In this document: in pieces, positions 1-64,000 of the stretch | How the letters are laid out: every line of letters begins with the position of its first letter | How positions within the stretch are numbered: the first letter of the stretch is position 1 | Assembly: GCF_000016285.1 (NCBI RefSeq) | Contig: NC_011989.1 | Location: 1,615,001 to 1,679,000 of the forward strand | From: Allorhizobium ampelinum S4 | Lineage (GTDB): Bacteria; Pseudomonadota; Alphaproteobacteria; Rhizobiales; Rhizobiaceae | DNA: 64,000 nucleotides | Direction: 5' to 3' | Program-made: the position numbers and the translations under genes | Notes under the pieces: model-generated | The model's input: the letters and a program-made list of their open reading frames with translations, nothing else | Told to the model about the DNA's origin: nothing | Database searches by the model: none

Positions 1-195
1 GACATCCGGTCGAGCAACTGTGTGAACATTATCAACCCTATCGCCATTCAGATAGACATCGAAACTGTCACGCTGACCGAAAAACGCTACCCACCCCTGA
101 AATTCCACAACCGGCCAGACCAAAGCATCTTGTGTCGTATCGATCCTCGCTTGGACAAACATATCTCCTATTCTATAACTCGACTCTATAGACAT
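1..195 (-). CDS. Partial protein with N-terminal beta-repeat like that of surface-glycan glycosyltransferases (runs off left edge)
   Basis: Reading the minus strand from an ATG at 195 gives 65 codons with no stop, and a G-rich ribosome-binding stretch (GGGGGAAG) lies about 10 bases upstream. An in-frame ATG at 162, preceded by AGGAGAT, is an alternative start. The peptide contains FQGWVAFFGQRDSFDVYLNG and ends in ARPDV. This layout (GWV, then a V-Y-hydrophobic-N-G strand, then RPDV) resembles the N-terminal repeat of the glycosyltransferase at 34513-36945, which has GWVL, LAIYCNSS and RRPDV. I infer another surface polysaccharide protein, perhaps a glycosyltransferase, but the catalytic part lies outside the window. 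Confidence 0.55.
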   Translation of the reverse strand, partial: MSIESSYRIGDMFVQARIDTTQDALVWPVVEFQGWVAFFGQRDSFDVYLNGDRVDNVHTVARPDV

Positions 196-575
196 CCCAG
201 AAACTCTTCCCCCTAATTCCGTGGTCAAAAATACTCAAGAAACTCCGAATCTTGAAATATCTATCATCTCAAATACCCTATATCTTGTGGGATGTGAAAA
301 TGAAAAGCGCTATGCCATTTTTTCATGAAACTGCAGTTATAAACAGTCAATTTCAGCCTGAAAACGACAGATTTTTGGTTTTTTAGCTTGTGTTGATATT
401 TTCGAAAACATCAGGCCTGCTCTGATTTGAAATGCATCAGACATCCGCTTAAAGGATATCATTGTGGGTCAACAATCACCCACGCCAGACGCACGGTTTT
501 CGAACGCCGCTCCTAGCCAGTAAAATCGAAATCGTAAATCAGTTTGGTGAGTTTCAGAACTGAGACCGCCATTAA
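196..575. other. Non-coding, AT-rich gap between the left-edge gene and the repressor
   Basis: No convincing reading frame is present on either strand. The stretch is clearly richer in A and T than the phage genes to its right. It must hold the promoter of the left-edge minus-strand gene and might hold the left attachment site of the prophage. I found no matching sequence near the right end of the phage genes (32905-32963) to confirm that. Confidence 0.5.
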
Positions 576-1190
576 TTACATTTCGATAACAGACCGAGAC
601 ACCCGCCCAAACACATTGGGTGTACTGTTGTCATTTGGATATATTGTCTCGTGTTCCGGATTTGTCGATACCGGCTCAAATCTCATTGGGCTTTGGCGAT
701 ACCTTTTGTAGGTTGCGCTGCCATCAACGTCCTGAATGATATAGCACGCATTATGGCTTAACTTGCGGTCTGCTCGGTTCACGAAGATCACAGAGCCGGG
801 CGGAGATATGCGATCCATTGAATCGCCCTGTACTTCCAAAGCCACCCAGTCACCATCCGGCAGGCCCGAGGTTTCGATTGTTGGGAACTCATCAAAGCTG
901 TGTACCGTGTCGGCAGTGTCAAAAGCTCCAGCGCTTACCCACGAAATTTTGGGCACCCTGAACTGATTCGCATTGCTGCTCCCTTCCAGCAGCCATGATG
1001 GCGTAGTCTGCAATACGGGTGCAAGTTTAATGAGAGTTGTTATGGATATTCCGTCGCGACCGCTTTTGCAGGCGCGTTGAATATTGCGGATAGCGTCCTT
1101 GCTTATGCCAGCCTTTACAGACGCCGCATTCGCGCTCAAACCAACCGTGTCGAGCCGTTCCTGAATTCTGTTGAGAATATCCATTAGCAT
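576..1190 (-). CDS. CI/LexA-type phage repressor (HTH plus S24 peptidase)
   Basis: A 204-residue repressor with an N-terminal helix-turn-helix (about residues 5-65) and a C-terminal S24 self-cleavage domain. The cleavage site would be Ala87-Gly88 (motif WVSAGAF). The catalytic serine is Ser124 in QGDSMDRI and the lysine is Lys162 in ATYKRY, so all three self-processing elements are intact. Family knowledge says such proteins keep the prophage silent and cleave themselves when RecA is activated by DNA damage. It is transcribed away from the rest of the phage. The nearest operator repeat ends two bases before the ATG at 1190, so the message may have almost no leader. A second in-frame ATG lies at 1184. 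Confidence 0.88.
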   Translation of the reverse strand: MLMDILNRIQERLDTVGLSANAASVKAGISKDAIRNIQRACKSGRDGISITTLIKLAPVLQTTPSWLLEGSSNANQFRVPKISWVSAGAFDTADTVHSFDEFPTIETSGLPDGDWVALEVQGDSMDRISPPGSVIFVNRADRKLSHNACYIIQDVDGSATYKRYRQSPMRFEPVSTNPEHETIYPNDNSTPNVFGRVSRSVIEM

Positions 1191-1192
1191 AT

Positions 1193-1266
1193 GCGGTAAT
1201 CTAACCGTAGCAAATGTCTCATGATAGCGGTAATAAAACCGTTGACATGAGCGGTAAAATAACCGC
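1193..1266. promoter_or_regulatory. Three operator repeats and the rightward early promoter
   Basis: Three 16-bp near-palindromes with the pattern GCGGTAA-N-AACCG(T/C) lie at 1193-1208, 1227-1242 and 1251-1266, spaced 34 and 24 bp apart. A perfect TTGACA (-35) lies at 1242-1247 between the second and third copies, and a weak -10 would fall around 1265-1271, so repressor bound to copies two and three would cover the rightward promoter. The layout parallels the lambda right operator. Confidence 0.75.
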
Positions 1267-1277
1267 TTATCGCTTCT

Positions 1278-1529
1278 ATGTTAGACATCGGGCACCTTTT
1301 GAGATTGAGCGATATCTACTCCTACGCCAGTAGCGTATCGGAGAAGACTGTCAGCTACCGTGTTTTTGGCGACAGTAAAAAATTGGCGGCGCTACGAGCG
1401 GGTTCCGACATCGGTGTAAACCGCTTCAATTCCGCGCTTGGCTGGTTTGCTAACAATTGGCCAGAGGGTGTTGAATGGCCTGATGGGGTTTATCGCCCTG
1501 AGCCGAAATCCTTGGAGGTCGCCCAATGA
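1278..1529 (+). CDS. Small protein in the Cro position
   Basis: This 83-residue protein faces the repressor across the operator region and is the first rightward gene, which is where Cro- or Cox-type antirepressors sit in temperate phages. The segment around residues 24-52 (SYRVFGDSKKLAALRAGSD and following) could form a helix-turn-helix in which the second helix reads DSKKLAALRAG, followed by a tryptophan- and proline-rich tail (WFANNWPEGVEWPDG). I do not recognise a named family. No clear ribosome-binding site precedes the ATG, so it may be translated from a nearly leaderless message starting close to 1275. The role is inferred from position only. Confidence 0.6.
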   Translation: MLDIGHLLRLSDIYSYASSVSEKTVSYRVFGDSKKLAALRAGSDIGVNRFNSALGWFANNWPEGVEWPDGVYRPEPKSLEVAQ

Positions 1530-1585
1530 TGGCGCAGCCCTTCTCTCCATACCCTTCGCGCTGGCTCTCCTCCCAGCCACGCGCA

Positions 1586-1624
1586 GCCCGCACCAGGTTG
1601 TTTAGCGTCCGATCTGGTGCGGGC
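1586..1624. repeat. Perfect 11-bp inverted repeat, possible terminator or attenuator
   Basis: GCCCGCACCAG at 1586-1596 is exactly complementary to CTGGTGCGGGC at 1614-1624, with a 17-base loop. There is no strong T-run after it. It sits in the 215-bp gap between the Cro-position gene and the next early gene, so it may be an early transcription terminator that is antiterminated or an mRNA control hairpin. Confidence 0.4.
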
Positions 1625-1744
1625 AAGTTTCGGTTTGCATGCGGTCCTCCCTGAGTATCTGACGGCCCATTCCTCACATTTTTGATCAATTCCCACCACG
1701 GGAAAAACGCCGGAGATTTCCCGGCGCGGGAAAGGTTTTGTTTT

Positions 1745-2242
1745 ATGCACACAAGCGCTTGGTTTCATCGCATCAAAGCGGCGCAACGCGATCTGATTAG
1801 GCTGGTTGGCGGTATCGAGCGGGCGTCGGAGATCTCGTCTGTCTCCCCCAGCCATATCGGCCGGATGAACAACCCGCGTGATACGGATTTGATGCCGATT
1901 TCGGTTGTCTATGCCCTGGAGAGCGAATGCGGCCTGCCTCTTGTCACCTCGGCTATGGCGGAATTGAGCGGTCGGCGGTTGACGGACCCGGAAGGCGACC
2001 GTGCTGTCGAGCAAAGCGCCATCCTTGCCTATGCTGATATGATGCAGCAGGCAGGTGATCTTTTCTCCGGTGCGGCCATTGCGTTTTCCGATCTCGTTGC
2101 GACCCCGGCGGAAGCCACCAAGATGGACCGGGATGCGGCTGCGCTCGAAGCGAAGATTGGTGTGTTTCGCAAGGCGCTTGCCGGTGTGAAAGCGAGGGGC
2201 GGGGAAAAATTCGGCCTTCGGGTTGTGGGAGATCAGCCATGA
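1745..2242 (+). CDS. Putative phage regulatory protein (CII-like)
   Basis: A 165-residue protein. The longer reading frame opens at 1682, but ATG 1745 has GGAAAGG about 10 bases upstream and is the better start. The N-terminal part (ERASEISSVSPSHIGRMNNP) looks like a helix-turn-helix, followed by LMPISVVYALESECGLPLV, a pattern that resembles phage CII/CP76-type regulators, where a lambda-like fold is followed by helices on development state and dosage. I hold that likeness loosely. It overlaps the next gene by four bases (ATGA), so the two are probably translationally coupled. Confidence 0.5.
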   Translation: MHTSAWFHRIKAAQRDLIRLVGGIERASEISSVSPSHIGRMNNPRDTDLMPISVVYALESECGLPLVTSAMAELSGRRLTDPEGDRAVEQSAILAYADMMQQAGDLFSGAAIAFSDLVATPAEATKMDRDAAALEAKIGVFRKALAGVKARGGEKFGLRVVGDQP

Positions 2243-2475
2243 TCGACGCAACCTTGACCCCGCTGTTCGCGCGGCCCTTGAGTGCGCGGGCTCGGGGCTT
2301 CCTGCGCAAGCTCAAAATCCATGGTGGTCGACTGATCGTGCCTGATGGCCCTGACCGGCTGTTGGCGAATGATTGCCGTGCCTGCGGTTATGTGCTGATC
2401 CGCGAGGATCAGAAGACGGTGCTGCTGACTGGTCTCGGGCAGGCTTATCTTGATCGTCTGATGAGGGCGAACTGA
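2239..2475 (+). CDS. Small early phage protein of unknown function
   Basis: A 78-residue basic protein that starts within the stop of the preceding gene (ATGA overlap). Two halves can be seen: an N-terminal basic stretch (LSARARGFLRKLKIHGGRL) and a C-terminal part ending TVLLTGLGQAYLDRL, which has the look of a winged-helix wing and recognition helix. A single Cys pair (DCRACGY) could be structural. No family recognised. Its position in the early operon suggests a regulatory or replication accessory role, which is only inference. Confidence 0.5.
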   Translation: MIDATLTPLFARPLSARARGFLRKLKIHGGRLIVPDGPDRLLANDCRACGYVLIREDQKTVLLTGLGQAYLDRLMRAN

Positions 2476-2560
2476 TGGCCGGTTATACGTCAGTCAAGTT
2501 TCCCAAGCCCGGTTCTGCCGGGCTTTCCCTTATTCTCGCAGTAAACAAGGTGGCGGCATC

Positions 2561-3121
2561 ATGCACGATGTGAACCGCCAACGTGAGGTCTCGACGGTGA
2601 ACCGGCTCAAGGGGTCGGCTGAGCGTCTGAATGATGATGTTTGGACGCTGGAAGCGGATCGGGGCGGGTTGCGCCTGGTGGTGCATCGGCTGATGGGCGA
2701 GCAAGTGCATATTGCCACCATTCACCCGGCCGCCTTGCATGACGAACGGGACCTGATCTGTGGGGCGCTCGATCATTTGCGCCTGTTTCTTCGTCTTGTG
2801 GATCGGGCAGCGGTTGCGGTGCGCGATCTGCGGGGTGAACTGGAGGCGCAGCACAATAGCCAGCCAGCGGCCCGATCGCACAAGCCGAACCACGCGGCGC
2901 AAGCCTCCATTCTGCTGTCCCACGCAGCCTTTCACCGGTTTCTGAGCGAGACCGGCGGTGGGCGCGTGGTTGACGACAAAGACACTGCCGACGCGGCCCT
3001 CAAGGACCGTCTCGGCATCACCAGCAAAAAACAGATCAATGAAGATGACCGTGTCAGAGCGGCCTGGCTCTCGCTGTTTGGCGAGTACGAGGCGTGGCTG
3101 CGCGGCGGGGGTGAAGGATGA
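2561..3121 (+). CDS. Early phage protein of unknown function
   Basis: A 186-residue, mostly helical, arginine-rich protein. Residues about 55-95 are rich in hydrophobic residues on a helical pattern (LICGALDHLRLFLRLVDRA), and the C-terminal third (LGITSKKQINEDDRVRAAW) looks like a helix-turn-helix. It overlaps the next gene by four bases (ATGA). An 85-bp spacer separates it from the preceding gene. I do not recognise it; its place just before the replication gene suggests an early regulator or replication partner. Confidence 0.5.
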   Translation: MHDVNRQREVSTVNRLKGSAERLNDDVWTLEADRGGLRLVVHRLMGEQVHIATIHPAALHDERDLICGALDHLRLFLRLVDRAAVAVRDLRGELEAQHNSQPAARSHKPNHAAQASILLSHAAFHRFLSETGGGRVVDDKDTADAALKDRLGITSKKQINEDDRVRAAWLSLFGEYEAWLRGGGEG

Positions 3122-3411
3122 CCGGGCTACTTCCAATCGTAGAGCAGCTTTGCGATTGCCAGACGGACGCGGAGCGAGCCGACTGGCTGCTGCGGGTACC
3201 GCAGGGTGTCATTTACCGCGACCATGCCTCGATCTGCATGGTGTTGCGGACGGCCGGGTTTTTGGCCGGTGTCGATTATATCGATGCCGAGTTTGCGGCG
3301 ATCAATTCCACGCGGAGCAGGCAGGGCTGCTGGCGCGATAGCGTGTTGCTGACCATTGGTGCGGCCAGAGCGGCGATGCTGGACGTGGCGCGCAAAGGCG
3401 GTGCGGCATGA
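3118..3411 (+). CDS. Small early phage protein of unknown function
   Basis: A 97-residue protein translationally coupled on both sides: its ATG overlaps the previous stop and its own stop overlaps the ATG of the replication gene at 3408. It has three Cys residues (CDCQTDAERADWL near the N-terminus and a later GCW) but no recognisable zinc motif. The pattern of conserved hydrophobics around VLRTAGFLAGVDYID suggests a small compact fold. It is probably needed together with the replication protein, but no function can be read from the sequence. Confidence 0.5.
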   Translation: MTGLLPIVEQLCDCQTDAERADWLLRVPQGVIYRDHASICMVLRTAGFLAGVDYIDAEFAAINSTRSRQGCWRDSVLLTIGAARAAMLDVARKGGAA

Positions 3412-4691
3412 TGGAGCCTGATCACGGCGCAACATCGCGGGCATGGTCCTGGCGTCATGCCGTTGCCAAATCCGGCCTGCCGCCGATCACGCGGCTGGTG
3501 CTGCATACGCTCGGCCTGAAGATGGATGCAACGGGTGGCTCCTGCTATCCGCCCGTCTCAGAACTGGTCGAGCTATCCGGCCTCGATAAGAAAACAATCC
3601 TGAAGCATCTGGATCTGGCAGAACAGGCGGGCTGGATCGAAGTCACCCAGCACGGCTTTCGCGGTCAAAAATGGAAGCGCAATGAGTATATCGCGCGCTG
3701 GCCGGGCCGCGATCTGGCCGGTCATGCTGCTGCGAGTTCTGTCGCAAATTCGCAAGCTGGTGGAGGAGATACACCACCTTTTGAGGGTGAGATTTTGCCG
3801 GAAGGTGGTGGAGCAGCTCCACCGCCTTGCGCGGAAAAGGTGGTGGAAATGGCGCCCGAAGGTGGTGGAAATGGTTCCACAAAGGTGGTGGAGCAGCTCC
3901 ACCAAGATAAGATTCTTCCAGCTAACTCTCCAAACAACTCTCCCACCGCAGGCGCGGGGCGGGGGGAATTTTCGAGAGAGGAATTGCGAAAGATCGATCT
4001 CGCCTTCAAGCGCTGGTATCCGACGTGGCCGAATTACGACAAGAGCAGCGACACGGCTGCGAGGAAGGCGTGGTTTGCCCTGACGGCAGATCAGCGGGCG
4101 GCCTGCATCGAGAAAACTCCGGCCTACATCCAGTGGATCGGCAAAGGCACGTTCACCTTCGCCGCTGTGTTCCTGCGAGACCGGGCTTGGGAAAAGATGC
4201 CTGAGGTTGCCCAGGCGGTCCAAACCCATGCCACTGCGAAGGTGTGCGGCAAGCTCTGGATGGGCAGGCGCTTGGAAGCGCTGCTTTGCGAGCCGACAGG
4301 CCAGTTCGTGTTCACGGCGTTCGATAATCGGCGGCTGGCTTCTGGCGCGATCAGCCGGGAAGCCCTGGTTTGGGAAAAGCGCCGGGAACACGGCTGGCCG
4401 CTGGTGAGCCGGATGCGCGACCTTGCCCGTCGCAATGAGCCGTTCGTCACCTCGGTGGACCTGCTGCCGCTGGTTGCCAGCTTCGAGCGGGTCGAAAGCA
4501 GCAGTGCGCTGTTTGCGGCCTGGAAGCGCCTGCACGAACGCCGTGGCTGGATGTTCGTCGAGGGCCTGCGCGACTGGAATTATTTCCCGCCCGTTGACCC
4601 GGATCAGCCCGATCTCGACGCGGCGGTCGAGGCGGCACTCGACCATTTCCAAACCAGCCTGAGCGAGGGACGCACCCATGATGCAGCATAA
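3408..4691 (+). CDS. Phage replication initiator with N-terminal helix-turn-helix
   Basis: A 427-residue protein whose first 80 residues form a winged helix-turn-helix (LPPITRLVLHTLGLKMDATG, then YPPVSELVELSGLDKKTILKHL), as in phage O-like or RepA-like replication initiators. A low-complexity Gly/Pro/Val linker (about residues 117-165) is encoded by the repeat array at 3759-3903. The C-terminal part after residue 195 (FKRWYPTWPNYDKSS) resembles the region in rhizobial phage replication proteins that probably contacts the host helicase loader; this is inference. Two adjacent ATGs (3408, 3411) are possible starts. The gene ends inside the next gene, which points to tight coupling. Confidence 0.7.
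   Translation: MMEPDHGATSRAWSWRHAVAKSGLPPITRLVLHTLGLKMDATGGSCYPPVSELVELSGLDKKTILKHLDLAEQAGWIEVTQHGFRGQKWKRNEYIARWPGRDLAGHAAASSVANSQAGGGDTPPFEGEILPEGGGAAPPPCAEKVVEMAPEGGGNGSTKVVEQLHQDKILPANSPNNSPTAGAGRGEFSREELRKIDLAFKRWYPTWPNYDKSSDTAARKAWFALTADQRAACIEKTPAYIQWIGKGTFTFAAVFLRDRAWEKMPEVAQAVQTHATAKVCGKLWMGRRLEALLCEPTGQFVFTAFDNRRLASGAISREALVWEKRREHGWPLVSRMRDLARRNEPFVTSVDLLPLVASFERVESSSALFAAWKRLHERRGWMFVEGLRDWNYFPPVDPDQPDLDAAVEAALDHFQTSLSEGRTHDAA
3759..3903. repeat. Iteron-like array inside the replication gene: probable phage origin
   Basis: Four direct copies of AAGGTGGTGGA lie at 3802-3812, 3837-3847, 3859-3869 and 3882-3892 (spacing 35, 22 and 23 bp), and a partial copy in reverse orientation lies at 3772-3780. 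Copies one and four extend into an almost perfect palindrome, GGTGGAGCAGCTCCACC, at 3807-3823 and 3887-3903. A relatively AT-rich stretch (about 3904-3945) follows. The layout copies that of lambda ori, which lies inside gene O. Confidence 0.68.
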
Positions 4692-5334
4692 CGGGAAACT
4701 TCTGGATGGCGTCTCGGACGAGGGTCTTTCACGCTTGGCTTACGTCAACGCCATGGAGGCCAAGCGGCAACGCCAAGTGGCGATGGCAAGGCGTGACCGT
4801 CCCGAGTTCGACCGTTTGGCGCGCTGGGTGGTAGCCAGCTGCAAGAGCGGTATGGAACAGGTGATCCGGGATTCGCTCGACCAGCAGGGAATCGAGTGCT
4901 GGTGCCCATGCGAACGTCACAAGTGGCCGCCTCGGCGGGGTAAGCAAGCTGTGGAAATCCAGCGGGCGCTGTTTCGGGGCTACCTGTTCGTGAAGGTCAT
5001 TCCCGACAATGAAGCCTTCGTCGGATTGATGCTTGCATCCAAGCTTCGCGGGCTGATGGGCAAGGATGGCAAACCGCACCTGATGCCCGAACCATTGATG
5101 CGCCAACTGATGCTCTCGGCCAAGAAAGCGGAAAGAAAACATATGGATGTGGGCGACGTGCCACCAATGCCGGATGTGCTGGGCAAGCAGGTGACGATCC
5201 GTTCCGGCCCGTTTGCCGACTTCGTGGTGACGGTGCGCAAGGTGCTGTCGAAGCGTGGCCAGGTGGTCGTTGATGTGCCGATGTTTGGCGGTATGAGCGA
5301 AATCACGATGGGGATTGACTTCATTTCTGACTGA
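4678..5334 (+). CDS. NusG/RfaH-like transcription antiterminator
   Basis: A 218-residue protein with an N-terminal NGN domain (about residues 40-120: LARWVVASCKSGMEQVIRD, then ALFRGYLFVKV) and a C-terminal KOW domain (about 168-215: GKQVTIRSGPFADFVVTVRK). The family binds RNA polymerase and lets it read through terminators. It overlaps the replication gene by 14 bases and is the last early gene before the packaging and structural genes, the place held by Q in lambda-type phages. I infer that it turns on the late operon, and that it would help polymerase pass the oppositely oriented rhamnose operon at 15-18.5 kb. Confidence 0.82.
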   Translation: MMQHNGKLLDGVSDEGLSRLAYVNAMEAKRQRQVAMARRDRPEFDRLARWVVASCKSGMEQVIRDSLDQQGIECWCPCERHKWPPRRGKQAVEIQRALFRGYLFVKVIPDNEAFVGLMLASKLRGLMGKDGKPHLMPEPLMRQLMLSAKKAERKHMDVGDVPPMPDVLGKQVTIRSGPFADFVVTVRKVLSKRGQVVVDVPMFGGMSEITMGIDFISD

Positions 5335-5540
5335 GATTATCGCTTGAAACGTGGAGAGGCGAGCAGCGCCTTTCCCATCGAGATGACCGGGGCGTCTGAT
5401 GCTCCCAAGGGATTGATGTTCTCCCCCGGCCTCGCTCTGATCCAAGCCAATAGGCGATGCGATTCAGGGCCAGTGCGTAAGCTATGACCAGATGAATGAT
5501 GACGAGGCGGCCAGATGGTCGCCTTTTTGCGTTCAAGGAT

Positions 5541-5870
5541 ATGGCGACAGATCAGAGATCAGATGAGGCCAAGGGCTGGCGCTCTTGGTATTACACCACG
5601 AGGTGGCGAGCCATCCGGTCGCTCCAGCTGAAGCGGGAACCCTATTGCCGTATGTGTCGGCAGCAAGGCAAGCTCAGGAAGGGCTTCATCTGCGATCACA
5701 TCGAGCGCCATAGCGGCAACGCCGAGAAGTTCTGGAACGGACCTTTCCAAACCCTGTGCAAGAAGCATCACGACGCGACCAAGCAACGGGAAGAGCATCG
5801 TGGCTTCTCGACTGCCATGGGAGCGAATGGCTGGCCTACCGATCCCAGACACCCGGCGAACCGGACCTGA
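5541..5870 (+). CDS. HNH endonuclease associated with packaging
   Basis: About 109 residues from ATG 5541, which has AAGG just upstream; an earlier ATG at 5496 would add 15 residues. The HNH core is clear: two CxxC-type Cys (YCRMC), then ICDHIERHSGNAEKFWNG, then LCKKHHDAT. HNH proteins beside the terminase are typical of cos-type HK97 phages, where they help cut the packaging site. The gap to the small terminase (5871-6002) is therefore the best place for cos. A 206-bp gap before it (5335-5540) holds no gene. Confidence 0.85.
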   Translation: MATDQRSDEAKGWRSWYYTTRWRAIRSLQLKREPYCRMCRQQGKLRKGFICDHIERHSGNAEKFWNGPFQTLCKKHHDATKQREEHRGFSTAMGANGWPTDPRHPANRT

Positions 5871-6002
5871 CCCCTCGGCTGATGGTCGAGGGCAGGGGGT
5901 GGGTCAGCCTTGAACCCGATCCTCCTCCCGCACCGGCGTTGGTCATTTCTGTGTAGTGAGTGGAAATTGGAGACAAAAAGCCACTCTTGATGAGGTTGCC
6001 CA

Positions 6003-6470
6003 ATGAAGGGACGCAAGCCCTCCTCCGAAAACGTCGTCCCGCTGAAGACCGAGGACGGCCAGGGCGCGAACTTCGAGGCGCGGGCGGCGGCCAAGGCGCG
6101 GGAGCTGCGGCCGGATGACCTGCCGTTCGATGTGCGCGCCATATGGGATCGGATCGCACCGCCGCTGTGTGATCCCCGCAAAAACCGGTTGAATGAAGTC
6201 AACGTTTACATGTTCGAACAGCTCTGCTGGACGATAGCCCGCCATGAGCGGTTGCGGCTCGATGTGCGGGAAGGCGGGGAAACCTATGAGAGCCAAACCC
6301 GCAACGGCACCCAGTTGAAGAGCCGCCCGGAAGTCAGCCAGTTGAATGAGACGTGGCGGCAGATCCGGGCGCTGGCGAGTGATTTTGGCATGACGCCGTC
6401 TGCCGAGCGTGGCTTGCAGGCGACCGGCCAGCTAGGATTTGAGTTCCCGACCGATGATGGATTCGATTGA
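6003..6470 (+). CDS. Terminase small subunit (P27 family)
   Basis: A 155-residue protein of the P27 small terminase type: KGRKPSSENVVPL at the start, the RPDDLPFDVRAIWDRIAPPL segment, and a C-terminal LNETWRQIRALASDFGMTPS stretch, which is the family signature before the end. It recognises the packaging site and loads DNA onto the large subunit. Its end overlaps the large terminase start by about 17 bases. The HNH gene upstream and the large subunit downstream complete a normal packaging module. Confidence 0.88.
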   Translation: MKGRKPSSENVVPLKTEDGQGANFEARAAAKARELRPDDLPFDVRAIWDRIAPPLCDPRKNRLNEVNVYMFEQLCWTIARHERLRLDVREGGETYESQTRNGTQLKSRPEVSQLNETWRQIRALASDFGMTPSAERGLQATGQLGFEFPTDDGFD

Positions 6471-8268
6471 TGTCGAGATCCCGGATGTCAGCTATGACGA
6501 TGATCCGGTGACCGCCTGGGCGACGGATGTGGTGCGCGGCGATATCGTTGCCGGTCCCCATGTTCGCAATGCCTGCCGTCGTCACCTGCGCGATCTCATC
6601 GACGGCCCGGCCCGGGGACTGGTCTGGGATCTGGAGACCTCGAACAAGCGGATCAAGTGGTTCGGCTCCAAGCTGCGTCTGAATGGCGGGCAATTCGAGG
6701 GACGGCGGTTTCGGCTGCATCCGAGCCAGGCCTTTCGGGTCGGTTCGCTGTTCGGCTGGAAATGGGCCGATACCGGCTTGCGGCGGTTCCGGCGCTTCTA
6801 TGACGAAGAAGGCAAGGGCAACGGCAAGTCGCCATTGCTGGCCGGCATTGGCATCTGCATGATGGTGGCCGATGGCGAACCCCGTGCCGAGATCTATGCG
6901 GCGGCGGCCAAGAAAGACCAGGCGCAGGTGCTGTTTCGTGATGCGGTTGCCATGCGCGACCAGTCGCCGGAACTGATGAGGCGGATTACCACCTCGGGGG
7001 AAAACCCGGTCTGGCAGCTCACGTACATCAGCAAGGGCGGCGACAAGCGGTTCTTCAAACCGATCTCGGCGGATAAGGCGCAATCGGGTCCGCGTCCGTC
7101 CTGTGCGCTGTGCGATGAGGTGCATGAACATCCAAACCGCGATGTCATCGAAATGCTGGAGCGCGGCTTTAAATTCCGCAAACAGCCGTTGTTGGTGATG
7201 GCGACCAATTCCGGCTCCGACCGCAAATCGATTTGCTGGGAAGAGCATCAGCATGCGGTCAGTGTCGCGGCGGGCATCGTCCAGGACGACACGACATTCG
7301 CCTTTGTCTGCTCGCTCGATGAGGGCGATGATTGGGAAAACGATCCGTCCTGCTGGGTGAAGGCAAACCCGCTGCTGGATGTGACGATCACCACGGATTA
7401 TCTGCATGGGGTCGTTGACCAGGCGCGGATGATGCCCGGCAAACGAAACGGCATTGCCCGGCTGCACTTTTGCGAATGGACGCAATCAGTCAATGCGGCG
7501 ATCAAGCGTGAGGCCTGGATGGCCTGCCAGAAGGATCTCGATCTTGACTGGCTGATAGAGCAAGGTTTTCCCTGCTATGGCGGCCTCGACCTGTCGCGCA
7601 CCCGTGACTTTACCGCGCTGACCCTGATCTGGGTGCTTGACAGTACCAAGGATGCTGAGCGGTTTGCGTCAAAGACATGGTTCTGGACACCTGCCGATAC
7701 GCTGGAGGATCGGGCCAATACCGACCAGGCCCCCTATGACCTCTGGCGTGACCAGGGTTTTATCGAGGCGGTGCCCGGCCAGCGGCTCAAATATCCGTGG
7801 CTCGCTGGAGCCTTGGCCGAGATCTGCGCAAAGTTCGAACCGACTGAGATCGGCGCCGACCAGTACGGGTTGGAGCAATTGTCCGAGCATCTGGAAGACC
7901 AGGGTGTTTCCCTACCGCTGACCATCCACCCGCAGGGCTTCCAGCGCCGGGTGCTGGAGCGCGATCCTGACGCACCGGATGGTGAGCAGGATATCTATCT
8001 CTGGATGCCGCACAGCATCAACAAGCTCGAGAACGCGCTCTATGAGACGCGCATCGAGATCGACCCGAACCCGATGCTGGACAGTTGTGCGGCCAGCACC
8101 GTCTTTGCAGAAAACCGCACCGGCCATCGGATGTTCGACAAGGAACATGCCTTTGGCCGCATCGACGGCATGGTGTCTTTGGCCATGTCGATGGGCATGG
8201 CGATGTGCCGTGTTCGTGCCTCCCAGGCATCCCCATGGGATGACCCGGATTACTCCATACATCAATAA
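6454..8268 (+). CDS. Terminase large subunit
   Basis: About 604 residues. A TTG at 6439 is upstream in frame, but ATG 6454, inside the small-subunit gene, is the more likely start. The Walker A motif is GKGNGKSPLLAG, Walker B is PSCALCDEVHEH, and the nuclease acidic site is in YGGLDLSRTRDFTALTL. This is the ATP-driven motor and endonuclease that packs the phage genome into proheads. Length and order agree with P27/HK97-type large subunits. All visible catalytic residues are present, so the gene looks functional. Confidence 0.93.
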   Translation: MMDSIDVEIPDVSYDDDPVTAWATDVVRGDIVAGPHVRNACRRHLRDLIDGPARGLVWDLETSNKRIKWFGSKLRLNGGQFEGRRFRLHPSQAFRVGSLFGWKWADTGLRRFRRFYDEEGKGNGKSPLLAGIGICMMVADGEPRAEIYAAAAKKDQAQVLFRDAVAMRDQSPELMRRITTSGENPVWQLTYISKGGDKRFFKPISADKAQSGPRPSCALCDEVHEHPNRDVIEMLERGFKFRKQPLLVMATNSGSDRKSICWEEHQHAVSVAAGIVQDDTTFAFVCSLDEGDDWENDPSCWVKANPLLDVTITTDYLHGVVDQARMMPGKRNGIARLHFCEWTQSVNAAIKREAWMACQKDLDLDWLIEQGFPCYGGLDLSRTRDFTALTLIWVLDSTKDAERFASKTWFWTPADTLEDRANTDQAPYDLWRDQGFIEAVPGQRLKYPWLAGALAEICAKFEPTEIGADQYGLEQLSEHLEDQGVSLPLTIHPQGFQRRVLERDPDAPDGEQDIYLWMPHSINKLENALYETRIEIDPNPMLDSCAASTVFAENRTGHRMFDKEHAFGRIDGMVSLAMSMGMAMCRVRASQASPWDDPDYSIHQ

Positions 8269-8280
8269 AGGGGTGGCCTG

Positions 8281-9588
8281 ATGGCATCCAAGAAAGGCAA
8301 GGCCGAGCGGCGTTCAACGTCGCTCGAAAGCGAAACCGTGCCGGTCAGCGCCACCAATTTTATGGAGTTCTTCGGGCTTGGCGGCGGCGCACTGCCCACG
8401 GTCAATATCGAAACGGCCCTGAAAGTCCCGGCTGTGCAGGCGGCGGTATCGTTTCTGTCGCGGACCCTCGCAACACTTCCGCTGCATGTCTACCGGACGG
8501 GCGAACGCGGACCGGTGCGGCTCGGCGGAAAGCTGGCTGTCGTTCTGGAGGAAAACCCGAATGACGAAATGGACACCTCAAAGTTCCGGCGCTTCTTCTG
8601 GGAACAGGTGTTTACCGGCGGGCGGGGGCTGGCCTGGATCGAGCGCAAGGGTGCTGGCATCGAGGCGCTTTGGCCGATTGATCCCGGCAGCTGTTCGATC
8701 AGGCGGCGTGGCGGGCGGCTGTTCTACAGTTTCGAGGGCAGGGAATATCCAGCCACCGACGTGATCGACATCCCCTATATGCTGAAGCGTAATCTGGTCC
8801 AGCATCGCGGCCCGATTGCCATGGCGGAAAAGGCCATCCAACTGGCGCTGGCCATGAACGACTATGCCTCGAACTTCTTTGCAGGCGGCGGCGTTCCGCC
8901 CTTGGCGCTGGAAGGGCCGATGCCTGCCAATGACAAGGCCATGCAGCGGGCGCGTGAAGATATCAAGCGGGCGGTGAAGGCGGCGCGAGACGATCAGCTT
9001 CCGCTGATCCAGTTGCCGGTCGGCTACAAACTCACCCAAGTGGGTTACGACCCGGCCAAGGGGCAGATGACCGAGGCGCGGCTTTACCAGGTGCAAGAGA
9101 TTGCCCGCGCCTATCAGATCCCGCCGAACTTCCTTCAGGACTTGAGCCGAGCAACCTTCTCCAATGTCGAGCAGAACGACCTCTATCTGGTCAAGCATCT
9201 GGTCAGCCAATGGGCGACGGCGATGGAAGGGGAAATGAACCTGAAGATTTTTGGGCGGATGAATACCCGCCGTTATGTCCGCCACAACCTCGACGGCCTG
9301 ATGCGCGGTGACTTCAAGAGCCGGTTGGAAGCCTTAGCAACCGGCGTCAATTCGGCGCTGCTGACCCCGAACGAGGGCCGAGAGATTGAAGGCCGTCCAC
9401 GTGATCCGAACCCGGCTGCCGACCAACTCTACATCCAGGGCGCAACCGTCGCCATCGGCACCAGTGTCATCGACACAAGTGCCCCCGGCACAAATGCGAT
9501 GGGCGAGAATAGCGACCCGCCGCTCAATGATCCCGCAGCAGACACAGAAAGGCAGGTGACCGATGACACCGAAACCGAAACCGGGTGA
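8281..9588 (+). CDS. Portal protein (HK97 family)
   Basis: A 435-residue portal protein. The family signatures VPAVQAAVSFLSRTLATLPL near residue 45 and the central YQVQEIARAYQIPPNFLQDL stretch are plain. The portal forms the dodecameric ring in one capsid vertex through which DNA enters and to which the tail attaches. The C-terminal 45 residues are acidic and Pro/Asn-rich, as is common. It ends inside the protease gene (26-bp overlap), and lies directly after the large terminase. Confidence 0.93.
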   Translation: MASKKGKAERRSTSLESETVPVSATNFMEFFGLGGGALPTVNIETALKVPAVQAAVSFLSRTLATLPLHVYRTGERGPVRLGGKLAVVLEENPNDEMDTSKFRRFFWEQVFTGGRGLAWIERKGAGIEALWPIDPGSCSIRRRGGRLFYSFEGREYPATDVIDIPYMLKRNLVQHRGPIAMAEKAIQLALAMNDYASNFFAGGGVPPLALEGPMPANDKAMQRAREDIKRAVKAARDDQLPLIQLPVGYKLTQVGYDPAKGQMTEARLYQVQEIARAYQIPPNFLQDLSRATFSNVEQNDLYLVKHLVSQWATAMEGEMNLKIFGRMNTRRYVRHNLDGLMRGDFKSRLEALATGVNSALLTPNEGREIEGRPRDPNPAADQLYIQGATVAIGTSVIDTSAPGTNAMGENSDPPLNDPAADTERQVTDDTETETG

Positions 9589-10159
9589 GCGTGAGCGCCG
9601 CTCGTTGGTGCTGCCGGTGGAAGCCCGGGGCGATGGCGAGCGAATGACGGTGGCAGGCTACGCCGCCAATTTTGGTGACGTCACCACCATCGCCGGGGTG
9701 TTCGAAGAGACGATTGCACCAGGCGCTTTTGCCCGGTCGCTGCGGTCTGATGATATCCGCGCCTTCTATGACCATGACACGGCCCATGTGCTGGGTCGCA
9801 ACCGGGCGGGCACGCTACGGATGTCAGAGGATGCCAAGGGCCTGGCTGTCGAGATCGATCTTCCCGATACCACGGTCGGGCGCGATGTCCGCACCCTGAT
9901 CGCAAGGGGCGATATCTCCGGCATGTCGTTCGGCTTCGAGGCGATTGGCGAGGAATGGGATTTTTCCAGATCCATGCCGCGCCGAACGCTGACCGACCTC
10001 AACCTGTTCGAAGTCTCCATCGTCTCTATCCCGGCCTATGCCGGCACCTCCATTGCCCTGCGGTCGCTTGAACACGCCCGTGGAACCGAAATCCGTTCTC
10101 ATGGACTGGCCACGCGCCTGCGCCTGAAAATCGGCCTCGACCTGACGCGGCGCTCGTAA
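9563..10159 (+). CDS. Prohead protease (HK97 family)
   Basis: A 198-residue U35-type protease that trims the capsid subunit during head maturation. The catalytic His is in RAFYDHDTAHVLG and the Ser in DISGMSFGFEA, with the usual LFEVSIVSIPAYAGT near the end. It starts inside the portal gene, as usual for this module, and precedes the capsid gene by 41 bp. The complete protease-capsid pair supports a working head module. Confidence 0.92.
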   Translation: MTPKPKPGERERRSLVLPVEARGDGERMTVAGYAANFGDVTTIAGVFEETIAPGAFARSLRSDDIRAFYDHDTAHVLGRNRAGTLRMSEDAKGLAVEIDLPDTTVGRDVRTLIARGDISGMSFGFEAIGEEWDFSRSMPRRTLTDLNLFEVSIVSIPAYAGTSIALRSLEHARGTEIRSHGLATRLRLKIGLDLTRRS

Positions 10160-10200
10160 GACCCGCGTCCCAACTTTCCCCCACAATCAGGAGCATGACT

Positions 10201-11472
10201 ATGTCGCAAAGACTGAAAGAATTGCGCGAAAAGCAGGCGCGCCTTGTTACCGAGGCCCGCGAACGGCTGGAGGCGATTACGCCTGACACCGATGAGGTTC
10301 GGTCCAAGGAACTGGAAAGCGCTCATGATACGGCGATGGCCGAATATGATCGGCTGCAAGGTATCCTCGACCGGGAAGAAAAACTGATCGAGCTGGAAAA
10401 GCGCGATGAAGAGCGCCGCGCCAAACAGCGCCCGTTGCGCGATACCCCGGAAATGCGTGGCGACGATCTACCCCAGGGTGGCAAGGTCGAATATCGCAGC
10501 GTGTTTGCCAAGGTGGTCTGCGGTGTCAGTCCGTCCGATCTGACCAAGGAAGAGCGCGCGGTGCTGCAGCGTGGCGCTGCCTCGTTTGAGAGCCGCGATC
10601 AGGTGACAACCAGTGCCGTTGCGGGTGGCTATACCGTGCCGGTCGAGCTGGAAGCCACGATCATCCAGGCGATGAAAGCCTGGGGGCCGCTTTATGACGA
10701 AAACATCTGCACAGTGATCACCACGTCGAAGGGCAACGAAATGCTGGTGCCGACCGTTGACGATACCGACAACGAGGCCGATCCCCTGGCCGAGGCGGCC
10801 GATCTCCTGGAAGATGGCAGCGGCGATGTCGAGTTCGGGCAAAAGGTGCTGAACGCCTATGTCTATGCCACGCCGTTCATCAAGTGGTCCTTCGAGCTGG
10901 ATGCGGATTCGCTGTTCAACATGGAATCGCTGCTCGGCGGCATGATCGGTGAGCGCCTCGGTCGGATCGGGAACCGCAAGCTGACATCGGGAACCGGCCA
11001 AAACCAGCCGAACGGCGTGGTGAATGCGGCGGGCCTCGGCGTGACCACGGCGGCCAAGGATGCCTTCACCTTCGACAACATCCTCGAACTGGAGCATTCC
11101 ATTGATCCTGCTTATCGTGGCTCGCCCAAATGCCGGTACATGTTCCATGACAAGTTCCTGCTGGCCACCCGCAAACTGAAGGATGGCAACGGCAATTACC
11201 TTTGGCAGCAGGGGGATGTGCAGAAGGGAACACCGGCCAGCTTCAACGGTCGCGCCTATTCGATCAATCAGCACATGGATGAAGTGACGGCCGACAAGCG
11301 GATCGCGCTGTTTGGCGACTTCTCCAAATACTACGTCCGCAAGGTCGGGTCGCCCGTCATCGGCGTGCTGCGCGAACGCTTCTGGCCGAAGGTCGGCATT
11401 GCCGGCCTGATCCGCTTCGACGGCGAGCTGGGCGATGCCAACGCCATCAAGGCCATGAAGACGGCGGCCTGA
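10201..11472 (+). CDS. Major capsid protein (HK97 fold)
   Basis: About 423 residues. Of two ATGs (10195, 10201), the second has AGGAG (10189-10193) seven bases upstream and is preferred. The N-terminal 100 residues are a charged coiled coil (SQRLKELREKQARLVTEARE) typical of the delta scaffold region that the protease removes, with cleavage probably near residues 115-130. The mature part begins around VTTSAVAGGYTVPVELE, and the rest (MLVPTVDDTDNEADPLAEA, KWSFELDADSLF, LTSGTGQNQPNG) matches HK97 capsids. This protein builds the icosahedral shell. Confidence 0.93.
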   Translation: MSQRLKELREKQARLVTEARERLEAITPDTDEVRSKELESAHDTAMAEYDRLQGILDREEKLIELEKRDEERRAKQRPLRDTPEMRGDDLPQGGKVEYRSVFAKVVCGVSPSDLTKEERAVLQRGAASFESRDQVTTSAVAGGYTVPVELEATIIQAMKAWGPLYDENICTVITTSKGNEMLVPTVDDTDNEADPLAEAADLLEDGSGDVEFGQKVLNAYVYATPFIKWSFELDADSLFNMESLLGGMIGERLGRIGNRKLTSGTGQNQPNGVVNAAGLGVTTAAKDAFTFDNILELEHSIDPAYRGSPKCRYMFHDKFLLATRKLKDGNGNYLWQQGDVQKGTPASFNGRAYSINQHMDEVTADKRIALFGDFSKYYVRKVGSPVIGVLRERFWPKVGIAGLIRFDGELGDANAIKAMKTAA

Positions 11473-11532
11473 TCGCGCCTGGTCACGGTCGGCGCAATCA
11501 GCGCCGACCGGTTTCCTGATTGGAGAACAGCC

Positions 11533-11814
11533 ATGAAAATCAAAATGCTGACCGGCGTTGCCGGGACGGACTTTGTTTTGAACCGAGGTGAGGTGACGGA
11601 TCGCTACGAGATCTCGCAAGCGCGTCGGTTGATCGAAGCAGGCCTTGCCGTTGCCGTCGCGGATGAGCAGGACGGAGAACTTGCCAAGCTTCGCGCCGAA
11701 AACATGGTGCTGCGCGCCCAGAAAAGCGAACTGGACACCCTGCGCACCAAGCATGCGGCAACCGTTGCAGCGCTGGCTGCGGCGACTAAGCCGGTGCAAG
11801 GCGGTGGCACATGA
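11533..11814 (+). CDS. Small structural-region protein with coiled coil
   Basis: A 93-residue protein in two parts: a short basic beta-like start (KIKMLTGVAGTDFVLNRGEV), which resembles small head decoration or SH3-like pieces in this slot of other phages, and a C-terminal coiled coil (LAKLRAENMVLRAQKSELDTL). A good ribosome-binding site is not obvious. It ends in the start of the connector gene (ATGA). No family name is certain. It may be a head accessory or scaffolding protein. Confidence 0.55.
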   Translation: MKIKMLTGVAGTDFVLNRGEVTDRYEISQARRLIEAGLAVAVADEQDGELAKLRAENMVLRAQKSELDTLRTKHAATVAALAAATKPVQGGGT

Positions 11815-12359
11815 GCTGGTATGCCGCGACAGTCACGGCGAAAGCGACCGATCTGCCGGTCACGGTCGCGACCGTCAAAGAGCGCTGTGGCATCGATACC
11901 GCCCATGATGACGCCATCCTGCAAATGATCATCGAGGAAGTCATCGCGGTTGTCGAGCAGACCTGCAATCTGTCGGTCTCCCCGAAAACCCTGGTGGCGC
12001 AATGTGACAGCTGGGCCGATCTGGAGCGTCTGCCGGATGGACCGATGAAACCGGGAAGTAAGCCCATCATCACCTATACATCACCGGATGGTGGGGAAGT
12101 TGTCCTCGATCCCGCGCTGTATCGGCTCAAATCCGATGGGCTGACGCTCGGCCTGGTTCCTATCCGATCCTGGCCGCAGGCGCATCGCGGAGCACCTGTG
12201 ACCGTCACCTATGAGGTCGGCTTTGTTGAGCTGCCCTTTGATCTTCGCCTCGGCATCATCATGCGCGTGGCTGAGATTTACGGCAAGCCGGAAAGCAGCG
12301 CGGCGGATGTGGTGACCGACTTCGACCGGCTGCTGGTCAATTGGCGGCGGGGTGCGTGA
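11811..12359 (+). CDS. Head-tail connector protein (gp6-like)
   Basis: A 182-residue protein with the pattern of phage gp6-like connectors: TVKERCGIDTAHDDAILQMI near the start, where an acidic residue caps a helix, the LEDRLxDGPM-like segment near residue 75, and a beta-rich stretch ending VTVTYEVGFVELPFDLRLGI. Such proteins bind beneath the portal and join head to tail. It overlaps the genes on both sides and sits in the expected place of the head-tail module. Confidence 0.8.
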   Translation: MSWYAATVTAKATDLPVTVATVKERCGIDTAHDDAILQMIIEEVIAVVEQTCNLSVSPKTLVAQCDSWADLERLPDGPMKPGSKPIITYTSPDGGEVVLDPALYRLKSDGLTLGLVPIRSWPQAHRGAPVTVTYEVGFVELPFDLRLGIIMRVAEIYGKPESSAADVVTDFDRLLVNWRRGA

Positions 12360-12556
12360 TGCGGGTGCGGTTCCTGGAAGACTTTGACTTCAAACCGATC
12401 CGCGCCACCACGATTGCTTACCGCGCCGGCATGGAAGTGACGGTGCTGAAACGCTGCGGCGAACGGGCCGTGGCGGCCGGAAAGGCGGTCGAGATGCCCA
12501 AGCCGCCGCGCGAAAGTGCAGGAGGGTCCGATGGCGCGGAAGAGATCGACGGGTGA
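12359..12556 (+). CDS. Small head-tail region protein
   Basis: A 65-residue protein starting at an ATG that shares one base with the previous stop (TGATG). It reads MRVRFLEDFDFKPI and then TIAYRAGMEVTVLKRCGERA, a short beta-barrel-like pattern common in this slot of rhizobial HK97-type phages, where the equivalent is an unnamed small protein. It runs 26 bases into the head-closure gene. No function can be assigned beyond its place between connector and closure proteins. Confidence 0.55.
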   Translation: MRVRFLEDFDFKPIRATTIAYRAGMEVTVLKRCGERAVAAGKAVEMPKPPRESAGGSDGAEEIDG

Positions 12557-12893
12557 CCTGAAGCACTTGATTGTCTTCGAGCAGCGCGAAGAGATCGACC
12601 GAGGCGACGGCGTCACCGTCGCATCATGGGTTGAGCGCTATCGTTGCCGAGCGGGTTTTGTCCATCTTCGTGGTGGCGAGACTGTGATGGCGGATCGGCT
12701 GCAAGGCGAGCATTCGCAGGTGATTTTTGTGCGCGATTGCAGCGAGGCGCGGGAGGTCGAAACCGATTGGCGCATTCGTGACCTCGATACAGAGCGCCTC
12801 TTTAATATCCGAGACGTGACTGCCGGCGAATGGACCGACAGCGACCGACGCTGGATCGACTTCCTCTGCCAGAGCGGCGGGGTGGCTGGATGA
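12531..12893 (+). CDS. Head closure protein (gp16/TIGR01563-like)
   Basis: About 120 residues from ATG 12531, which has GGAGG seven bases upstream. The pattern (LKHLIVFEQREEIDRGDGVT, WVERYRCRAGFVHLRGGETV, TDWRIRDLDTERLFNIRDV) is that of the SPP1 gp16-type head-tail adaptor that closes the connector after DNA packaging. It overlaps the next gene by four bases (ATGA). Confidence 0.8.
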   Translation: MARKRSTGDLKHLIVFEQREEIDRGDGVTVASWVERYRCRAGFVHLRGGETVMADRLQGEHSQVIFVRDCSEAREVETDWRIRDLDTERLFNIRDVTAGEWTDSDRRWIDFLCQSGGVAG

Positions 12894-13351
12894 GCAAGAT
12901 CCTCAATCTCGCCAAACTGGACCGGAAAATCAAGCGCCTGCCAGACTTGGCCAATGCCGAAATCAAGGCCGGCATTGAAGCGGCGGCCGATGGCGTCGTT
13001 GCCATGATGAAGAACCTGGTCGCGGTCGAAGACGGCACGCTTCGCGATAGCATCGGCTGGACCTGGGGCAAGGTGCCGAAAGGGTCTGGGATTGTGGCCG
13101 CGGTCAAATCGCAGATGGGCAATGATCTCTCCATCACCATCTATGCCGGCAGCACCGAGGCCTATTATGCCCGCTGGGTGGAATATGGCACGGCACCTCA
13201 CAAGAATGGCGGCATGTATGCCGGCTCAGAAAACCCCGGCACCAGGGCGCGGCCGTTCTTCTATGTGTCCTGGCGGGCCAGCAAAAAGTCAGCCAAGCGA
13301 GCGGTGCGCAAAGCTGTCCGAACCGCAGCGCGAAAGGTAGCCACCTCATGA
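12890..13351 (+). CDS. HK97 gp10-family tail protein
   Basis: About 153 residues from the ATG at 12890, which overlaps the previous stop. The C-terminal half is the gp10 signature: YYARWVEYGTAPHKNGGMYA, then GTRARPFFYVSWRASKK. An earlier segment (TLRDSIGWTWGKVP) is also typical. gp10-family proteins take part in tail completion and the head-tail joint. The gene overlaps the next by four bases. Confidence 0.85.
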   Translation: MSKILNLAKLDRKIKRLPDLANAEIKAGIEAAADGVVAMMKNLVAVEDGTLRDSIGWTWGKVPKGSGIVAAVKSQMGNDLSITIYAGSTEAYYARWVEYGTAPHKNGGMYAGSENPGTRARPFFYVSWRASKKSAKRAVRKAVRTAARKVATS

Positions 13352-13755
13352 GCGAAGATGCGGCCCATGAATTGCAGGTGGCGATTGTCACCTGCCTGAA
13401 AGCCGATGCTGATGTGACGGCTTTAATCGCCGGTCGCGTCTATGACCGGGTGCCGCAAGGTGTCAGCCTGCCTTATGTGTCCTTCGGCCCAACCCAGGAA
13501 CTGCCCGAAGATGCCGATGGCCTGGATCTGTCCGACCTGTTCATTCAGTTGAGCGTCTGGTCGGACGATCCTGGCTTTGCCGAGGGGCGGCGGATTGCCA
13601 AGGCGGTCGTTGCGGCGCTGTCCGGTGATACGCTTTCCCTCAATGACAATGCGCTTGTCTATCTCGAACTGGATAGCCGACGCGATCTGCGCGACCCGGA
13701 CGGACTGACCACGCATATTGCGCTGACCTTCCGGGCCGGTATCGAAAATCACTGA
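13348..13755 (+). CDS. Tail terminator-like protein (DUF3168)
   Basis: A 135-residue protein with the DUF3168 pattern: LQVAIVTCLKADADVTALIA at the start, RVYDRVPQGVSLPYVSFGP, then a Trp-containing FIQLSVWSDDPGFAEGRRIA, ending with LTFRAGIE. The family is thought to cap the tail tube and fix its length. Its place just before the tube gene agrees with that. Confidence 0.83.
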   Translation: MSEDAAHELQVAIVTCLKADADVTALIAGRVYDRVPQGVSLPYVSFGPTQELPEDADGLDLSDLFIQLSVWSDDPGFAEGRRIAKAVVAALSGDTLSLNDNALVYLELDSRRDLRDPDGLTTHIALTFRAGIENH

Positions 13756-13781
13756 CACTTTTCCAAAATCAGGAGGCCATC

Positions 13782-14225
13782 ATGGCACAAGCAACCACCA
13801 TGCGTGGCGGGAAGATCCGTGTTCTGCTCGGAAATTCCGCCACCCCTATCGTCTATTCCGCGCCTTGCGGCTTTACCCAGCGGTCGGTGTCTCTCGATAA
13901 GGGCCTGGAGGAAAGCTCTATCCCTGATTGCGATGATCCCGATACCGTAGATTGGATTGGCCGTGATGCCTCGTCGCTCTCTATGTCGATCTCAGGCGAG
14001 GGTGTTCTGGCGCAGGAAAGCGTTGAGACCTGGCTCGATGCCTGGGAAGACATCGACAGCATTCCGGTTAAGGTTGAATGGGAGTTCCCGGCCAAGACCA
14101 TAACCTGGACAGGCCGCATGCATGTCGAGAAGTTCGAAGGTGCTGGCGACAACGGCAAGCGCGCCACGGCCAGCATCTCGATGCAGAGCGACGGTAAGAT
14201 GACCCGCGTGGTCACCCCGAAATGA
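13782..14225 (+). CDS. Major tail tube protein
   Basis: A 147-residue protein with a good ribosome-binding site (AGGAGG at 13770-13775). It matches the TP901-1-type tail tube pattern: VSLDKGLEESSIPDCDDPDT, SLSMSISGEGVLA, then a beta-rich WTGRMHVEKFEGAGDNGK ending in ATASISMQSDG. It would polymerise into the tail tube. Its stop overlaps the chaperone start (ATGA). The absence of a sheath gene next to it points to a long non-contractile (siphovirus) tail. Confidence 0.87.
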   Translation: MAQATTMRGGKIRVLLGNSATPIVYSAPCGFTQRSVSLDKGLEESSIPDCDDPDTVDWIGRDASSLSMSISGEGVLAQESVETWLDAWEDIDSIPVKVEWEFPAKTITWTGRMHVEKFEGAGDNGKRATASISMQSDGKMTRVVTPK

Positions 14226-14605
14226 GGAACGCGGAACTGACAATGCCTTGGGCGGATGGTGATTACACCTTCCGCCTCGGCTGGGGTGAGCTGGAGGGAT
14301 TGCAGGAGGCCTGCGATGCCGGGCCGTATGTGATCCTCGACCGGCTCCAGACCAGCACTTGGCGGGTGGGGGACATCGCCCATGTGATCCGGTTCGGGCT
14401 GATCGGCGGCGGCAAGTCGCCGGTTGAGGCGCTCACCCTGGTGCGCAAATGGGTTGAGGCCCGCCCGCCCGCTGAAAATCTGCTGTTTGCCCAGGCGATC
14501 CTGACAGCCGGCATCGTCGGCGCACCGGATGAAAAACCGGGGGAGCCAGACGCGGCAAATCAAAAGGGGGCAATGCCCTCGACGACCTTCCCAACGGAAA
14601 GTTGA
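14222..14605 (+). CDS. Tail assembly chaperone, short form (GTA-family)
   Basis: A 127-residue protein of the kind called gene transfer agent family: WADGDYTFRLGWGELEGLQE, then TWRVGDIAHVIRFGLIGGG. In tailed phages this slot holds the short chaperone (lambda G) that coats the tape measure protein. The reading frame carries a candidate slippery heptamer at 14563-14569, and the next frame (14602-14787) is in -1 phase, so a frameshifted form of about 188 residues is likely. The TGA stop shares bases with a TTG that could start the second frame. Confidence 0.8.
   Translation: MRNAELTMPWADGDYTFRLGWGELEGLQEACDAGPYVILDRLQTSTWRVGDIAHVIRFGLIGGGKSPVEALTLVRKWVEARPPAENLLFAQAILTAGIVGAPDEKPGEPDAANQKGAMPSTTFPTES
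14563..14569 (+). promoter_or_regulatory. Candidate -1 ribosomal frameshift site (A AAG GGG)
   Basis: In the frame of the chaperone gene the codons read CAA AAG GGG GCA, so the heptamer A AAG GGG fits the X XXY YYZ rule for simultaneous slippage of both tRNAs. After a -1 slip the ribosome reads GGC AAT GCC CTC and continues open to 14787. The -1 frame is open from 14531, just after a TGA, and has no ATG before the TTG at 14602. Confidence 0.68.
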
Positions 14606-14787
14606 GATTTGCCGCGATTTACGGCAATGGCGCGACCATGGGGTTTCCCCCCCAATCAGTCCGCGCCATGTCCATGTTCCAGTTCTTCGCGGCGGTCGAC
14701 GGCTGGATGACGGCCAATGTGCCGGAAGAGGAAAACGCGCTGTCAGAGAGGGAAAGGGATGATCTTTGGGAGTTTATTAGCCGCTGA
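14602..14787 (+). CDS. Tail assembly chaperone, downstream (T-like) part
   Basis: The independent frame from a TTG at 14602 gives 61 residues, but coding look extends further upstream in the same phase (LDDLPNGKL precedes it), so the segment is probably translated mainly as a -1 frameshift extension. It reads RFAAIYGNGATMGFPPQSVR, then FFAAVDGWMTANVPEEENAL, which resembles the second chaperone piece of GTA-type phages. The fused product would be lambda GT-like and recruit tail-tube subunits. The gene is directly followed by the 177-bp spacer before the oppositely oriented rfbA, where the tail operon is broken. Confidence 0.7.
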   Translation: MRFAAIYGNGATMGFPPQSVRAMSMFQFFAAVDGWMTANVPEEENALSERERDDLWEFISR

Positions 14788-14964
14788 TGTTGGGGTGGTC
14801 TGTTGTCGAGCAAAGATCGAATATTACAGCGCAATGAGGATGAAGCATTTTTGTCCGCTATTTCGGTCCGACATCGAATTACGTTGCATATATAAGCCGC
14901 TACAGCGCCCCGCACGCTTTCATGCAAGTCGCTGTAACGCAGATGCGCATGTGAATTAAAAGCG

Positions 14965-15828
14965 TTAGAGCACTTTTTTCAGCAGATATTGCCCATAAGC
15001 GCTCTTGCCATATTGCAGGCCGAGCGCTTCCAACTGCTGGGCGTCGATGAAACCGAGCCGATAGGCGATCTCTTCCGGGCAGGAAATCTTGAAGCCCTGA
15101 CGGCGTTCCAGCGTGGCGACGAATTCCGAGGCATCCAATAGACTGTCGGGCGTGCCGGTATCCAGCCACGCATAGCCGCGGCCCATCTTCACCACGTTCA
15201 GCCGACCGCGTTCTAGATACACGCGGTTGACGTCGGTGATCTCCAGCTCGCCACGCGCCGATGGCTTCAGGTTTGCAGCGATATCAACGACATCCTTGTC
15301 GTAGAAATATAGCCCGGTCACGGCCCAGCTCGACCGCGGCGTTGGCGGCTTTTCCTCGATCGAAATCGCCTTCATGTCCTTGTCGAATTCCACGACGCCG
15401 TACCGCTCGGGATCATTGACGTGATAGGCAAATACGGTTGCCCCGTCATTGCGTGCCACAGCACTTCTGAACAGGTCGTTGACACCATGGCCATAGAAAA
15501 TATTGTCGCCGAGGATCAAACAAGACGGATTAGAGCCGACGAAATCCGCGCCGATAATATAGGCCTGCGCCAGGCCATCCGGTGACGGCTGCTCGGCATA
15601 GGTCAACGAAATCCCCCATTTCGACCCATCGCCCAGCAGGCTTTGAAAGTTCGGCAGATCCTTTGGCGTCGAGATGATCAGGATGTCGCGAATCCCGGCC
15701 AGCATCAGCGTCGAGAGCGGATAATAGATCATCGGCTTGTCATAGACAGGCATGAGCTGCTTGGAGGTGACTAGCGTCATGGGATGCAGGCGGGTGCCGC
15801 TGCCACCGGCTAGAATGATACCCTTCAT
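14965..15828 (-). CDS. rfbA: Glucose-1-phosphate thymidylyltransferase
   Basis: A 287-residue enzyme, of normal family length, that makes dTDP-glucose from dTTP and glucose 1-phosphate. The nucleotide-binding start [16 protein letters not shown] is intact, as are [20 protein letters not shown] and NIFYGHG. It is the last gene of the minus-strand rhamnose operon and is separated from rfbD by 77 bp with a small hairpin (around 15869-15890). The operon lies inside the phage tail gene set, which is exceptional. All visible catalytic motifs look functional. Confidence 0.95.
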
Positions 15829-15905
15829 TTATAAAACTCCTGACACGTCATTTGTGTTCGTTGTCTTTTGAGGAAAGCTGGCGACCAGTTTTCCCTAGAC
15901 AAACT

Positions 15906-16811
15906 CTAAACTGCGGCTGGTCGGCGTAACCGGTCGATGACCAGTTGCGTCGATACGCGCCAATCGGGGATATCGATAGCATGAACTCTGGCCAGTTTGG
16001 CGCAATCCAGCCGGGAGTTCGCAGGCCGTTTGGCGGGCGTCGGGTAGGCGCTGGCCGGGATTGGATTGACTTTGGCCGAAGGGCCGTTTTGCTCAGCCGA
16101 CAGCCTGAAGATCTCCGTTGCAAACTCCGCCCAGCTCGCCTCTCCCGTTCCCGTCATATGGAACGTGCCGCGCAGATCGGCGGCCTTGGACGACAGCAGG
16201 TTATCAGCCACCTTCAACACCGCATCGGCAATATCGAGCGCCGAGGTCGGATTGCCGATCTGGTCGGCGACCACGCCCAGTTCATCGCGGGTTTCAGCCA
16301 GCCGCAACATGGTCAGCAGAAAGTTCTTGCCGAACGGGCTATAGACCCAGGCCGTGCGCAGGATCGCGTGGTTATCGGTTTCAGCCGCCACCCGGCGCTC
16401 GCCTTCCAGCTTGCTGCGGCCATAGACGCCAAGCGGCGCAACCGGATCGGCCTCGTTATAGGGCGAAGCCTTGCTGCCATCGAAGACATAATCGGTCGAG
16501 ATATGGATGATCGGGATATCCAGCGCCTTGGCAACCCGCGCCAATTCCCCCGGCCCTTCGCCATTGACCGCAAAGGCCGCGGCCTCGTCGGTTTCGGCCT
16601 GGTCGACCGCGGTATAAGCGGCAGCCGAAATAATCAGGTCGGGTTTCGCTGCCCGCACAGCCGCTTCAATCGTCGCGGCATCGGCCAGATCAAGCTGTGG
16701 CCGACCCAGGGCGACCAGGTCGATATCCTTGCGATCGCTGGCTTTCTCAAGCAGCGACTGCACGACCTGTCCGGCCAGGCCCGTCACCAGATAGCGCTTC
16801 ACGCCGCTCAT
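15906..16811 (-). CDS. rfbD: dTDP-4-dehydrorhamnose reductase
   Basis: A 301-residue short-chain reductase that performs the last step to dTDP-L-rhamnose using NAD(P)H. The Rossmann start is [15 protein letters not shown], followed by [13 protein letters not shown], the active-site [10 protein letters not shown] and the YxxxK pair in YGRSKLEGE. Its ATG overlaps the rfbB stop by four bases, so the two are coupled. C-terminal residues ([14 protein letters not shown]) are the usual family end. Nothing suggests decay. Confidence 0.95.
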
Positions 16812-17866
16812 TTGCTCGCGGCTTTCAGCAGGCCAAGACGGCTACCATCATAGCCCTGGCGCAACGGTTCCCACCACCAGCGGTTTTCAAGATACCATTT
16901 CACGGTTTTCTCGATGCCGGTCTCGAAATTTTCCTGAGCCTTCCAGCCGAGTTCGGTTTCCAGCCGCGTCGCGTCGATGGCATAACGGGCGTCGTGGCCG
17001 GGACGGTCGGTCACGTATTGGATCAGCTTCTCATGCGGCGTATCCGACGGATGCAGGCCATCCATCAGCGCGCAGACGCGGGTGACGACCTCAATATTGC
17101 GTCGCTCATTGCGGCCACCGACATTATAGGTTTCGCCAATCTGTCCACGCTCCGCGATGATATCAAGCGCCCTGGCATGGTCTTCGACGTAAAGCCAATC
17201 GCGGATATTGGCGCCATTGCCGTAGACCGGCAGAGGCTTGCCTTCCATCGCGTTGATGATCATCAGCGGAATGAGCTTTTCCGGAAAATGGAAGGGGCCG
17301 TAATTGTTGGAGCAATTCGACACCACCACCGGCAGGCCATAGGTGCGCGCCCAGGCCTTGGCGAGATGGTCGGAAGCGGCTTTCGAGGCGGAATAGGGGG
17401 AGCTTGGATCATAAGGGGTGGTTTCGGTAAACAGACCCTCATCGCCCAGCGAACCATAAACTTCGTCGGTCGAGACATGCAGGAAGCGGAAACCGTCCTT
17501 GCTCGCACCTTCCAGCCCCTGCCAATAGGCGCGGGCGCATTCCAACATGGTGAACGTGCCGAGCACATTGGTCTCGACGAAATCCTTGGCGCCAGTAATT
17601 GAGCGGTCGACATGGCTTTCGGCGGCCAGATGCATGACGCGGTCGGGCTTGAAGCTTGCAAAAGCCGAGGCGATTGCCTGGCCGTCGCAGATATCGGCCT
17701 GAAGGAACCGGTAAAGCGGATTTGCCTCAACCGATTTCAGCGAGGTCAAGGTACCCGCATAGGTGAGCTTGTCGACATTCAGGACGTCATAGCCTTTTTC
17801 AAGCACCAAATGGCGAACAACGGCCGATCCGATAAAGCCGGCACCGCCGGTTACAAGTACGCGCAT
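16808..17866 (-). CDS. rfbB: dTDP-glucose 4,6-dehydratase
   Basis: A 352-residue extended SDR enzyme that converts dTDP-glucose to dTDP-4-keto-6-deoxyglucose. Clear motifs are [28 protein letters not shown], the [10 protein letters not shown] stretch with the catalytic Asp-Glu, and [10 protein letters not shown] with the Tyr-Lys pair; [16 protein letters not shown] is also typical. It follows rfbC by a 54-bp gap and overlaps rfbD. The four genes cover the complete route from glucose 1-phosphate to dTDP-L-rhamnose. Confidence 0.95.
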
Positions 17867-17920
17867 GATTTTCGATATCCCCTAGCGTTCATAGAGCAGA
17901 CTGGCACCAAGCAGAGGCGC

Positions 17921-18484
17921 TTAAGGCTGATAGACGAAATTCGTCTCAAGCTCGCTCAGTTTCGGCTGCTTCTTGTCCTTGTCAGACAGGATGGCGTTGT
18001 CTTCCGTCACCGGCCAATCGATTGCCAGCGCCGGATCGTTCCACAACAGGCCCCGGTCATGATCCGGGCTGTAATAATCCGTCACCTTGTAGCTGATCAC
18101 GGTATTGGGCTGCAATGTGCAGAAGCCATGCGCAAAACCCGGCGGCACCCAAAGCTGGCAGCCGTTTTCGGCAGTCAGTTCGGCTTTCACCATCTGGCCA
18201 TAGGTCGGCGAGCCCTGGCGAATATCGACAGCGACGTCCAGCAAAGCGCCAGCCGCACAAGAAACGAGCTTGCCCTGCGCCCTCGGGTTCAACTGGAAAT
18301 GCAGGCCGCGAACCGTACCAACCTCGGCCGAAAACGACTTGTTGTCCTGAACGAAGGTGAAAGGTCCCACTTCGCTTTCAAACAGGCTGGCGCGGAAGGT
18401 TTCCATGAAATAGCCCCGCGCATCCCCAAACCGCTTTGGAGTGATTAGAAAAACGCCCGACAGCTTCGTTTCTTCAAACTGCAT
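17921..18484 (-). CDS. rfbC: dTDP-4-dehydrorhamnose 3,5-epimerase
   Basis: A 187-residue cupin enzyme and the first gene of the minus-strand rhamnose operon. The catalytic His lies in TVRGLHFQLNPRAQGKLV, and ALLDVAVDIRQGSPTYGQ, VPPGFAHGFCTLQ and YKVTDYYSPDHDRGLLWND are family signatures. The region 18485-18560 must hold the operon promoter. It points away from the tape-measure gene that begins 433 bp to its right. Confidence 0.95.
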   Translation of the reverse strand: MQFEETKLSGVFLITPKRFGDARGYFMETFRASLFESEVGPFTFVQDNKSFSAEVGTVRGLHFQLNPRAQGKLVSCAAGALLDVAVDIRQGSPTYGQMVKAELTAENGCQLWVPPGFAHGFCTLQPNTVISYKVTDYYSPDHDRGLLWNDPALAIDWPVTEDNAILSDKDKKQPKLSELETNFVYQP

Positions 18485-18916
18485 TCTTATCCCTTTGAAT
18501 TAAGCCCCTCGCGCAATTAACCACCTCGATCTCACGAGGCAAGCAAAATGCTCGGCGCGCACTGTCTTAAACGGAAGATTATGACGTTATTCCGACAGTC
18601 CGCGCGACTGGCTGCCACCATTTCAGGCAAGCATTTGCTAATTGTGTCTCTTTGCGACACCATCCGTTCAAAACGGGGGCCCCTCCAAAAAGCTCGAAAA
18701 CGGCACGAAAGCCGACGAGCAATCAAGCGGCGGAACCGGATCTTCCTCGCTGGCATCCACGAGATTGACAGTTTTCACCCGGCGCGCTGGGTCTGCCTTC
18801 AGAAGGTCGGCAAAGCTGACCGAACCAGGCCCCAGCGTGACATGCGGCAACCGATCTACGACCTATCCGGTCGGAGGCCGCCAGCCCACTGAATCCTTTC
18901 AAAATCCGAGGCACCC
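18485..18916. other. Right junction between the rhamnose operon and the phage tail operon
   Basis: A 432-bp gap. The left part must contain the promoter of the minus-strand rfb operon. The right part ends with GAGG about six bases before the tape-measure ATG. A minus-strand frame at 18668-18850, starting only at a TTG, reads VSFADLLKADPARRVKTVNL and has rhizobial codon use; it might be the remains of a small gene, but it has no convincing start and I do not call it. No repeats or att-like match to the left junction (14788-14964) were seen. Confidence 0.45.
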
Positions 18917-21664
18917 ATGGCAACCGACCTAGAAAAACTCGTCGTGCAGCTTTCGGCCGACATCAAAGGCTATCAGCGCGAGATGCAGAAGGCGGCTGGC
19001 GTCACCAACGCCCAAGCCCGCGCCATTGAGAACCGCCTGAAGAAAATGGACGGCCAGTTCTCGGCGCTTGGCACGTCCATGGCGCGCGGGCTGATCACGC
19101 CGATTGCGGGGATCTCGGCGGCGCTGACAGTGGATTCCGTCATCCATTATGCCGACGCCTGGACCAGCGCCAAGAACAGCCTGGCCGTCGCTGGCGTCGT
19201 CGGAACAAATCAAGTTTCCGTCCTCGACCAGATTTACAACTCTGCCCAGCGCAATGCCGCCCCGATTGGTGCCATGGCCGATTTGTTCGGCAAGGCGGCG
19301 CAATCCGGTGATTCGCTTGGTGCGTCTCAGGCCGATCTGCTGAAATTCACCGATGGCGTCGGCACGGCACTGAAGATCGAGGGCAAGTCTGCCACCGAAG
19401 CGCAAGGCGCGCTGACGCAGCTCGGCCAGCTCCTCGGCTCGACCCGCGTCCAGGCCGAAGAATTCAATTCGGTCAATGAAGGGGCGCGACCGATCCTGAT
19501 CGCCGTTGCCAATGGTCTCAGCGCTGCGGGCGGTTCTGTCAGTAAGCTCAAACAATTGGTCAATGATGGCAAAGTGTCCAACCAGGAATTCTTTCAGTCG
19601 TTCCTGAAGGGCTTGCCGACCATCCAGGGGATGGCGGCCAATGCCACCCAGACGATTGAACAGGGCGTGACCAAGGTGAACAATGCTTTCACCCGTTATA
19701 TCGGCCAGACGGATGAAAGCCTCGGCGCATCCCAGCGCCTGGTGGCTGGATTGAATGCTCTGGCGGATAATTTTGAACAGACGGCCGATGTCGTCCTGAA
19801 GCTCGCCTCTGTCATTGCTGCCGCTCTGGTTGGCCGGTCCATCGCTCTGATGATTGCCAATCTCGGCCTCGCCACAGCGGCAGTTGTCCGGCTGGTCGCG
19901 GCGCTGCGGGCTGCATCGTCCATGGCTGGCATTGCGACCGCCATCAGCGGCATCGGTGCTGCTGCCGGTCCGCTCGGCCTCATCATCGGCGGAACGGTCG
20001 TCGGTGCGCTTGCACTGTTTGCGAGTGGATCGGGTGAGGCAGGCCAAGCTGCTGACCGGTTTTCCGAGCGTTTGAAGCGTGTCGGAGAGGCGGCCGAAGA
20101 ATCGGCCGAAAAGGTTGATAAGGCGCGCCAAAGCTACAATGCCGTTAAGGAAAACCAGTTGGCGCAGGAAGCCAAAGTAGCGGCCTCGTCTCTTAAAAGC
20201 ACCAGTGACGAGACGATCAACCTCCTATCGTATTTTGCTAAAATGCGTGAATCCAACCTGATCACGCCTGAGCAAGCGACCGAACTTGAGCGGTTGCGTG
20301 ACGGCATTAAGACCGGCTCTGTTTCGGCTGACGATGCGCGGCAATCTCTGGCTAAGATGGCGACTGCGGACTACAATTTTCAGCAGATCGCAGACGCGAT
20401 AGACCCAATCCTCAAGAAACTGACGACGATCAGCGTCGCTGCACAACAAACAGCAAGCGATCTCGCCGCCGTCCAATCTGCAAAGGTCATGTCTCCAGAA
20501 CAGGTTGCCGGATACAAGCAATATGCGCAATCGCGCAAACAGGGCGAGGAGATGCTGCGGATCGGCAAGGCCTACGCTGATGAGGCGCAACGCCAGAACA
20601 CGCTGTCGAAAGAGCAGCTGGCTATTGAAGGCAAGAGGGCTAAAATCAAGGCGGATCTCGCTAAAACGGGCGGGGTTTTGCCTGATGATAAAATCACATC
20701 CTTGGCAATTGCGGAGGTCAAAGCGGATGAGCGGCGCTCCGATACCGGCAAAACGACCGCCGCGCCGAGAGCGACGGCAGATGACCGGCTCGACATGGAT
20801 ATCCAGTCGATCCGGGATCGGACGGCGGCCCTCGTCGAAGAGCAGGCAGTCGTCGGGCAATCCTACCGTCAACAGGAAAAGCGCCGCATGGCGCTCGATC
20901 TCGAACAGCAGGCGCTCCAGGATGTCCGTGAAGAGGCGCGGCGCAAGGGCGATGCTGACTGGCAGAATGCCAAGCTGGCACCTGAACAGATCGCCAAGAT
21001 CAATGCCGCCTCGGACGCTTATGCCGAGCAGGCCGATATCCTGCGCAAGGTCGAGGACGCCCAGCAGCGGTCGCAACAGGCAGCACAAGAGTTCTACGAT
21101 ACCGCCAAGTCAGCCTTTTCCGATGTGATCATGGGGGCCGAAAGCTTTAGCGATGCCCTGTCCGGCGTTCTCAAGAAGCTGGGCGAACTGGCGTTGAATA
21201 GCGCGTTTGACGGCCTGTTCGGCGGATCGTCCGCGACCAGCAGTGGTGGCTGGTTGACCGGCTTTGCCAAGGCGATTGGCTTTGCTGATGGCGGCTATAC
21301 CGGGGCAGGGGGCAAATATGAGCCTGCGGGCGTCGTGCATAAGGGCGAATATGTCTTTGACGCGGATGCCGTTCGAAAGGCTGGTGGACCGGCTGGCCTG
21401 GACGCCATGCGCAAGCGGCTGAAGGGCTATTCCAGCGGCGGCTATGTTGGGCCAAGTGCGCCACGCATGCCGGATCTGTCCAGGGCTGCTGCCAGCAAAG
21501 CCAGCTCGGTGCAGATCAGTATTAATCCGGTGATCGACAATCGCGGGGCTTCTGTTGAAGCGGTGGCGCGTCAAGAGCAGGCGATGAATAAGCTGCAAAA
21601 GACCTTGCCAGCCCAAATCATCACGGCGGTGCGCGATGCCAGGGCGAGGGGTGTGAAGGTATGA
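18917..21664 (+). CDS. Tail tape measure protein
   Basis: A 915-residue protein that sets tail length. It starts with an N-terminal coiled coil (LVVQLSADIKGYQREMQKAA), then the TIGR02675-like tape measure domain (about residues 75-260: DSVIHYADAWTSAKNSLAVA, AQGALTQLGQLLGSTRVQAE). Hydrophobic segments at about 290-375 (LKLASVIAAALVGRSIALMI, AAGPLGLIIGGTVVGALALF) are the usual membrane-insertion part, followed by long helical coiled coils and a Gly-rich end. Short for the family but consistent with a modest tail. It lies 4.1 kb from the chaperone genes, with the rfb operon between. Confidence 0.92.
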   Translation: MATDLEKLVVQLSADIKGYQREMQKAAGVTNAQARAIENRLKKMDGQFSALGTSMARGLITPIAGISAALTVDSVIHYADAWTSAKNSLAVAGVVGTNQVSVLDQIYNSAQRNAAPIGAMADLFGKAAQSGDSLGASQADLLKFTDGVGTALKIEGKSATEAQGALTQLGQLLGSTRVQAEEFNSVNEGARPILIAVANGLSAAGGSVSKLKQLVNDGKVSNQEFFQSFLKGLPTIQGMAANATQTIEQGVTKVNNAFTRYIGQTDESLGASQRLVAGLNALADNFEQTADVVLKLASVIAAALVGRSIALMIANLGLATAAVVRLVAALRAASSMAGIATAISGIGAAAGPLGLIIGGTVVGALALFASGSGEAGQAADRFSERLKRVGEAAEESAEKVDKARQSYNAVKENQLAQEAKVAASSLKSTSDETINLLSYFAKMRESNLITPEQATELERLRDGIKTGSVSADDARQSLAKMATADYNFQQIADAIDPILKKLTTISVAAQQTASDLAAVQSAKVMSPEQVAGYKQYAQSRKQGEEMLRIGKAYADEAQRQNTLSKEQLAIEGKRAKIKADLAKTGGVLPDDKITSLAIAEVKADERRSDTGKTTAAPRATADDRLDMDIQSIRDRTAALVEEQAVVGQSYRQQEKRRMALDLEQQALQDVREEARRKGDADWQNAKLAPEQIAKINAASDAYAEQADILRKVEDAQQRSQQAAQEFYDTAKSAFSDVIMGAESFSDALSGVLKKLGELALNSAFDGLFGGSSATSSGGWLTGFAKAIGFADGGYTGAGGKYEPAGVVHKGEYVFDADAVRKAGGPAGLDAMRKRLKGYSSGGYVGPSAPRMPDLSRAAASKASSVQISINPVIDNRGASVEAVARQEQAMNKLQKTLPAQIITAVRDARARGVKV

Positions 21665-22287
21665 CTATCCTCTATCCCATTGATCTGCTCGCCGACTTTC
21701 CCGGTTGGACCACCAAGTTCGAACCACTGTATCGCCAGGAGCAATCGCGCACCGCTGGCGGGGTGACTTACATCAAGGATCTCGGGTCGCCGCTGTGGTC
21801 GGCGGCCTATCAGACAAAGCAGTTGAAGCCGAACGACCTGGACGCCTGGCGGGCGCGGATCGAGGCGCTGGAAGGCGGGCTGCAATACTTCCGGGGGTAT
21901 TCGCTGTCACGATCCCGGCCCATTGCCTCTCCGACCGGTAGGCCCGTGCCGGACAATGGCGTGGTGCTGTCGGCCATCGGCGGTGACAATAAGAGCGTGA
22001 CACTCTCAGGGTTGGGTGCCGGTTATGTGGTCTCGGTTGGCGACATGATCCAGATCGCAGGCAGCGGGCTTTACCGCATTGTCGAGGGTGCGGTTGCCAA
22101 TGGGTCGGGTGTTGCCGGGCCGTTCGAGCTTCGCCCGCATCTGTGGCCGGGGACCGCTGCGGGGTCTGCGGTCACGCTGCTGCGGCCCTCCTGCACGATG
22201 ATGATCGTGCCGGGGTCGATTTCCTCTGAAGCCGATGCGTCCACCGGGCGCGGCTCTGTGTCTTTCCAAGGTATCGAGGTGCGCTGA
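21661..22287 (+). CDS. Distal tail protein of the tape-measure cluster
   Basis: A 208-residue protein translationally coupled to the tape measure (ATGA). It reads YPIDLLADFPGWTTKFEPLY near the start and, later, a beta-rich part with DMIQIAGSGLYRIVEGA. The first 90 residues resemble the start of distal tail proteins in rhizobial siphophages, where the next three genes form the tail tip. I do not have a firm family name. The likely role is the Dit-like ring between tail tube and tip. Confidence 0.65.
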   Translation: MTILYPIDLLADFPGWTTKFEPLYRQEQSRTAGGVTYIKDLGSPLWSAAYQTKQLKPNDLDAWRARIEALEGGLQYFRGYSLSRSRPIASPTGRPVPDNGVVLSAIGGDNKSVTLSGLGAGYVVSVGDMIQIAGSGLYRIVEGAVANGSGVAGPFELRPHLWPGTAAGSAVTLLRPSCTMMIVPGSISSEADASTGRGSVSFQGIEVR

Positions 22288-22973
22288 TGCGCTTATATCC
22301 TGCTGCAATCACCAACGCGCTGGCGGCGCGGCAATTGGTGGCGCGTGATTTTCTCTGGATCATTGCGCGCGACCGGACCACTGGAAACCCGGCTGCGGTC
22401 GGCTTCTGGTCAGATGTCGGCAATGTCTCTGCCGAGGTCGTGCATCCTGACACCGGCAACGCTGATGTCAGGAGCTTTTACGGCTCCGGCACATTGATCA
22501 GCGTCACAGAAATCCCGTTGGTCTCGACGCTAGAGGCGCAGAACGTTACCATCACCATGTCCCAGATTGACGATATGGTGGCGCAGGCCGTGCGGCTCTA
22601 CGATTGCAAACAGGCCCGCGTGGAAATCTATCGCGGTCTGTTTTCTCCGCAGACACGCAAGCTGGTGTCTCCGGCAGAGCTGCGGTTCCTGGGCTTTATC
22701 GACACGATAGAGATCAAGACCCCAGCCGAAGGCGATACCGGCGCGGTAACACTGACCTGCGCCTCGCACATGCAGGAGATTACCCGGTCCAATCCCGACA
22801 CCCGGTCGGATGCCAGCCAGAAGCTGCGCAGCTCCACCGATAATTTCTATCAGGATGCGGCGGTGGTTGGCGATTGGGAACTGTTCTGGGGGCAGACGCA
22901 GGGTAAGATTACCACGTCAAAGGCAAACAGCATGGCGGATTTCCTGGCCAAGGCGTTGGCTAAAAATGGTTAG
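22287..22973 (+). CDS. Tail tip hub protein (DUF2163-like)
   Basis: A 228-residue protein that directly abuts the previous gene. Segments such as ARDFLWIIARDRTTGNPAAV, RLYDCKQARVEIYRG and PAELRFLGFIDTIEIKTPAE recall the DUF2163/GTA baseplate protein family, which builds the tail-tip hub. The C-terminus (DFLAKALAKNG) overlaps the next gene's ATG at 22966. The family assignment is by pattern memory, so it is moderate. Confidence 0.65.
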   Translation: MRLYPAAITNALAARQLVARDFLWIIARDRTTGNPAAVGFWSDVGNVSAEVVHPDTGNADVRSFYGSGTLISVTEIPLVSTLEAQNVTITMSQIDDMVAQAVRLYDCKQARVEIYRGLFSPQTRKLVSPAELRFLGFIDTIEIKTPAEGDTGAVTLTCASHMQEITRSNPDTRSDASQKLRSSTDNFYQDAAVVGDWELFWGQTQGKITTSKANSMADFLAKALAKNG

Positions 22974-23397
22974 GCCTGGCACGAGTTCCGACCGGTTTGC
23001 CGTCATCGCCCTGCTGCGGGACAGCCATGCAGCGGCTGGCTATGCCTTCCGGTTCGAAGCGGCGCGGGCCGATGCGCTGTATCGCCTGCACCTCGACAAT
23101 CCCATGGCCTGCGCGCTGCTGCTGGAACGCGATGGCAGCGTGTGCGGCCTGCTGCTGGCCTCGGCCTTTGACCATCCCTTCGGGGCGGGTCTGATGGCCA
23201 AGGAAACGGTGTGGTTCATCGCACCGCAGGCGCGGGGTCGCTCCGGCCTTATCATGCTCAATGCCTATGAGGCATGGGCCAAATCCATTGGCTGCGTCTC
23301 CATCGGCATGGCGGCGCTTGCCACCAACGATGTGTCGAGCCTCTACGCGCGGCGCGGTTATACGCCCGCTGAGACGCATTTTATCAAACCCATCTAA
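22966..23397 (+). CDS. GNAT-type acetyltransferase-like protein in the tail module
   Basis: About 143 residues from ATG 22966, which overlaps the previous stop. The pattern fits a GNAT fold: RFAVIALLRDSHAAAGYAF at the start, LLERDGSVCGLLLASAFDHP as the central strand pair, TVWFIAPQARGRSGLIMLN with the acetyl-CoA loop (QARGRSG), and the end SSLYARRGYTPAETHFI. GNATs in this place occur in Rhizobiales phages near the tail tip. A role in modifying a tail or host-surface component is guesswork. Confidence 0.75.
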   Translation: MVRPGTSSDRFAVIALLRDSHAAAGYAFRFEAARADALYRLHLDNPMACALLLERDGSVCGLLLASAFDHPFGAGLMAKETVWFIAPQARGRSGLIMLNAYEAWAKSIGCVSIGMAALATNDVSSLYARRGYTPAETHFIKPI

Positions 23398-23410
23398 GGG
23401 TATCCCATCC

Positions 23411-26400
23411 ATGGCAATCTTTTCTGGCATCGCCGCCTTTGTCAGCGGTGTGGCGTCGGCGCTTGGCGCGGTCTCGACCTTTATCGGCGGTATGGGCGTT
23501 ATCGGCTCGACGCTGTTGAAGGCCGCCGTCGGCGTTGGTTTGAACTATCTGGCCTCGGCTGTGGCGGGCAAGAGCAAGGCTTCCACGGCAAGCTTTGCCG
23601 TCAATGGGCAATTGCAGTCCGGTGGCACCGTGCCGCGCTCGATCATTTTTGGGATGACGGCCACGGCTGGATCTCTTGTCTATGCCAATACCTGGGGCAA
23701 TGCGGGCAAGACACCGAATGCCTATGTCACGCAGGTCATTGCGCTGGCCGATGCGCCGATCAAGTCGCTGCTGGTGGCAGTGGTCAATGGCGTGGCCTGC
23801 GAGATCGATTTCGATCATCCGCATGCCGAATACGGTTGGCCGGTTGTCGATTACCGCAAGGGCAATACTGATTACCTCTGGCTCAAATTTTACGATGGCA
23901 CGCAGACTGAAGCGGATAGCTTTCTGGTCAACCGGGTCTCGTCCACGGCCCGCCCTTACGAGAATACCCGCGTCGGCCATGGCGTTGCCTATGTGATCGC
24001 CACCTCGCGCGTGAACCAGGAGCTGTTTTCCGGCTTTCCGTCCTTCAAGTTTGTGCTGGATGGTATGCGGCTTTACGATCCATCCAAGGATAGCTCGGTT
24101 GGCGGCAATGGTGCACAGCGCTGGAGCGACGCCTCGACCTGGGGCGGCGATGGCGACCGCCTGCCTGTTGTCCAGCTCTATGCCCTGATGCGCGGTATCC
24201 GCTGGAACGGTCAATGGCTCTATGGCCTCCAGACCGTCACCGAACGGCGCTTGCCTGCCAGCCACTGGATTGCCCAGATCGGAAAATGCCGCACCCTGAT
24301 TGAAGGTGCCGATGGCATGGAGGCCACCTATCGCTCTGGTGCTGAGGTGCAGGTCAGTGCTGCCTTGCAGGATGCGGCACAAGCGATGCTAACCGCCTGC
24401 AACGGGCGGCTTGCTGAGATCGGCGGCACCTATAAGCCGTTTATCGGCGTGTCGGACGAACCGGTCATGACCTTTGCCGATGCGGATATTCTATCCACGG
24501 AAGAGCAGAGCTTTACGCCGTTCTTCGGCCTGTCCGATACGGTCAACGGGATTTCCGCGTCTTATCCATCGCCGGATGATAGCTGGAACATGACGGAAGC
24601 GCCGCCGCTCTATAACGGCGATTATGAGGTGGAAGACGGCAACCGGCGTCTGTTGTCGGATGTCAGTCTCGATTTTGTGCCTTACGCTGGACAGGTGCAA
24701 CGGCTCATGCAATCGGCCCTGAAGGAAGCCCGCCGCGCCCGTCGTCACACCATTTCCATGCCGCCAATGTTTGGGGCATTGGAGCCGGGGGACATTGTCG
24801 CCACGTCCAGCAACCGTAATGGCTATGTCGAGAAGCGGTTTCGGGTCGATGGTGTTCTCGATCAGCCTAACCTTGATGTTGTCCTCGATATCACGGAAGT
24901 CGATCCGGCTGACTATGATTGGAATCAGGGGAGCGATTATAAACCACCGGTCACCGGCAGTGTGTCCAGCGGCGTGCCTGCTGCGCAGTCCACGACGGGC
25001 TGGAGCGTTGTCGCGGGATCTGTCACCGATAGCGACAGCCAGGATCGCAGGCCCGCCATTGTTGTTTCTTGCACCGCCGATCTGGATGATGTGGCGCGGA
25101 TTTGGGTCAAGGTGCGCGTCAAAGCCACGGGCGTTGTTGTTTATGACAGCGATGCCCATCCTTATGCTGGCGCTGCGACCTGGACGCTGTCTGGTGCCTG
25201 GTGCCTGGCGCTGACGGAATATGAGCTGCAGGGCAAGTTGGTGCCGGTGTCCAGCCGGGAAACAGTCGCATCCGACTGGCTTTCCGTCACCACGCTGAAC
25301 CTGTCGGAATCAACTGACGTTCTCGACAACTCCATCACCACGGCCAAGCTTGCCGACGCTGCGGTGACGGCGTCCAAGATCATGGATGAGGCGGTCACCA
25401 ATCTGAAGCTGGCGGATGCGGCTGTCAGCACGGCCAAGCTTCAGGTTGCTGCTGTGACGCAGGAGGTTCTGGCAAACAACTCTGTCATTGCCACGAAGCT
25501 TGCTGATGCGGCGGTCACCGGGGCAAAGCTCGCGGCCCAGGCGGTCGATGCGACCAAGTTTGCGGCCAGCATTGAGCCAGTGCGCGTTGTCACCCAACTG
25601 CCGACCAGCCGCGTGTCTGCCTATGTCACCTTCAATGGCGAGGCCTATCGCTGGAACGGTGCGGCTTATGTGAAGACGGTGTCCACGGCTGAATTGACCG
25701 GGCAGTTGATCGGCTCGCAGATCGCAGACCTTGCGATTGTCGCTTCCAAGATCGCCGACGGCATTATCACCGGGACCAAGCTTGCCGCTGACACCATCGG
25801 TGCAAATAACCTGGCTGCTAACTCCGTCACGGCCAAGCAATTGGTGCTGACGGATTTCACGAACCTTGTCCCTGATAACCAGATGCAGGATTTTGGCAGT
25901 TCCTGGTCTGGAGCGGGGTGGTCATCCTGGACGGATCCCTATCTTGGCGGCATGGCCTCGCGGTCGCAGATGAAGTTCGCCTATGTGGCGGGAACGACCG
26001 GCTATGGCGACGAGCTGCTCGGCAAGGCGTTTCCGGTCCAGGCCGGCGCGCAGTACCGGGTAACGGGATCAGCCTATTCGAACGGCAATCAATGGCCGCA
26101 GTTACGGATCAAGTGGTTGGACCGGACCGGCGCTCTGATCAACTACGTCGATTTCCTTGTCGGGGATCGCGGGGCCGGGCCGGTCACGGCGACGGTCAAT
26201 CTGACAGCCCCGGCCGGAGCCACGCAGGCGGTGATGGCCGCTTACGTGATGCGCACCAACACCAACGCTGATGTCTATGTCGGTGGCTTTGTTGTCCAGA
26301 AACGCAATGCGGCCGAGCTGATCATTGACGGCACGATCCTTGCCAACATGCTGTCGGCCGGTTCTGTAACGACGGATAAGCTCGCGGCCAATTCTGTTAT

Positions 26401-27955
26401 TGCCGGTAAGATTGCCGCTGGTGCCGTCAACACGGATCAACTCGTTGCCGGTGCAGTGACGACGGCAAAGGTGGCAGCAGGGGCCATCACCACCAATCTG
26501 CTCGCGGTCGGGCAGGGCGCGAACTTCATCAAGAATTCCGACTTCTCTGCCGGGATCACCGGCTGGGGGGTGGAATATGCCAATGCCGATCTCGGCAATT
26601 GGACGATCAGCCTGCGCAACGACACCTTTGCTCCTGTACCCGGCGCCCTGGAAATTCGTCAGGTCAATGGGACGCAAGGGCTTGAGATTGGCGCTACCTA
26701 TAAAAAAGATGGCACAAACATCGACCTCATGTCTGTGGAGGCTGGCAAATGGTATGAGCTATCGACCTATTATTTTGGCCACCGTTGCAACGGCCTGCAA
26801 GTGTATATCGCATTTGCGAACGCGGCTGGTGCGGTCATCTCTCACGGCACGCCTGGAATCTGGCCCGCAAACCACAACACAGATCCGGGCAAGCAGCTCT
26901 CTAACTATCAGCGGGGCTGGTTTAAAGCGCAAGCTCCTGCCGGTGCAGCGTATGCCTATGTGTTTTTTCGGCATAAAGGCACGATCAACGGGCAGGCAGA
27001 TAGCTATCTGTGGATTCATAAACCGTTCTTTGGTGAGGCGACCGCCAACCAGACGGAACCGACGCCGTGGTCTGCGGCCGGCGTCACGCTGATCCAGAAC
27101 GGCAATATCGTTGCGGGATCGGTGACGACAGACAGCCTAGCGGCAAATTCCGTCGTTGCTTCCAAGATCTCCGCTGGTGCGATCACCACACCTGCTCTTG
27201 CGGCTGGTTCGGTTGTTGGTACCAGTATTGCGGCCTCGACGATTACCGGTGCCAACATCGCCGCCGAAACCATCGGTACAGATAAGCTTGCGGCCAATTC
27301 CGTCACCGCCAAGCAGTTGGTGCTGACGGATTTTACCAATCTTGTCCCTGACAATCAGATGCAAGACTTCGGAAACTCTTGGGTTGGGGCCAATTGGCAG
27401 TCGTGGACCGACCCTTACGTCGGCGGCATGGCATCTCGCTCCCAAGCTCGATACCCATATGTTGCCGGGCGCACAGGCTACAGCGAAGAGCTGTTGGGTA
27501 AAACATTCTCAGTGACGCCGGGGGCGCAATATCGCGTCACAGGGACGGCGCTTTGCCCTTCCGGCAATTACTCCCCTTTGCTGCGGATCAAATGGTTGAA
27601 CAGTTCTGGTGGGACCATAAGCTATAACGACTTTGTGGCAGGCGACAGGTCATCGGGCGTCGTCACGACAACCATCAACCTGACTGCGCCCGCTGGCGCA
27701 GTTCAGGCTGTGATGGCCGCTTACGTGTGGCGCACTGCGACCACAGGTGATGTTTATGTGGGTGGCTTTGTGGTCAACAAGCGCAACGCCGCCGAGCTGA
27801 TCATCGACGGCACGATCACCGCCGACAAGCTTGCCGTTAACAGCCTCAGCGCTATCACCGCCAACCTGGGCACGGTGACGGCAGGCGAGATCCGCAGCTC
27901 GAACGGCAAGATGGTGATTTCCCTTAACGCAGGCACGATTGTGATTTCGTCATGA
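23411..27955 (+). CDS. Tail tip / host-specificity protein (J-like)
   Basis: About 1,514 residues from ATG 23411 after an AAGGG-type site. The N-terminus (residues 1-60) has two hydrophobic helices, then a long beta-rich section (about 60-560) with the J-type hub pattern TVNGISASYPSPDDSWNMTE. From about residue 640 the chain is built of repeats such as TTAKLADAAVTASKIMDEAV and TTDKLAANSV, which look like a trimeric beta/coiled shaft. Two 166-residue copies of a putative carbohydrate-binding module (NLVPDNQMQDFG start, AELIIDGTI end) lie within it. It probably recognises the cell surface. Confidence 0.85.
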   Translation: MAIFSGIAAFVSGVASALGAVSTFIGGMGVIGSTLLKAAVGVGLNYLASAVAGKSKASTASFAVNGQLQSGGTVPRSIIFGMTATAGSLVYANTWGNAGKTPNAYVTQVIALADAPIKSLLVAVVNGVACEIDFDHPHAEYGWPVVDYRKGNTDYLWLKFYDGTQTEADSFLVNRVSSTARPYENTRVGHGVAYVIATSRVNQELFSGFPSFKFVLDGMRLYDPSKDSSVGGNGAQRWSDASTWGGDGDRLPVVQLYALMRGIRWNGQWLYGLQTVTERRLPASHWIAQIGKCRTLIEGADGMEATYRSGAEVQVSAALQDAAQAMLTACNGRLAEIGGTYKPFIGVSDEPVMTFADADILSTEEQSFTPFFGLSDTVNGISASYPSPDDSWNMTEAPPLYNGDYEVEDGNRRLLSDVSLDFVPYAGQVQRLMQSALKEARRARRHTISMPPMFGALEPGDIVATSSNRNGYVEKRFRVDGVLDQPNLDVVLDITEVDPADYDWNQGSDYKPPVTGSVSSGVPAAQSTTGWSVVAGSVTDSDSQDRRPAIVVSCTADLDDVARIWVKVRVKATGVVVYDSDAHPYAGAATWTLSGAWCLALTEYELQGKLVPVSSRETVASDWLSVTTLNLSESTDVLDNSITTAKLADAAVTASKIMDEAVTNLKLADAAVSTAKLQVAAVTQEVLANNSVIATKLADAAVTGAKLAAQAVDATKFAASIEPVRVVTQLPTSRVSAYVTFNGEAYRWNGAAYVKTVSTAELTGQLIGSQIADLAIVASKIADGIITGTKLAADTIGANNLAANSVTAKQLVLTDFTNLVPDNQMQDFGSSWSGAGWSSWTDPYLGGMASRSQMKFAYVAGTTGYGDELLGKAFPVQAGAQYRVTGSAYSNGNQWPQLRIKWLDRTGALINYVDFLVGDRGAGPVTATVNLTAPAGATQAVMAAYVMRTNTNADVYVGGFVVQKRNAAELIIDGTILANMLSAGSVTTDKLAANSVIAGKIAAGAVNTDQLVAGAVTTAKVAAGAITTNLLAVGQGANFIKNSDFSAGITGWGVEYANADLGNWTISLRNDTFAPVPGALEIRQVNGTQGLEIGATYKKDGTNIDLMSVEAGKWYELSTYYFGHRCNGLQVYIAFANAAGAVISHGTPGIWPANHNTDPGKQLSNYQRGWFKAQAPAGAAYAYVFFRHKGTINGQADSYLWIHKPFFGEATANQTEPTPWSAAGVTLIQNGNIVAGSVTTDSLAANSVVASKISAGAITTPALAAGSVVGTSIAASTITGANIAAETIGTDKLAANSVTAKQLVLTDFTNLVPDNQMQDFGNSWVGANWQSWTDPYVGGMASRSQARYPYVAGRTGYSEELLGKTFSVTPGAQYRVTGTALCPSGNYSPLLRIKWLNSSGGTISYNDFVAGDRSSGVVTTTINLTAPAGAVQAVMAAYVWRTATTGDVYVGGFVVNKRNAAELIIDGTITADKLAVNSLSAITANLGTVTAGEIRSSNGKMVISLNAGTIVISS
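25841..26338 (+). repeat. First copy of an internally duplicated module in the tail-tip gene
   Basis: About 498 bp that return as a second copy at 27317-27817, shifted by 1,476 bp and then 1,479 bp after one codon is added. Both copies begin TTGGTGCTGACGGATTT and end in the code for AELIIDGTI. The encoded 166-residue module has a Trp-rich start (WSGAGWSSWTDPYLGGM / WVGANWQSWTDPYVGGM) and a beta-sandwich look. Divergence is strongest in the middle of the module, which suggests selection for different ligands. Confidence 0.75.
27317..27817 (+). repeat. Second copy of the duplicated tail-tip module
   Basis: See the first copy at 25841-26338. Between the copies lies an unrelated beta-rich insert of about 320 residues (26.34-27.3 kb) containing another Trp-rich module (ITGWGVEYANADLGNWTIS) bounded by TTDSLAANSV-type repeats, so three different surface-binding modules may sit along one shaft. 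Confidence 0.75.
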
Positions 27956-29448
27956 CCAAAACCCTTATTGGCCTCGACTATACCGGCACGGCCTGCGTCA
28001 AGATTACCAAGGGAAGCTTCGATCCGGCAACCACCTCGGATGCCGAGATATCGAAGTTTTACTATTCGTCCAAATGGGCGGCAGACTGCAAGGTCAACGC
28101 CATCCAAACCGGGGCGACCGGAACGACGCCCCGCGGCTACTATCCGTCCGCCTCGTCCTGGACCTGGTGGAGTTCCGGCAATGGGGATGGCGGGTATCAG
28201 GACATATATAAAAAGTCCTATTTCCCCGGCCTGATCTATGACCTGCCGCTCTATGATCGCAAGCGGGTCGATGCCAATGGGTTTTATACCCATATGCGGA
28301 TGCTGGAGATGTTTTTCGGCACCAATGACCGCACACAGGTCTGGAAGCTCGGCGACGAGGGAACCTATCTGATGGGCTGGGCTGCCGCTAACGCCACCTA
28401 TAGCTTTTCCGGGTACTTCGCGGCGACCATCAAACCCACGGAAAGCTCGATCTGGCTATCAGGCACCGACAAGCTGGTTGTCTGGCAATTACCGGGCGAT
28501 GAGACCGCCATCCAGAACGGCACGCCGCAATCGGCGGTGTCAGGCCAGCCACAAATCATCATCAGTTCCAGTGATCTCAGGGTCAGCAAGCCGGGCTTCG
28601 ATGTGAATACGGCGACTGGCAGCCAGCTGGCATTCAGCTCAACGCAGATCCCGGCCAAGGTGATTGCCGCCGCCGATGTCGCTGTTCCAAAAGGAACGAG
28701 TTATTTTGACTGCGGCATGGCGTTGCCCACCGACACGATCATCGAATGCCATTTCTATGCCTCCGGCCAGCCGATCTATTTTCCGTGCCATCCCAACGAT
28801 GGACCGTTCGGTGCAACGTTTCGGGCCAATGGCAATACCGTCGAGTTCTCCAATCCGAACGGGGCCTGCCGGGCGCGGGTGATCGTCTTTGCCGAGGCGC
28901 CGGCCAGCGCCACCAGCGGTGCCAACAATGTGCTGCGGCAATTCGATCAGAACGGTCAGCAGGTCGTGCAATTCCTGCGGCCTGGGGCAGGGGCATCGCC
29001 GGGCTTTGGCGATATCGTCATCGATAGCCGGTGGCCAGCCCTGCAAATCGTAAAGGAAGGCTATCTGTCAATCACCACAGGCAATCAGGCCAATACGATC
29101 AGCTACGATGCCAGCGGCATGTTCACCTTTATCAAGTGGTGTACCGTCCACGGCAGCGGAAAGGTTGAGGGCGGCTCGCTGTCGATCAACACCACCAAGT
29201 TCGTGCGCACGCCAAGGCTCGGCAAATACCGCACCTATAACGACAGCTGGGGATCTCCGACCTTCACCGGCGACACCAGCTATGTCCAGTACACGGACAC
29301 GGGCGCGACCTTCTACACCTTCCGGGGCAACCCGCTTTACGTCGCTTACTACAATCAAAGCGGCGGCGGGGTACGCACCGAGACCGTCAACGATCCCGCC
29401 GTCATCATTGGCCTTCGCTACCACGTCTTCGGCGTGGCAATCCCCTAA
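27952..29448 (+). CDS. Tail fibre-like protein
   Basis: A 498-residue protein coupled to the tail-tip gene (ATGA). It is rich in Trp, Tyr, Thr, Ser and Gly (YPSASSWTWWSSGNGDGGYQ), lacks long helices and has no signal peptide, so it looks like a beta-structured tail fibre or receptor-binding part. The start MTKTLIGLDYTGTACVKITK is a common opening of rhizobial phage fibres downstream of J-like genes. No enzymatic motif was found. Confidence 0.65.
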   Translation: MTKTLIGLDYTGTACVKITKGSFDPATTSDAEISKFYYSSKWAADCKVNAIQTGATGTTPRGYYPSASSWTWWSSGNGDGGYQDIYKKSYFPGLIYDLPLYDRKRVDANGFYTHMRMLEMFFGTNDRTQVWKLGDEGTYLMGWAAANATYSFSGYFAATIKPTESSIWLSGTDKLVVWQLPGDETAIQNGTPQSAVSGQPQIIISSSDLRVSKPGFDVNTATGSQLAFSSTQIPAKVIAAADVAVPKGTSYFDCGMALPTDTIIECHFYASGQPIYFPCHPNDGPFGATFRANGNTVEFSNPNGACRARVIVFAEAPASATSGANNVLRQFDQNGQQVVQFLRPGAGASPGFGDIVIDSRWPALQIVKEGYLSITTGNQANTISYDASGMFTFIKWCTVHGSGKVEGGSLSINTTKFVRTPRLGKYRTYNDSWGSPTFTGDTSYVQYTDTGATFYTFRGNPLYVAYYNQSGGGVRTETVNDPAVIIGLRYHVFGVAIP

Positions 29449-29463
29449 GGAGATAAGTTTAAT

Positions 29464-30069
29464 ATGTACAATATCAGCAGCATGTATGAGGCCATGGTTG
29501 ATGGCGTCATCGTGGAAGTGACTGCCAATCGCTCCAGCCGATGGACGGCCATGGCAGCGTGGTGGCTGGGTCGCCAGCAGATCCTCAATGCCCGCACGTT
29601 TTGGTATGGGGTCGCGGCTCACATGACCAATGGCCTGACCTCTGAAGAACAACAGGCCATCCAGGACCAACTGCTGAGCGACGAGCGGGCCTATCTCTCT
29701 GCCGTCACCGAACTGCCGGCCATCCCAGACTTCGTTGCCAGCACGGTGGACGGCTGGGTCAATGTGCCGATCTCCGACGAGACGCTAAAGGCCCGCTATC
29801 AACTGGCCATCCAGCAGTTCATGAACGCCAAGGCGCGTGAGCATGGCTATGACAGCCTGACCACCGCCGTCACCTATGTTGGCGACAAGCACGCGACCTT
29901 CGCGGCTGAGGCCGCAGCGCTTAAAGACTGGCGGTCTGATGTCTGGGTCTATTCGCTGGCAGAGCTGGAGAAGGTGATCGCCAAACAGCGGCCGATCCCG
30001 ACGGTCGCCGAATTCTTGACGGAGCTTCCGGCCTTTACTTGGCCCGAAGTCAAAAGCGTGGAGGCTTGA
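29464..30069 (+). CDS. Tail fibre-associated protein with DUF4376-like end
   Basis: A 201-residue protein with a strong AAGGAGAT site just before its ATG. The C-terminal 90 residues match the pattern of phage DUF4376: KAREHGYDSLTTAVTYVGDK, FAAEAAALKDWRSDVW, found at the end of many tail fibre and tail assembly proteins. The N-terminal part (VIVEVTANRSSRWTAMAAWW) has a Trp-rich start. It may be an assembly chaperone or a minor fibre piece. Confidence 0.6.
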   Translation: MYNISSMYEAMVDGVIVEVTANRSSRWTAMAAWWLGRQQILNARTFWYGVAAHMTNGLTSEEQQAIQDQLLSDERAYLSAVTELPAIPDFVASTVDGWVNVPISDETLKARYQLAIQQFMNAKAREHGYDSLTTAVTYVGDKHATFAAEAAALKDWRSDVWVYSLAELEKVIAKQRPIPTVAEFLTELPAFTWPEVKSVEA

Positions 30070-30072
30070 GCC

Positions 30073-30312
30073 ATGAGCATTCTCGAAACGGCGCTGCGGG
30101 AGCGCAACAAGATGTTGGAGCAGCAGGCTGATCAATATGCCAACGCGGTCGACAATCTGTCGAATCGGCTGGCCGAGGCGCTGCGGCGGCTGGCTCCGCA
30201 CGATCCTGATTATGTCAGGGGTGAAGCGCCGGACTTGGTGCCAGATGCACCAACTCCGACTGTCGAGGACCATGGCGCATCTGTGATGCCTCTTACGGTT
30301 CACGAAGAATAG
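30073..30312 (+). CDS. Small coiled-coil protein at the end of the tail module
   Basis: A 79-residue protein four bases after the previous stop. The first half is a coiled coil (LRERNKMLEQQADQYANAVD) and the second half is Pro-rich and acidic. Similar short proteins follow fibre genes in other phages. It is the last rightward gene before the toxin-antitoxin pair, whose genes face it tail to tail. No function is assigned. Confidence 0.5.
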   Translation: MSILETALRERNKMLEQQADQYANAVDNLSNRLAEALRRLAPHDPDYVRGEAPDLVPDAPTPTVEDHGASVMPLTVHEE

Positions 30313-30316
30313 AGAG

Positions 30317-30676
30317 CTACGCCAGATCGTCCAGATCGACACGAAGAGCCTCTGCGATCTTCTTCATCGTCGCAAAGCTTCCGTCCTTCTTGCCGCTCTC
30401 GATCTCGGAAACATAGGGCGCGCTGATACCGGCCTGTTCGGCCAATTCCCGCGCCGTCATCTTGCGAAACATGCGCCAGACCTTGACCGGGTGTTCACCG
30501 GCAAGAAGCTGGTTGACGACTTCGGCGGGAACAAGCTCGTCGTCACCTGCGGCGATATCCGCCTTGACCTTATCGGCTGCTGCAATGTCGCTGTGGTCGA
30601 TCAGGCTTTCGTATTCTGCCAGGGGCAGCACGACCAGCGTTTCGCCGTTCGGGGTAATGATGGTCTGCATTGTCAT
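30317..30676 (-). CDS. Xre-family antitoxin
   Basis: A 119-residue protein with a C-terminal helix-turn-helix (MTARELAEQAGISAPYVSEI, then ESGKKDGSFATMKKIAEALR) and an N-terminal dimer-like segment that resembles PHD/Phd-type parts (LVVLPLAEYESLIDHSDIAA). It follows the RelE-type toxin by three bases on the same strand, the reverse of the usual order but known for HigBA-type modules. It should bind and neutralise the toxin and repress the pair at the operator in front of the toxin gene. Confidence 0.85.
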   Translation of the reverse strand: MTMQTIITPNGETLVVLPLAEYESLIDHSDIAAADKVKADIAAGDDELVPAEVVNQLLAGEHPVKVWRMFRKMTARELAEQAGISAPYVSEIESGKKDGSFATMKKIAEALRVDLDDLA

Positions 30677-30679
30677 CTC

Positions 30680-30931
30680 CTATTCGTAGACGCTACCACG
30701 CGGGCCGATCTTGAGGATTTCAAGGACGCTGCCTTGATCGTCCATGATCACCCGCCAATCACCGACCCGCAACCGGATGTAAGGCGAGCCGGTCAGTGCC
30801 TTTACGTTGTTCGCCATGGACTGCGGATCGCTCGCATATTGCTCGATCTTCTGGGCAATCCGCTTTGCCTCATTGGTTGGCAGGCGGCGAAGAACCTTCA
30901 ATGATGATTTGCTGTATGCGATCTTTTTCAT
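30680..30931 (-). CDS. RelE-family toxin
   Basis: An 83-residue ParE/RelE-fold protein: KKIAYSKSSLKVLRRLPTN start, KIEQYASDPQSMANNVKALT middle, and the ending LRVGDWRVIMDDQGSVLEIL, IGPRGSVYE. The basic Arg residues in the last two strands are those used for mRNA cleavage in RelE. It starts the minus-strand toxin-antitoxin operon placed between the fibre genes and the lysis cassette, where phages often carry defence or maintenance genes. The order is toxin first. Confidence 0.87.
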   Translation of the reverse strand: MKKIAYSKSSLKVLRRLPTNEAKRIAQKIEQYASDPQSMANNVKALTGSPYIRLRVGDWRVIMDDQGSVLEILKIGPRGSVYE

Positions 30932-30943
30932 GAAATGAAGATA

Positions 30944-30964
30944 GCAAATAGCGAACTAATTTGC
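30944..30964. promoter_or_regulatory. Inverted repeat in front of the toxin-antitoxin operon
   Basis: GCAAAT at 30944-30949 is complementary to ATTTGC at 30959-30964, around an AT-rich centre, just upstream of the toxin start (31-bp gap region). This is a natural operator for the Xre antitoxin and could overlap the operon promoter. Confidence 0.45.
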
Positions 30965-31016
30965 AACGAGCTGCGAGAGGATTGCAGCCAAAAAATCCAA
31001 GAAAAGGATGATCATT

Positions 31017-31625
31017 ATGGATCGCGCGAAATTCTTCGCGGCGGTACGCTCGTCGCTGTTCGGCGGTGCGCTCACGCAAAATCAGGTGAATGGTATCACG
31101 GCCATTCTCGACGCCTGGCAGGCCAGCACAATGACCGATCTGCGGTGGCTGGCTTATATGCTGGCCACGGCGTTTCACGAAACAGCACAGACCATGCAGC
31201 CGGTTCGCGAAACGCGAGCGGCAACGGATAAACAGGCTATCGCCATTCTGGACCGCTCTTGGGCGAAAGGCACGATGCCCTGGGTAAAGTCACCTTATTG
31301 GCGGATTGGAGCCGATGGCAAGAGCTGGCTTGGACGTGGATATGTCCAGCTCACGCACAAGGGCAACTACAACACGTTGGGTAATGCTATTGGCGTTGAT
31401 TTGGTGGCCAATCCGGTTTTGGCGATGCGCGAAGACATCGCCCTGAAGGTGATGTTTATCGGCATGAGCGACGGCCTGTTCACCGGCGTCAAGCTGGCTG
31501 ATTTTTTCCATGGCACCAAGACTGATTGGGTGAATGCCCGCCGCATTATCAACAGCACGGAAAGCGCCAGCGTTGTTGCTGGCTATGGCAAGGCCTTCCA
31601 TGTGGCGCTGGTGGGGGCGGCATGA
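31017..31625 (+). CDS. Endolysin, chitinase-like (GH19 fold)
   Basis: About 202 residues from ATG 31017, which has AAAAGGA eight bases upstream; an earlier ATG lies at 31008. The catalytic Glu lies in MLATAFHETAQTMQPVRE, and SWLGRGYVQLTHKGNYNTL is the second GH19 signature. In phages this fold works as a peptidoglycan-cutting lysozyme. There is no signal peptide, so export needs a holin. It opens the lysis cassette, which runs without gaps to 32868. Confidence 0.87.
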   Translation: MDRAKFFAAVRSSLFGGALTQNQVNGITAILDAWQASTMTDLRWLAYMLATAFHETAQTMQPVRETRAATDKQAIAILDRSWAKGTMPWVKSPYWRIGADGKSWLGRGYVQLTHKGNYNTLGNAIGVDLVANPVLAMREDIALKVMFIGMSDGLFTGVKLADFFHGTKTDWVNARRIINSTESASVVAGYGKAFHVALVGAA

Positions 31626-31864
31626 ACACCAACCTCATCCATAACATCATCAATACGCTCATTGCTGCGATCCCAGCACTGGCGCTGTTCGACTGGACGC
31701 CGTTCTTCAGCGAAGCGGTTTCCTTGAAGATCGTTGGGCTGCTCGGCCTTGCCAAGATCCTGATCAACACCTGGCGCGATGGGCCTGCGGGGATGATGAA
31801 GCCTCAGCCACCGGTTGGCTGGCAACCGGCTGATGACCGCGCCCGCGAAGGTGATTGCCGATGA
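31622..31864 (+). CDS. Small membrane protein, possible holin
   Basis: About 80 residues from the ATG that overlaps the endolysin stop. Two hydrophobic stretches (LIAAIPALALF and VGLLGLAKILI) separated by a short charged turn give the look of a two-helix holin or a short membrane accessory protein, followed by a proline-rich tail. The position right after the endolysin fits. It overlaps the spanin gene by four bases. Confidence 0.6.
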   Translation: MNTNLIHNIINTLIAAIPALALFDWTPFFSEAVSLKIVGLLGLAKILINTWRDGPAGMMKPQPPVGWQPADDRAREGDCR

Positions 31865-32298
31865 TAGCTATCGCCCTGACTGCCTGGAGTGCTCTCAAGG
31901 CGCTCCGCGAAAAGCTCGACTGGCGCGGCATCGCCTTGATTGCTGCCGTCCTTATCGCCGGGCTAGGCCTGCACCGCTGGGCATCGTCGCTGAAAGAAGC
32001 TGGCCGGACTGAGATCCGCCAGCAATGGGCAGAGGCTCAACGTAAGGCCGACTTACTTCAGCTCGCCAAGATCGAAGCCCAACAGAAACAGATCAATGCT
32101 GCCGATGCGGCTTTGGTCGCCAATATGGCTGCCCATGTCGGGCAAGTCGCCGGACTGGAAGCTGCACTGGAAGATGAAAGGAAAAAGACCAATGCGAAAC
32201 CGAGTGCTGCTTCTGGGGATGCTTGCCCTGCTGCCGGCGATGCTATGCCTGACGGGGTGCGAAACGCTCTCAACGCCATCGGCGCAACCGACCGCTGA
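31861..32298 (+). CDS. Inner membrane spanin (Rz-like)
   Basis: About 145 residues from ATG 31861. It has one N-terminal membrane helix (IALIAAVLIAGLGLH), then a coiled coil rich in Gln, Ala and Lys (RKADLLQLAKIEAQQKQI), as in Rz proteins anchored in the inner membrane and reaching across the periplasm. The last 107 bases overlap the Rz1-like gene in another frame, the standard spanin layout. Confidence 0.82.
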   Translation: MIAIALTAWSALKALREKLDWRGIALIAAVLIAGLGLHRWASSLKEAGRTEIRQQWAEAQRKADLLQLAKIEAQQKQINAADAALVANMAAHVGQVAGLEAALEDERKKTNAKPSAASGDACPAAGDAMPDGVRNALNAIGATDR

Positions 32299-32485
32299 CC
32301 GCAAGGCCAGCGTCTCGGCCAGCATCATGGCCGATTGCAATGCGCCTGTGTTTATTCCTGATGGCACAGATCGAACGGCTGAATATCGGCTGTGGGGACA
32401 GGACCGAAAGGCGCTGGCCGATTGCCGCGCCACAAATGCCGCGAAGGCAGACGCCATCAATGCGCTTCAAGGGGGCGGAACGTGA
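32192..32485 (+). CDS. Outer membrane spanin lipoprotein (Rz1-like), nested in another frame
   Basis: A 97-residue protein starting at ATG 32192, with an AAGGAAAAA stretch upstream. It begins with a lipoprotein signal, NRVLLLGMLALLPAML then CLTGCETLS, so Cys22 is the probable lipidated residue. The first 107 bases lie inside the Rz gene in a different frame. The later part reads ASVSASIMADCNAPVF. Rz and Rz1 together fuse the inner and outer membranes at the end of lysis. Confidence 0.85.
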   Translation: MRNRVLLLGMLALLPAMLCLTGCETLSTPSAQPTADRKASVSASIMADCNAPVFIPDGTDRTAEYRLWGQDRKALADCRATNAAKADAINALQGGGT

Positions 32486-32868
32486 CAGACGGAAAAGTGG
32501 CAACGCCACCGAAATACAATATCAACACCTGGATCAATCTCACGACGCTGGTCAGCATCATCGCTGGCGGCGGCTATGCCTGGGCGCAAACCAATAGTGA
32601 CATTGACGAGCTGAAACGCTGGCGGGTTGCCGTAGAAGGTCGGCTCGGCAATGCCGATGGCAAGATAGAAGAGCGCTTCAAGGTCAACGAGGTAGAGCTG
32701 CGCAAGCTTGATAACCTGTCCTACCGCGTCACCGTTGCCGAGCAATCCGCCACATCGATCTCACAGGCCATCAAGGAACTGCAAATTACGGCCAGCGGGC
32801 AAAGCGGGGATTTGCGGGTAATGCGGGAAATCTTGCAGCGAATCGAGGCCGCGCAAAAGCAACGCTGA
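32482..32868 (+). CDS. Single-helix membrane protein with coiled coil in the lysis cassette
   Basis: About 128 residues from a GTG that overlaps the previous stop (GTGA). It has one hydrophobic segment (LTTLVSIIAGGGYAW) after residue 15 and then a charged coiled coil (DELKRWRVAVEGRLGNADG through LQRIEAAQKQR). This is typical of the small rhizobial phage protein found near lysis genes, perhaps a holin or a lysis timing factor. It is the last gene before the strong terminator. Confidence 0.65.
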   Translation: MTDGKVATPPKYNINTWINLTTLVSIIAGGGYAWAQTNSDIDELKRWRVAVEGRLGNADGKIEERFKVNEVELRKLDNLSYRVTVAEQSATSISQAIKELQITASGQSGDLRVMREILQRIEAAQKQR

Positions 32869-32877
32869 ATCCAGAAG

Positions 32878-32904
32878 GCCGGAAGATCGCTCTTCCGGCT
32901 TTTT
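32878..32904 (+). terminator. Rho-independent terminator of the phage late operon
   Basis: GCCGGAAGA (32878-32886) pairs exactly with TCTTCCGGC (32891-32899) across a TCGC loop and is followed by five Ts. It closes the phage late and lysis transcription unit. Confidence 0.9.
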
Positions 32905-32963
32905 ATGTCACTTGGCAACGGGTAGCTGCGGCCTCACGGCTACTACGGTGGGCCTAGATTAGC

Positions 32964-34505
32964 TTACTGTTCGGCTTGGCACGATTTGGCATCGTTGCCG
33001 CACTTTTGCCTGCGCAGGCCGACTGCTTCAGCCTCGATCAAAAAATAAGGCTGCGTTTCAAAACCATTTAACCGTACCATCTCTGGAAGTAACCTCTCGA
33101 GAACATGCGCCGCTGTTCCGTCAAGCTGCCCTTGTTCAGGCCCGAAAAGATTTTCTAGTGCATCATATTCGAGAACACTGGCGAGTGCCTTTACCCTGTA
33201 AAAAGCCATGGAACCGGCCGCATATGCACCTAGTGCCTCAAAACTACATTCCAAACGAAGTTTTTGTGCGATGTAACGGATGGCGTCTTTATTTTTTTCT
33301 TCTTCCGTAAAGTGCTTAATCATGCAGAAATTTTCTGGGTACATCATGCCCATATCGTCCCGATCTTGGAATTGATCGATTATACCTTTCAGCAAAGGCT
33401 CGTATCCAATTGTTTGATCGAAGAGATACCGACGCCAGTTGTCACCCCATGTAATATGCGGGCTTTTCTTCGTGTGAAGATGCAAAACCAAATCTGACTT
33501 TCGCCATATCGGGCTGGCATCAATAAGAAAAGGCGCAATGTCGCGGCCTCTGTTCTCGACCACGAGAATGTGGGTATTTTGCCGCTGATTGAAGTCGACC
33601 AGAAGATTCTCCACTACCTTTGCATCACTCTCATTGCAAACAGTTACCACGAGGTAGAACGGCAGCGTCAAACACTGAAGCCGATCAGCGATCTCATTGA
33701 ACAATTCAACATAAAAACAATGGACATGAATACAGAGGCTCAATTGCAAAGCCACCGTATTCGAAGAATCTATGGTTATGTCCTCGGCGAACGGTGGTTT
33801 CGAAAATAACTGTACTCCTGGTCGGCTCTCCACGTTAGCCGGAAATTTCTGGCCCCCATCCATGCTCTCAATGCAATGCTGGAAAGGGTTTTGCCCGCGG
33901 CTAAGGCCATTAGCCTTACGATAGTAATACCCGTCAAAATCCGCCCGAGGCTGGCGATCCTCCGAAAAGCCCCAATGCATATAATGCATAAAGGCTCCAG
34001 CAGGTGTCATTGCGGTATCCGGGTATTCTTTTAAATAGAATTCAGCATCGAAAAAATCACGATATCGCGTCCATTTTTTACGTAATCTACGTCGCTCGGT
34101 CGAAGTGAATGAAACGGGTAAACACAGATCAGTCGCAATTCCGAAACACTCGATGTGACTTTGCCAAGCATAGGAGCCATAGAGCCGAATACAGGCCTGG
34201 GCGAGGTCAACGTTTAACGCCTCTAGGCGAGGATGGGCTTTCGAAAAAGCCTGAACATTAAAATATTGGAAAGGAGAGCGACCTTCCTTCCAGCCATTAG
34301 CGACGTAGTGGTAGATCGGGTCAATTCCAGAGGCATGAACGTCAATGTATGTATTTAAGTAAAAATCACGGTCAAAAAAAATTAAAGTGCTTTCTTTCTG
34401 TTTCCCGTATTTGCCAACTGTCTTCAATGAAAAAATAGAGTTCGCCACATTGAAAATGTGGCGAACTCTATTTAATTGAAATATAATAAATCTTATGAAA
34501 TTCAT
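32964..34505 (-). CDS. Rhamnan synthesis protein F (RgpF) family, with N-terminal repeat region
   Basis: A 513-residue protein. The C-terminal 320 residues have the RgpF pattern (LSLCIHVHCFYVELFNEIAD, NTHILVVENRGRDIAPFLID, DLVLHLHTKKSPHI, GMMYPENFCMI), known from rhamnose-glucose polysaccharide and O-antigen loci. The N-terminal 190 residues contain repeats of the form FD-FYL-YPD-NP-HY-GR (FDRDFYLNTYIDVHASGIDP; FDAEFYLKEYPDTAMTPAGA), shared with the protein at 37280-39301. AT-rich codons compared with the phage. It probably acts on a rhamnan together with the rfb operon; exact linkage is unknown. Confidence 0.82.
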   Translation of the reverse strand: MNFIRFIIFQLNRVRHIFNVANSIFSLKTVGKYGKQKESTLIFFDRDFYLNTYIDVHASGIDPIYHYVANGWKEGRSPFQYFNVQAFSKAHPRLEALNVDLAQACIRLYGSYAWQSHIECFGIATDLCLPVSFTSTERRRLRKKWTRYRDFFDAEFYLKEYPDTAMTPAGAFMHYMHWGFSEDRQPRADFDGYYYRKANGLSRGQNPFQHCIESMDGGQKFPANVESRPGVQLFSKPPFAEDITIDSSNTVALQLSLCIHVHCFYVELFNEIADRLQCLTLPFYLVVTVCNESDAKVVENLLVDFNQRQNTHILVVENRGRDIAPFLIDASPIWRKSDLVLHLHTKKSPHITWGDNWRRYLFDQTIGYEPLLKGIIDQFQDRDDMGMMYPENFCMIKHFTEEEKNKDAIRYIAQKLRLECSFEALGAYAAGSMAFYRVKALASVLEYDALENLFGPEQGQLDGTAAHVLERLLPEMVRLNGFETQPYFLIEAEAVGLRRQKCGNDAKSCQAEQ

Positions 34506-34512
34506 AAGACAA

Positions 34513-36945
34513 CTACACTCGCTTTAAGGCCTTGAATATACCGGTCCTTCTAGAGAACTTCGGATTGTAGTAGGGGGCATTGTCTAGCACCACCTGCCAT
34601 TTTTCTTTGAAAGCCACGTGTTCTTTAGCAAAGCGTGCAATCTTTTGAGGCTCAAGATCAGATGAACGGCTCAAGCTTTCTCTGTGCTCCAGTACGGTCT
34701 CCGCACGCCAAATGACTTTCTTACCCAGATTTCTTATTTTAAGGCACAGGTCAACGTCATTAAAAGCCACCCCAAAGTTTAATTCATCAAAACCTGATAC
34801 GGCCTGGAACACGTCCGATGAGCAAAGTAAACATGCGCCGGTAACAGCAGAAAGCTCTTGACTGCAAAGGCCTCTCCCCATGAAGCCAGGATCATGTGCT
34901 TCATGTCCTTTGTAAGGGTGATCAGCGATGCCACCGTTTACGCCAAGAATAATACCTGCGTGCTGGACGGTGCCATTTTCGTAAAGAAGTTTGCACCCAA
35001 CAGCACCAATGTCACTGCTACGTAATAATTCGCCGACAAGTTCCGTCAGCCACGTAGGATCACTGACAATCACGTCATTATTCATAAAAAGAAACGCATC
35101 TGCCTTCAAATTCTGAGCGGCTAAATTGTTTATCCTGGAATAGTTAAACGCGAAATTAGCATCCATCATCCTGACGTTATCTAATTTTTCTATCTCGTCT
35201 CTGAAACCGTCAGCCTCAATAGACAATGAAAAATTGTTAACGAGTATTATGTCGAAATTCTTATAATCCGTATTTTGCAAGATAGAATATACGCATTTGC
35301 GTGTCATATCTATTTGATCTTTAAACGGAATAATTATCGAAACTTTTTCACTTTTTTCTTTGTAATTTACAACGTAATTCGTCATGTTACCGCGAGAGGT
35401 AACCGATGCGGCGATGGAATTTCTGTCGACATACGCTTGAACAGCCGCGATCCCCGCTTTGATCGCGTACTCTTTATTGTCAATTGTGCTTGCAGTGCTG
35501 TTGGGCGTCTTTCTCCAATGATAAAGAATCTCGGGGATATGATAAATCCGGTTTTCTGGAATTATTTCAGAAAGCCTCAGCACAAAATCATGGTCCTGCG
35601 CACCGTTATATTTTGTATGAAGTTTTCCGGCCTTGCGGACCATTTCAGCACTGACAATCAAAAAGTGGCACACATAGTTCTGCGCCATCAAAAGCCGCAG
35701 GTTCCAGTCCGACTTAAGGTTCGGCTCTGAAAAATATCCCGCATCATCGATTTTATCTTCATCGCTATATACCAGCAATGCATCATTGGCGGCGAGAGCG
35801 TCGACCATAAATTGTATCGCGCAGAATTCTAGCAGGTCATCATGGTCGAAAAACGCGATCAAATCCCCTGAAGAATTCGCAATGGCTACATTGGTAGCCT
35901 CACTAATGTTTAAATTTTTCGTTGATTTAATTAATTTTACGCGAGCATCGCGACGTGCGAACTCGTCCAGTATAATATCAAGTTCTGGATCATTGCTGGC
36001 GTCGTCGACCAATACAAGTTCTATATTTTTATATGTCTGACATAGAACTGACTCAACAGCCATCTTGAAGTCGCGATATCGCGGACGATATACCGGGCAA
36101 ATGACGCTTACTAAAGGAGTGTTTTCTGACTTAAGTTCTGGAACTCGACGGTTCAAATCGTCAAAATACTCTACAGCCCAGTCATTGTAGCTATCTAAAG
36201 AAATATATGAATTTTCCGTATGTTCCGCAATTTTCAAATTTAGCTGCCACAGATCTGCTATGTTTTTATCTAGTGCTTTATGGATCAAACCGATCAAAGC
36301 GCCATCATCGTTACTAAGGCTAGTATATGTAATGGGCGAATTAGTCAGCGGCCATCCATCAGATACAGTTTTGACTTCTATGCGGACGTCCTGCTGTAAA
36401 AAGAAAGGAGGCAATGGATACGAAAACCCACACTCAGTATCGCCGTTCAAAATATGTGCGACATCAGGCCTGCGTTGATTCGCTATTACTTGCCCAACAA
36501 GCGACGAATTGCAGTAGATGGCCAGAGTTACCCCGCCTTTTTTCAAGGGGCGACCGTCGATATTTTCTAGAACCCAACCTGAAACAGTTCCGGCACTGAC
36601 TTTGTCGACATGACCGGAAAAACGAGATGGAGCATTGAAAACAATTTGGCTGCCTGATTGATTGGGAATCAGGCTGTTAAGTGAGACGCCAGTATCTGAT
36701 TTGATCTCAATTTTATGTGGTTGCCCGTCGCGATACGAATTGGGGACGGAGTAAGAAAATCCTGTAGGAATATTTATGTTGTGATAAGAGTTAACATCCT
36801 CACGCATAATATCACAAACGATTTCATTAGCATAGGATCCGTCTATGTAGACTTTAATACTCGAAGATCTTGCGCCCTTTACACCGAGAGACCATCCCCA
36901 CACCGTGCCACCATCAATTTTTTCGATAAAACCGATTTTTTTCAT
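34513..36945 (-). CDS. Large glycosyltransferase with two GT2 domains and N-terminal beta repeats
   Basis: An 810-residue protein. Residues 1-215 contain two beta-type repeats (GFIEKIDGGTVWGWSLGV; VSAGTVSGWVLENIDG). GT2 domain one spans about 275-500 (SVICPVYRPRYRDFKMAVES, the DDASND and FFDHDDLLEF acidic motifs) and GT2 domain two about 535-790 (VSIIIPFKDQIDMTRKCVYS, FLFMNNDVIV, GFDELNFGVAFNDVDLCLKI). Two active sites suggest it adds two sugars in turn, as in rhamnan or WsaF-type polymerases. It is seven bases from RgpF and the genes probably form an operon. The substrate is inferred to be rhamnose. Confidence 0.8.
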   Translation of the reverse strand: MKKIGFIEKIDGGTVWGWSLGVKGARSSSIKVYIDGSYANEIVCDIMREDVNSYHNINIPTGFSYSVPNSYRDGQPHKIEIKSDTGVSLNSLIPNQSGSQIVFNAPSRFSGHVDKVSAGTVSGWVLENIDGRPLKKGGVTLAIYCNSSLVGQVIANQRRPDVAHILNGDTECGFSYPLPPFFLQQDVRIEVKTVSDGWPLTNSPITYTSLSNDDGALIGLIHKALDKNIADLWQLNLKIAEHTENSYISLDSYNDWAVEYFDDLNRRVPELKSENTPLVSVICPVYRPRYRDFKMAVESVLCQTYKNIELVLVDDASNDPELDIILDEFARRDARVKLIKSTKNLNISEATNVAIANSSGDLIAFFDHDDLLEFCAIQFMVDALAANDALLVYSDEDKIDDAGYFSEPNLKSDWNLRLLMAQNYVCHFLIVSAEMVRKAGKLHTKYNGAQDHDFVLRLSEIIPENRIYHIPEILYHWRKTPNSTASTIDNKEYAIKAGIAAVQAYVDRNSIAASVTSRGNMTNYVVNYKEKSEKVSIIIPFKDQIDMTRKCVYSILQNTDYKNFDIILVNNFSLSIEADGFRDEIEKLDNVRMMDANFAFNYSRINNLAAQNLKADAFLFMNNDVIVSDPTWLTELVGELLRSSDIGAVGCKLLYENGTVQHAGIILGVNGGIADHPYKGHEAHDPGFMGRGLCSQELSAVTGACLLCSSDVFQAVSGFDELNFGVAFNDVDLCLKIRNLGKKVIWRAETVLEHRESLSRSSDLEPQKIARFAKEHVAFKEKWQVVLDNAPYYNPKFSRRTGIFKALKRV

Positions 36946-37279
36946 ATTAGTGCTGGACCTCGGGATTGTTTAGGTGATGCGAAGCTACGCTGAAGGCGGG
37001 TGAAGCAGTTGTTGAACCACTCCCATTTGGGAGATCTAGTTCCATCAATTTGGTTAGCGTGCGATCGGCTTTCTATGTCAAGGGCCCTAAGCTGTAAACC
37101 CTTGGTGAGATTTTTAGCGCCAATTTGCCCGATAGGCTTTCACACTCGCATTTCGATTGCTGGTCTAAATTTTGGCCCTGCAATAGGACGACATAGATGT
37201 GTGGTTACATTATGGAAACAGTTCTCGCCTCCACAGTTTGGGCACAGCTAAGAAAAATTTCGTTCATTGGCGGACCTTA
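36946..37279. other. 334-bp spacer between two glycan genes, no gene seen
   Basis: No supported reading frame on either strand and no clear terminator. It lies between the end of the coiled-coil sulfotransferase-like gene and the start of the GT2 gene, so the GT2/RgpF pair probably has its own promoter here. The stretch is AT-rich in parts. Confidence 0.4.
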
Positions 37280-39301
37280 TCAGATGTGAAAGATCGAACG
37301 TCCCTCATGCTGGCCGTGACGCAAAAAATGCTGAAGCGGGTTGATGTTCGCAACCTGAATATCTGGATAGGCTGCAAGATAAAATGCAGTGGAAAATTTC
37401 CTTGAAGGGTCTCTCCGTTCCTTCCAGCCGTTGATGTGGTAGTGCCATAGCGGATTGATTCCGGAATTGCGGATATCGTCGTATTGGGACAGATACCAAT
37501 GGGTATCAAAAAATGCGTTCGGCCAAAGGCCTTGCGAGAAGCCCGCCTTAACGAAGTGCAAAGCAGCATCTATTGGTGCAGAAGGCGGCGTGATAAGAGC
37601 GTTCTTGAGCTGACTGCAATAGAAATCAAAGTCAAATAAATCGCTTGCCAGCAATTTGCGAGCTAGGCGCTTGTCGGCTCCGGGATCAAGCTTACCAAAA
37701 AATGATTGCTCGAGCCGCTTTTTTGATGCCGCCAGCGCAGATTGAACATTTATCAAGTCCTCTTTCAGTCGAGTATTTTGCCCGTCTTGGCCTGCCAGTT
37801 CTTCCTGCAGTGCTTTGGTCTGTGCGTCTCGGCCTACCAGTTCTTCCTGCAGTGCTTTGGTCTGTGCGTCTCGGCCTGCCAGTTCTTCCCGCAGTTCTTT
37901 GGTCTGTGCGTCTCGGCCTGCTAGTTCCTCTCGCAACACGGTAACCTCCGACTCCCGGTTTACAAGGTCGTGCTGCAATACGTTGACTTGGGCCTCTAGT
38001 TTCGTCAGATCATGATCGCGCTGATCTCGATCTGCTTGTAGGTTAACGCAGGCCTCCATCGCTGTTTGTAGCTCGTCCGCGAGAACGTCGACCCGAGACA
38101 TCAGCTGTTGACATTCTGTCTGAGCGCTAGTTAGTTCCTCTTCGAGGCGTTGCCGGTCCTTATTGGCATGCTCTAGCGTTTCCTGAAGCTCCGCGATACG
38201 AGCGAGAGAGTGATTTGAGTTTTGCTCTATAGCATCGCGCTCAAGAATCAGTGTCTCAGAAGTCTGGCGTGCGGCTTCCAATTCAGTTTCAAGATGCTGC
38301 CTCTCATTCCTTACGTGTTCAAGTGTGCCTTCTAGCTCATTGAGCTTGTTTGTATGATGAGCGTCACTGTCATTTTGCGCATTTTGCAAGGCGTCGCGGT
38401 CTCGGACAGCCGCTTCCAAAGAGCGGTTTGTTTCCTCTATGCTGATTTCATATTCGATGAGCAGGCGACCGAAAATTGCACCTGAATTGTTGAATGCCTC
38501 TCTTACATCAGTCAGCGCTGTCCGCGCTGCCTTTGACTGTGGCGATTTAGAGAGTTCCTTTAAGGCTTCATAGGTTTCCATAGCCCAATGATTGACCTGC
38601 CGCAGTTGGGCAAAGGTTTTTTCTTCAGACGCATGGTGTTGTAAGTCTCGCGAGAGGAAATTTTCCACTTCAGCAATGGACCTATCCGAAAGGCGCGGCC
38701 AAGTGAGACCAGTTTCGGCTGAAATAGTATCGCATGTGCCACGCCAGTTGCCGAGGAAGTCTTGCCAGGTGAAAATGGCGCGTGGAAGATCTCTGGTTTC
38801 GGCCTCGGCATCCAGAACATGCCGCAGCCAGAGCATTATGACATGCGTCATGTGCATCTTGTTGCGGTAGTTCAACGATTTTGCCGTATCCCATGGAGAC
38901 CGCAAGGGCATAACGACATGAACTGTTTTCCCCATTCCCTCAAGAACCTGCCGCCAAAACGGAAAGAACCGACAGATGCGTGGGTCTTTAATAACTGGAA
39001 GCAAGGCCGTGTCGAACTCTTCAGCAAAAGCTTCTCTTGCTCTCGCTTGAAAACTCCGTGCGACGGTGCTGTTATACCAATCTGGATTGAATTCGCGCCA
39101 ATCATCCCACCGGGTCCCAGCAGACGCTAGAATTTCATCGTTTAGCTGGGCAATGACATTGGATTCAAAATAACCGCGCTCATTAAATGCGCTATTTGGC
39201 ATCAAGTGCTGAGGGGCGCCCCCTCCCAGCTTAACCAAGGTACCGGCAACCGAGCTTGTGCCGGTCCGATGCATACCCAGTACCATAACAACATCAGACA
39301 T
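37280..39301 (-). CDS. Sulfotransferase-like protein with long coiled coil and C-terminal repeats
   Basis: About 673 residues from ATG 39301, which has AGGGG upstream; ATG 39316 is also possible. Domain one (about 1-250) has the phosphosulfate-binding loop VVMVLGMHRTGTSSVAGTLV and later VMPLRSPWDTAKSLNYR, a sulfotransferase/P-loop fold. A long coiled coil follows (about 285-535), including 14-residue repeats (LREELAGRDAQTK and variants). The C-terminus holds three FD-YL-YPD-NPL-HY-GR repeats (WYLSQYDDIRNSGINPLWHY), also seen in RgpF. The protein may transfer sulfate to the glycan, or have a different nucleotide-linked function. Confidence 0.7.
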   Translation of the reverse strand: MSDVVMVLGMHRTGTSSVAGTLVKLGGGAPQHLMPNSAFNERGYFESNVIAQLNDEILASAGTRWDDWREFNPDWYNSTVARSFQARAREAFAEEFDTALLPVIKDPRICRFFPFWRQVLEGMGKTVHVVMPLRSPWDTAKSLNYRNKMHMTHVIMLWLRHVLDAEAETRDLPRAIFTWQDFLGNWRGTCDTISAETGLTWPRLSDRSIAEVENFLSRDLQHHASEEKTFAQLRQVNHWAMETYEALKELSKSPQSKAARTALTDVREAFNNSGAIFGRLLIEYEISIEETNRSLEAAVRDRDALQNAQNDSDAHHTNKLNELEGTLEHVRNERQHLETELEAARQTSETLILERDAIEQNSNHSLARIAELQETLEHANKDRQRLEEELTSAQTECQQLMSRVDVLADELQTAMEACVNLQADRDQRDHDLTKLEAQVNVLQHDLVNRESEVTVLREELAGRDAQTKELREELAGRDAQTKALQEELVGRDAQTKALQEELAGQDGQNTRLKEDLINVQSALAASKKRLEQSFFGKLDPGADKRLARKLLASDLFDFDFYCSQLKNALITPPSAPIDAALHFVKAGFSQGLWPNAFFDTHWYLSQYDDIRNSGINPLWHYHINGWKERRDPSRKFSTAFYLAAYPDIQVANINPLQHFLRHGQHEGRSIFHI
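37791..37937 (-). repeat. 42-bp tandem repeat (3.5 copies) in the coiled-coil gene
   Basis: Units begin at 37791, 37833 and 37875, with a partial one from 37917. Each codes for 14 residues ending in a variant of EELAGRDAQTKAL. The copies differ at only a few bases, so they are young and probably vary in number between strains. Confidence 0.85.
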
Positions 39302-39429
39302 GGCATTTCCCCTCATATTCCCACAAAGACTCCTATAAAGAACTTCCTAATTTTTTTTAACAACAAACTGCTAGATTAATTTGGCTTCCTTATCCCCATG
39401 GCCTTTGAACCGGCTGGCCCGCTGCTGGT

Positions 39430-39564
39430 TTATCGGACACTGACTTGGGCTAGTCCCACCTTGTTTTCAAATTCCATGGCGTTGAGATAGTCGAGTGTCG
39501 AATGGGAACGGTTTGGGTTGTAGTGGCGTTGAGTATAATCAAGCACGTCCGCCTTTGTATCGGC
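39430..39564 (-). pseudogene. IS3-family transposase remnant (C-terminal end)
   Basis: On the minus strand the last 45 codons read KADVLDYTQRHYNPNRSHST, then LDYLNAMEFENKVGLAQVSV and a stop at 39430-39432. This is the characteristic end of IS3-type OrfB transposases. A TGA cuts the frame at 39565-39567, and nothing recognisable continues upstream. The rest of the element has been lost, so it marks an old insertion beside the glycan genes. Confidence 0.8.
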
Positions 39565-39770
39565 TCACTCCAGGATTCTGGCAGCATTTTGATCCGGTAC
39601 TTCTTTTTGGATGATACTGCGTCGTTTGTCGTGGTTGTTCGTTTTTACGTGGGACACCTTATAGCTAACCGTTTGTTTTTTTGAGATATGCAATGGCCTC
39701 ATGTGGGACACAGGGGGCCCTAATTTTCAGTCTCTTCCCTCAAGGTTATATTCGTCTCGACCGCACCAAG

Positions 39771-39794
39771 AACCCGGCTTTAGGCCGGGTTTTT
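39771..39794 (+). terminator. Rho-independent terminator
   Basis: AACCCGGC (39771-39778) pairs with GCCGGGTT (39784-39791) across a TTTAG loop, followed by a run TTTTTCTTTTTT. No gene for it is visible on the plus strand, so it is probably a leftover of a lost gene. The IS1595 element lies 46 bp to its right. Confidence 0.8.
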
Positions 39795-39832
39795 CTTTTT
39801 TGTTCAACAGCCTAATTTTTTGACGTGTCTGG

Positions 39833-39865
39833 TTTCGGAGCGGCATTATGTAGCAAGTGCCACAA
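39833..39865 (+). repeat. Left target duplication and terminal inverted repeat of the IS1595-family element
   Basis: TTTCGGAG at 39833-39840 is the 8-bp target duplication, followed by the 25-bp left end starting CGGCATTATGTAGC at 39841 and running to 39865. It is an exact reverse complement of 42323-42347. Confidence 0.92.
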
Positions 39866-39917
39866 GATTCCGACGAGGTCAGGTGCTATTTCCTGAAGAG
39901 GTTCAGGAGTGGTGCGT

Positions 39918-40121
39918 ATGGCGGCAGATGTCGTTGAATTGAAGGATGAGTTGGGTGCGGAAACAGATCGGCTCCAGACGGCTCTCGCCAGCAGGTTCTC
40001 TGCCACCCTGGATGGCCTGTTGAAGCAGGGGCTTGTTCGTCATGCCGGAACTGTCGACGGAAGACGGCATCTATGGGAGGTCAACCGTCAGTCGGGTGGG
40101 ACGCCGCGCACCCAAACCTGA
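39918..40121 (+). CDS. Small passenger protein, winged-helix-like
   Basis: About 67 residues from ATG 39918, with AGGAG at 39905-39909; GTG starts lie just upstream. The segment LASRFSATLDGLLKQGLVRH, then GTVDGRRHLWEV, reads like a recognition helix and wing of a winged-helix protein. It ends inside the 3' end of the transposase gene, running opposite to it. Unknown function; it might regulate the transposon. Confidence 0.5.
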   Translation: MAADVVELKDELGAETDRLQTALASRFSATLDGLLKQGLVRHAGTVDGRRHLWEVNRQSGGTPRTQT

Positions 40122-41101
40122 TCTTGAATATTCGAGGCCGCCTCTTGCCAGTAGCCACACAGGTTCCTCGACGTCGGCTTTGACATGACTGTACGGAGGA
40201 CATCGGCGAACTGCCAGCGCAAGCCCATGTAGCGCGTATCCTCCTTCCACGCCAGCATTGCCATGTACCAGTCAAGGTACTTCATTGAGAAGCGATGATT
40301 GATGCCTTTATAGGCTTTCTCGACGCGGCTGAAGAAGCTCTCGATCACGTTCGAGTTCGTGCCGTCGTCCTCTTGATATTGGAGGCTGTGGTTTACGCGG
40401 TGCATGGAGACAAGGCCGACCAGATCGTCGTATGCCTTGTGCTCGTCGGCGATCAGGAGCGCCTTCGGATCGACATGTTTGGCGACAGCCGCCCAGGCAT
40501 CCTTGCCGTTCTCATCCATGATCACCCGTGTCAGCGTGCGGTTCGGGGCGTGCTTGTTCGCCTCTCTCAGCGCCAGGACGCACATGCGCTTGCCGTTCTG
40601 GTTCTCCCTCTTGCGTCCGTCCTTGCGATCTTCTTTCTTGTTCGCCTTGCGGAGAACGCCGCCGACGTACTTGCCGTCGATCTGCACCAGGCCCTGAAGC
40701 ATGACCGTGGTGCGACGCAGGCCGACAGCCTCACGAAGCTTCTGCAGCAGAACATAGGCCGTCTTGTACTGTGTGTTGAGCTTCCTGGTAAGGTGAAGAG
40801 CCGCCATGCCCTTGGCAGCCGTAATCTCCTCCCAGATCGCCATGATGATCTTCTTGAAAGATAGCTTCCGGTTGGCGAATACCGTTCCTGATGTTGCCGA
40901 AAACTCGGCGCGGCATTCCGCCTCCGAGCAACGAAATCGGCGTCGGCGAATGCTGTAAGGCTCCAAACATCCGCAACGCGGGCAGTTCGGTTTTCCGCCG
41001 TTGTCGGCCCATCTGAAGTCGACGAACAGCGCGTAGGCCTCATCCTCGGTTAACGCCCAGATCGCCTCCGGATCAAGGTTGCGGGCCTTCGGGTTCAGCA
41101 A
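40088..41101 (-). CDS. IS1595-family transposase
   Basis: A 337-residue transposase beginning with TTG at 41101 (no ATG in frame before it; the frame stays open upstream). The N-terminal zinc ribbon is NGGKPNCPRCGCLEPYSI, FRCSEAECRAEFSATS. The catalytic DDE-type core has Asp in LVQIDGKYVGGVLRK, Asp in LLIADEHKAYDD, and the Asn-Glu pair in NSNVIESFFSRVEKAYKGIN. It moves the whole element between its inverted ends. The domain order is normal and no decay is seen. Confidence 0.92.
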   Translation of the reverse strand: MLNPKARNLDPEAIWALTEDEAYALFVDFRWADNGGKPNCPRCGCLEPYSIRRRRFRCSEAECRAEFSATSGTVFANRKLSFKKIIMAIWEEITAAKGMAALHLTRKLNTQYKTAYVLLQKLREAVGLRRTTVMLQGLVQIDGKYVGGVLRKANKKEDRKDGRKRENQNGKRMCVLALREANKHAPNRTLTRVIMDENGKDAWAAVAKHVDPKALLIADEHKAYDDLVGLVSMHRVNHSLQYQEDDGTNSNVIESFFSRVEKAYKGINHRFSMKYLDWYMAMLAWKEDTRYMGLRWQFADVLRTVMSKPTSRNLCGYWQEAASNIQDQVWVRGVPPD

Positions 41102-41489
41102 TGGATGTTGTCCAAACCCTTCGCTGGGATCAGGCCATGCGCAGCGGTCGTATTTCGAACCTCCGGTCTCCTGCGGAGAAGGGGTCGTAGGAGTTCGGCT
41201 TCACGCTGGGAATGCGCTTCTGGAGCATGTTCAGATTTCCGTTCGATACGCATCACATAAGCAGACGTTCCGTCACTTGGGACGGATAAGAAAGGTCAGT
41301 GCTCTATTCATATCGATCTGAACATAGAGAACCCATACCAGGGTCGTTTACGCGAGTCGAGTCTTGGATAGTTTCTAACATAATCCCATCCTCCGCTCAC
41401 CAGAAGAAGATGGGATTATGCTGTCAATCCACCTTGCCACCGATTCCTGCCAGTAAATTTCAGTGATGATCTTGCGACCTCACTAAGAA
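41102..41489. other. 388-bp spacer in the transposon with a perfect 12-bp inverted repeat
   Basis: No gene seen. CATAATCCCATC (41380-41391) is an exact reverse complement of GATGGGATTATG (41410-41421) across an 18-base loop. The hairpin is AT-balanced, lacks a T-run and sits between the transposase promoter region and the antitoxin operator. It could be a terminator that insulates the two units, a regulator site, or the leftover of another element. Confidence 0.5.
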
Positions 41490-41505
41490 TGCTATATATG
41501 TAGCA
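41490..41505. promoter_or_regulatory. Palindromic operator/promoter of the MazEF-type pair
   Basis: TGCTATATATGTAGCA is a palindrome with TGCTA/TAGCA arms; its TATATAT centre can act as a -10. It lies before AGGAGG (41511-41516) and the antitoxin ATG at 41524. An AbrB-type antitoxin would bind it. Confidence 0.6.
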
Positions 41506-41523
41506 CAAATAGGAGGCAATGAT

Positions 41524-41787
41524 ATGTCCAACACAGCTAAAATCCGTCGCCAAGGCGGTGCCGCAGTTTTCAGTATTCCCCCCGCTCTCCTGAAAATGCT
41601 CGGAGCTGATTTCGGTACTGAACTCACCCTAGTGGTTAACAACGGCGCACTCGTGGCAACGCCGTTGAAACCAAAGAGGAAATACACCCTTGCCGAGTTG
41701 CTTGAGGGATCGGACGAGATGGTGGCTCTTAGCAAACAGGCGGCTGGATGGGACTCGGGTGCACCCGTAGGGAATGAGCTTCTTTGA
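41524..41787 (+). CDS. AbrB/MazE-type antitoxin
   Basis: An 87-residue protein. Residues 1-48 are the swapped-hairpin AbrB DNA-binding fold (AKIRRQGGAAVFSIPPALLK, LGADFGTELTLVVNNGALV); residues 50-87 are the disordered toxin-binding tail (YTLAELLEGSDEMVALSKQA, with a Trp-containing GWDSG). It has an AGGAGG site and overlaps the toxin. It belongs to the ChpI/MazE-like group seen in Rhizobiaceae. Confidence 0.88.
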   Translation: MSNTAKIRRQGGAAVFSIPPALLKMLGADFGTELTLVVNNGALVATPLKPKRKYTLAELLEGSDEMVALSKQAAGWDSGAPVGNELL

Positions 41788-42146
41788 CGGTGCGAAGTAA
41801 TACTCCGAAGCGTGGTGAACTGTATCTCATTGATCTTAATCCTGTCGTTGGAAATGAGATGCGAGATACTCATCGCTGCGTTGTGATCTCGCCTCGTGAG
41901 GTCAATGTCCTCGGAATGTGTTTGACGGTTGTCGTTACGACAGGCGGTCAGTTTGCGCGAAGAGCGGGTTTAGCCGTAAATATTACTGGCCACGAGACCA
42001 ACGGCGTCGCTCTTTGCAATCACGTCAGGAGCTTCGATATCTTATCGCGGGTCAAGCAAAAAACGGCTCGACACATTGACACGCTCGACAGTGACACAGT
42101 GGATGAAATCGTCGCAAAAGTGGTCGGAATTATCGAGGCCAACTAA
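41784..42146 (+). CDS. MazF/PemK-type mRNA interferase toxin
   Basis: Up to 120 residues. The start is either the TTG that shares bases with the antitoxin stop (TTGA) or a GTG two codons later at 41790. The PemK/MazF pattern is clear: RGELYLIDLNPVVGNEMRDT, HRCVVISPREVN, VVVTTGGQFARRAG, then DILSRVKQKTARHI with the catalytic-type Arg. It would cut mRNA at short sequences unless held by the antitoxin. A passenger of the transposon. Confidence 0.88.
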   Translation: MTVRSNTPKRGELYLIDLNPVVGNEMRDTHRCVVISPREVNVLGMCLTVVVTTGGQFARRAGLAVNITGHETNGVALCNHVRSFDILSRVKQKTARHIDTLDSDTVDEIVAKVVGIIEAN

Positions 42147-42322
42147 GAACGCTCAACTTCAGGCGGCACTTAACACAGTCAGTCTGATCAATTTTTTCAT
42201 CAAAGGGGCCAACCAGAACTTCAAGGCCCCTATAGTCCTGACAAGATCATAGCACCCTATCGTCAACGTCAATTTGGGAGGATAGCGCTCATCGAATAAG
42301 CTGTAGCGATGCCCTCCACGTT

Positions 42323-42355
42323 TTGTGGCACTTGCTACATAATGCCGTTTCGGAG
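42323..42355 (-). repeat. Right terminal inverted repeat and target duplication of the IS1595-family element
   Basis: The 25-bp end at 42323-42347 is followed directly by TTTCGGAG at 42348-42355. Confidence 0.92.
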
Positions 42356-42658
42356 CGTGGTCATCAAAAGATTTTAGCGCTCCAAACACCAGTTTTCAGC
42401 ATTCGATGGATGGCTTTAGATCGTGCTGTTTTTGGCTTCTGAATGGCCGTGATTTCGCAGCGGGGCATCCTACTTCGTGTGACTGTTCGGCGAGAATTAT
42501 CCAGGTTCAGATTGAACCAAACAGGCACTCATTTCTCATGTTTTGTTTGTCCTTCGGGAAAACCCGGTTTCCACTCTTCTTGTACAAACTCTCATGCATC
42601 AAAAGCGTGAGATATTCGAAAACGGAAGACGAGCTGGCAGCTTCAATGGTTCTTCATA
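42356..42658. other. 303-bp gap between the transposon and the aspartic protease gene
   Basis: Nothing gene-like is supported here. The 3' end of the minus-strand protease gene borders it on the right. No convincing terminator hairpin was found for that gene. Confidence 0.4.
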
Positions 42659-43366
42659 TTAGTCAGTGAGGCGCAGTTCGTCGCCGTGGATCTGGATGCT
42701 GTCTAGCGTCGAGAGAAAACTCATACCGAGCAGGCTGCCATCCATTCGGCCCGGCTGGGTGATCAGGGCGCGGACATTTTCCCGGATTACGGGGCCAATG
42801 GCCACCTGCCGTAGGCGCAAGGGGGAGGCCAGGGCCTCGCCATTGGCGGTGCTGACGGTGACGCTATAGTTCAAGTCATCAACATTGATGCCGATGCTGG
42901 CGGCATCTTCGGCCCGCAGCACCACGGCGCTGGCTCCGGTATCGATCATCATCGGGATATCGACACCGTTAATGCTGACAGTTGCCGAAAAATGTCCGGA
43001 GGAGCCTCTTTGCAACACGAGTTGGCTCTGGCCATCGCCGGTCGTGGTGACGACGGCACGGCCCGGTACCAGTCCCGCCAGCACCCGGTCTGCGACGGAA
43101 GCCGCATCGTTACGGTAGATATAGCCGGTGACGAGGATCAGCGCGATGAGCACCCAGGCGGCGGCAAATCGCAGGTTCTGGCCCAGGTTGTGGCGGCTGG
43201 CGACAATGCCTGCCGAAAGCATGAGCGCAAAGGGCAGAAGGGTAACGACACGGGCGAAGTCATCATTATCCATGCCGAAGCTCTGGCCGCTATCGCGGTT
43301 GATGATTAAAACCGCAGTTCCTGCGAGCAGGATGCCGATGACAATGCCAAACCCACCGAGCTTCAT
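42659..43366 (-). CDS. Membrane-anchored aspartic protease (TIGR02281 family)
   Basis: A 235-residue protein with three or so membrane helices (residues 4-120: IVIGILLAGTAVLII, LLPFALMLSAGIVAS, AAAWVLIALILVTGYIY) and a C-terminal retroviral-type aspartic protease domain. The active-site motif is MMIDTGASAVVLRAEDAASI, and LLGMSFLSTLDSI is the partner. Only one Asp per chain is present, so a dimer is needed. The function is unknown but the family is common in alphaproteobacteria. It lies four bases from the DUF1289 gene on the same strand. Confidence 0.85.
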   Translation of the reverse strand: MKLGGFGIVIGILLAGTAVLIINRDSGQSFGMDNDDFARVVTLLPFALMLSAGIVASRHNLGQNLRFAAAWVLIALILVTGYIYRNDAASVADRVLAGLVPGRAVVTTTGDGQSQLVLQRGSSGHFSATVSINGVDIPMMIDTGASAVVLRAEDAASIGINVDDLNYSVTVSTANGEALASPLRLRQVAIGPVIRENVRALITQPGRMDGSLLGMSFLSTLDSIQIHGDELRLTD

Positions 43367-43369
43367 GGT

Positions 43370-43567
43370 CTAATCCTGTTCTACCGGCAGAGACCCTCGC
43401 AAGCTCAGCATGATTTCTGTCCGTTGCCGCTCGCTATAGCGCGACCAATTGGCGATATCGTCCAGGCTGCGCCCGCAACCCAGGCAGAAGGCGTTGGTCT
43501 CGTCCAGAGTGCAGATGCCAATGCAAGGTGAGGTGGCGCAGGGCGAAGAGGCTTGAGCGTTTGTCAT
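43370..43567 (-). CDS. DUF1289 small Cys-rich protein
   Basis: A 65-residue protein with the DUF1289 motif CIGICTLDETNAFCLGCGRS, then IANWSRYSERQR. The four Cys probably bind a metal. Such genes often sit beside the membrane aspartic protease and cobS in rhizobia. Its role is not known. Confidence 0.88.
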   Translation of the reverse strand: MTNAQASSPCATSPCIGICTLDETNAFCLGCGRSLDDIANWSRYSERQRTEIMLSLRGSLPVEQD

Positions 43568-43576
43568 GCTGATGTC

Positions 43577-44356
43577 CTACAAGGCCATGGCGATGCTGGC
43601 CAGCGCGGTGATTTCACAAATCTGTTGGGTAGCGCCTATGGTATCGCCAGTCTGGCCGCCTAGCCTGTGCGAGACCAGCCGATTGGACGCGAAGGCCGCC
43701 GCGCCACTTGCGACAAGCATGACCGCCAGCGGATGAAAAGAGGTAACCGGCGCGATGGTGACAACCGCGACGGCTAAGCCGAGGAACAGGGCTGTATACA
43801 GGGTGTTATCCTCCGGCTTGCCAAGTGATGCGGCGACGCCATCGGGTTTTGCCGGGGGCAGGGCATGCCAATGCCAAACCATCAGCGCCCGGCTGACGGC
43901 GGCTATGCCGATCATCACCAGCGCAACATTGATGGGAGACAGACTGTTGACCAGCGAAGCCAGCGCCGCGACCCGCAGACCAACGCCAAAAACCAGGGCC
44001 AAGACCCCAAACGTTCCCACCCGGCTGTCCTTCATGATATCCAGCGCTCTTTCGCGGTTGGCACCCCCGAGGCCATCGGCTGTGTCAGCAAAACCGTCCT
44101 CATGCAGGGCGCCGGTCAGCAAAACTTGCAAACCAATTGCGGCAAAAGCGGCGACCATACTGCTGGCGCCGAGGCCCAGCATTAGGGCGAGCAACAGGCC
44201 CGCCGGGGCGGTAATGACCGCACCGGCCAGCGGAAAGGCGCGTGGCGTGCGGCTCATTTCGCCGGAATGGTTTTGGAAAAACCGCGACGCTATCGGCAGA
44301 CGACTGAGGAAGCCGAGCGAACGGGCGAGATCATCGACAAATGCAGTCAGGGTCAT
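43577..44356 (-). CDS. cobS: Adenosylcobinamide-GDP ribazoletransferase (cobalamin synthase)
   Basis: About 259 residues from ATG 44356. Many membrane helices and the motif HEDGFADTADGLGGANRERA, where the acidic residues hold Mg, define the family. It joins adenosylcobinamide-GDP with alpha-ribazole to make cobalamin (also called CobV). The name cobS here is the ribazoletransferase, not a cobaltochelatase subunit. It runs divergently from cobT, which makes alpha-ribazole phosphate, across a 313-bp gap. Confidence 0.93.
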   Translation of the reverse strand: MTLTAFVDDLARSLGFLSRLPIASRFFQNHSGEMSRTPRAFPLAGAVITAPAGLLLALMLGLGASSMVAAFAAIGLQVLLTGALHEDGFADTADGLGGANRERALDIMKDSRVGTFGVLALVFGVGLRVAALASLVNSLSPINVALVMIGIAAVSRALMVWHWHALPPAKPDGVAASLGKPEDNTLYTALFLGLAVAVVTIAPVTSFHPLAVMLVASGAAAFASNRLVSHRLGGQTGDTIGATQQICEITALASIAMAL

Positions 44357-44359
44357 CAA

Positions 44360-44669
44360 CGTCGTCCACTTTTTATATCTGAGAATTTGCCCGAGTTTCC
44401 TGGAGGGAAACCGTGCCGAATCCGGCTCTTTTCATGGTTTGATATATAGTTTGCCTATTGGTATTTGCCAGCCGCCGCGAAGGCTGGACGGTTGGTTCTG
44501 TTGGTCGCGTTTTCCGCAAAACCGTTTTCTCGTCATGTTTGTGAAAACAGGTAGATCAGGGTTTTTTCGCTCATTGATAAAATTTTGTGCGAATCGATTC
44601 CGATTTGGGAATTTATGCATTAAGAAAGGCGCCAAATCCGCCTGAATAAAAGACAAGAAAGCCTGCCTG
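44360..44669. other. 310-bp divergent promoter region between cobS and cobT
   Basis: No gene seen. The region must hold promoters in both directions. No cobalamin riboswitch B12 box (GCCACTG) is present here, unlike upstream of bluB. A small hairpin (GCCAGC with GCTGGA-type arms near 44469-44485) is the only structure of note. Confidence 0.5.
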
Positions 44670-45692
44670 ATGAGTGTAACCGGCCTGCCGTTTGACGATT
44701 TCCGAGTGCTGCTGCGCGATTTGCCAGGGCCTGACAGCCAGGCGCTAGTGGCGGCCCGCGACCGCGACCGTCAATTGACCAAGCCGCCGGGCTCGCTTGG
44801 CCGGTTGGAAGAAATCGCCATGTGGCTTGCCGCCTGGAGTGGCCGTGCGCCAGCGGTGAACCGTCCACTGGTGGCGATCTTTGCTGGCAATCACGGCGTA
44901 GCCAGGCATGGTATCACGCCGTTTCCATCTTCCGTCACCCAGCAGATGGTGGAGAATTTCGCAGCCGGTGGGGCGGCGATCAACCAGATCTGCGTTGCCC
45001 ATGATCTCGGATTGAAGATTTTCGATCTGGCGCTGGATTATCCGACTGGCGATATTACCGTCGAGCCGGCTCTGTCGGAGCGTGATTGTGCGGCCACCAT
45101 GGCCTTCGGCATGGAAGCGATCGCCGGTGGCACGGATCTGCTGTGCCTTGGCGAAATGGGGATTGGCAATACGACCATTGCCGCAGCAATCAACCTGGCG
45201 CTTTACGGCGGTTCGGCCGAGGACTGGGTCGGGCCTGGCACCGGCTCGCAAGGCGAAATGCTGGAGCGCAAGATTGCTGTGGTCAAGCAGGCGGTTGAGT
45301 TTCACCGCGATCACCTTTCCGATCCGCTGGAAGTGATGCGCCGTCTGGGAGGACGCGAAATCGCCGCCATGGCAGGTGCCATTCTTGCAGCGCGAATGGA
45401 GCGTATTCCGGTGCTGATCGATGGCTATGTGGCGACGGCTGCCGCTGCCCTGCTGAAAGCTGCTAATCCCTCGGCGCTCGACCATTGCCTGATCGGCCAT
45501 GTCTCGGCGGAGCCGGGGCATTTGAAGGCGATCGACAAGCTGGGCAAGACGCCGCTTCTGGCGCTTGGCATGCGGCTGGGTGAGGGGACGGGTGCCGCCC
45601 TTGCCGCTGGCATCGTCAAGGCGGCTGCGGCCTCCCATACGGGCATGGCGACCTTCGAACAGGCCGGCGTGACCAATGCTGGCACCCATTGA
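44670..45692 (+). CDS. cobT: Nicotinate-nucleotide:dimethylbenzimidazole phosphoribosyltransferase
   Basis: A 340-residue enzyme that forms alpha-ribazole 5'-phosphate from dimethylbenzimidazole and nicotinate mononucleotide (CobU in the Pseudomonas scheme). Signatures: KPPGSLGRLEEIAMWLA, FAGNHGVARHGITPFPSSVT, CLGEMGIGNTTIAAAI, and the C-terminal MRLGEGTGAALA with the catalytic Glu. It works with BluB, whose product it uses, and CobS. Its 3' end is followed closely by dgkA. Confidence 0.95.
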   Translation: MSVTGLPFDDFRVLLRDLPGPDSQALVAARDRDRQLTKPPGSLGRLEEIAMWLAAWSGRAPAVNRPLVAIFAGNHGVARHGITPFPSSVTQQMVENFAAGGAAINQICVAHDLGLKIFDLALDYPTGDITVEPALSERDCAATMAFGMEAIAGGTDLLCLGEMGIGNTTIAAAINLALYGGSAEDWVGPGTGSQGEMLERKIAVVKQAVEFHRDHLSDPLEVMRRLGGREIAAMAGAILAARMERIPVLIDGYVATAAAALLKAANPSALDHCLIGHVSAEPGHLKAIDKLGKTPLLALGMRLGEGTGAALAAGIVKAAAASHTGMATFEQAGVTNAGTH

Positions 45693-45735
45693 GGCATCTT
45701 CTATTGAAAAGCCTGGTATTGGGACGGCCTTAGAC

Positions 45736-46125
45736 ATGAGTTTAGAAGACGATAAACCCGCCCCCTTTGAGAAAAAGACCGGGTTTGCCCATCTTTTTGC
45801 TGCCACTCGTTATTCCATGCAGGGCGCGCGCCGCTTGTGGCGCGAGGCCGCGTTTCGCCATGAAGTGCTGGCGTTCGGGGTTGGACTGCTGCTCCTCGCG
45901 TTACGGGGCGCAGCACCCGTCTATTATCTCGGCTTTTTGTTGTTGATGCTGGTGCTTTTTTCCGTCGAGGCTCTAAATACCGCAATCGAAGACGTGATTG
46001 ACCGGATTTCGCCGGAATTTTCGATCGTCGCCCGCAATGCGAAGGACTTAGGATCGTTTGCAGTGTTCTGCCTGTTGGTCGCCAACGGGCTCTATATCGG
46101 CTGGGTAATGCTTTTCGCTGGCTGA
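45736..46125 (+). CDS. dgkA: Diacylglycerol kinase
   Basis: About 129 residues from ATG 45736, close to the E. coli length of 122. A longer start at 45676 lies inside cobT. The family signature is VLFSVEALNTAIEDVIDRIS with the catalytic Glu, flanked by three membrane helices (HEVLAFGVGLLLLAL, YYLGFLLLMLVLF, FAVFCLLVANGLYIGWVMLF). It recycles diacylglycerol to phosphatidic acid in the inner membrane, and in rhizobia is relevant to cyclic-glucan phosphoglycerol transfer. Confidence 0.93.
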   Translation: MSLEDDKPAPFEKKTGFAHLFAATRYSMQGARRLWREAAFRHEVLAFGVGLLLLALRGAAPVYYLGFLLLMLVLFSVEALNTAIEDVIDRISPEFSIVARNAKDLGSFAVFCLLVANGLYIGWVMLFAG

Positions 46126-46156
46126 GCCACTCTACCGAAACAACAAGGATGAATGA

Positions 46157-46399
46157 ATGAAACGCCTGCTGCGCCTGATATTGATCATGGCAATCGCCGC
46201 CATCGTGCTCTTCGGCTCGCGCTGGTATACCTATGTCACCAATACGGAAACCCCGTATCAGGAAGTCGGTATTGACATCAACAGCCGCCTGCCGGATCCG
46301 TTCAACAAATGGGGCTGCGCCAAGCTGCAAGCCAATTTTAGCACCATGCTGCCGCCTTATGGCTGCCAAAACCCCACCGACCCGAAGCAATGGCGCTAG
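46157..46399 (+). CDS. Small membrane-anchored protein of unknown function
   Basis: An 80-residue protein with an AAGGA site before ATG 46157. It has one N-terminal membrane segment (LLRLILIMAIAAIVLFGS) and a periplasmic part with two Cys (WGCAKLQ, YGCQNPTD) that could form a disulfide. Similar small proteins are common in Rhizobiaceae but unnamed. A strong terminator follows (46460-46490), so dgkA and this gene may share a transcript. Confidence 0.75.
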   Translation: MKRLLRLILIMAIAAIVLFGSRWYTYVTNTETPYQEVGIDINSRLPDPFNKWGCAKLQANFSTMLPPYGCQNPTDPKQWR

Positions 46400-46459
46400 G
46401 GTCCACCTGGTTGCAATTGAACCGGTCTGCTTTATCTCTTTCTATTTTCTGAATTTTTC

Positions 46460-46490
46460 AGCGCTTCCGGGAAACCGGAAGCGCTTTTTT
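46460..46490 (+). terminator. Rho-independent terminator
   Basis: AGCGCTTCCGG (46460-46470) pairs with CCGGAAGCGCT (46475-46485) across a GAAA loop, followed by TTTTT. It ends the cobT/dgkA/small-gene transcript. Confidence 0.92.
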
Positions 46491-47141
46491 ATTGGTGTTT
46501 TTCCAGACTGTTGTCTGAGGCATGCACTCACCACGCGTTCCAATAAAATTGAGGGTAAATTGCGCTTGTGGTCGGCCGTTGATGGTTACATCGCATGTGT
46601 ATCCTGCCGTGACTTTTACAGTCCACCGCAAAAGCGTACCGGTCAGTATTCAACAAGTGGCGTTGAGCCATGATGGTGTTGCAATCTGATCAGGTGGAAA
46701 TCATCGATGACTGGCATGTCATGGGGATGACGGCGATCTCCCTTACCAATTTTATCTCGGGCAAAGAGCAATCTTTTACGGAGGAAGATCGGGCTTATGT
46801 CACATCTTTTTCGGCATCGCTCCGTTATGCGCTGAAAACCTTTAGCGATATGGCCAAACAACTGCCCTTCAATCTGCCTCCTGTCGCGACGCTGATCTGG
46901 CCTCGTTACAGGCTTGGGCTGTCCCGGCTTTGGACCGCGTGGAACGACAGGGGTCGAGTCTGCAATCGAGATTTGGGCGGCATTTGATGGGCTTGCGCCT
47001 TTCCCCAATGTTTTGGGGACCAGTGTTTGTCGGGCCGGTGTTTGGAGGAAGACAGGCCTGATCGAACGGCTCGGTCAATTGACTGAGCCAAAGCGCGCGG
47101 TAGGAGGCCGCGCGCTCCATCTACCAGAGGAGGAGGATGCC
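46491..47141. other. 650-bp gap before the porin gene with a possible decayed gene
   Basis: A plus-strand frame at 46670-46987 reads QVEIIDDWHVMGMTAISLTN and then loses any recognisable pattern. The DDWHVMGM stretch recalls the WDVMGM site of acyl-CoA dehydrogenase-like flavoproteins, so it may be a small relic, but I would not call a gene. The porin promoter must lie at the right side. A GAGGAGGAGG stretch (47127-47136) is the porin ribosome-binding site. Confidence 0.3.
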
Positions 47142-48575
47142 TTGACGCAGGGAAAGAGGACGTGTGCCGTCGCCAGTCTGGCGACGCAGAGAGGGCTCGA
47201 ATACAGTATCTATGCAGCAAAACTGTTCTGTGCATTGTGGTTCATCGTGCTGTTTGGAATTGCTGTCCCAGTGGCGGCCCAGCCTGCTTTGGTTGCCGAT
47301 GTGCCTTCATCTGCCCTGGGAAACCTTCCCGATCCCGTTTACGAAGGCCCTTTGGCGTCCGTTGGAAAATCTCTGCATGATAACGGAATCGACCTCCGGT
47401 TGGACTATTTCAATATTTACCAGAGTTCCCCGACATATGGATTCAGCTCGACGGCTTATGGCGGGTTAATCTTCGACGTGACTGGTCATCTGTCGCCTGA
47501 TTTTCGATTAAGGCTCACGGAAACGTTTAATTTTCCGGCTCACAATGTCGGTGGCTACGCGAATGTCTTCGTTGGGCCTGTTCGTGACAAGTCAGACACG
47601 GATCTCACCCGATTAACATTCCAGGCGGATTTTTTCGATGATCGTCTCCTGATCGAGGCTGGCCGGATGGGGCTTGTTGAAAATTTCATGACCAGGGGTT
47701 TCTGCGACGGTCCCGCCTGCGTCAACTCTACACAAGGGGCAACCCTCCATCTGCCTGAGGCGGGGCTTGCCGTTTGGGGTGCGCGGGCGGCATATAAAAT
47801 GACGCCCAACACAACGGCAGGCTTCGGTATCGTTGAAAACAATACTGACAACTGGCTGGACGGTGATGGTTGGGATTGGGAAAAGGGCAGTACCGATGGG
47901 TATATTGCGGTCGCCAACATCATTCATGCAGAGAGTTTCATAGATACCCCTCGTCCTCTAAAATTCGAGATTGGTGCCTATCGCCGCTCAGCCGCCTATA
48001 ATGATGCACTTTACGACGACGGGCCAGGCAACCCGACATTCAGCTCCGCTTCGCCGACTGTCATCACCCATAAGAATGGCACCAACGGTCTGTATGGGCA
48101 GGTCCGAAAAGTCCTCTGGAGCGATCCTAACGGCGGTCCGGTTCCGAAGAACCTGGCATTCTATGGCGGTGTTTTCCACACGCTCGGAGAAGGCCAGGCC
48201 TATCCGTGGGAAGCCTATGCCGGCCTCGAATATTCGGGCTTTCTGCCGGAGAATCCGCTCACCACAATTGGCGCGTCCATCCACTACATCGCTCTCAGCG
48301 AGGAACGCGCGCAATATGAAACGAATGCCCGCCGGGTCATGGCAGGACTTGATCAGCGGCAGTCAAAGGACACGTTCATGTTTGATGTGCATGCGAGAAC
48401 GGGACTGTTCAACAGGGGTGTTATCAACGCCGGTGCCGCATATATCGTCAATCCGAACACAATCGTACCAACCGATTTTTCGTCAAAACAACAGAAGGAC
48501 GGCTTCTTCTTTTATGTGGCGCTGGCGTTCGACCTCGGCGGCAGCTTGGGCCTGTCGCCCCGTATAGGGCCCTAA
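47142..48575 (+). CDS. OprB-family carbohydrate-selective porin
   Basis: About 477 residues. The start chosen is the TTG at 47142 because GAGGAGGAGG lies five bases upstream and no in-frame ATG fits; an upstream ATG at 46914 would put the signal peptide far inside. The signal peptide is LFCALWFIVLFGIAVPVAAQ. The rest is a beta barrel with alternating aromatic pairs and the OprB-like patterns RLLIEAGRMGLVENF, CVNSTQGATLHLPEAGLAVW, ending VALAFDLGGSLGL. It should let sugars through the outer membrane. Isolated, with its own promoter. Confidence 0.85.
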   Translation: MTQGKRTCAVASLATQRGLEYSIYAAKLFCALWFIVLFGIAVPVAAQPALVADVPSSALGNLPDPVYEGPLASVGKSLHDNGIDLRLDYFNIYQSSPTYGFSSTAYGGLIFDVTGHLSPDFRLRLTETFNFPAHNVGGYANVFVGPVRDKSDTDLTRLTFQADFFDDRLLIEAGRMGLVENFMTRGFCDGPACVNSTQGATLHLPEAGLAVWGARAAYKMTPNTTAGFGIVENNTDNWLDGDGWDWEKGSTDGYIAVANIIHAESFIDTPRPLKFEIGAYRRSAAYNDALYDDGPGNPTFSSASPTVITHKNGTNGLYGQVRKVLWSDPNGGPVPKNLAFYGGVFHTLGEGQAYPWEAYAGLEYSGFLPENPLTTIGASIHYIALSEERAQYETNARRVMAGLDQRQSKDTFMFDVHARTGLFNRGVINAGAAYIVNPNTIVPTDFSSKQQKDGFFFYVALAFDLGGSLGLSPRIGP

Positions 48576-48629
48576 GCCGCTCTTACAATCATGCAAGAGC
48601 GCTTCCAACCCTCGGCATAACAAGCACCA

Positions 48630-49184
48630 TCAGTCCTCGTCGGGCTGATGGGCATCGACCCCCATGGCTTCGATCTCGTTGATGACATGACGAACACCGG
48701 GAACGCTGAGTGCCAAACGCGACGCCATCCGCAGTTCTTCATTGGTATCAACCATGCCGCTCAAAGTTGCCGTATGGCCATCGACGCTGATTTCGATGTT
48801 GTCGAGCACCATGTCATCGACTGCCTCGAACCGCTCGGCAATGCGGCTTTCAATGTCATCGCTGTCTTCACGACCGATGGTGGCGGGGCTCAAACCGTCC
48901 TTCAATGGCTTTTCTTCACCATCGGCCTCGACCGTATCGATTCGGTAGCCGCCATTGGTATCACGGTCGAAATTACCAGCGGTCTCTCCGTAAGCACGAT
49001 TTTCCGGCGCGTCCGAGGCTGCTGCCGGTGTATCGGAATAAGGCCAGCCGTCGTTGATATCGCGCTCTTCCAGGTCCCGCAATTCGTCTTCGGTGGATGC
49101 AGCGTTTCCATGCTTGGCATAAATCATCACACGTTCTCCTGGTTTTTTCTTTTGGATAAACGTTTCAGGATTGATTTGGTTCAT
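48630..49184 (-). CDS. BON-domain protein
   Basis: About 184 residues from ATG 49184; an upstream ATG at 49217 exists but looks less likely. The C-terminal 70 residues are a BON domain (IAERFEAVDDMVLDNIEISV, GHTATLSGMVDTNEEL, then ALSVPGVRHVINEIEAMGVD). The N-terminal half is hydrophilic, acidic and likely disordered, with no signal peptide visible. BON proteins bind membranes or phospholipid; the exact role of this rhizobial form is unknown. Confidence 0.85.
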   Translation of the reverse strand: MNQINPETFIQKKKPGERVMIYAKHGNAASTEDELRDLEERDINDGWPYSDTPAAASDAPENRAYGETAGNFDRDTNGGYRIDTVEADGEEKPLKDGLSPATIGREDSDDIESRIAERFEAVDDMVLDNIEISVDGHTATLSGMVDTNEELRMASRLALSVPGVRHVINEIEAMGVDAHQPDED

Positions 49185-49244
49185 ATCATCCCCGGTAGTC
49201 CGGGGATTCCAGGCCATCCGGGTGTCAGACGCCGCATGTGACGA

Positions 49245-49745
49245 TCATGGTTGGGACAATGCGGCCTTTTGCCATTTTTTCAGCAACCGATCGCGTTTCA
49301 GGCGGGAAAGCCGCTGGATCCAGAACAGGCCGTCGAGCTGGTCGATTTCATGCTGCATGCAGATGGCGGCAAAGTCCTGAAGCTCCTCCTCGCGAACCGT
49401 ACCGTCCAGCGACTGGTAGCGAAGGGTAATCTGGCGCGGCCGCGTCACGGTCTCGGTCATGCCCGGCATGCAGACACTCCCTTCATCATGATCCAGAGTG
49501 TTTTGAGAAAAGGAGAGGATTTCAGGATTGACGTAATCACGCCGTCCACCCAATTCGGGCAGATCGAGGATGACCAGGCGCATCAGCTCGCCCACATGCG
49601 CAGCGGTAATGCCGACGCCGGGTGCGGCGCGCATTGCATTGTATAATGCATCGGCAAAACTGATCAGCCTGTCGTCAAACGCCGTCACGGTCTGGCAAGG
49701 TTTCGCTAGAAGCGGATGAGGGTAGCGCAGGATTTTCAGGGCCAT
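49245..49745 (-). CDS. Peptide deformylase-like protein lacking metal ligands
   Basis: A 166-residue protein with the deformylase fold and order (GVGITAAHVG, then DEGSVCMPGMTETV, then QHEIDQLDGLFW). In active enzymes these are GxGLAAxQxG, EGCLS and HEIDHLxG, with Cys90, His132 and His136 holding the metal. Here residue 90 is Ser, His132 and Glu133 are kept, and residue 136 is Gln; a Cys appears two places later (92). It probably cannot bind metal the normal way, so the annotation as an active deformylase would be wrong. It lies 18 bp downstream of fnrN. Confidence 0.85.
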   Translation of the reverse strand: MALKILRYPHPLLAKPCQTVTAFDDRLISFADALYNAMRAAPGVGITAAHVGELMRLVILDLPELGGRRDYVNPEILSFSQNTLDHDEGSVCMPGMTETVTRPRQITLRYQSLDGTVREEELQDFAAICMQHEIDQLDGLFWIQRLSRLKRDRLLKKWQKAALSQP

Positions 49746-49763
49746 GACAGAACGATAGGCGGC

Positions 49764-50507
49764 TCAATCGGAGCCAGCCGCCTCGCGCAGCTTGCGACGG
49801 TCGGGCACGATAACATGGCGGTTGTTTTCGATGACGATAATGCCCTCCTTGCGCAGTTTGGTCATCTGCCGGCTGACGGTTTCAATGGTCAGGCCGAGGA
49901 AATCGGCAATATCAGCGCGTGACAGCGGCAGGTCGAAGCTCTTGCTGAACGGCTGCATCGGGTCGATATGGGTGGCGATCAGATGGAGAAAGCTTGCCAC
50001 TTTTTCCTGCGCCGTTTTGCGGCCCAGCGTCAGCATCCATTCGCGCGCTTCATCCAACTCCTTCAGGGACTGTTCGTGCAGCTTGCGCTCGAAGTCAGGA
50101 GCATCGGCCACCAGCCGGTCGATGACAGCACGGGGAAAGGCGCAGATTTCCGCGTCGGTCGCGGCCTCAGCTGTCAAACTGCTTTCCTTCAGGAACGGGC
50201 GCCCCATGAAATCGGGGGCAAATTGCAGGCCAACGATCTGTTGGCGGCCATCCGCCATCATTTTCGACAGCTTGACCACGCCCTTGACGATATTGCTATA
50301 GCTGGAGATCTGCTCTCCCTGGCCGATCACTTCGCCGCCCGCTTCGATATGGCGCTTTGTCGAGATACGGTTGAGCTCGATCAATTGAAGAATCGAAAGG
50401 GAGGCGCATACTCCGCCATGCCTGGCTTCGCATTCACTGCAAACAGCAGGCGTTTCCGCGCCGCTGATGCTGCTTTTAAGACTATGCATGTCCATTGTCT
50501 GCCCCAT
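49764..50507 (-). CDS. fnrN: FNR-type oxygen-responsive regulator
   Basis: A 247-residue Crp/Fnr regulator. The iron-sulfur ligands are Cys23, Cys26 and Cys34 (CSECEARHGGVC) and Cys122 (DAEICAFPR), the full FNR set, so it can sense oxygen directly. The C-terminal helix-turn-helix is LPLSRADIADFLGLTIETVS with the recognition helix ETVSRQMTKLRK. In rhizobia FnrN switches on microaerobic genes including hemN, which here runs divergently with an FNR box in front. Confidence 0.92.
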   Translation of the reverse strand: MGQTMDMHSLKSSISGAETPAVCSECEARHGGVCASLSILQLIELNRISTKRHIEAGGEVIGQGEQISSYSNIVKGVVKLSKMMADGRQQIVGLQFAPDFMGRPFLKESSLTAEAATDAEICAFPRAVIDRLVADAPDFERKLHEQSLKELDEAREWMLTLGRKTAQEKVASFLHLIATHIDPMQPFSKSFDLPLSRADIADFLGLTIETVSRQMTKLRKEGIIVIENNRHVIVPDRRKLREAAGSD

Positions 50508-50731
50508 ACATGTGAAGTCGCGCGTACACGTAGCGTCGCACGTGCTTGTGACGCCTAGGTTCGGTCGAACAGTTCGTCATTGTGCAATTGCGCGCCGTAG
50601 GGCGCCGACAAAAGTTCAAAAACGACACAGGCCACGCAGAAACGGTGATGCAGCAGACACGCATCTAAAGCCGCCGAATTTTCCGTCGCGCTCCCATGAG
50701 GAGTTTCTACCTGAACGAGACTATCAAGAAA

Positions 50732-50745
50732 TTGATCGAAGTCAA
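50732..50745 (+). promoter_or_regulatory. FNR box (anaerobox) in front of hemN
   Basis: TTGAT-CGAA-GTCAA differs by one base from the consensus TTGAT-N4-ATCAA. A GATTAT -10-like hexamer lies at 50765-50770, so the box centre would be near -41 of the hemN start site, the class II activator position. Confidence 0.72.
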
Positions 50746-50808
50746 AGTCCGTTCCGTTGAAACCGATTATTTGTTCAGTCCAACCGCCACTCGACAAGGC
50801 CTCAGTTC

Positions 50809-52161
50809 ATGCCAGCCAAAGCGCTTCTCTCAAAATATGCCGCCGCCGTTCCGCGCTACACGAGTTATCCGACGGCGCCGCATTTTCATACCGGTGTTGA
50901 CTGTGGCAATTATGCGCAGTGGTTATCGCTGTTGGGGCAGGGGCAGACGATCTCTCTTTATATTCATATCCCCTACTGCGACAGGCTTTGCTGGTTTTGC
51001 GCCTGCCATACCAAACATACACTAAAGTATGAGCCGATAACCGCTTATCTTACTGCGCTTTTCAGAGAGGTCGAAAATACCGCCAGGTTCGTCGGTCGCG
51101 AAGCAGTGGTGACTGCTGTGCATCTTGGCGGTGGCTCTCCCACCATGCTGCGCCCGCAGGACATGGTGGCGCTGATTGACCGGCTTCGGGCAAATTTTAC
51201 ATTTGCCGATGATGCGGAAATCAGCGTGGAGATGGACCCGAACGATCTCGACGAAGCTCGATATGATGCGCTTGCATCCATTGGTTTGACGCGGGCAAGC
51301 CTAGGTGTTCAGGATTTCGACCCGGTGGTTCAGAAGGCGATCAACCGTCTCCAAACCTTCGAACAGACTAAATCAGTGGTTGAACAGGTGCGTCTGCGCG
51401 GCGCCACCTCGGTCAATTGCGATATTCTCTATGGTCTTCCTTATCAGACCCTCGAAAGTCTGGAGAAAACTGTCCTCGATATCGTATCGTTGAAGCCGGA
51501 TCGGATTGCGTTATTCGGCTATGCTCATGTCCCCTGGATGAAAAAGCATCAAACGCTGATTCCCGAGAGCGCCTTGCCTGATATCGTCATGCGCTATGAA
51601 CAGATGGTGCGGGCCTCTGCCATGCTGGTGGAGGCTGGCTATGATGCCATTGGCATCGACCATTTTGCATTGCCCGAGGATAGTCTGGCTGTCGCGGCAC
51701 GGCAGAAACGGCTGCGGCGTAATTTTCAGGGTTATACGACTGACGGCGCCGATGCGTTGATTGGACTTGGCGCCTCTTCGATCAGCCAACTGCCGCAAGG
51801 CTATGTACAGAACATGCCCGCGACTGGAGAATATCAGCGTCTTGTCAGCGAAAACGGGCTTGCCGCGACACGAGGCATTGCTCTGAGCGGCGATGACCGA
51901 GTGCGTGCCGCTGTCATCGAGCAGATCATGTGCGAGTTCGGCTTTTCCTTTGCCGATATCCGTCAGGCTTTTCCTGATGTCGCCGAGGATGTGATCGCAG
52001 AAGCCAAGATATTCACGGCTTCCAACGGTGACGATCTCTGCCGGATCGACCGGGAGTGTTTTACTCTGACTCCCACCGGGCGGCTCTTTGCCCGCAGCAT
52101 TGCGGCCACGTTCGATTGCTACTTTTCCAGCGGTAAGGCCCGTCATTCCATTGCTGTTTGA
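50809..52161 (+). CDS. hemN: Oxygen-independent coproporphyrinogen III oxidase
   Basis: A 450-residue radical SAM enzyme that decarboxylates coproporphyrinogen III when oxygen is scarce. The cluster-binding Cys motif is HIPYCDRLCWFCACHTKH (CxxxCxxC). TAVHLGGGSPTMLRPQDM and FGYAHVPWMKKHQTLIP are family marks. Its promoter carries an FNR box, and the oxygen sensor gene lies next to it on the other strand. Confidence 0.95.
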   Translation: MPAKALLSKYAAAVPRYTSYPTAPHFHTGVDCGNYAQWLSLLGQGQTISLYIHIPYCDRLCWFCACHTKHTLKYEPITAYLTALFREVENTARFVGREAVVTAVHLGGGSPTMLRPQDMVALIDRLRANFTFADDAEISVEMDPNDLDEARYDALASIGLTRASLGVQDFDPVVQKAINRLQTFEQTKSVVEQVRLRGATSVNCDILYGLPYQTLESLEKTVLDIVSLKPDRIALFGYAHVPWMKKHQTLIPESALPDIVMRYEQMVRASAMLVEAGYDAIGIDHFALPEDSLAVAARQKRLRRNFQGYTTDGADALIGLGASSISQLPQGYVQNMPATGEYQRLVSENGLAATRGIALSGDDRVRAAVIEQIMCEFGFSFADIRQAFPDVAEDVIAEAKIFTASNGDDLCRIDRECFTLTPTGRLFARSIAATFDCYFSSGKARHSIAV

Positions 52162-52268
52162 GGAATAGGTCTGCATTTTTGCTGCGGGCGCGTAAAACAG
52201 GCCATTGGCTTTTGCCCGAGTTTTGCCTATGTGGGACGCTGAATTTGAAATTCTGAAGGATAATTGGC

Positions 52269-52547
52269 GTGACCGCTACATTTGACAAAGTTGCCGACAT
52301 TATTGCTGAGACCAGCGAGATCGATCGGGAAACCATCACTCCTGAGAGCCATACGATTGATGACCTGGGAATCGACAGCCTCGATTTCCTCGACATCGTT
52401 TTCGCGATCGACAAGGAATTCGGCATCAAGATTCCGCTCGAACAGTGGACCCAGGACGTCAATGAGGGCAAAGTTTCCACGGAAGAATATTTCGTGCTTA
52501 AGAACCTCTGCTCCAAGATCGACGAACTTAGGGCCGCCAAGGCTTGA
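52269..52547 (+). CDS. acpXL: Acyl carrier protein for very-long-chain lipid A fatty acid
   Basis: A 92-residue ACP starting with GTG. The phosphopantetheine Ser is in [20 protein letters not shown]. The pattern [20 protein letters not shown] is typical of AcpXL rather than the housekeeping AcpP. It carries the growing 27-hydroxyoctacosanoate chain, which is later put on lipid A. First gene of the six-gene rhizobial cluster. Confidence 0.95.
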
Positions 52548-52600
52548 TCCGTTCGGGCCAAGGCTTGATTTGCTCAGGCCAGGCTTGATTTGCTCAGGAT
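52540..52600. repeat. Three tandem 20-bp repeats at the end of acpXL
   Basis: Copies of AGGCTTGATTTGCTCAGGCC and its variant lie at 52540-52559, 52561-52580 and 52581-52600. The first overlaps the acpXL stop codon. They suggest small local duplication between acpXL and fabZXL. Confidence 0.85.
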
Positions 52601-52629
52601 TGCCACTGCCATTGCCGGGAGATCTGTGA

Positions 52630-53103
52630 ATGCTGCTGGAATATTTCCAGATGATCGACAAGGTCGAGACGGTGGATCTGTCTGCCCTGACCTTGAAGGC
52701 CCAATCGGTGGTGCCGGAAAATAGCCCCGTCTTCGAGGGCCATTTTCCGGGCATGCCTTTGGTGCCCGGCGTTCTGTTGATCGAAACCATGGCGCAGGCG
52801 TCGGGCCTGCTGGTGCTGGCGGTGACGAAGTTTGCCTCGATGCCATTCCTCATGTCGGTAGACGGTGCCAAGATGCGCAGCTTTGTCGAACCGAATGCAG
52901 TTCTCGATATCGAGGCGCATCTGGAGCACGAAGGGTCCGGCTTTGCCGTCACCAAGGCGAAGATCACCTCTGCCGGCAAGAAAGTGGCGGATTGCCAGCT
53001 GAAGCTGCGCACCATGTCTTTTGACGAAGTGCCGCTGGGCGATATCGTTCGCAGCCGCGCCGAACAGATCGGCCTGATGGCGGCGATTGCTGCTGCGGGA
53101 TAG
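52630..53103 (+). CDS. fabZXL: 3-hydroxyacyl-ACP dehydratase of the VLCFA cluster
   Basis: A 157-residue hot-dog fold enzyme. The catalytic His is in FEGHFPGMPLVPGVLLIETM, and Glu is in the following ETMAQASG. The second half reads MRSFVEPNAVLDIEAHLEHE. It removes water from 3-hydroxyacyl-AcpXL during chain lengthening. It follows acpXL by 82 bp. Confidence 0.93.
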   Translation: MLLEYFQMIDKVETVDLSALTLKAQSVVPENSPVFEGHFPGMPLVPGVLLIETMAQASGLLVLAVTKFASMPFLMSVDGAKMRSFVEPNAVLDIEAHLEHEGSGFAVTKAKITSAGKKVADCQLKLRTMSFDEVPLGDIVRSRAEQIGLMAAIAAAG

Positions 53104-53227
53104 AGTTTATCAGGGAAATTTGGACTCCGATTTTCCTGAAAAGACAAACTCAAACTAAAGAGAGTTGGAATCTGTCTGGTTCAACAAGAACCTGGCGGGT
53201 TCTAAGTGAGATCTTTAAAGTTTCGTC

Positions 53228-53260
53228 AATAAGGCCGCGGCTTTTGTGCGCGGCCTTATT
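53228..53260. other. 12-bp perfect hairpin in the fabZXL-fabF2XL gap
   Basis: AATAAGGCCGCG (53228-53239) pairs with CGCGGCCTTATT (53249-53260) across nine bases. There is no strong T-run (GCG follows). The 290-bp gap 53104-53393 has no gene. The hairpin may stabilise mRNA or partially terminate, changing ketosynthase dosage relative to acpXL. Confidence 0.6.
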
Positions 53261-53393
53261 GCGTAAAGCCGTCTGTCGGAGTAGGGCATGGCGGCCCTTG
53301 CAGGCCTTGGAGCTTTCCGGCTCGGACCTGGGAATGGACGGTATGTCGCAGTGCTGGCGCTGATCGCCCGGCATTGCTGAAGAGGTTATAGAC

Positions 53394-54599
53394 ATGCATA
53401 AGACGCCCAACGATGTGGTGATCACCGGCATTGGCATTGTCAGCTGCCACGGAACCGGCAAGGAGCCGCATCTTGCGCTTCTGTCTGCGGGAACGGCAGC
53501 TGTGCCTCCGGTCGAGGTGGAAAAATTTGCGCCTTACCCCATTCATCCGATGCCGCAGATCGACTGGTCGACCCAGATCGCCAAGCGCGGCGACCAGCGG
53601 CAGATGGAAAACTGGCAGCGGCTGGGCGTCTATGCCGCCGGTCTGGCGCTCGACGATGCCGGGCTGAAGGATGATGTGCAGGCCTGCGCCACGATGGACA
53701 TGATCGTGGCAGCCGGTGGCGGCGAGCGTGACATCAATGTCGATACGCTGATCGTCAATGAAGGCTTGAAGCGCAATGACCGCGCCCAGTTGGTGAATGA
53801 AAAGCTGACGACTGAGCTGCGCCCGACCCTGTTTCTGGCCCAGCTCTCCAACCTGATGGCCGGTAATATTTCCATTGTCCACAAGGTTACCGGGTCCTCG
53901 CGCACCTTTATGGGCGAAGAGGCGGCCGGAATTTCTGCCATCGAGACCGCGTTTGCGCGCATTCGCGCCGGTCAATCCACCCATTCTCTGGTGGGTGGCG
54001 CGTTCGTGGCTGATCGTGATGATATTTTTCTGCTGGTGGAGGGCATTCAGGCCCATACGACCGGCCCCTGGAAGCCACTTTGGCAGCGCCAGTCCGGCGA
54101 AGGCGGCGGCATGATTCTCGGCACAGTCGGCGCTTTTCTGGTTCTGGAACAGCGCGCCTATGCCGAGGCACGAGGCGCCCATATCTACGCCGTGCTTGAC
54201 GCCATCGAGGGCGACCGTGGCCAGCGCGCCAATGACGGGTTGGAAAAGCGTTTGAGCCGCATGGCAGGTTCTGTCGGCAAGGATATTGGCGCAGATGCGC
54301 TGGTCCTGTCGGGTGCGAGCGGCATGCATGAGATTTCTGCCCGGGAAAAGACCGCGCTTGAAAAAGCCTTTCCAGGTGCGGCCATTCGCGGTTTCGCTGG
54401 CATAACAGGCCACGGGCTGGAAGCGCAGTTTCCGCTGGGGTTGGCGCTGGCGGCGCTGGCGCTTGATGGAGAAACCATTGTCCCGGCTTTCGATCCTACC
54501 GGCGAAGCGGCGATGACCAAACCGGCACGCCAGGCCATTGTCACCACGGTGGGTTACGTCCGTGGCGAAGGCATGGCCCATTTGTCGGCTGAGGCGTGA
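53394..54599 (+). CDS. fabF2XL: Ketosynthase-like partner lacking the catalytic Cys
   Basis: A 401-residue protein of the FabF fold. The position that normally holds the active Cys reads HKVTGSSRTFMGEEAAG (residues about 162-178), so it has Ser or Gly instead and likely cannot condense chains by itself. This resembles chain-length factors that pair with an active ketosynthase. The next gene is such an enzyme (Cys182). The pair may form a heterodimer that sets the C28 length. Confidence 0.87.
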   Translation: MHKTPNDVVITGIGIVSCHGTGKEPHLALLSAGTAAVPPVEVEKFAPYPIHPMPQIDWSTQIAKRGDQRQMENWQRLGVYAAGLALDDAGLKDDVQACATMDMIVAAGGGERDINVDTLIVNEGLKRNDRAQLVNEKLTTELRPTLFLAQLSNLMAGNISIVHKVTGSSRTFMGEEAAGISAIETAFARIRAGQSTHSLVGGAFVADRDDIFLLVEGIQAHTTGPWKPLWQRQSGEGGGMILGTVGAFLVLEQRAYAEARGAHIYAVLDAIEGDRGQRANDGLEKRLSRMAGSVGKDIGADALVLSGASGMHEISAREKTALEKAFPGAAIRGFAGITGHGLEAQFPLGLALAALALDGETIVPAFDPTGEAAMTKPARQAIVTTVGYVRGEGMAHLSAEA

Positions 54600-54609
54600 G
54601 GAGAGAGAT

Positions 54610-55911
54610 ATGACACAATCCGGTTTCGAGTCCCGTTTCAAGGATCATCTCGGTCGTCCGATCATCGCCGTCACCGGCATGGGCGTCATCACCTCGCTCG
54701 GTCAAGGGCTTGCCGACAATTGGGCAAAGCTGACCGGTGGCGTATCCGGCATCCACAAGATCACCCGGTTCCCGACTGAGGGCCTCAATACCCGCATCAG
54801 CGGCACTGTGGACTTCATCGATATTCCGGCCATAAATGCCGTAGAGCGCTCCTATGCCATGGCACGGGAAACCACCATCGAGGCGCTGGCCCAGGCTGGC
54901 CTGTCCGGCGATTTCGAAGGTCCGCTGTTTCTGGCTGCCCCACCGGTCGAGCCGGAATGGGACGACCGCTTTGCGCTCGCCGAACGCGCGCCTGCGGAAA
55001 CCGCCGAGGGCCATGCCTATCAGCGGCTGCTGGCTGCCATGCGCGCCGAGGCTGATCCAGTGTTTCTGGAGGCCGTGCAGTTCGGCTCGATTTCCGAGCG
55101 TCTCGCCGACCGGTTCGGCACACGCGGTCTGCCTGTGACGCTGTCTACGGCCTGTGCTTCGGGCGCGACGGCCATCCAACTTGGCGTCGAGGCCATTCGC
55201 CAGGGCCGCACGGACCGGGCGCTGACGGTGGCGACCGATGGTTCCGTCGGTGCCGAGGCGCTGATCCGTTTCGCGCTGCTCTCGGCGCTGTCCACCCAGA
55301 ACGATCCGCCGGAAAAGGCATCGAAGCCCTTCAGCAAGGACCGCGATGGTTTTGTGATCGCCGAAGGTGCCGCAACGCTGGTGCTGGAATCGCTGGAAGC
55401 CGCCATTGCCCGTGGCGCGAAGGTGCTCGGCATCATGAAGGGCTGTGGCGAAAAGGCCGACCATTTCCACCGCACTCGTTCCTCACCGGATGGCGGCCCG
55501 GCCATTGCCACCATTCGCGCAGCACTTGAAGATGCAGGTCTTTCCGATGACGGTATCGGCTATATCAATGCCCATGGCACCTCGACGCCGGAAAATGACA
55601 AGATGGAATATGGTGCCATGCTGTCGGTGTTCGGTGAGCGGTTGAAGGACCAGATTCCGGTCTCGTCCAACAAGTCGATGATTGGCCACACGCTGACGGC
55701 AGCCGGCGCGGTTGAGGCGGTGTTCTCGATCCAGACCATGCTAACCGGCACCCTGCCGCCGACCATCAACTATACCAATCCCGATCCGACTGTGGAGCTG
55801 GATGTGGTGCCGAACGTCAAGCGCGACGCACAGGTTTCGGCTGTGCTGTCCAATAGTTTCGGTTTCGGCGGGCAGAATGCCAGCCTTGTCATGACCCTTG
55901 AACCTGCCTGA
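54610..55911 (+). CDS. fabF1XL: Active beta-ketoacyl-ACP synthase of the VLCFA cluster
   Basis: About 433 residues from ATG 54610, preceded by GAGGAGAGAG. The catalytic Cys182 lies in TLSTACASGATAIQLGVEAI, and the two His residues are in NAHGTSTPENDKMEYGAM and SNKSMIGHTLTAAGAVEAV. It extends acyl-AcpXL by two carbons per cycle. It follows the Cys-lacking partner with ten bases between. Confidence 0.93.
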   Translation: MTQSGFESRFKDHLGRPIIAVTGMGVITSLGQGLADNWAKLTGGVSGIHKITRFPTEGLNTRISGTVDFIDIPAINAVERSYAMARETTIEALAQAGLSGDFEGPLFLAAPPVEPEWDDRFALAERAPAETAEGHAYQRLLAAMRAEADPVFLEAVQFGSISERLADRFGTRGLPVTLSTACASGATAIQLGVEAIRQGRTDRALTVATDGSVGAEALIRFALLSALSTQNDPPEKASKPFSKDRDGFVIAEGAATLVLESLEAAIARGAKVLGIMKGCGEKADHFHRTRSSPDGGPAIATIRAALEDAGLSDDGIGYINAHGTSTPENDKMEYGAMLSVFGERLKDQIPVSSNKSMIGHTLTAAGAVEAVFSIQTMLTGTLPPTINYTNPDPTVELDVVPNVKRDAQVSAVLSNSFGFGGQNASLVMTLEPA

Positions 55912-55987
55912 TAAGGCTTCACCCGGCCCGGTCTTCACCGGGACAGGAAAGACAAGAAGATAAGCCCTCGGGCGAAGGAAGATAGCC

Positions 55988-57016
55988 ATGCGCGCATTGC
56001 AATTGATCGAAGACCGTAAGCTTGAAATCACCGACCTGCCGGAGCCGGATGCGCCCGGTCCGGGTGAAGTGACGCTACGCGTCAAGGCAGTGGCGCTGAA
56101 CCATATCGATGTATGGGGCTGGCGTGGCATGGCCTTTGCCAAGCGCAAGATGCCGCTGGTGATCGGTGCGGAAGCCTCCGGCGTGGTCGAGGCTATCGGC
56201 CCCGGCGTCGGCAATATTCTGCCCGGCCAGCTGGCGGCGGTCTATGGCGCGCGCACCTGCGGTCTCTGCAAGCCCTGCCGTGATGGCCGCGACAATCTCT
56301 GCGAACATGTTGGCGGTGTGCATGGCTTCCACCTCGACGGCTTTGCTCAGGAAAAGATCAATATTCCGGCCCGTCTGCTGGTGCCGGCACCTCCGGGCGT
56401 CGATGCCATCGCCGCAGCGCTTGCGCCAGTCACCTTCGGCACCGTTGAACACATGCTATTCGACAATGCCAAGCTCGAGCCGGGTGAAACCATTCTCGTC
56501 CATGCTGGCGGCTCCGGCATCGGTACTGCGGCTATACAGCTGGCCAAGAAGATCGGCTGCACCGTGATCACCACCGTCGGCTCGGACGACAAGATTGAAC
56601 GGGCGCGGGCGCTTGGCGCCGATCATGTCATCAATTACCGCACGGACCGGTTTGAAGGCGTGGTACGCAAGCTGACCAAGAAGAAGGGCGTTGACGTGGT
56701 GTTCGAACATGTCGGCAAGGATACCTGGGCTGGCTCCATGCTGTGCATGAAGCGCGGCGGGCGCCTTGTGACCTGTGGCTCGACCTCCGGCGTTTCGACC
56801 GACCTGAACCTGATGATGTTGTTCCAGCAACAATTGAAACTGCTCGGCTCGTTTGGCTGCCGGATGGAAAACATGGCCAATGCCATGCAGAAAATGGCTC
56901 GCGGCCTCGTTCATCCTGTTATCGATACGCAGGTGACATTCGAGGACATCGATGTGGCGCTGACCCGGATGGAAAGCCGCCAGATCTTTGGCAAAATCAT
57001 CCTGAAAATGGATTGA
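55988..57016 (+). CDS. adh2XL: Zinc-type alcohol dehydrogenase of the VLCFA cluster
   Basis: A 342-residue medium-chain dehydrogenase. The structural zinc Cys are CGLCKPCRDGRDNLCEHVG, and the nucleotide loop is LVHAGGSGIGTAAIQLAKKI. In rhizobia the gene sits between the ketosynthases and lpxXL and its exact step in making or trimming the 27-hydroxy chain is not settled. It overlaps nothing and is followed by lpxXL two bases later. Confidence 0.9.
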   Translation: MRALQLIEDRKLEITDLPEPDAPGPGEVTLRVKAVALNHIDVWGWRGMAFAKRKMPLVIGAEASGVVEAIGPGVGNILPGQLAAVYGARTCGLCKPCRDGRDNLCEHVGGVHGFHLDGFAQEKINIPARLLVPAPPGVDAIAAALAPVTFGTVEHMLFDNAKLEPGETILVHAGGSGIGTAAIQLAKKIGCTVITTVGSDDKIERARALGADHVINYRTDRFEGVVRKLTKKKGVDVVFEHVGKDTWAGSMLCMKRGGRLVTCGSTSGVSTDLNLMMLFQQQLKLLGSFGCRMENMANAMQKMARGLVHPVIDTQVTFEDIDVALTRMESRQIFGKIILKMD

Positions 57017-57018
57017 TC

Positions 57019-57951
57019 ATGCTTCGTCGGGTTCTGACAAAGGTCGTGCTGGGCCTGCGGAGATTTCCGCAATGGCTGGTGGCCAAGCTCATCCTGGTGC
57101 TGCTGACGCTGCTGAAACTGTTTCCTGCCGATAAAGCCTTGAATGGTGCCGATCGGCTGGTGCGTTTTATCGGGCCGAAGCTGAAGCGCCATCGGTTGAT
57201 GCTGACCAATCTGCGCAATGCCTTTCCGGAAAAATCCGAGGCGGAAATCGAGACCGTCGCGCTGGCTGCCTGGGGCAATATGGGCCGGCAGATCGCCGAA
57301 TATGTGTTTCTGGACGAGTTGTTCGATTTCGACCCGGACAAGCTGGGAAAGGGCCGCGTCGAGGTTTCCGGCATTCCGATCTTTATGGACCTGTTGGAAA
57401 ATCCGCGCCCGTTCATCGTTTTTACCGGCCATACCGGCAATTTCGAAATGCTGCCGGTGGCGGGCGCTGCCTTCGGCCTTTATGTAACGGTGCTGTTTCG
57501 CCCGCCCAACAATCCATACATTGCCGAGATGGTGTTCGATTTCCGCCGGGCGCGGATGGGCAATCTCGTGCCCTCCCATGCCGGTTCGTCCTTTCATCTG
57601 GCGCGCCAGTTGGAGGCAGGCAAGGGGGTTGGGGTGCTGGTCGACCAGAAGTTCAAAAAGGGCCAGCCCACGACGTTTTTTGGCAGCGAAGTGCGCACCA
57701 ATCCGCTACTGGCTAAGCTGGTGCGACAGTTCGGCTGCGATATCTATCCGGCCCGCTGCATTCGTCTGCCCGGCAATCGCTACCGGCTGGAAATCGAGCC
57801 TAAGGTGGACATACCCAAGGATGGTCAAGGCCGGGTCGATGTCCAGGCGACCGCGCAAATGCTGAACGACAAGGTCGAGAGCTGGGTACGCGAATATCCG
57901 GAGCAGTGGCTCTGGTATCACGACCGCTGGAATATCAAGAAAACACTTTGA
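57019..57951 (+). CDS. lpxXL: Very-long-chain lipid A acyltransferase
   Basis: About 310 residues from ATG 57019. The acyltransferase motif is FIVFTGHTGNFEMLPVA (HxxxxE), followed by TVLFRPPNNPYI and GVGVLVDQKFKKGQPTTFFG. It transfers the 27-hydroxyoctacosanoyl chain from AcpXL to lipid A at the inner membrane. It is the last gene of the cluster and its 3' end overlaps the opposite-strand gene by 17 bases. Confidence 0.93.
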   Translation: MLRRVLTKVVLGLRRFPQWLVAKLILVLLTLLKLFPADKALNGADRLVRFIGPKLKRHRLMLTNLRNAFPEKSEAEIETVALAAWGNMGRQIAEYVFLDELFDFDPDKLGKGRVEVSGIPIFMDLLENPRPFIVFTGHTGNFEMLPVAGAAFGLYVTVLFRPPNNPYIAEMVFDFRRARMGNLVPSHAGSSFHLARQLEAGKGVGVLVDQKFKKGQPTTFFGSEVRTNPLLAKLVRQFGCDIYPARCIRLPGNRYRLEIEPKVDIPKDGQGRVDVQATAQMLNDKVESWVREYPEQWLWYHDRWNIKKTL

Positions 57952-58915
57952 AGTCCGCTCTGGCCTTTTCGGCTTGGGACAAGTCAGCTCTCGTTTGTTC
58001 GGTTTGATGCGGCGTCAAAACGTTGACCTGTGCGGCAGCGTTCCAAAAGGCAGTGTTGATGGCTTCGAACTTTGTCGATTGCCAATGGAAGTAATCATCG
58101 ACAAAACGCTGTGACAGCCAGACATTGCCGCGGCGGCGGGGCAATTCCCAGCCCAGCAGTTCTTCTTCCTGCGGCTTCTTGAACATCCGCTTCAGGTTGG
58201 TGATCGAGATCAGATAGGTCTCTCCAAGCGCGGCGAGGCTGATGGGTCCCAGCCGATAGAGCCCATCGGCATCGGCATGATCCGGGATCTGGCTGATCAT
58301 GCCGTGCAGCACCATGCCACCCATGTCCGAGTTGAGAAACGGAGCAATCGTCTCGCGCGGTATGCGCCAATCGGGGTCCACCACCAAAGCCTGGGCGATC
58401 ATCGGCTGGGCAATCCTGAAAATAAGCGGATTGGCATCGGCCAGCGCGCGGCGGCCTCCATCGTCCAGCCGGTCAAGGCAATCCAGATGGCCCAGAAACC
58501 AGGAGATCATTGCTGCCTCGGTTGCTGCCGTTGGGACCAGGATGCGCATTCGCCGATCGGCTGGGTTTTCTATTTCCTCGATAAATTTATAGGCGGACAG
58601 TTCGGCCAGAAATGACGCTGCGGTATTGCGGCTTGCCGCGCCCAATTGCATAGCCACGTCCATGAAGCGAGAGGCCGTCAGGCCCGACAGAGGATCTTCT
58701 GGCACACGTTGCAAGGCGAGTGCATACATGGAATGCGACATCAACCATTTGCGGTGACAGGCCTTGAGGCGTGAAAGGCGCGGTGTCTTAAGATGTATCC
58801 CGATCAGGTGCCGGGCGATTTCCCGCTCGATTTCCGGAAAAGCCGGATGAGCAGCGATTGCCTCACGGCTTAGAAGGGATGGGGATGAGATTTGTGAACG
58901 CGGAGATGACAACAT
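57935..58915 (-). CDS. Unknown protein with winged-helix-like segment
   Basis: About 326 residues from ATG 58915 (a TTG at 58933 is also in frame). Parts resemble a winged-helix regulator: ASRFMDVAMQLGAASRNTAASFLAEL followed by FIEEIENPADRRMRILVPT, which is read as recognition helix and wing. The C-terminal part has DLGWELPRRRG-like (EELLGWELPRRRG) and a Trp-rich end. I do not recognise the family. It is convergent with the lipid A cluster and shares its last 17 bases. Confidence 0.55.
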   Translation of the reverse strand: MLSSPRSQISSPSLLSREAIAAHPAFPEIEREIARHLIGIHLKTPRLSRLKACHRKWLMSHSMYALALQRVPEDPLSGLTASRFMDVAMQLGAASRNTAASFLAELSAYKFIEEIENPADRRMRILVPTAATEAAMISWFLGHLDCLDRLDDGGRRALADANPLIFRIAQPMIAQALVVDPDWRIPRETIAPFLNSDMGGMVLHGMISQIPDHADADGLYRLGPISLAALGETYLISITNLKRMFKKPQEEELLGWELPRRRGNVWLSQRFVDDYFHWQSTKFEAINTAFWNAAAQVNVLTPHQTEQTRADLSQAEKARADFKVFS

Positions 58916-58933
58916 CTGTGTTGAACCCGACAA

Positions 58934-59582
58934 TGACGAAAGAGCAATAGGTGTTTTTTGACGGCTGTCTTACAGTCTATCCAAGAATTGCCGCTGGCCG
59001 TCTGCAAATGGCACTTTCTGCGCTTCCGGTACTCACGTAAATTAAGTACGCTCCGTTCCGGTTCTCGAAATCACCATTTTTGCCAGGCCAGCAGCAATTC
59101 TTGAACAGACTGTTAGTGAACGCTCTATGGTAACAAGAATAGCGGTAAGCCAGGAAACTTCCGGTTAATCTTCATCCAAGATCATCATGCTACCTTGTAT
59201 TTTCATTGCGATGCCGATGCAACGAGCATGCTCAAAACATACGTGCTTTGTCCCATAAAATATATGGGAATAAAAATTCCTGTTTAACAAACTGTCTTTG
59301 GTATTCTCCTGCCGATATCAGGGACGGTGCAGCCCCTCGAGAACTTGAATATTTCGAAATAGTTTCAAGCATATTTGATTGGCATTCACGCGAGCAAGAT
59401 GACCCTTGCTGTCAATTATATCAGGTGGGACGTGCGGCGAAAATCCATCTTCTCGGTTTGTTTCCGGCAATAGAGCCGCGCCCTCCATGCTCTTTTGAGG
59501 AAACAGGAACGCACAATTTTTCGTTTCAGCAGGGTGTTTTGGGCCGTTGCAGTCCACCGACGGCCGGGTTAAACCTTGAGCC
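58934..59582. other. 649-bp gap between the winged-helix protein gene and nadE
   Basis: No supported gene. It contains a small palindrome around 59250-59268 (CCCATA and TATGGG arms) in an AT-rich patch. Promoters for both flanking genes must lie here. The reading frame at 59206-59586 has no protein-like codon use. Confidence 0.45.
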
Positions 59583-61262
59583 ATGAGCGACATAGTCCAA
59601 AGACCCGAAACGCTGCGCATTGCCGTGGCTCAGTTCAATCCGACCGTGGGCGATGTGGTTGGCAATCTCAGCCTTGCCCGCACCGCCCGCGCCAAGGCGG
59701 CCTCGCTGGGGGCTGATCTTCTGTTGCTGTCCGAGCTGTTCATTTCCGGCTATCCGCCGGAAGATTTGGTGCTGAAACCCGCCTTTCTTCAGGCCTGCAA
59801 GGCGGCTGTGGAGGAACTGGCCGCCGATACCGCCGATGGCGGGCCGGGCGTCATCATCGGCTTTCCCCGCCAGGGCGATAAAGGCCGACACAATTCGGTG
59901 GCGATCATCGACGGCGGCAAAATCCTCGGTCTGCGCGACAAGATCGACCTGCCCAATTACGGCGAATTTGATGAGAAGCGGGTGTTTGTCGAAGGCGATA
60001 TGCCGGGACCGGTGAACTTCCGGGGTGTCCGGCTGGGCGTTCCGATCTGCGAGGAAATCTGGAACGATCTCGGCGTTTGCGAGACGCTGGCCGAAAGCGG
60101 TGCGGAAATTCTGCTGGTTCCCAATGGGTCGCCCTATTATCACGGCAAGCTTGAGGTTCGGTATCAGGTCGTTCTGCGCCAGGTGATCGAAAGCGGCTTG
60201 CCGCTGGTCTTCGCCAATCAGGTTGGCGGCCAGGACGAACTGGTGTTTGATGGTGCCAGCTTCTGCTTCAATGCCGACAAGACGCTGGCTTTCCAGATGC
60301 CGCAGTTCGAGGAAAGCATCGTGCTGACCACCTGGACGCGGGAAGCCGATGGCTGGCGCTGTGCGCCCGGCGAGGTCTCAGCTATCCCCGAAGGCGAAGA
60401 GGCGGATTACCGGGCCTGCATGTTGGGCTTTCGCGATTACGTGAACAAAAACGGCTTCAAGAGCGTGGTTCTCGGCCTGTCCGGTGGCATCGATTCGGCG
60501 ATTTGTGCGGCAATGGCTGTGGATGCCCTGGGGCATGAGCGGGTGCGCACCATCATGCTGCCCTATCGCTACACATCCGAGGAAAGCTTCAAGGATGCTG
60601 CCGATTGCGCCAAGGCGCTTGGCTGCCATTATGACATCGTGCCGATTTCAGAGCCGGTGGAGGGCTTCCTTGCCAGCCTCGCCGATATGTTTGAAGGCAC
60701 GGAAAGCGGCATTACCGAGGAAAACCTGCAAAGCCGCACCCGTGGCACCATCCTGATGGCGGTATCGAACAAGTTCGGCTCGATGGTGGTGACGACGGGC
60801 AATAAGTCGGAAATGTCGGTGGGCTATGCGACGCTCTATGGCGACATGAACGGCGGCTTCAATCCCATCAAGGACCTCTACAAGATGCAGGTCTATGCGC
60901 TGTCTGCCTGGCGCAATGCGCATGTGCCAGTGGGTGCGTTGGGACCTGCGGGGGAGGTCATTCCGGCCAACATCATCGCCAAGGCGCCATCCGCAGAACT
61001 GCGCCCCGACCAGAAGGACCAGGACAGTCTGCCGCCCTATCCGGTGCTGGATGACATCTTGGAATGCCTGGTGGAAAAGGAAATGTCGGTGGACGAGATT
61101 TTGGGCCGTGGCCATGATATCGCCACTGTGCATCGTGTTGAACATCTGCTTTATCTGGCCGAATACAAGCGCCGCCAGTCAGCTCCGGGCGTGAAGATTA
61201 CCAAGAAGAACTTTGGCCGCGACCGGCGCTATCCGATCACCAATCGGTTCCGAGATAGGTAG
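59583..61262 (+). CDS. nadE: Glutamine-dependent NAD+ synthetase
   Basis: A 559-residue two-domain enzyme. The nitrilase-type glutaminase domain has Glu in LLLSELFISGYPPEDL, Lys in LRDKIDLPNYGEFDEKRVF and Cys in GVPICEEIWND. The synthetase domain has the ATP loop SVVLGLSGGIDSAICAAMAV. It turns nicotinate adenine dinucleotide into NAD using ammonia from glutamine. Length fits the fused bacterial form. Confidence 0.95.
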   Translation: MSDIVQRPETLRIAVAQFNPTVGDVVGNLSLARTARAKAASLGADLLLLSELFISGYPPEDLVLKPAFLQACKAAVEELAADTADGGPGVIIGFPRQGDKGRHNSVAIIDGGKILGLRDKIDLPNYGEFDEKRVFVEGDMPGPVNFRGVRLGVPICEEIWNDLGVCETLAESGAEILLVPNGSPYYHGKLEVRYQVVLRQVIESGLPLVFANQVGGQDELVFDGASFCFNADKTLAFQMPQFEESIVLTTWTREADGWRCAPGEVSAIPEGEEADYRACMLGFRDYVNKNGFKSVVLGLSGGIDSAICAAMAVDALGHERVRTIMLPYRYTSEESFKDAADCAKALGCHYDIVPISEPVEGFLASLADMFEGTESGITEENLQSRTRGTILMAVSNKFGSMVVTTGNKSEMSVGYATLYGDMNGGFNPIKDLYKMQVYALSAWRNAHVPVGALGPAGEVIPANIIAKAPSAELRPDQKDQDSLPPYPVLDDILECLVEKEMSVDEILGRGHDIATVHRVEHLLYLAEYKRRQSAPGVKITKKNFGRDRRYPITNRFRDR

Positions 61263-61269
61263 AGTGCTG

Positions 61270-62103
61270 ATGCGAAGCTCTGTGGAGATCTACAACATCG
61301 AGACCCGGCAGAGCCGTATTGTCTGGCAAACGGAACGGCTGGTGGAGGCGCCGAACTGGTCGCGAGATGGCCAGTTCCTGATCTTCAATGATGACGGGTT
61401 GATGTATCGCCTGCCTCTGGTCGGGCAGTCGGTGCCGGAAAAGATCGACACCGGCTTTGCCACCCAATGCAACAATGACCACGGGCTTTCGCCGGATGGC
61501 CAATGGCTGGCGATCTGCGACAAGGTGGAGCACGGCAAAACCTGCCTCTACATCCTGCCAGCCAAAGGCGGCACGCCGATCCAGATCACCGAAAACCTGC
61601 CCTCCTACTGGCATGGCTGGTCGCCGGATGGCCAACGGGTCTGCTATTGCGGTATCCGTGACCAGGTCTTCGACATCTATACGATCTCGGTTGATGGCAG
61701 CGACGAGCAGCGCCTTACCCATGGCGAAGGCCGCAATGATGGGCCGGACTGGTCGGCGGATGGGGAATGGATTTATTTTAACTCCAGCCGCAGCGGCACG
61801 ATGCAGATCTGGCGTATTCGCCCGGATGGCAGGGATGTGCAGCGCCTGACCGATGACGGGCAGGGCGACTGGTTTCCGCATCCATGCCCCAATAACCGCA
61901 AGTTGGTGTTCATTTCCTATGACGCCGATGTGTTCGACCACCCACGCGATCTCCATGTGCGCATGCGCCTGATGGACATGGACGGCGGCAATGTTGAAAC
62001 CCTGTTCGAACTATTTGGCGGGCAGGGGACGATCAATGTGCCAAGCTGGTCGCCGGACGGTCAGGAATTCGCCTATGTGCGATATTTTCCGGCGACCGCC
62101 TAA
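61270..62103 (+). CDS. TolB-like WD40-type beta-propeller protein
   Basis: About 277 residues from ATG 61270, eight bases after the nadE stop. It contains several TolB repeats: APNWSRDGQFLIFNDDGLMY, LSPDGQWLAICDKVEHGK, DGPDWSADGEWIYFNSSRSG, VPSWSPDGQEFAYVRYF. There is no signal peptide, so it is likely cytoplasmic, unlike TolB itself. Its job is not known. Confidence 0.87.
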   Translation: MRSSVEIYNIETRQSRIVWQTERLVEAPNWSRDGQFLIFNDDGLMYRLPLVGQSVPEKIDTGFATQCNNDHGLSPDGQWLAICDKVEHGKTCLYILPAKGGTPIQITENLPSYWHGWSPDGQRVCYCGIRDQVFDIYTISVDGSDEQRLTHGEGRNDGPDWSADGEWIYFNSSRSGTMQIWRIRPDGRDVQRLTDDGQGDWFPHPCPNNRKLVFISYDADVFDHPRDLHVRMRLMDMDGGNVETLFELFGGQGTINVPSWSPDGQEFAYVRYFPATA

Positions 62104-62133
62104 GCATCGCCGCAGTCTATCATTACCAGCCCT

Positions 62134-62292
62134 CTGTCAGGTGCCCCCATGTTTGCGGGAGAATCGGGAATGCGGTGAAATTCCGCAACGTGCCCAACGC
62201 TGTGAGGTGGATGGTTGTTGCTTTTGCCACTGGTGAAAACCGGGAAGGTGCGGCAACCAAATGAAACCCAGTCAGAAGACCGGCCTGACATG
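62134..62292 (+). ncRNA. Cobalamin riboswitch
   Basis: The leader before bluB has the B12 box GCCACTG (62226-62232) within GCCACTGGTGAAAACCGGGA, a 5' arm starting GTCAGGTGCC (62137) and a closing GTCAGAAGACCGGCCTGAC (62271-62289). This is the known cobalamin-riboswitch layout. Adenosylcobalamin binding should lower bluB expression. Confidence 0.92.
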
Positions 62293-62333
62293 ATAGACGC
62301 CATCTGCGCGGACGGCAGGTGCGTTTTGCTTGA

Positions 62334-63068
<735 letters not shown>

Positions 63069-63145
63069 CGGGCATTTTGTAATATCGAATGCGATGAGGA
63101 TGTAGTGATGAACGCCCCAAGAAAGTTTGAATGAGCGCAAAACCT

Positions 63146-63730
63146 CTATGAATTTTGCACCCGAGATGCTCGTTTGATGGCTGTTGGCGGGCGCTTATAG
63201 ACCTCCTGAAAAACTGCATTAAAGCGTCTGAGGCTTGTGAAGCCGGATTGTAGAGCGATGTCAGTGATCGGCAGGTCCGTTTCGGTGATGAGGCGTTTTG
63301 CGCGTTGCACGCGGGCTGTTTTAGCCACCTGAATAGGGCTTGCTCCAAGATGTTTCTGGAACAGGCGGGTAAGATGTCGTGCGCCGACTCCGACGCACTC
63401 GGCAAGCATTTCTACTGTTGCTTCTCGTGCATCTAGGGCTCCTTCGTCTCTTATAAGTCTGGCGGCCCTTTCCACAATCGTCGCACTTCCTTTCCAGGCA
63501 GGACAAAATGGCGCGGTTTCCGGCCGACAGCGCAAACAGGGCCTATAGCCCGCCAGTTCAGCCGCGGTTGCACTTGGCAGGAATTCGACGTTGCAGCGAT
63601 AGGGAAGGCGCACGGGGCACACGCAACGGCAATACACCCCTGTGGTTCGAACGCCGATGAAAAATCGTCCGTCGAAATCAGGGTTACGTGCCAGCCACGC
63701 TTGCTCGCATATGGAAATATCCAAACTCAT
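63146..63730 (-). CDS. Ada-type regulator without methyltransferase domain
   Basis: A 194-residue protein. Residues 15-80 are the Ada zinc domain (GRFFIGVRTTGVYCRCVCPV with its Cys, and GYRPCLRCRPE), which repairs methylphosphotriesters; residues 85-185 are an AraC-type helix-turn-helix (LAECVGVGARHLTRLFQKHL and LPITDIALQSGFTSLRRFNA). The DNA methyltransferase or AlkA domains found in longer relatives are missing, so it is of the AdaA type. Confidence 0.87.
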   Translation of the reverse strand: MSLDISICEQAWLARNPDFDGRFFIGVRTTGVYCRCVCPVRLPYRCNVEFLPSATAAELAGYRPCLRCRPETAPFCPAWKGSATIVERAARLIRDEGALDAREATVEMLAECVGVGARHLTRLFQKHLGASPIQVAKTARVQRAKRLITETDLPITDIALQSGFTSLRRFNAVFQEVYKRPPTAIKRASRVQNS

Positions 63731-63843
63731 GGCTGGATATTATAGTAGTCTGGATACCCATAAAAGGACGGAGTCCGATTCCGGCGAGTAAGGGTCGTGA
63801 GATCGGATAGATTTACCCTGTTGCATCACGACAGGATCTTTAC

Positions 63844-64000
63844 ATGCAGAAAACCGAATCCATGGGCCTTTCAGACTGGGCTCTCCTTTTGTTTCTATCC
63901 GTTCTGTGGGGCGGTTCTTTCTTCTTTTCAAAGATTGCCCTTTCTGAACTGCCGCCGTTTACTGTCGTTTTTGCGCGTGTGGCAATTGCGGCCTTGGCTT
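63844..64000 (+). CDS. EamA-family transporter, partial (runs off right edge)
   Basis: About 52 codons are visible from ATG 63844. The start reads MGLSDWALLLFLSVLWGGSF, then FFSKIALSELPPFTVVFARV, the typical first two helices of DMT/EamA permeases (the WGGSF motif). It is divergent from the Ada-type gene. Confidence 0.85.
   Translation, partial: MQKTESMGLSDWALLLFLSVLWGGSFFFSKIALSELPPFTVVFARVAIAALA

Follow-up and report, generated by a model that had tools for sequence, protein, structure and literature searches.

The window analyzed here is the 64,000-nucleotide stretch G000:C6:1615001-1679000 of Allorhizobium ampelinum S4 (G000; a relative of Agrobacterium associated with grapevine; genome of 6.32 Mb on 7 contigs). 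On its minus strand it carries the four intact open reading frames rfbC, rfbB, rfbD and rfbA, which lie between the tail chaperone and tape measure genes of a prophage and are flanked by phage reading frames (Table 1). Gene content, coordinates and placement are those given in a preliminary description of this DNA. The dTDP-L-rhamnose pathway is complete, with all four enzymes scoring above the NCBIfam equivalog cut-offs. In the PRK models for the same enzymes, rfbA, rfbB and rfbD score below the cut-offs, which are higher there. The absence of flanking repeats was confirmed, as no direct repeats of 7 to 14 bases are common to the flanks 14760-14899 and 18830-18929. The cargo gap has a GC content of 0.57 compared to approximately 0.60 around it, and other cargos in the genus range from 0.43 to 0.53. 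A sigma-70 consensus scan returned two promoter-like sites versus 2.2 in shuffled sequences and two terminator-like sites versus 4.3, both at or below chance.

The prophage has a length of approximately 43.9 kb and sits in a tRNA-Leu gene (anticodon gag), with the integrase (PF00589) and an ABC-2 permease (PF01061) encoded beside attL. It also encodes a prohead protease. The phage genes left and right of the rfb operon belong to one element and not to two unrelated ones: the 54-bp att core is found at both ends, and in G055 the two host flanks of the prophage directly adjoin each other. The host's own complete rfb operon is located approximately 382 kb from the prophage copy, i.e., the resident genes do not occupy the place of the prophage cassette. 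The gene order of the prophage is that of RcGTA-like and Rhizobium phage 16-3-like head-tail clusters. Its tape measure protein aligns to those of relatives across all 915 residues, and the second chaperone ORF has no match in L052, L053, L054 and L055 among the 15 relative loci compared.

Table 1. Features of the prophage, from left to right; positions refer to the window unless a contig is named.
Feature	Position	Strand	Evidence or remark
attL	G000:C6:1610948-1611001		left of the window, at the tRNA-Leu end
NusG/KOW-domain protein, possible late antiterminator	4678..5334	+	PF02357 E=1.5e-12, KOW
Large terminase	6439..8268	+	PF03354, PF20441
Portal protein	8281..9588	+	PF04860
Tail tube protein	13782-14225		left of the rfb cargo
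Tail assembly chaperone, GTA-gp10 type	14222..14605	+	PF11836 E=7.2e-21; phrog_8985
Second short chaperone ORF, 61 codons	14602..14787	+	70-92% matches in 11/15 relative loci
Phage-specific left flank, 89 bp	14788..14876		84-99% identical across 4/4 rfb-bearing prophages
Captured segment	14877..18846	-	95.5% identical to the resident rfb locus
rfbA, glucose-1-phosphate thymidylyltransferase	14965..15828	-	TIGR01207 494.8 bits (cut-off 360.65); PF00483
rfbD, dTDP-4-dehydrorhamnose reductase	15906..16811	-	TIGR01214 315.4 bits (cut-off 224.05)
rfbB, dTDP-glucose 4,6-dehydratase	16808..17866	-	TIGR01181 483.6 bits (cut-off 365.1)
rfbC, dTDP-4-dehydrorhamnose 3,5-epimerase	17921..18484	-	TIGR01221 230.5 bits (cut-off 155.75)
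Tape measure protein	18917..21664	+	PF20155 E=1.1e-49
RgpF, rhamnan synthesis protein F family	32964..34505	-	PF05045 E=4.6e-39, 134.9 bits (cut-off 25)
Double-domain GT2 glycosyltransferase, 810 aa	34513..36945	-	PF00535 E=1.5e-33
678-aa protein, sulfotransferase-like N terminus (own reading)	37280..39316	-	only DUF4164, below Pfam cut-off
attR, 54-bp copy of the tRNA-Leu 3' end	39755..39808

The chaperone/tape-measure junction in related loci

The junction was read in 54 loci, 49 of them distinct and five being gaps recounted from another collection. In a wider collection of 95 loci, both chaperone ORFs and a usable start of the tape measure gene were obtained for 49 and the other 46 were dropped; eight of those retained were genomes of the genus again and were excluded. 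L052, L054 and L055 were excluded from the 15 genus loci, and with the window added the total is 54. G058 was counted despite its lost chaperone gene, its gap being measured from a capsid fragment. The chaperone and tape measure genes had been supposed to be normally adjacent. This does not hold, as the junction is usually occupied: the gap is at least 200 bp in 43/54 loci (39/49 distinct ones) and shorter in 11/54. The uninterrupted state does exist among the relatives but is not the usual one, with near-empty junctions of 26 bp in G050 and 43 bp in G020 compared to 4129 bp in the window. If the stop codon is placed exactly, these two gaps are 23 bp and 31 bp, respectively. As is characteristic for a moron, the cargo is extra DNA between genes that are adjacent in G050 and G020. 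Control junctions, read in 25 loci in which both genes were found, are mostly tight: TerL-portal lies at -7 to +16 bp (12/12), portal-protease overlaps (12/12), MTP-TAC lies at -19 to +11 bp (25/25) and TMP-Dit falls within -19 to +21 bp in 18/21, the rest being 434, 363 and -1678, the last one probably mis-scored. In this family of alphaproteobacterial siphophages, the place between chaperone and tape measure genes serves as a standing slot for cargo.

The cargo is predominantly oriented against the phage genes. With a margin of 120 bp and a required overlap of 70%, 28 of the 30 cargo groups have an antisense ORF as their longest one (binomial p=4e-7), the exceptions being G056 and L140. Under a stricter rule, with ORFs clipped to the gap, this holds for 22/30 groups (p=0.008); several of the antisense ORFs are short and without homology support, and the 50:50 null is a simple one. 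The cargo itself is diverse. The slot encodes a CBASS-type cyclase with a SAVED effector and a SLATT-like protein (Pfam match below cut-off) in G060, HicAB in G015 and a methyltransferase-like protein in a viral contig. In G014 it encodes a protein of 816 aa whose AAA-type matches remain below cut-off. Further slots hold, judged by eye from the sequences, small proteins that are secreted or membrane-bound. With CBASS and HicAB in the same slot, the junction resembles prophage defence hotspots; those of Rousset et al. 2022 reportedly are sites in other phages. The rfb genes are slot cargo in 4/54 loci, all within this genus. In the wider collection, which also covers some genomes of the genus in their reference version (all without rfb in the prophage), 0/95 loci gave an rfb match at E<=1e-5 in the sequence available. 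A scan of viral contigs returned one locus with rfbD (66%) and no locus with RgpF.

A NusG-like gene is indeed present in the same phage, and it had been proposed as the reason that antisense cargo works here. It is also present in 6/7 other carriers tested, including G050 with its empty slot (88%), which argues against such a special role. The match in G015 is merely 29%, and the gene was not found in the decayed prophage of G058.

In HK97, gp15 is located between the chaperone and the tape measure genes. The window cargo resembles phage morons such as HK97 gp15 and JBD26 Tab in being extra genes among late genes, expression from the prophage being a feature of the morons. According to the accessible text of PMC10884400, Tab is a constitutively expressed moron that lies within the late operon. 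However, it sits between terminase genes, while the window cargo is antisense and lies between chaperone and tape measure; unlike morons, the latter is furthermore a four-gene host biosynthetic operon homogenized with the host copy. For the phages vB_MseS-P1, 16-3 and HK97, the accessible parts of one article mention "uncertain insertions" in the variable g11-15 cluster (PMC11409702), and for AP-16-3, the gene p016, whose neighbours are p015 (GTA family) and the tape measure gene p017, is marked in a single table column (PMC10460002, as far as accessible). Orientation, cargo types and sugar genes go unmentioned in the accessible portions of both accounts. A literature search covering mostly papers outside subscription returned, in the text accessible, no account of an antisense chaperone/tape-measure slot and none of a prophage rfb operon paired with RgpF.

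Capture and rewriting of the rfb genes

The captured segment includes approximately 360 bp upstream of rfbC with the 3' end of a GH28 gene. Compared to the resident operon, the prophage enzymes differ by one amino acid in rfbA, six in rfbD, three in rfbB and three in rfbC, with dN/dS of 0.009-0.30. Prophage rfb cargo is complete in G058, comprises rfbA, rfbB and rfbC with rfbD mostly missing in G061, and is restricted to rfbA in G057; the resident rfb locus is complete in all four host genomes with rfb-bearing prophages. The phage-specific left flank common to these prophages has 35-43% identity to the resident loci, i.e., no homology, and the right junction, compared by eye, is the same in the three copies that retain it. 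In G058 head and tail genes are found only as fragments, and the junction was recognized via the common flank.

The ends and the core of the cassette differ in their history. The region 3' of rfbA can be aligned between prophage and resident copies, and in the 88 bp after rfbA G000, G061 and G057 differ by 26-31% from the eight residents compared, whereas the difference among those residents is 0-4.5%. At third codon positions the window copy shows a mean difference of 12.7% to the eight residents, compared to 14.1% among the residents themselves. An rfbA tree with the four prophage copies as one clade was rejected (AU p=6.5e-54), as was an rfbB-rfbC tree with the three prophage copies together (AU p=0.007). 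At third codon positions the prophage copy of G058 does not differ from the resident of the same genome, and the end sequence of this copy has become resident-like, which gives the direction of conversion as from resident to prophage. The right end of G061 is 83% identical to A. taibaishanense (G050) over 359 columns and shows only partial matches of 69-77% to three closer residents; the rfbA-side ends of G000, G057 and G061 are 79.5-83% identical to A. taibaishanense versus 69-74% to other residents. The simplest account is one capture from an A. taibaishanense-like donor, followed by overwriting with host alleles. A duplication within G000 alone was rejected, as the capture flanks are common across genomes and 3/4 prophages keep non-resident ends. 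The window prophage clearly exemplifies a host operon carried by a phage and evolving in concert with the resident copy.

The glycan genes near attR

The genes encoding RgpF, the GT2 enzyme and the 678-aa protein are located between the lysis genes and attR; the last one is split in G058. Among the 63 genomes of the genus, relatives of RgpF at 92% and of the double GT at 95-98% are found in G061 and G058 only. Four other genus genomes encode RgpF relatives of 29-37% over part of the length, and 20 further ones have more distant relatives of the double GT (28-42%). In a family search over 394 genomes, only two genomes gave RgpF at E<=1e-40, that of the window and one other (37%), and solved structures yielded no relative of RgpF at E<=0.1. 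The phage GT is related in its C-terminal part to a GT encoded just after the resident rfbA (42% identity).

Close relatives of both RgpF and GT are present in 3/63 genomes, namely those with rfbB and rfbC still in the prophage; a second rfbA copy (E<=1e-60) is found in 4/63, i.e., in those three and in G057. The co-occurrence has p=2.5e-5 if the genomes were independent, which they are not, and p=0.018 among the eight carriers with right ends read, again assuming an independence that does not hold. The genomes are not independent, and the observed link between prophage rfb and the RgpF/GT pair is therefore taken as suggestive. The prophage of G058 has open rfbA-D, GT and RgpF genes, while the search for its head and tail genes failed for most of them. 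The tape measure protein of the window is 96% identical to G004 (the same species as G000), 94% to G057 and 82% to G061, and the head region is 95.0, 94.9 and 93.3% identical, respectively. The right-end module of G004, G057 and G050 is another one, with its own nucleotidyltransferase and a related double GT; G057, with this other module, retains only rfbA. As the backbone of the window prophage is thus nearer to G004 and G057 than to G061, the RgpF/GT pair crosses backbone lineages. In G060 and G015 a related GT is present, and the nucleotidyltransferase of that module was not found in the stretches covered.

Gtr-type cassettes consist of the flippase GtrA, the bactoprenol transferase GtrB and a specific transferase. 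No GtrA-type match was obtained in the three right-end ORFs scanned; instead of a gtr-type set, this end holds RgpF and GT2. The window prophage is similar to gtr-type serotype-converting phages in carrying surface glycan genes on a temperate phage, and it differs from them in having RgpF, a double GT2 and a separate precursor operon. An example of a serotype-converting phage is Shigella SfI (PMC3636060, accessible text). A complete dTDP-rhamnose cluster in an alphaproteobacterial prophage, rfbABCD, was also reported for Shimia haliotis (PMC8224337); the slot, the strand, recombination with a resident and a rhamnan partner module go unmentioned in the parts of that article that are accessible.

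Proposed explanation and alternatives

As the best reading, the rfb operon and the right-end module would be two halves of one lysogenic surface-glycan system. The slot holds antisense genes that are presumably expressed in lysogeny. The rfb genes would have been captured once from an Allorhizobium rfb locus into this phage slot, and their coding core has since been rewritten as one host after another recombined its own rfb operon with the homologous prophage copy. The prophage enzymes probably supply dTDP-L-rhamnose to RgpF and the double GT at the attR end; these two would then synthesize or modify a surface glycan of the lysogen that contains rhamnose. Once the prophage is induced, late transcripts would run through the cassette against the direction of its genes, which would shut rfb off. 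We consider this explanation as a whole to be somewhat probable.

Several observations weigh against it. The strongest are that the resident operon makes the cassette redundant for sugar supply and that G061 keeps RgpF and GT while it has lost most of its prophage rfbD. Besides, the co-occurring genomes are few (three) and share ancestry, the 678-aa gene is split in G058, and under the stricter ORF rule the preference for antisense cargo is less pronounced. The sigma-70 scan gave no excess of promoter-like or terminator-like sites over shuffled sequences, and it is solely the family name (PF05045) that points to rhamnose as the substrate.

The cassette could instead be a redundant passenger, captured by accident into a slot that tolerates any antisense insert and restored by recombination with the resident, with the link to RgpF reflecting ancestry. 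A complete resident operon in all four carriers, one copy nearly identical to its own resident and the decayed copies in G057 and G061 fit with this. It accounts less well for close relatives of RgpF and GT in 3/3 carriers of rfbB and rfbC and 0/60 other genomes, for a pair that crosses backbone lineages and for genes that stay open in G058 despite the loss of most of the head and tail genes; we regard it as unlikely, if worth serious consideration. More improbable is that the operon acts by dosage or as insurance for host rhamnose polymers, in plant colonization or as O-antigen backup, independently of RgpF. The four enzymes are intact with few amino-acid changes relative to the resident copy, and the authors of the roseobacter study, in its accessible text, tied prophage rfbABCD to biofilm formation (PMC8224337). 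However, the co-occurrence with RgpF and GT would be left unexplained, and the low dN/dS cannot be separated from the effect of conversion by the resident copy.

The preliminary description proposed a self-contained serotype-conversion cassette at 14965-18484. The pathway is complete there, but a transferase, flippase or polymerase is missing from its four genes, all of which the host has as well, and this version is very improbable: rfb alone would provide only a sugar nucleotide of which the host has an intact copy of the genes. Serotype conversion as such is plausible, because the same prophage carries RgpF and the double GT2 at its right end. An assembly artefact or chance join, for which a second similar copy 382 kb away might speak, was rejected and has a negligible probability, as the copies diverge by 4.5%, the separate assembly of G061 shows rfbA, rfbB and rfbC at this junction too, and the phage-side flank recurs in G058 and G057.

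Beyond the two-halves explanation for the window, a more general reading would be that the slot is an antisense site of alphaproteobacterial siphophages at large, where convergent late transcription would restrict whatever cargo it holds to lysogeny, and that the glycan system is split, with the attR half being swapped and the rfb half being rewritten in each host; this extension is tentative and we consider it rather doubtful. If it is true, rewriting by each new host would keep the precursor operon fitted to its host. The junction offers a fixed place to look for cargo, including defence systems, in a phage family of several alphaproteobacterial genera, and the window prophage provides a testable case of a surface-glycan system that may be split over two cargo slots.

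Prophage ends and right-end modules

The ABC-2 permease at attL, the left prophage end, has a relative in all eight carriers of this prophage family that were tested, and G055, a genome with the two host flanks side by side, is devoid of the stretch with the transposase and toxin genes beyond attR. Where the window prophage has its RgpF module, G004 carries another one, which encodes a double GT and a nucleotidyltransferase together with proteins resembling HAD phosphatases and one that weakly resembles sulfotransferases.

Features at the prophage ends and in the tail slot (chaperone–tape measure junction); L, loci with own coordinates
Feature	Place	Coordinates
ABC-2 permease	directly inside attL	L009:11012-12052
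IS1595-type transposase, PemK/MazF-type toxin gene	directly outside attR	window 40088-42146
Alternative module	right end, G004	L213:5394-16817
CBASS-type cyclase, SAVED-transmembrane effector, both antisense	slot, related prophage in G060	L044:929-3401
ORFs of 249 aa (antisense) and 330 aa (sense)	slot, G056	L047:5029-6838
Gene for 816-aa protein, antisense	slot, G014	L048:7851-10301

Cargo of the tail slot

The G056 slot is one of two exceptions to the antisense rule for cargo; its sense ORF contains an LprI-like domain, and its antisense ORF has no match in Pfam. For the G014 slot protein, PADLOC gave no match and the Pfam matches, AAA-type, were below the cut-off; it is perhaps an undescribed defence protein.
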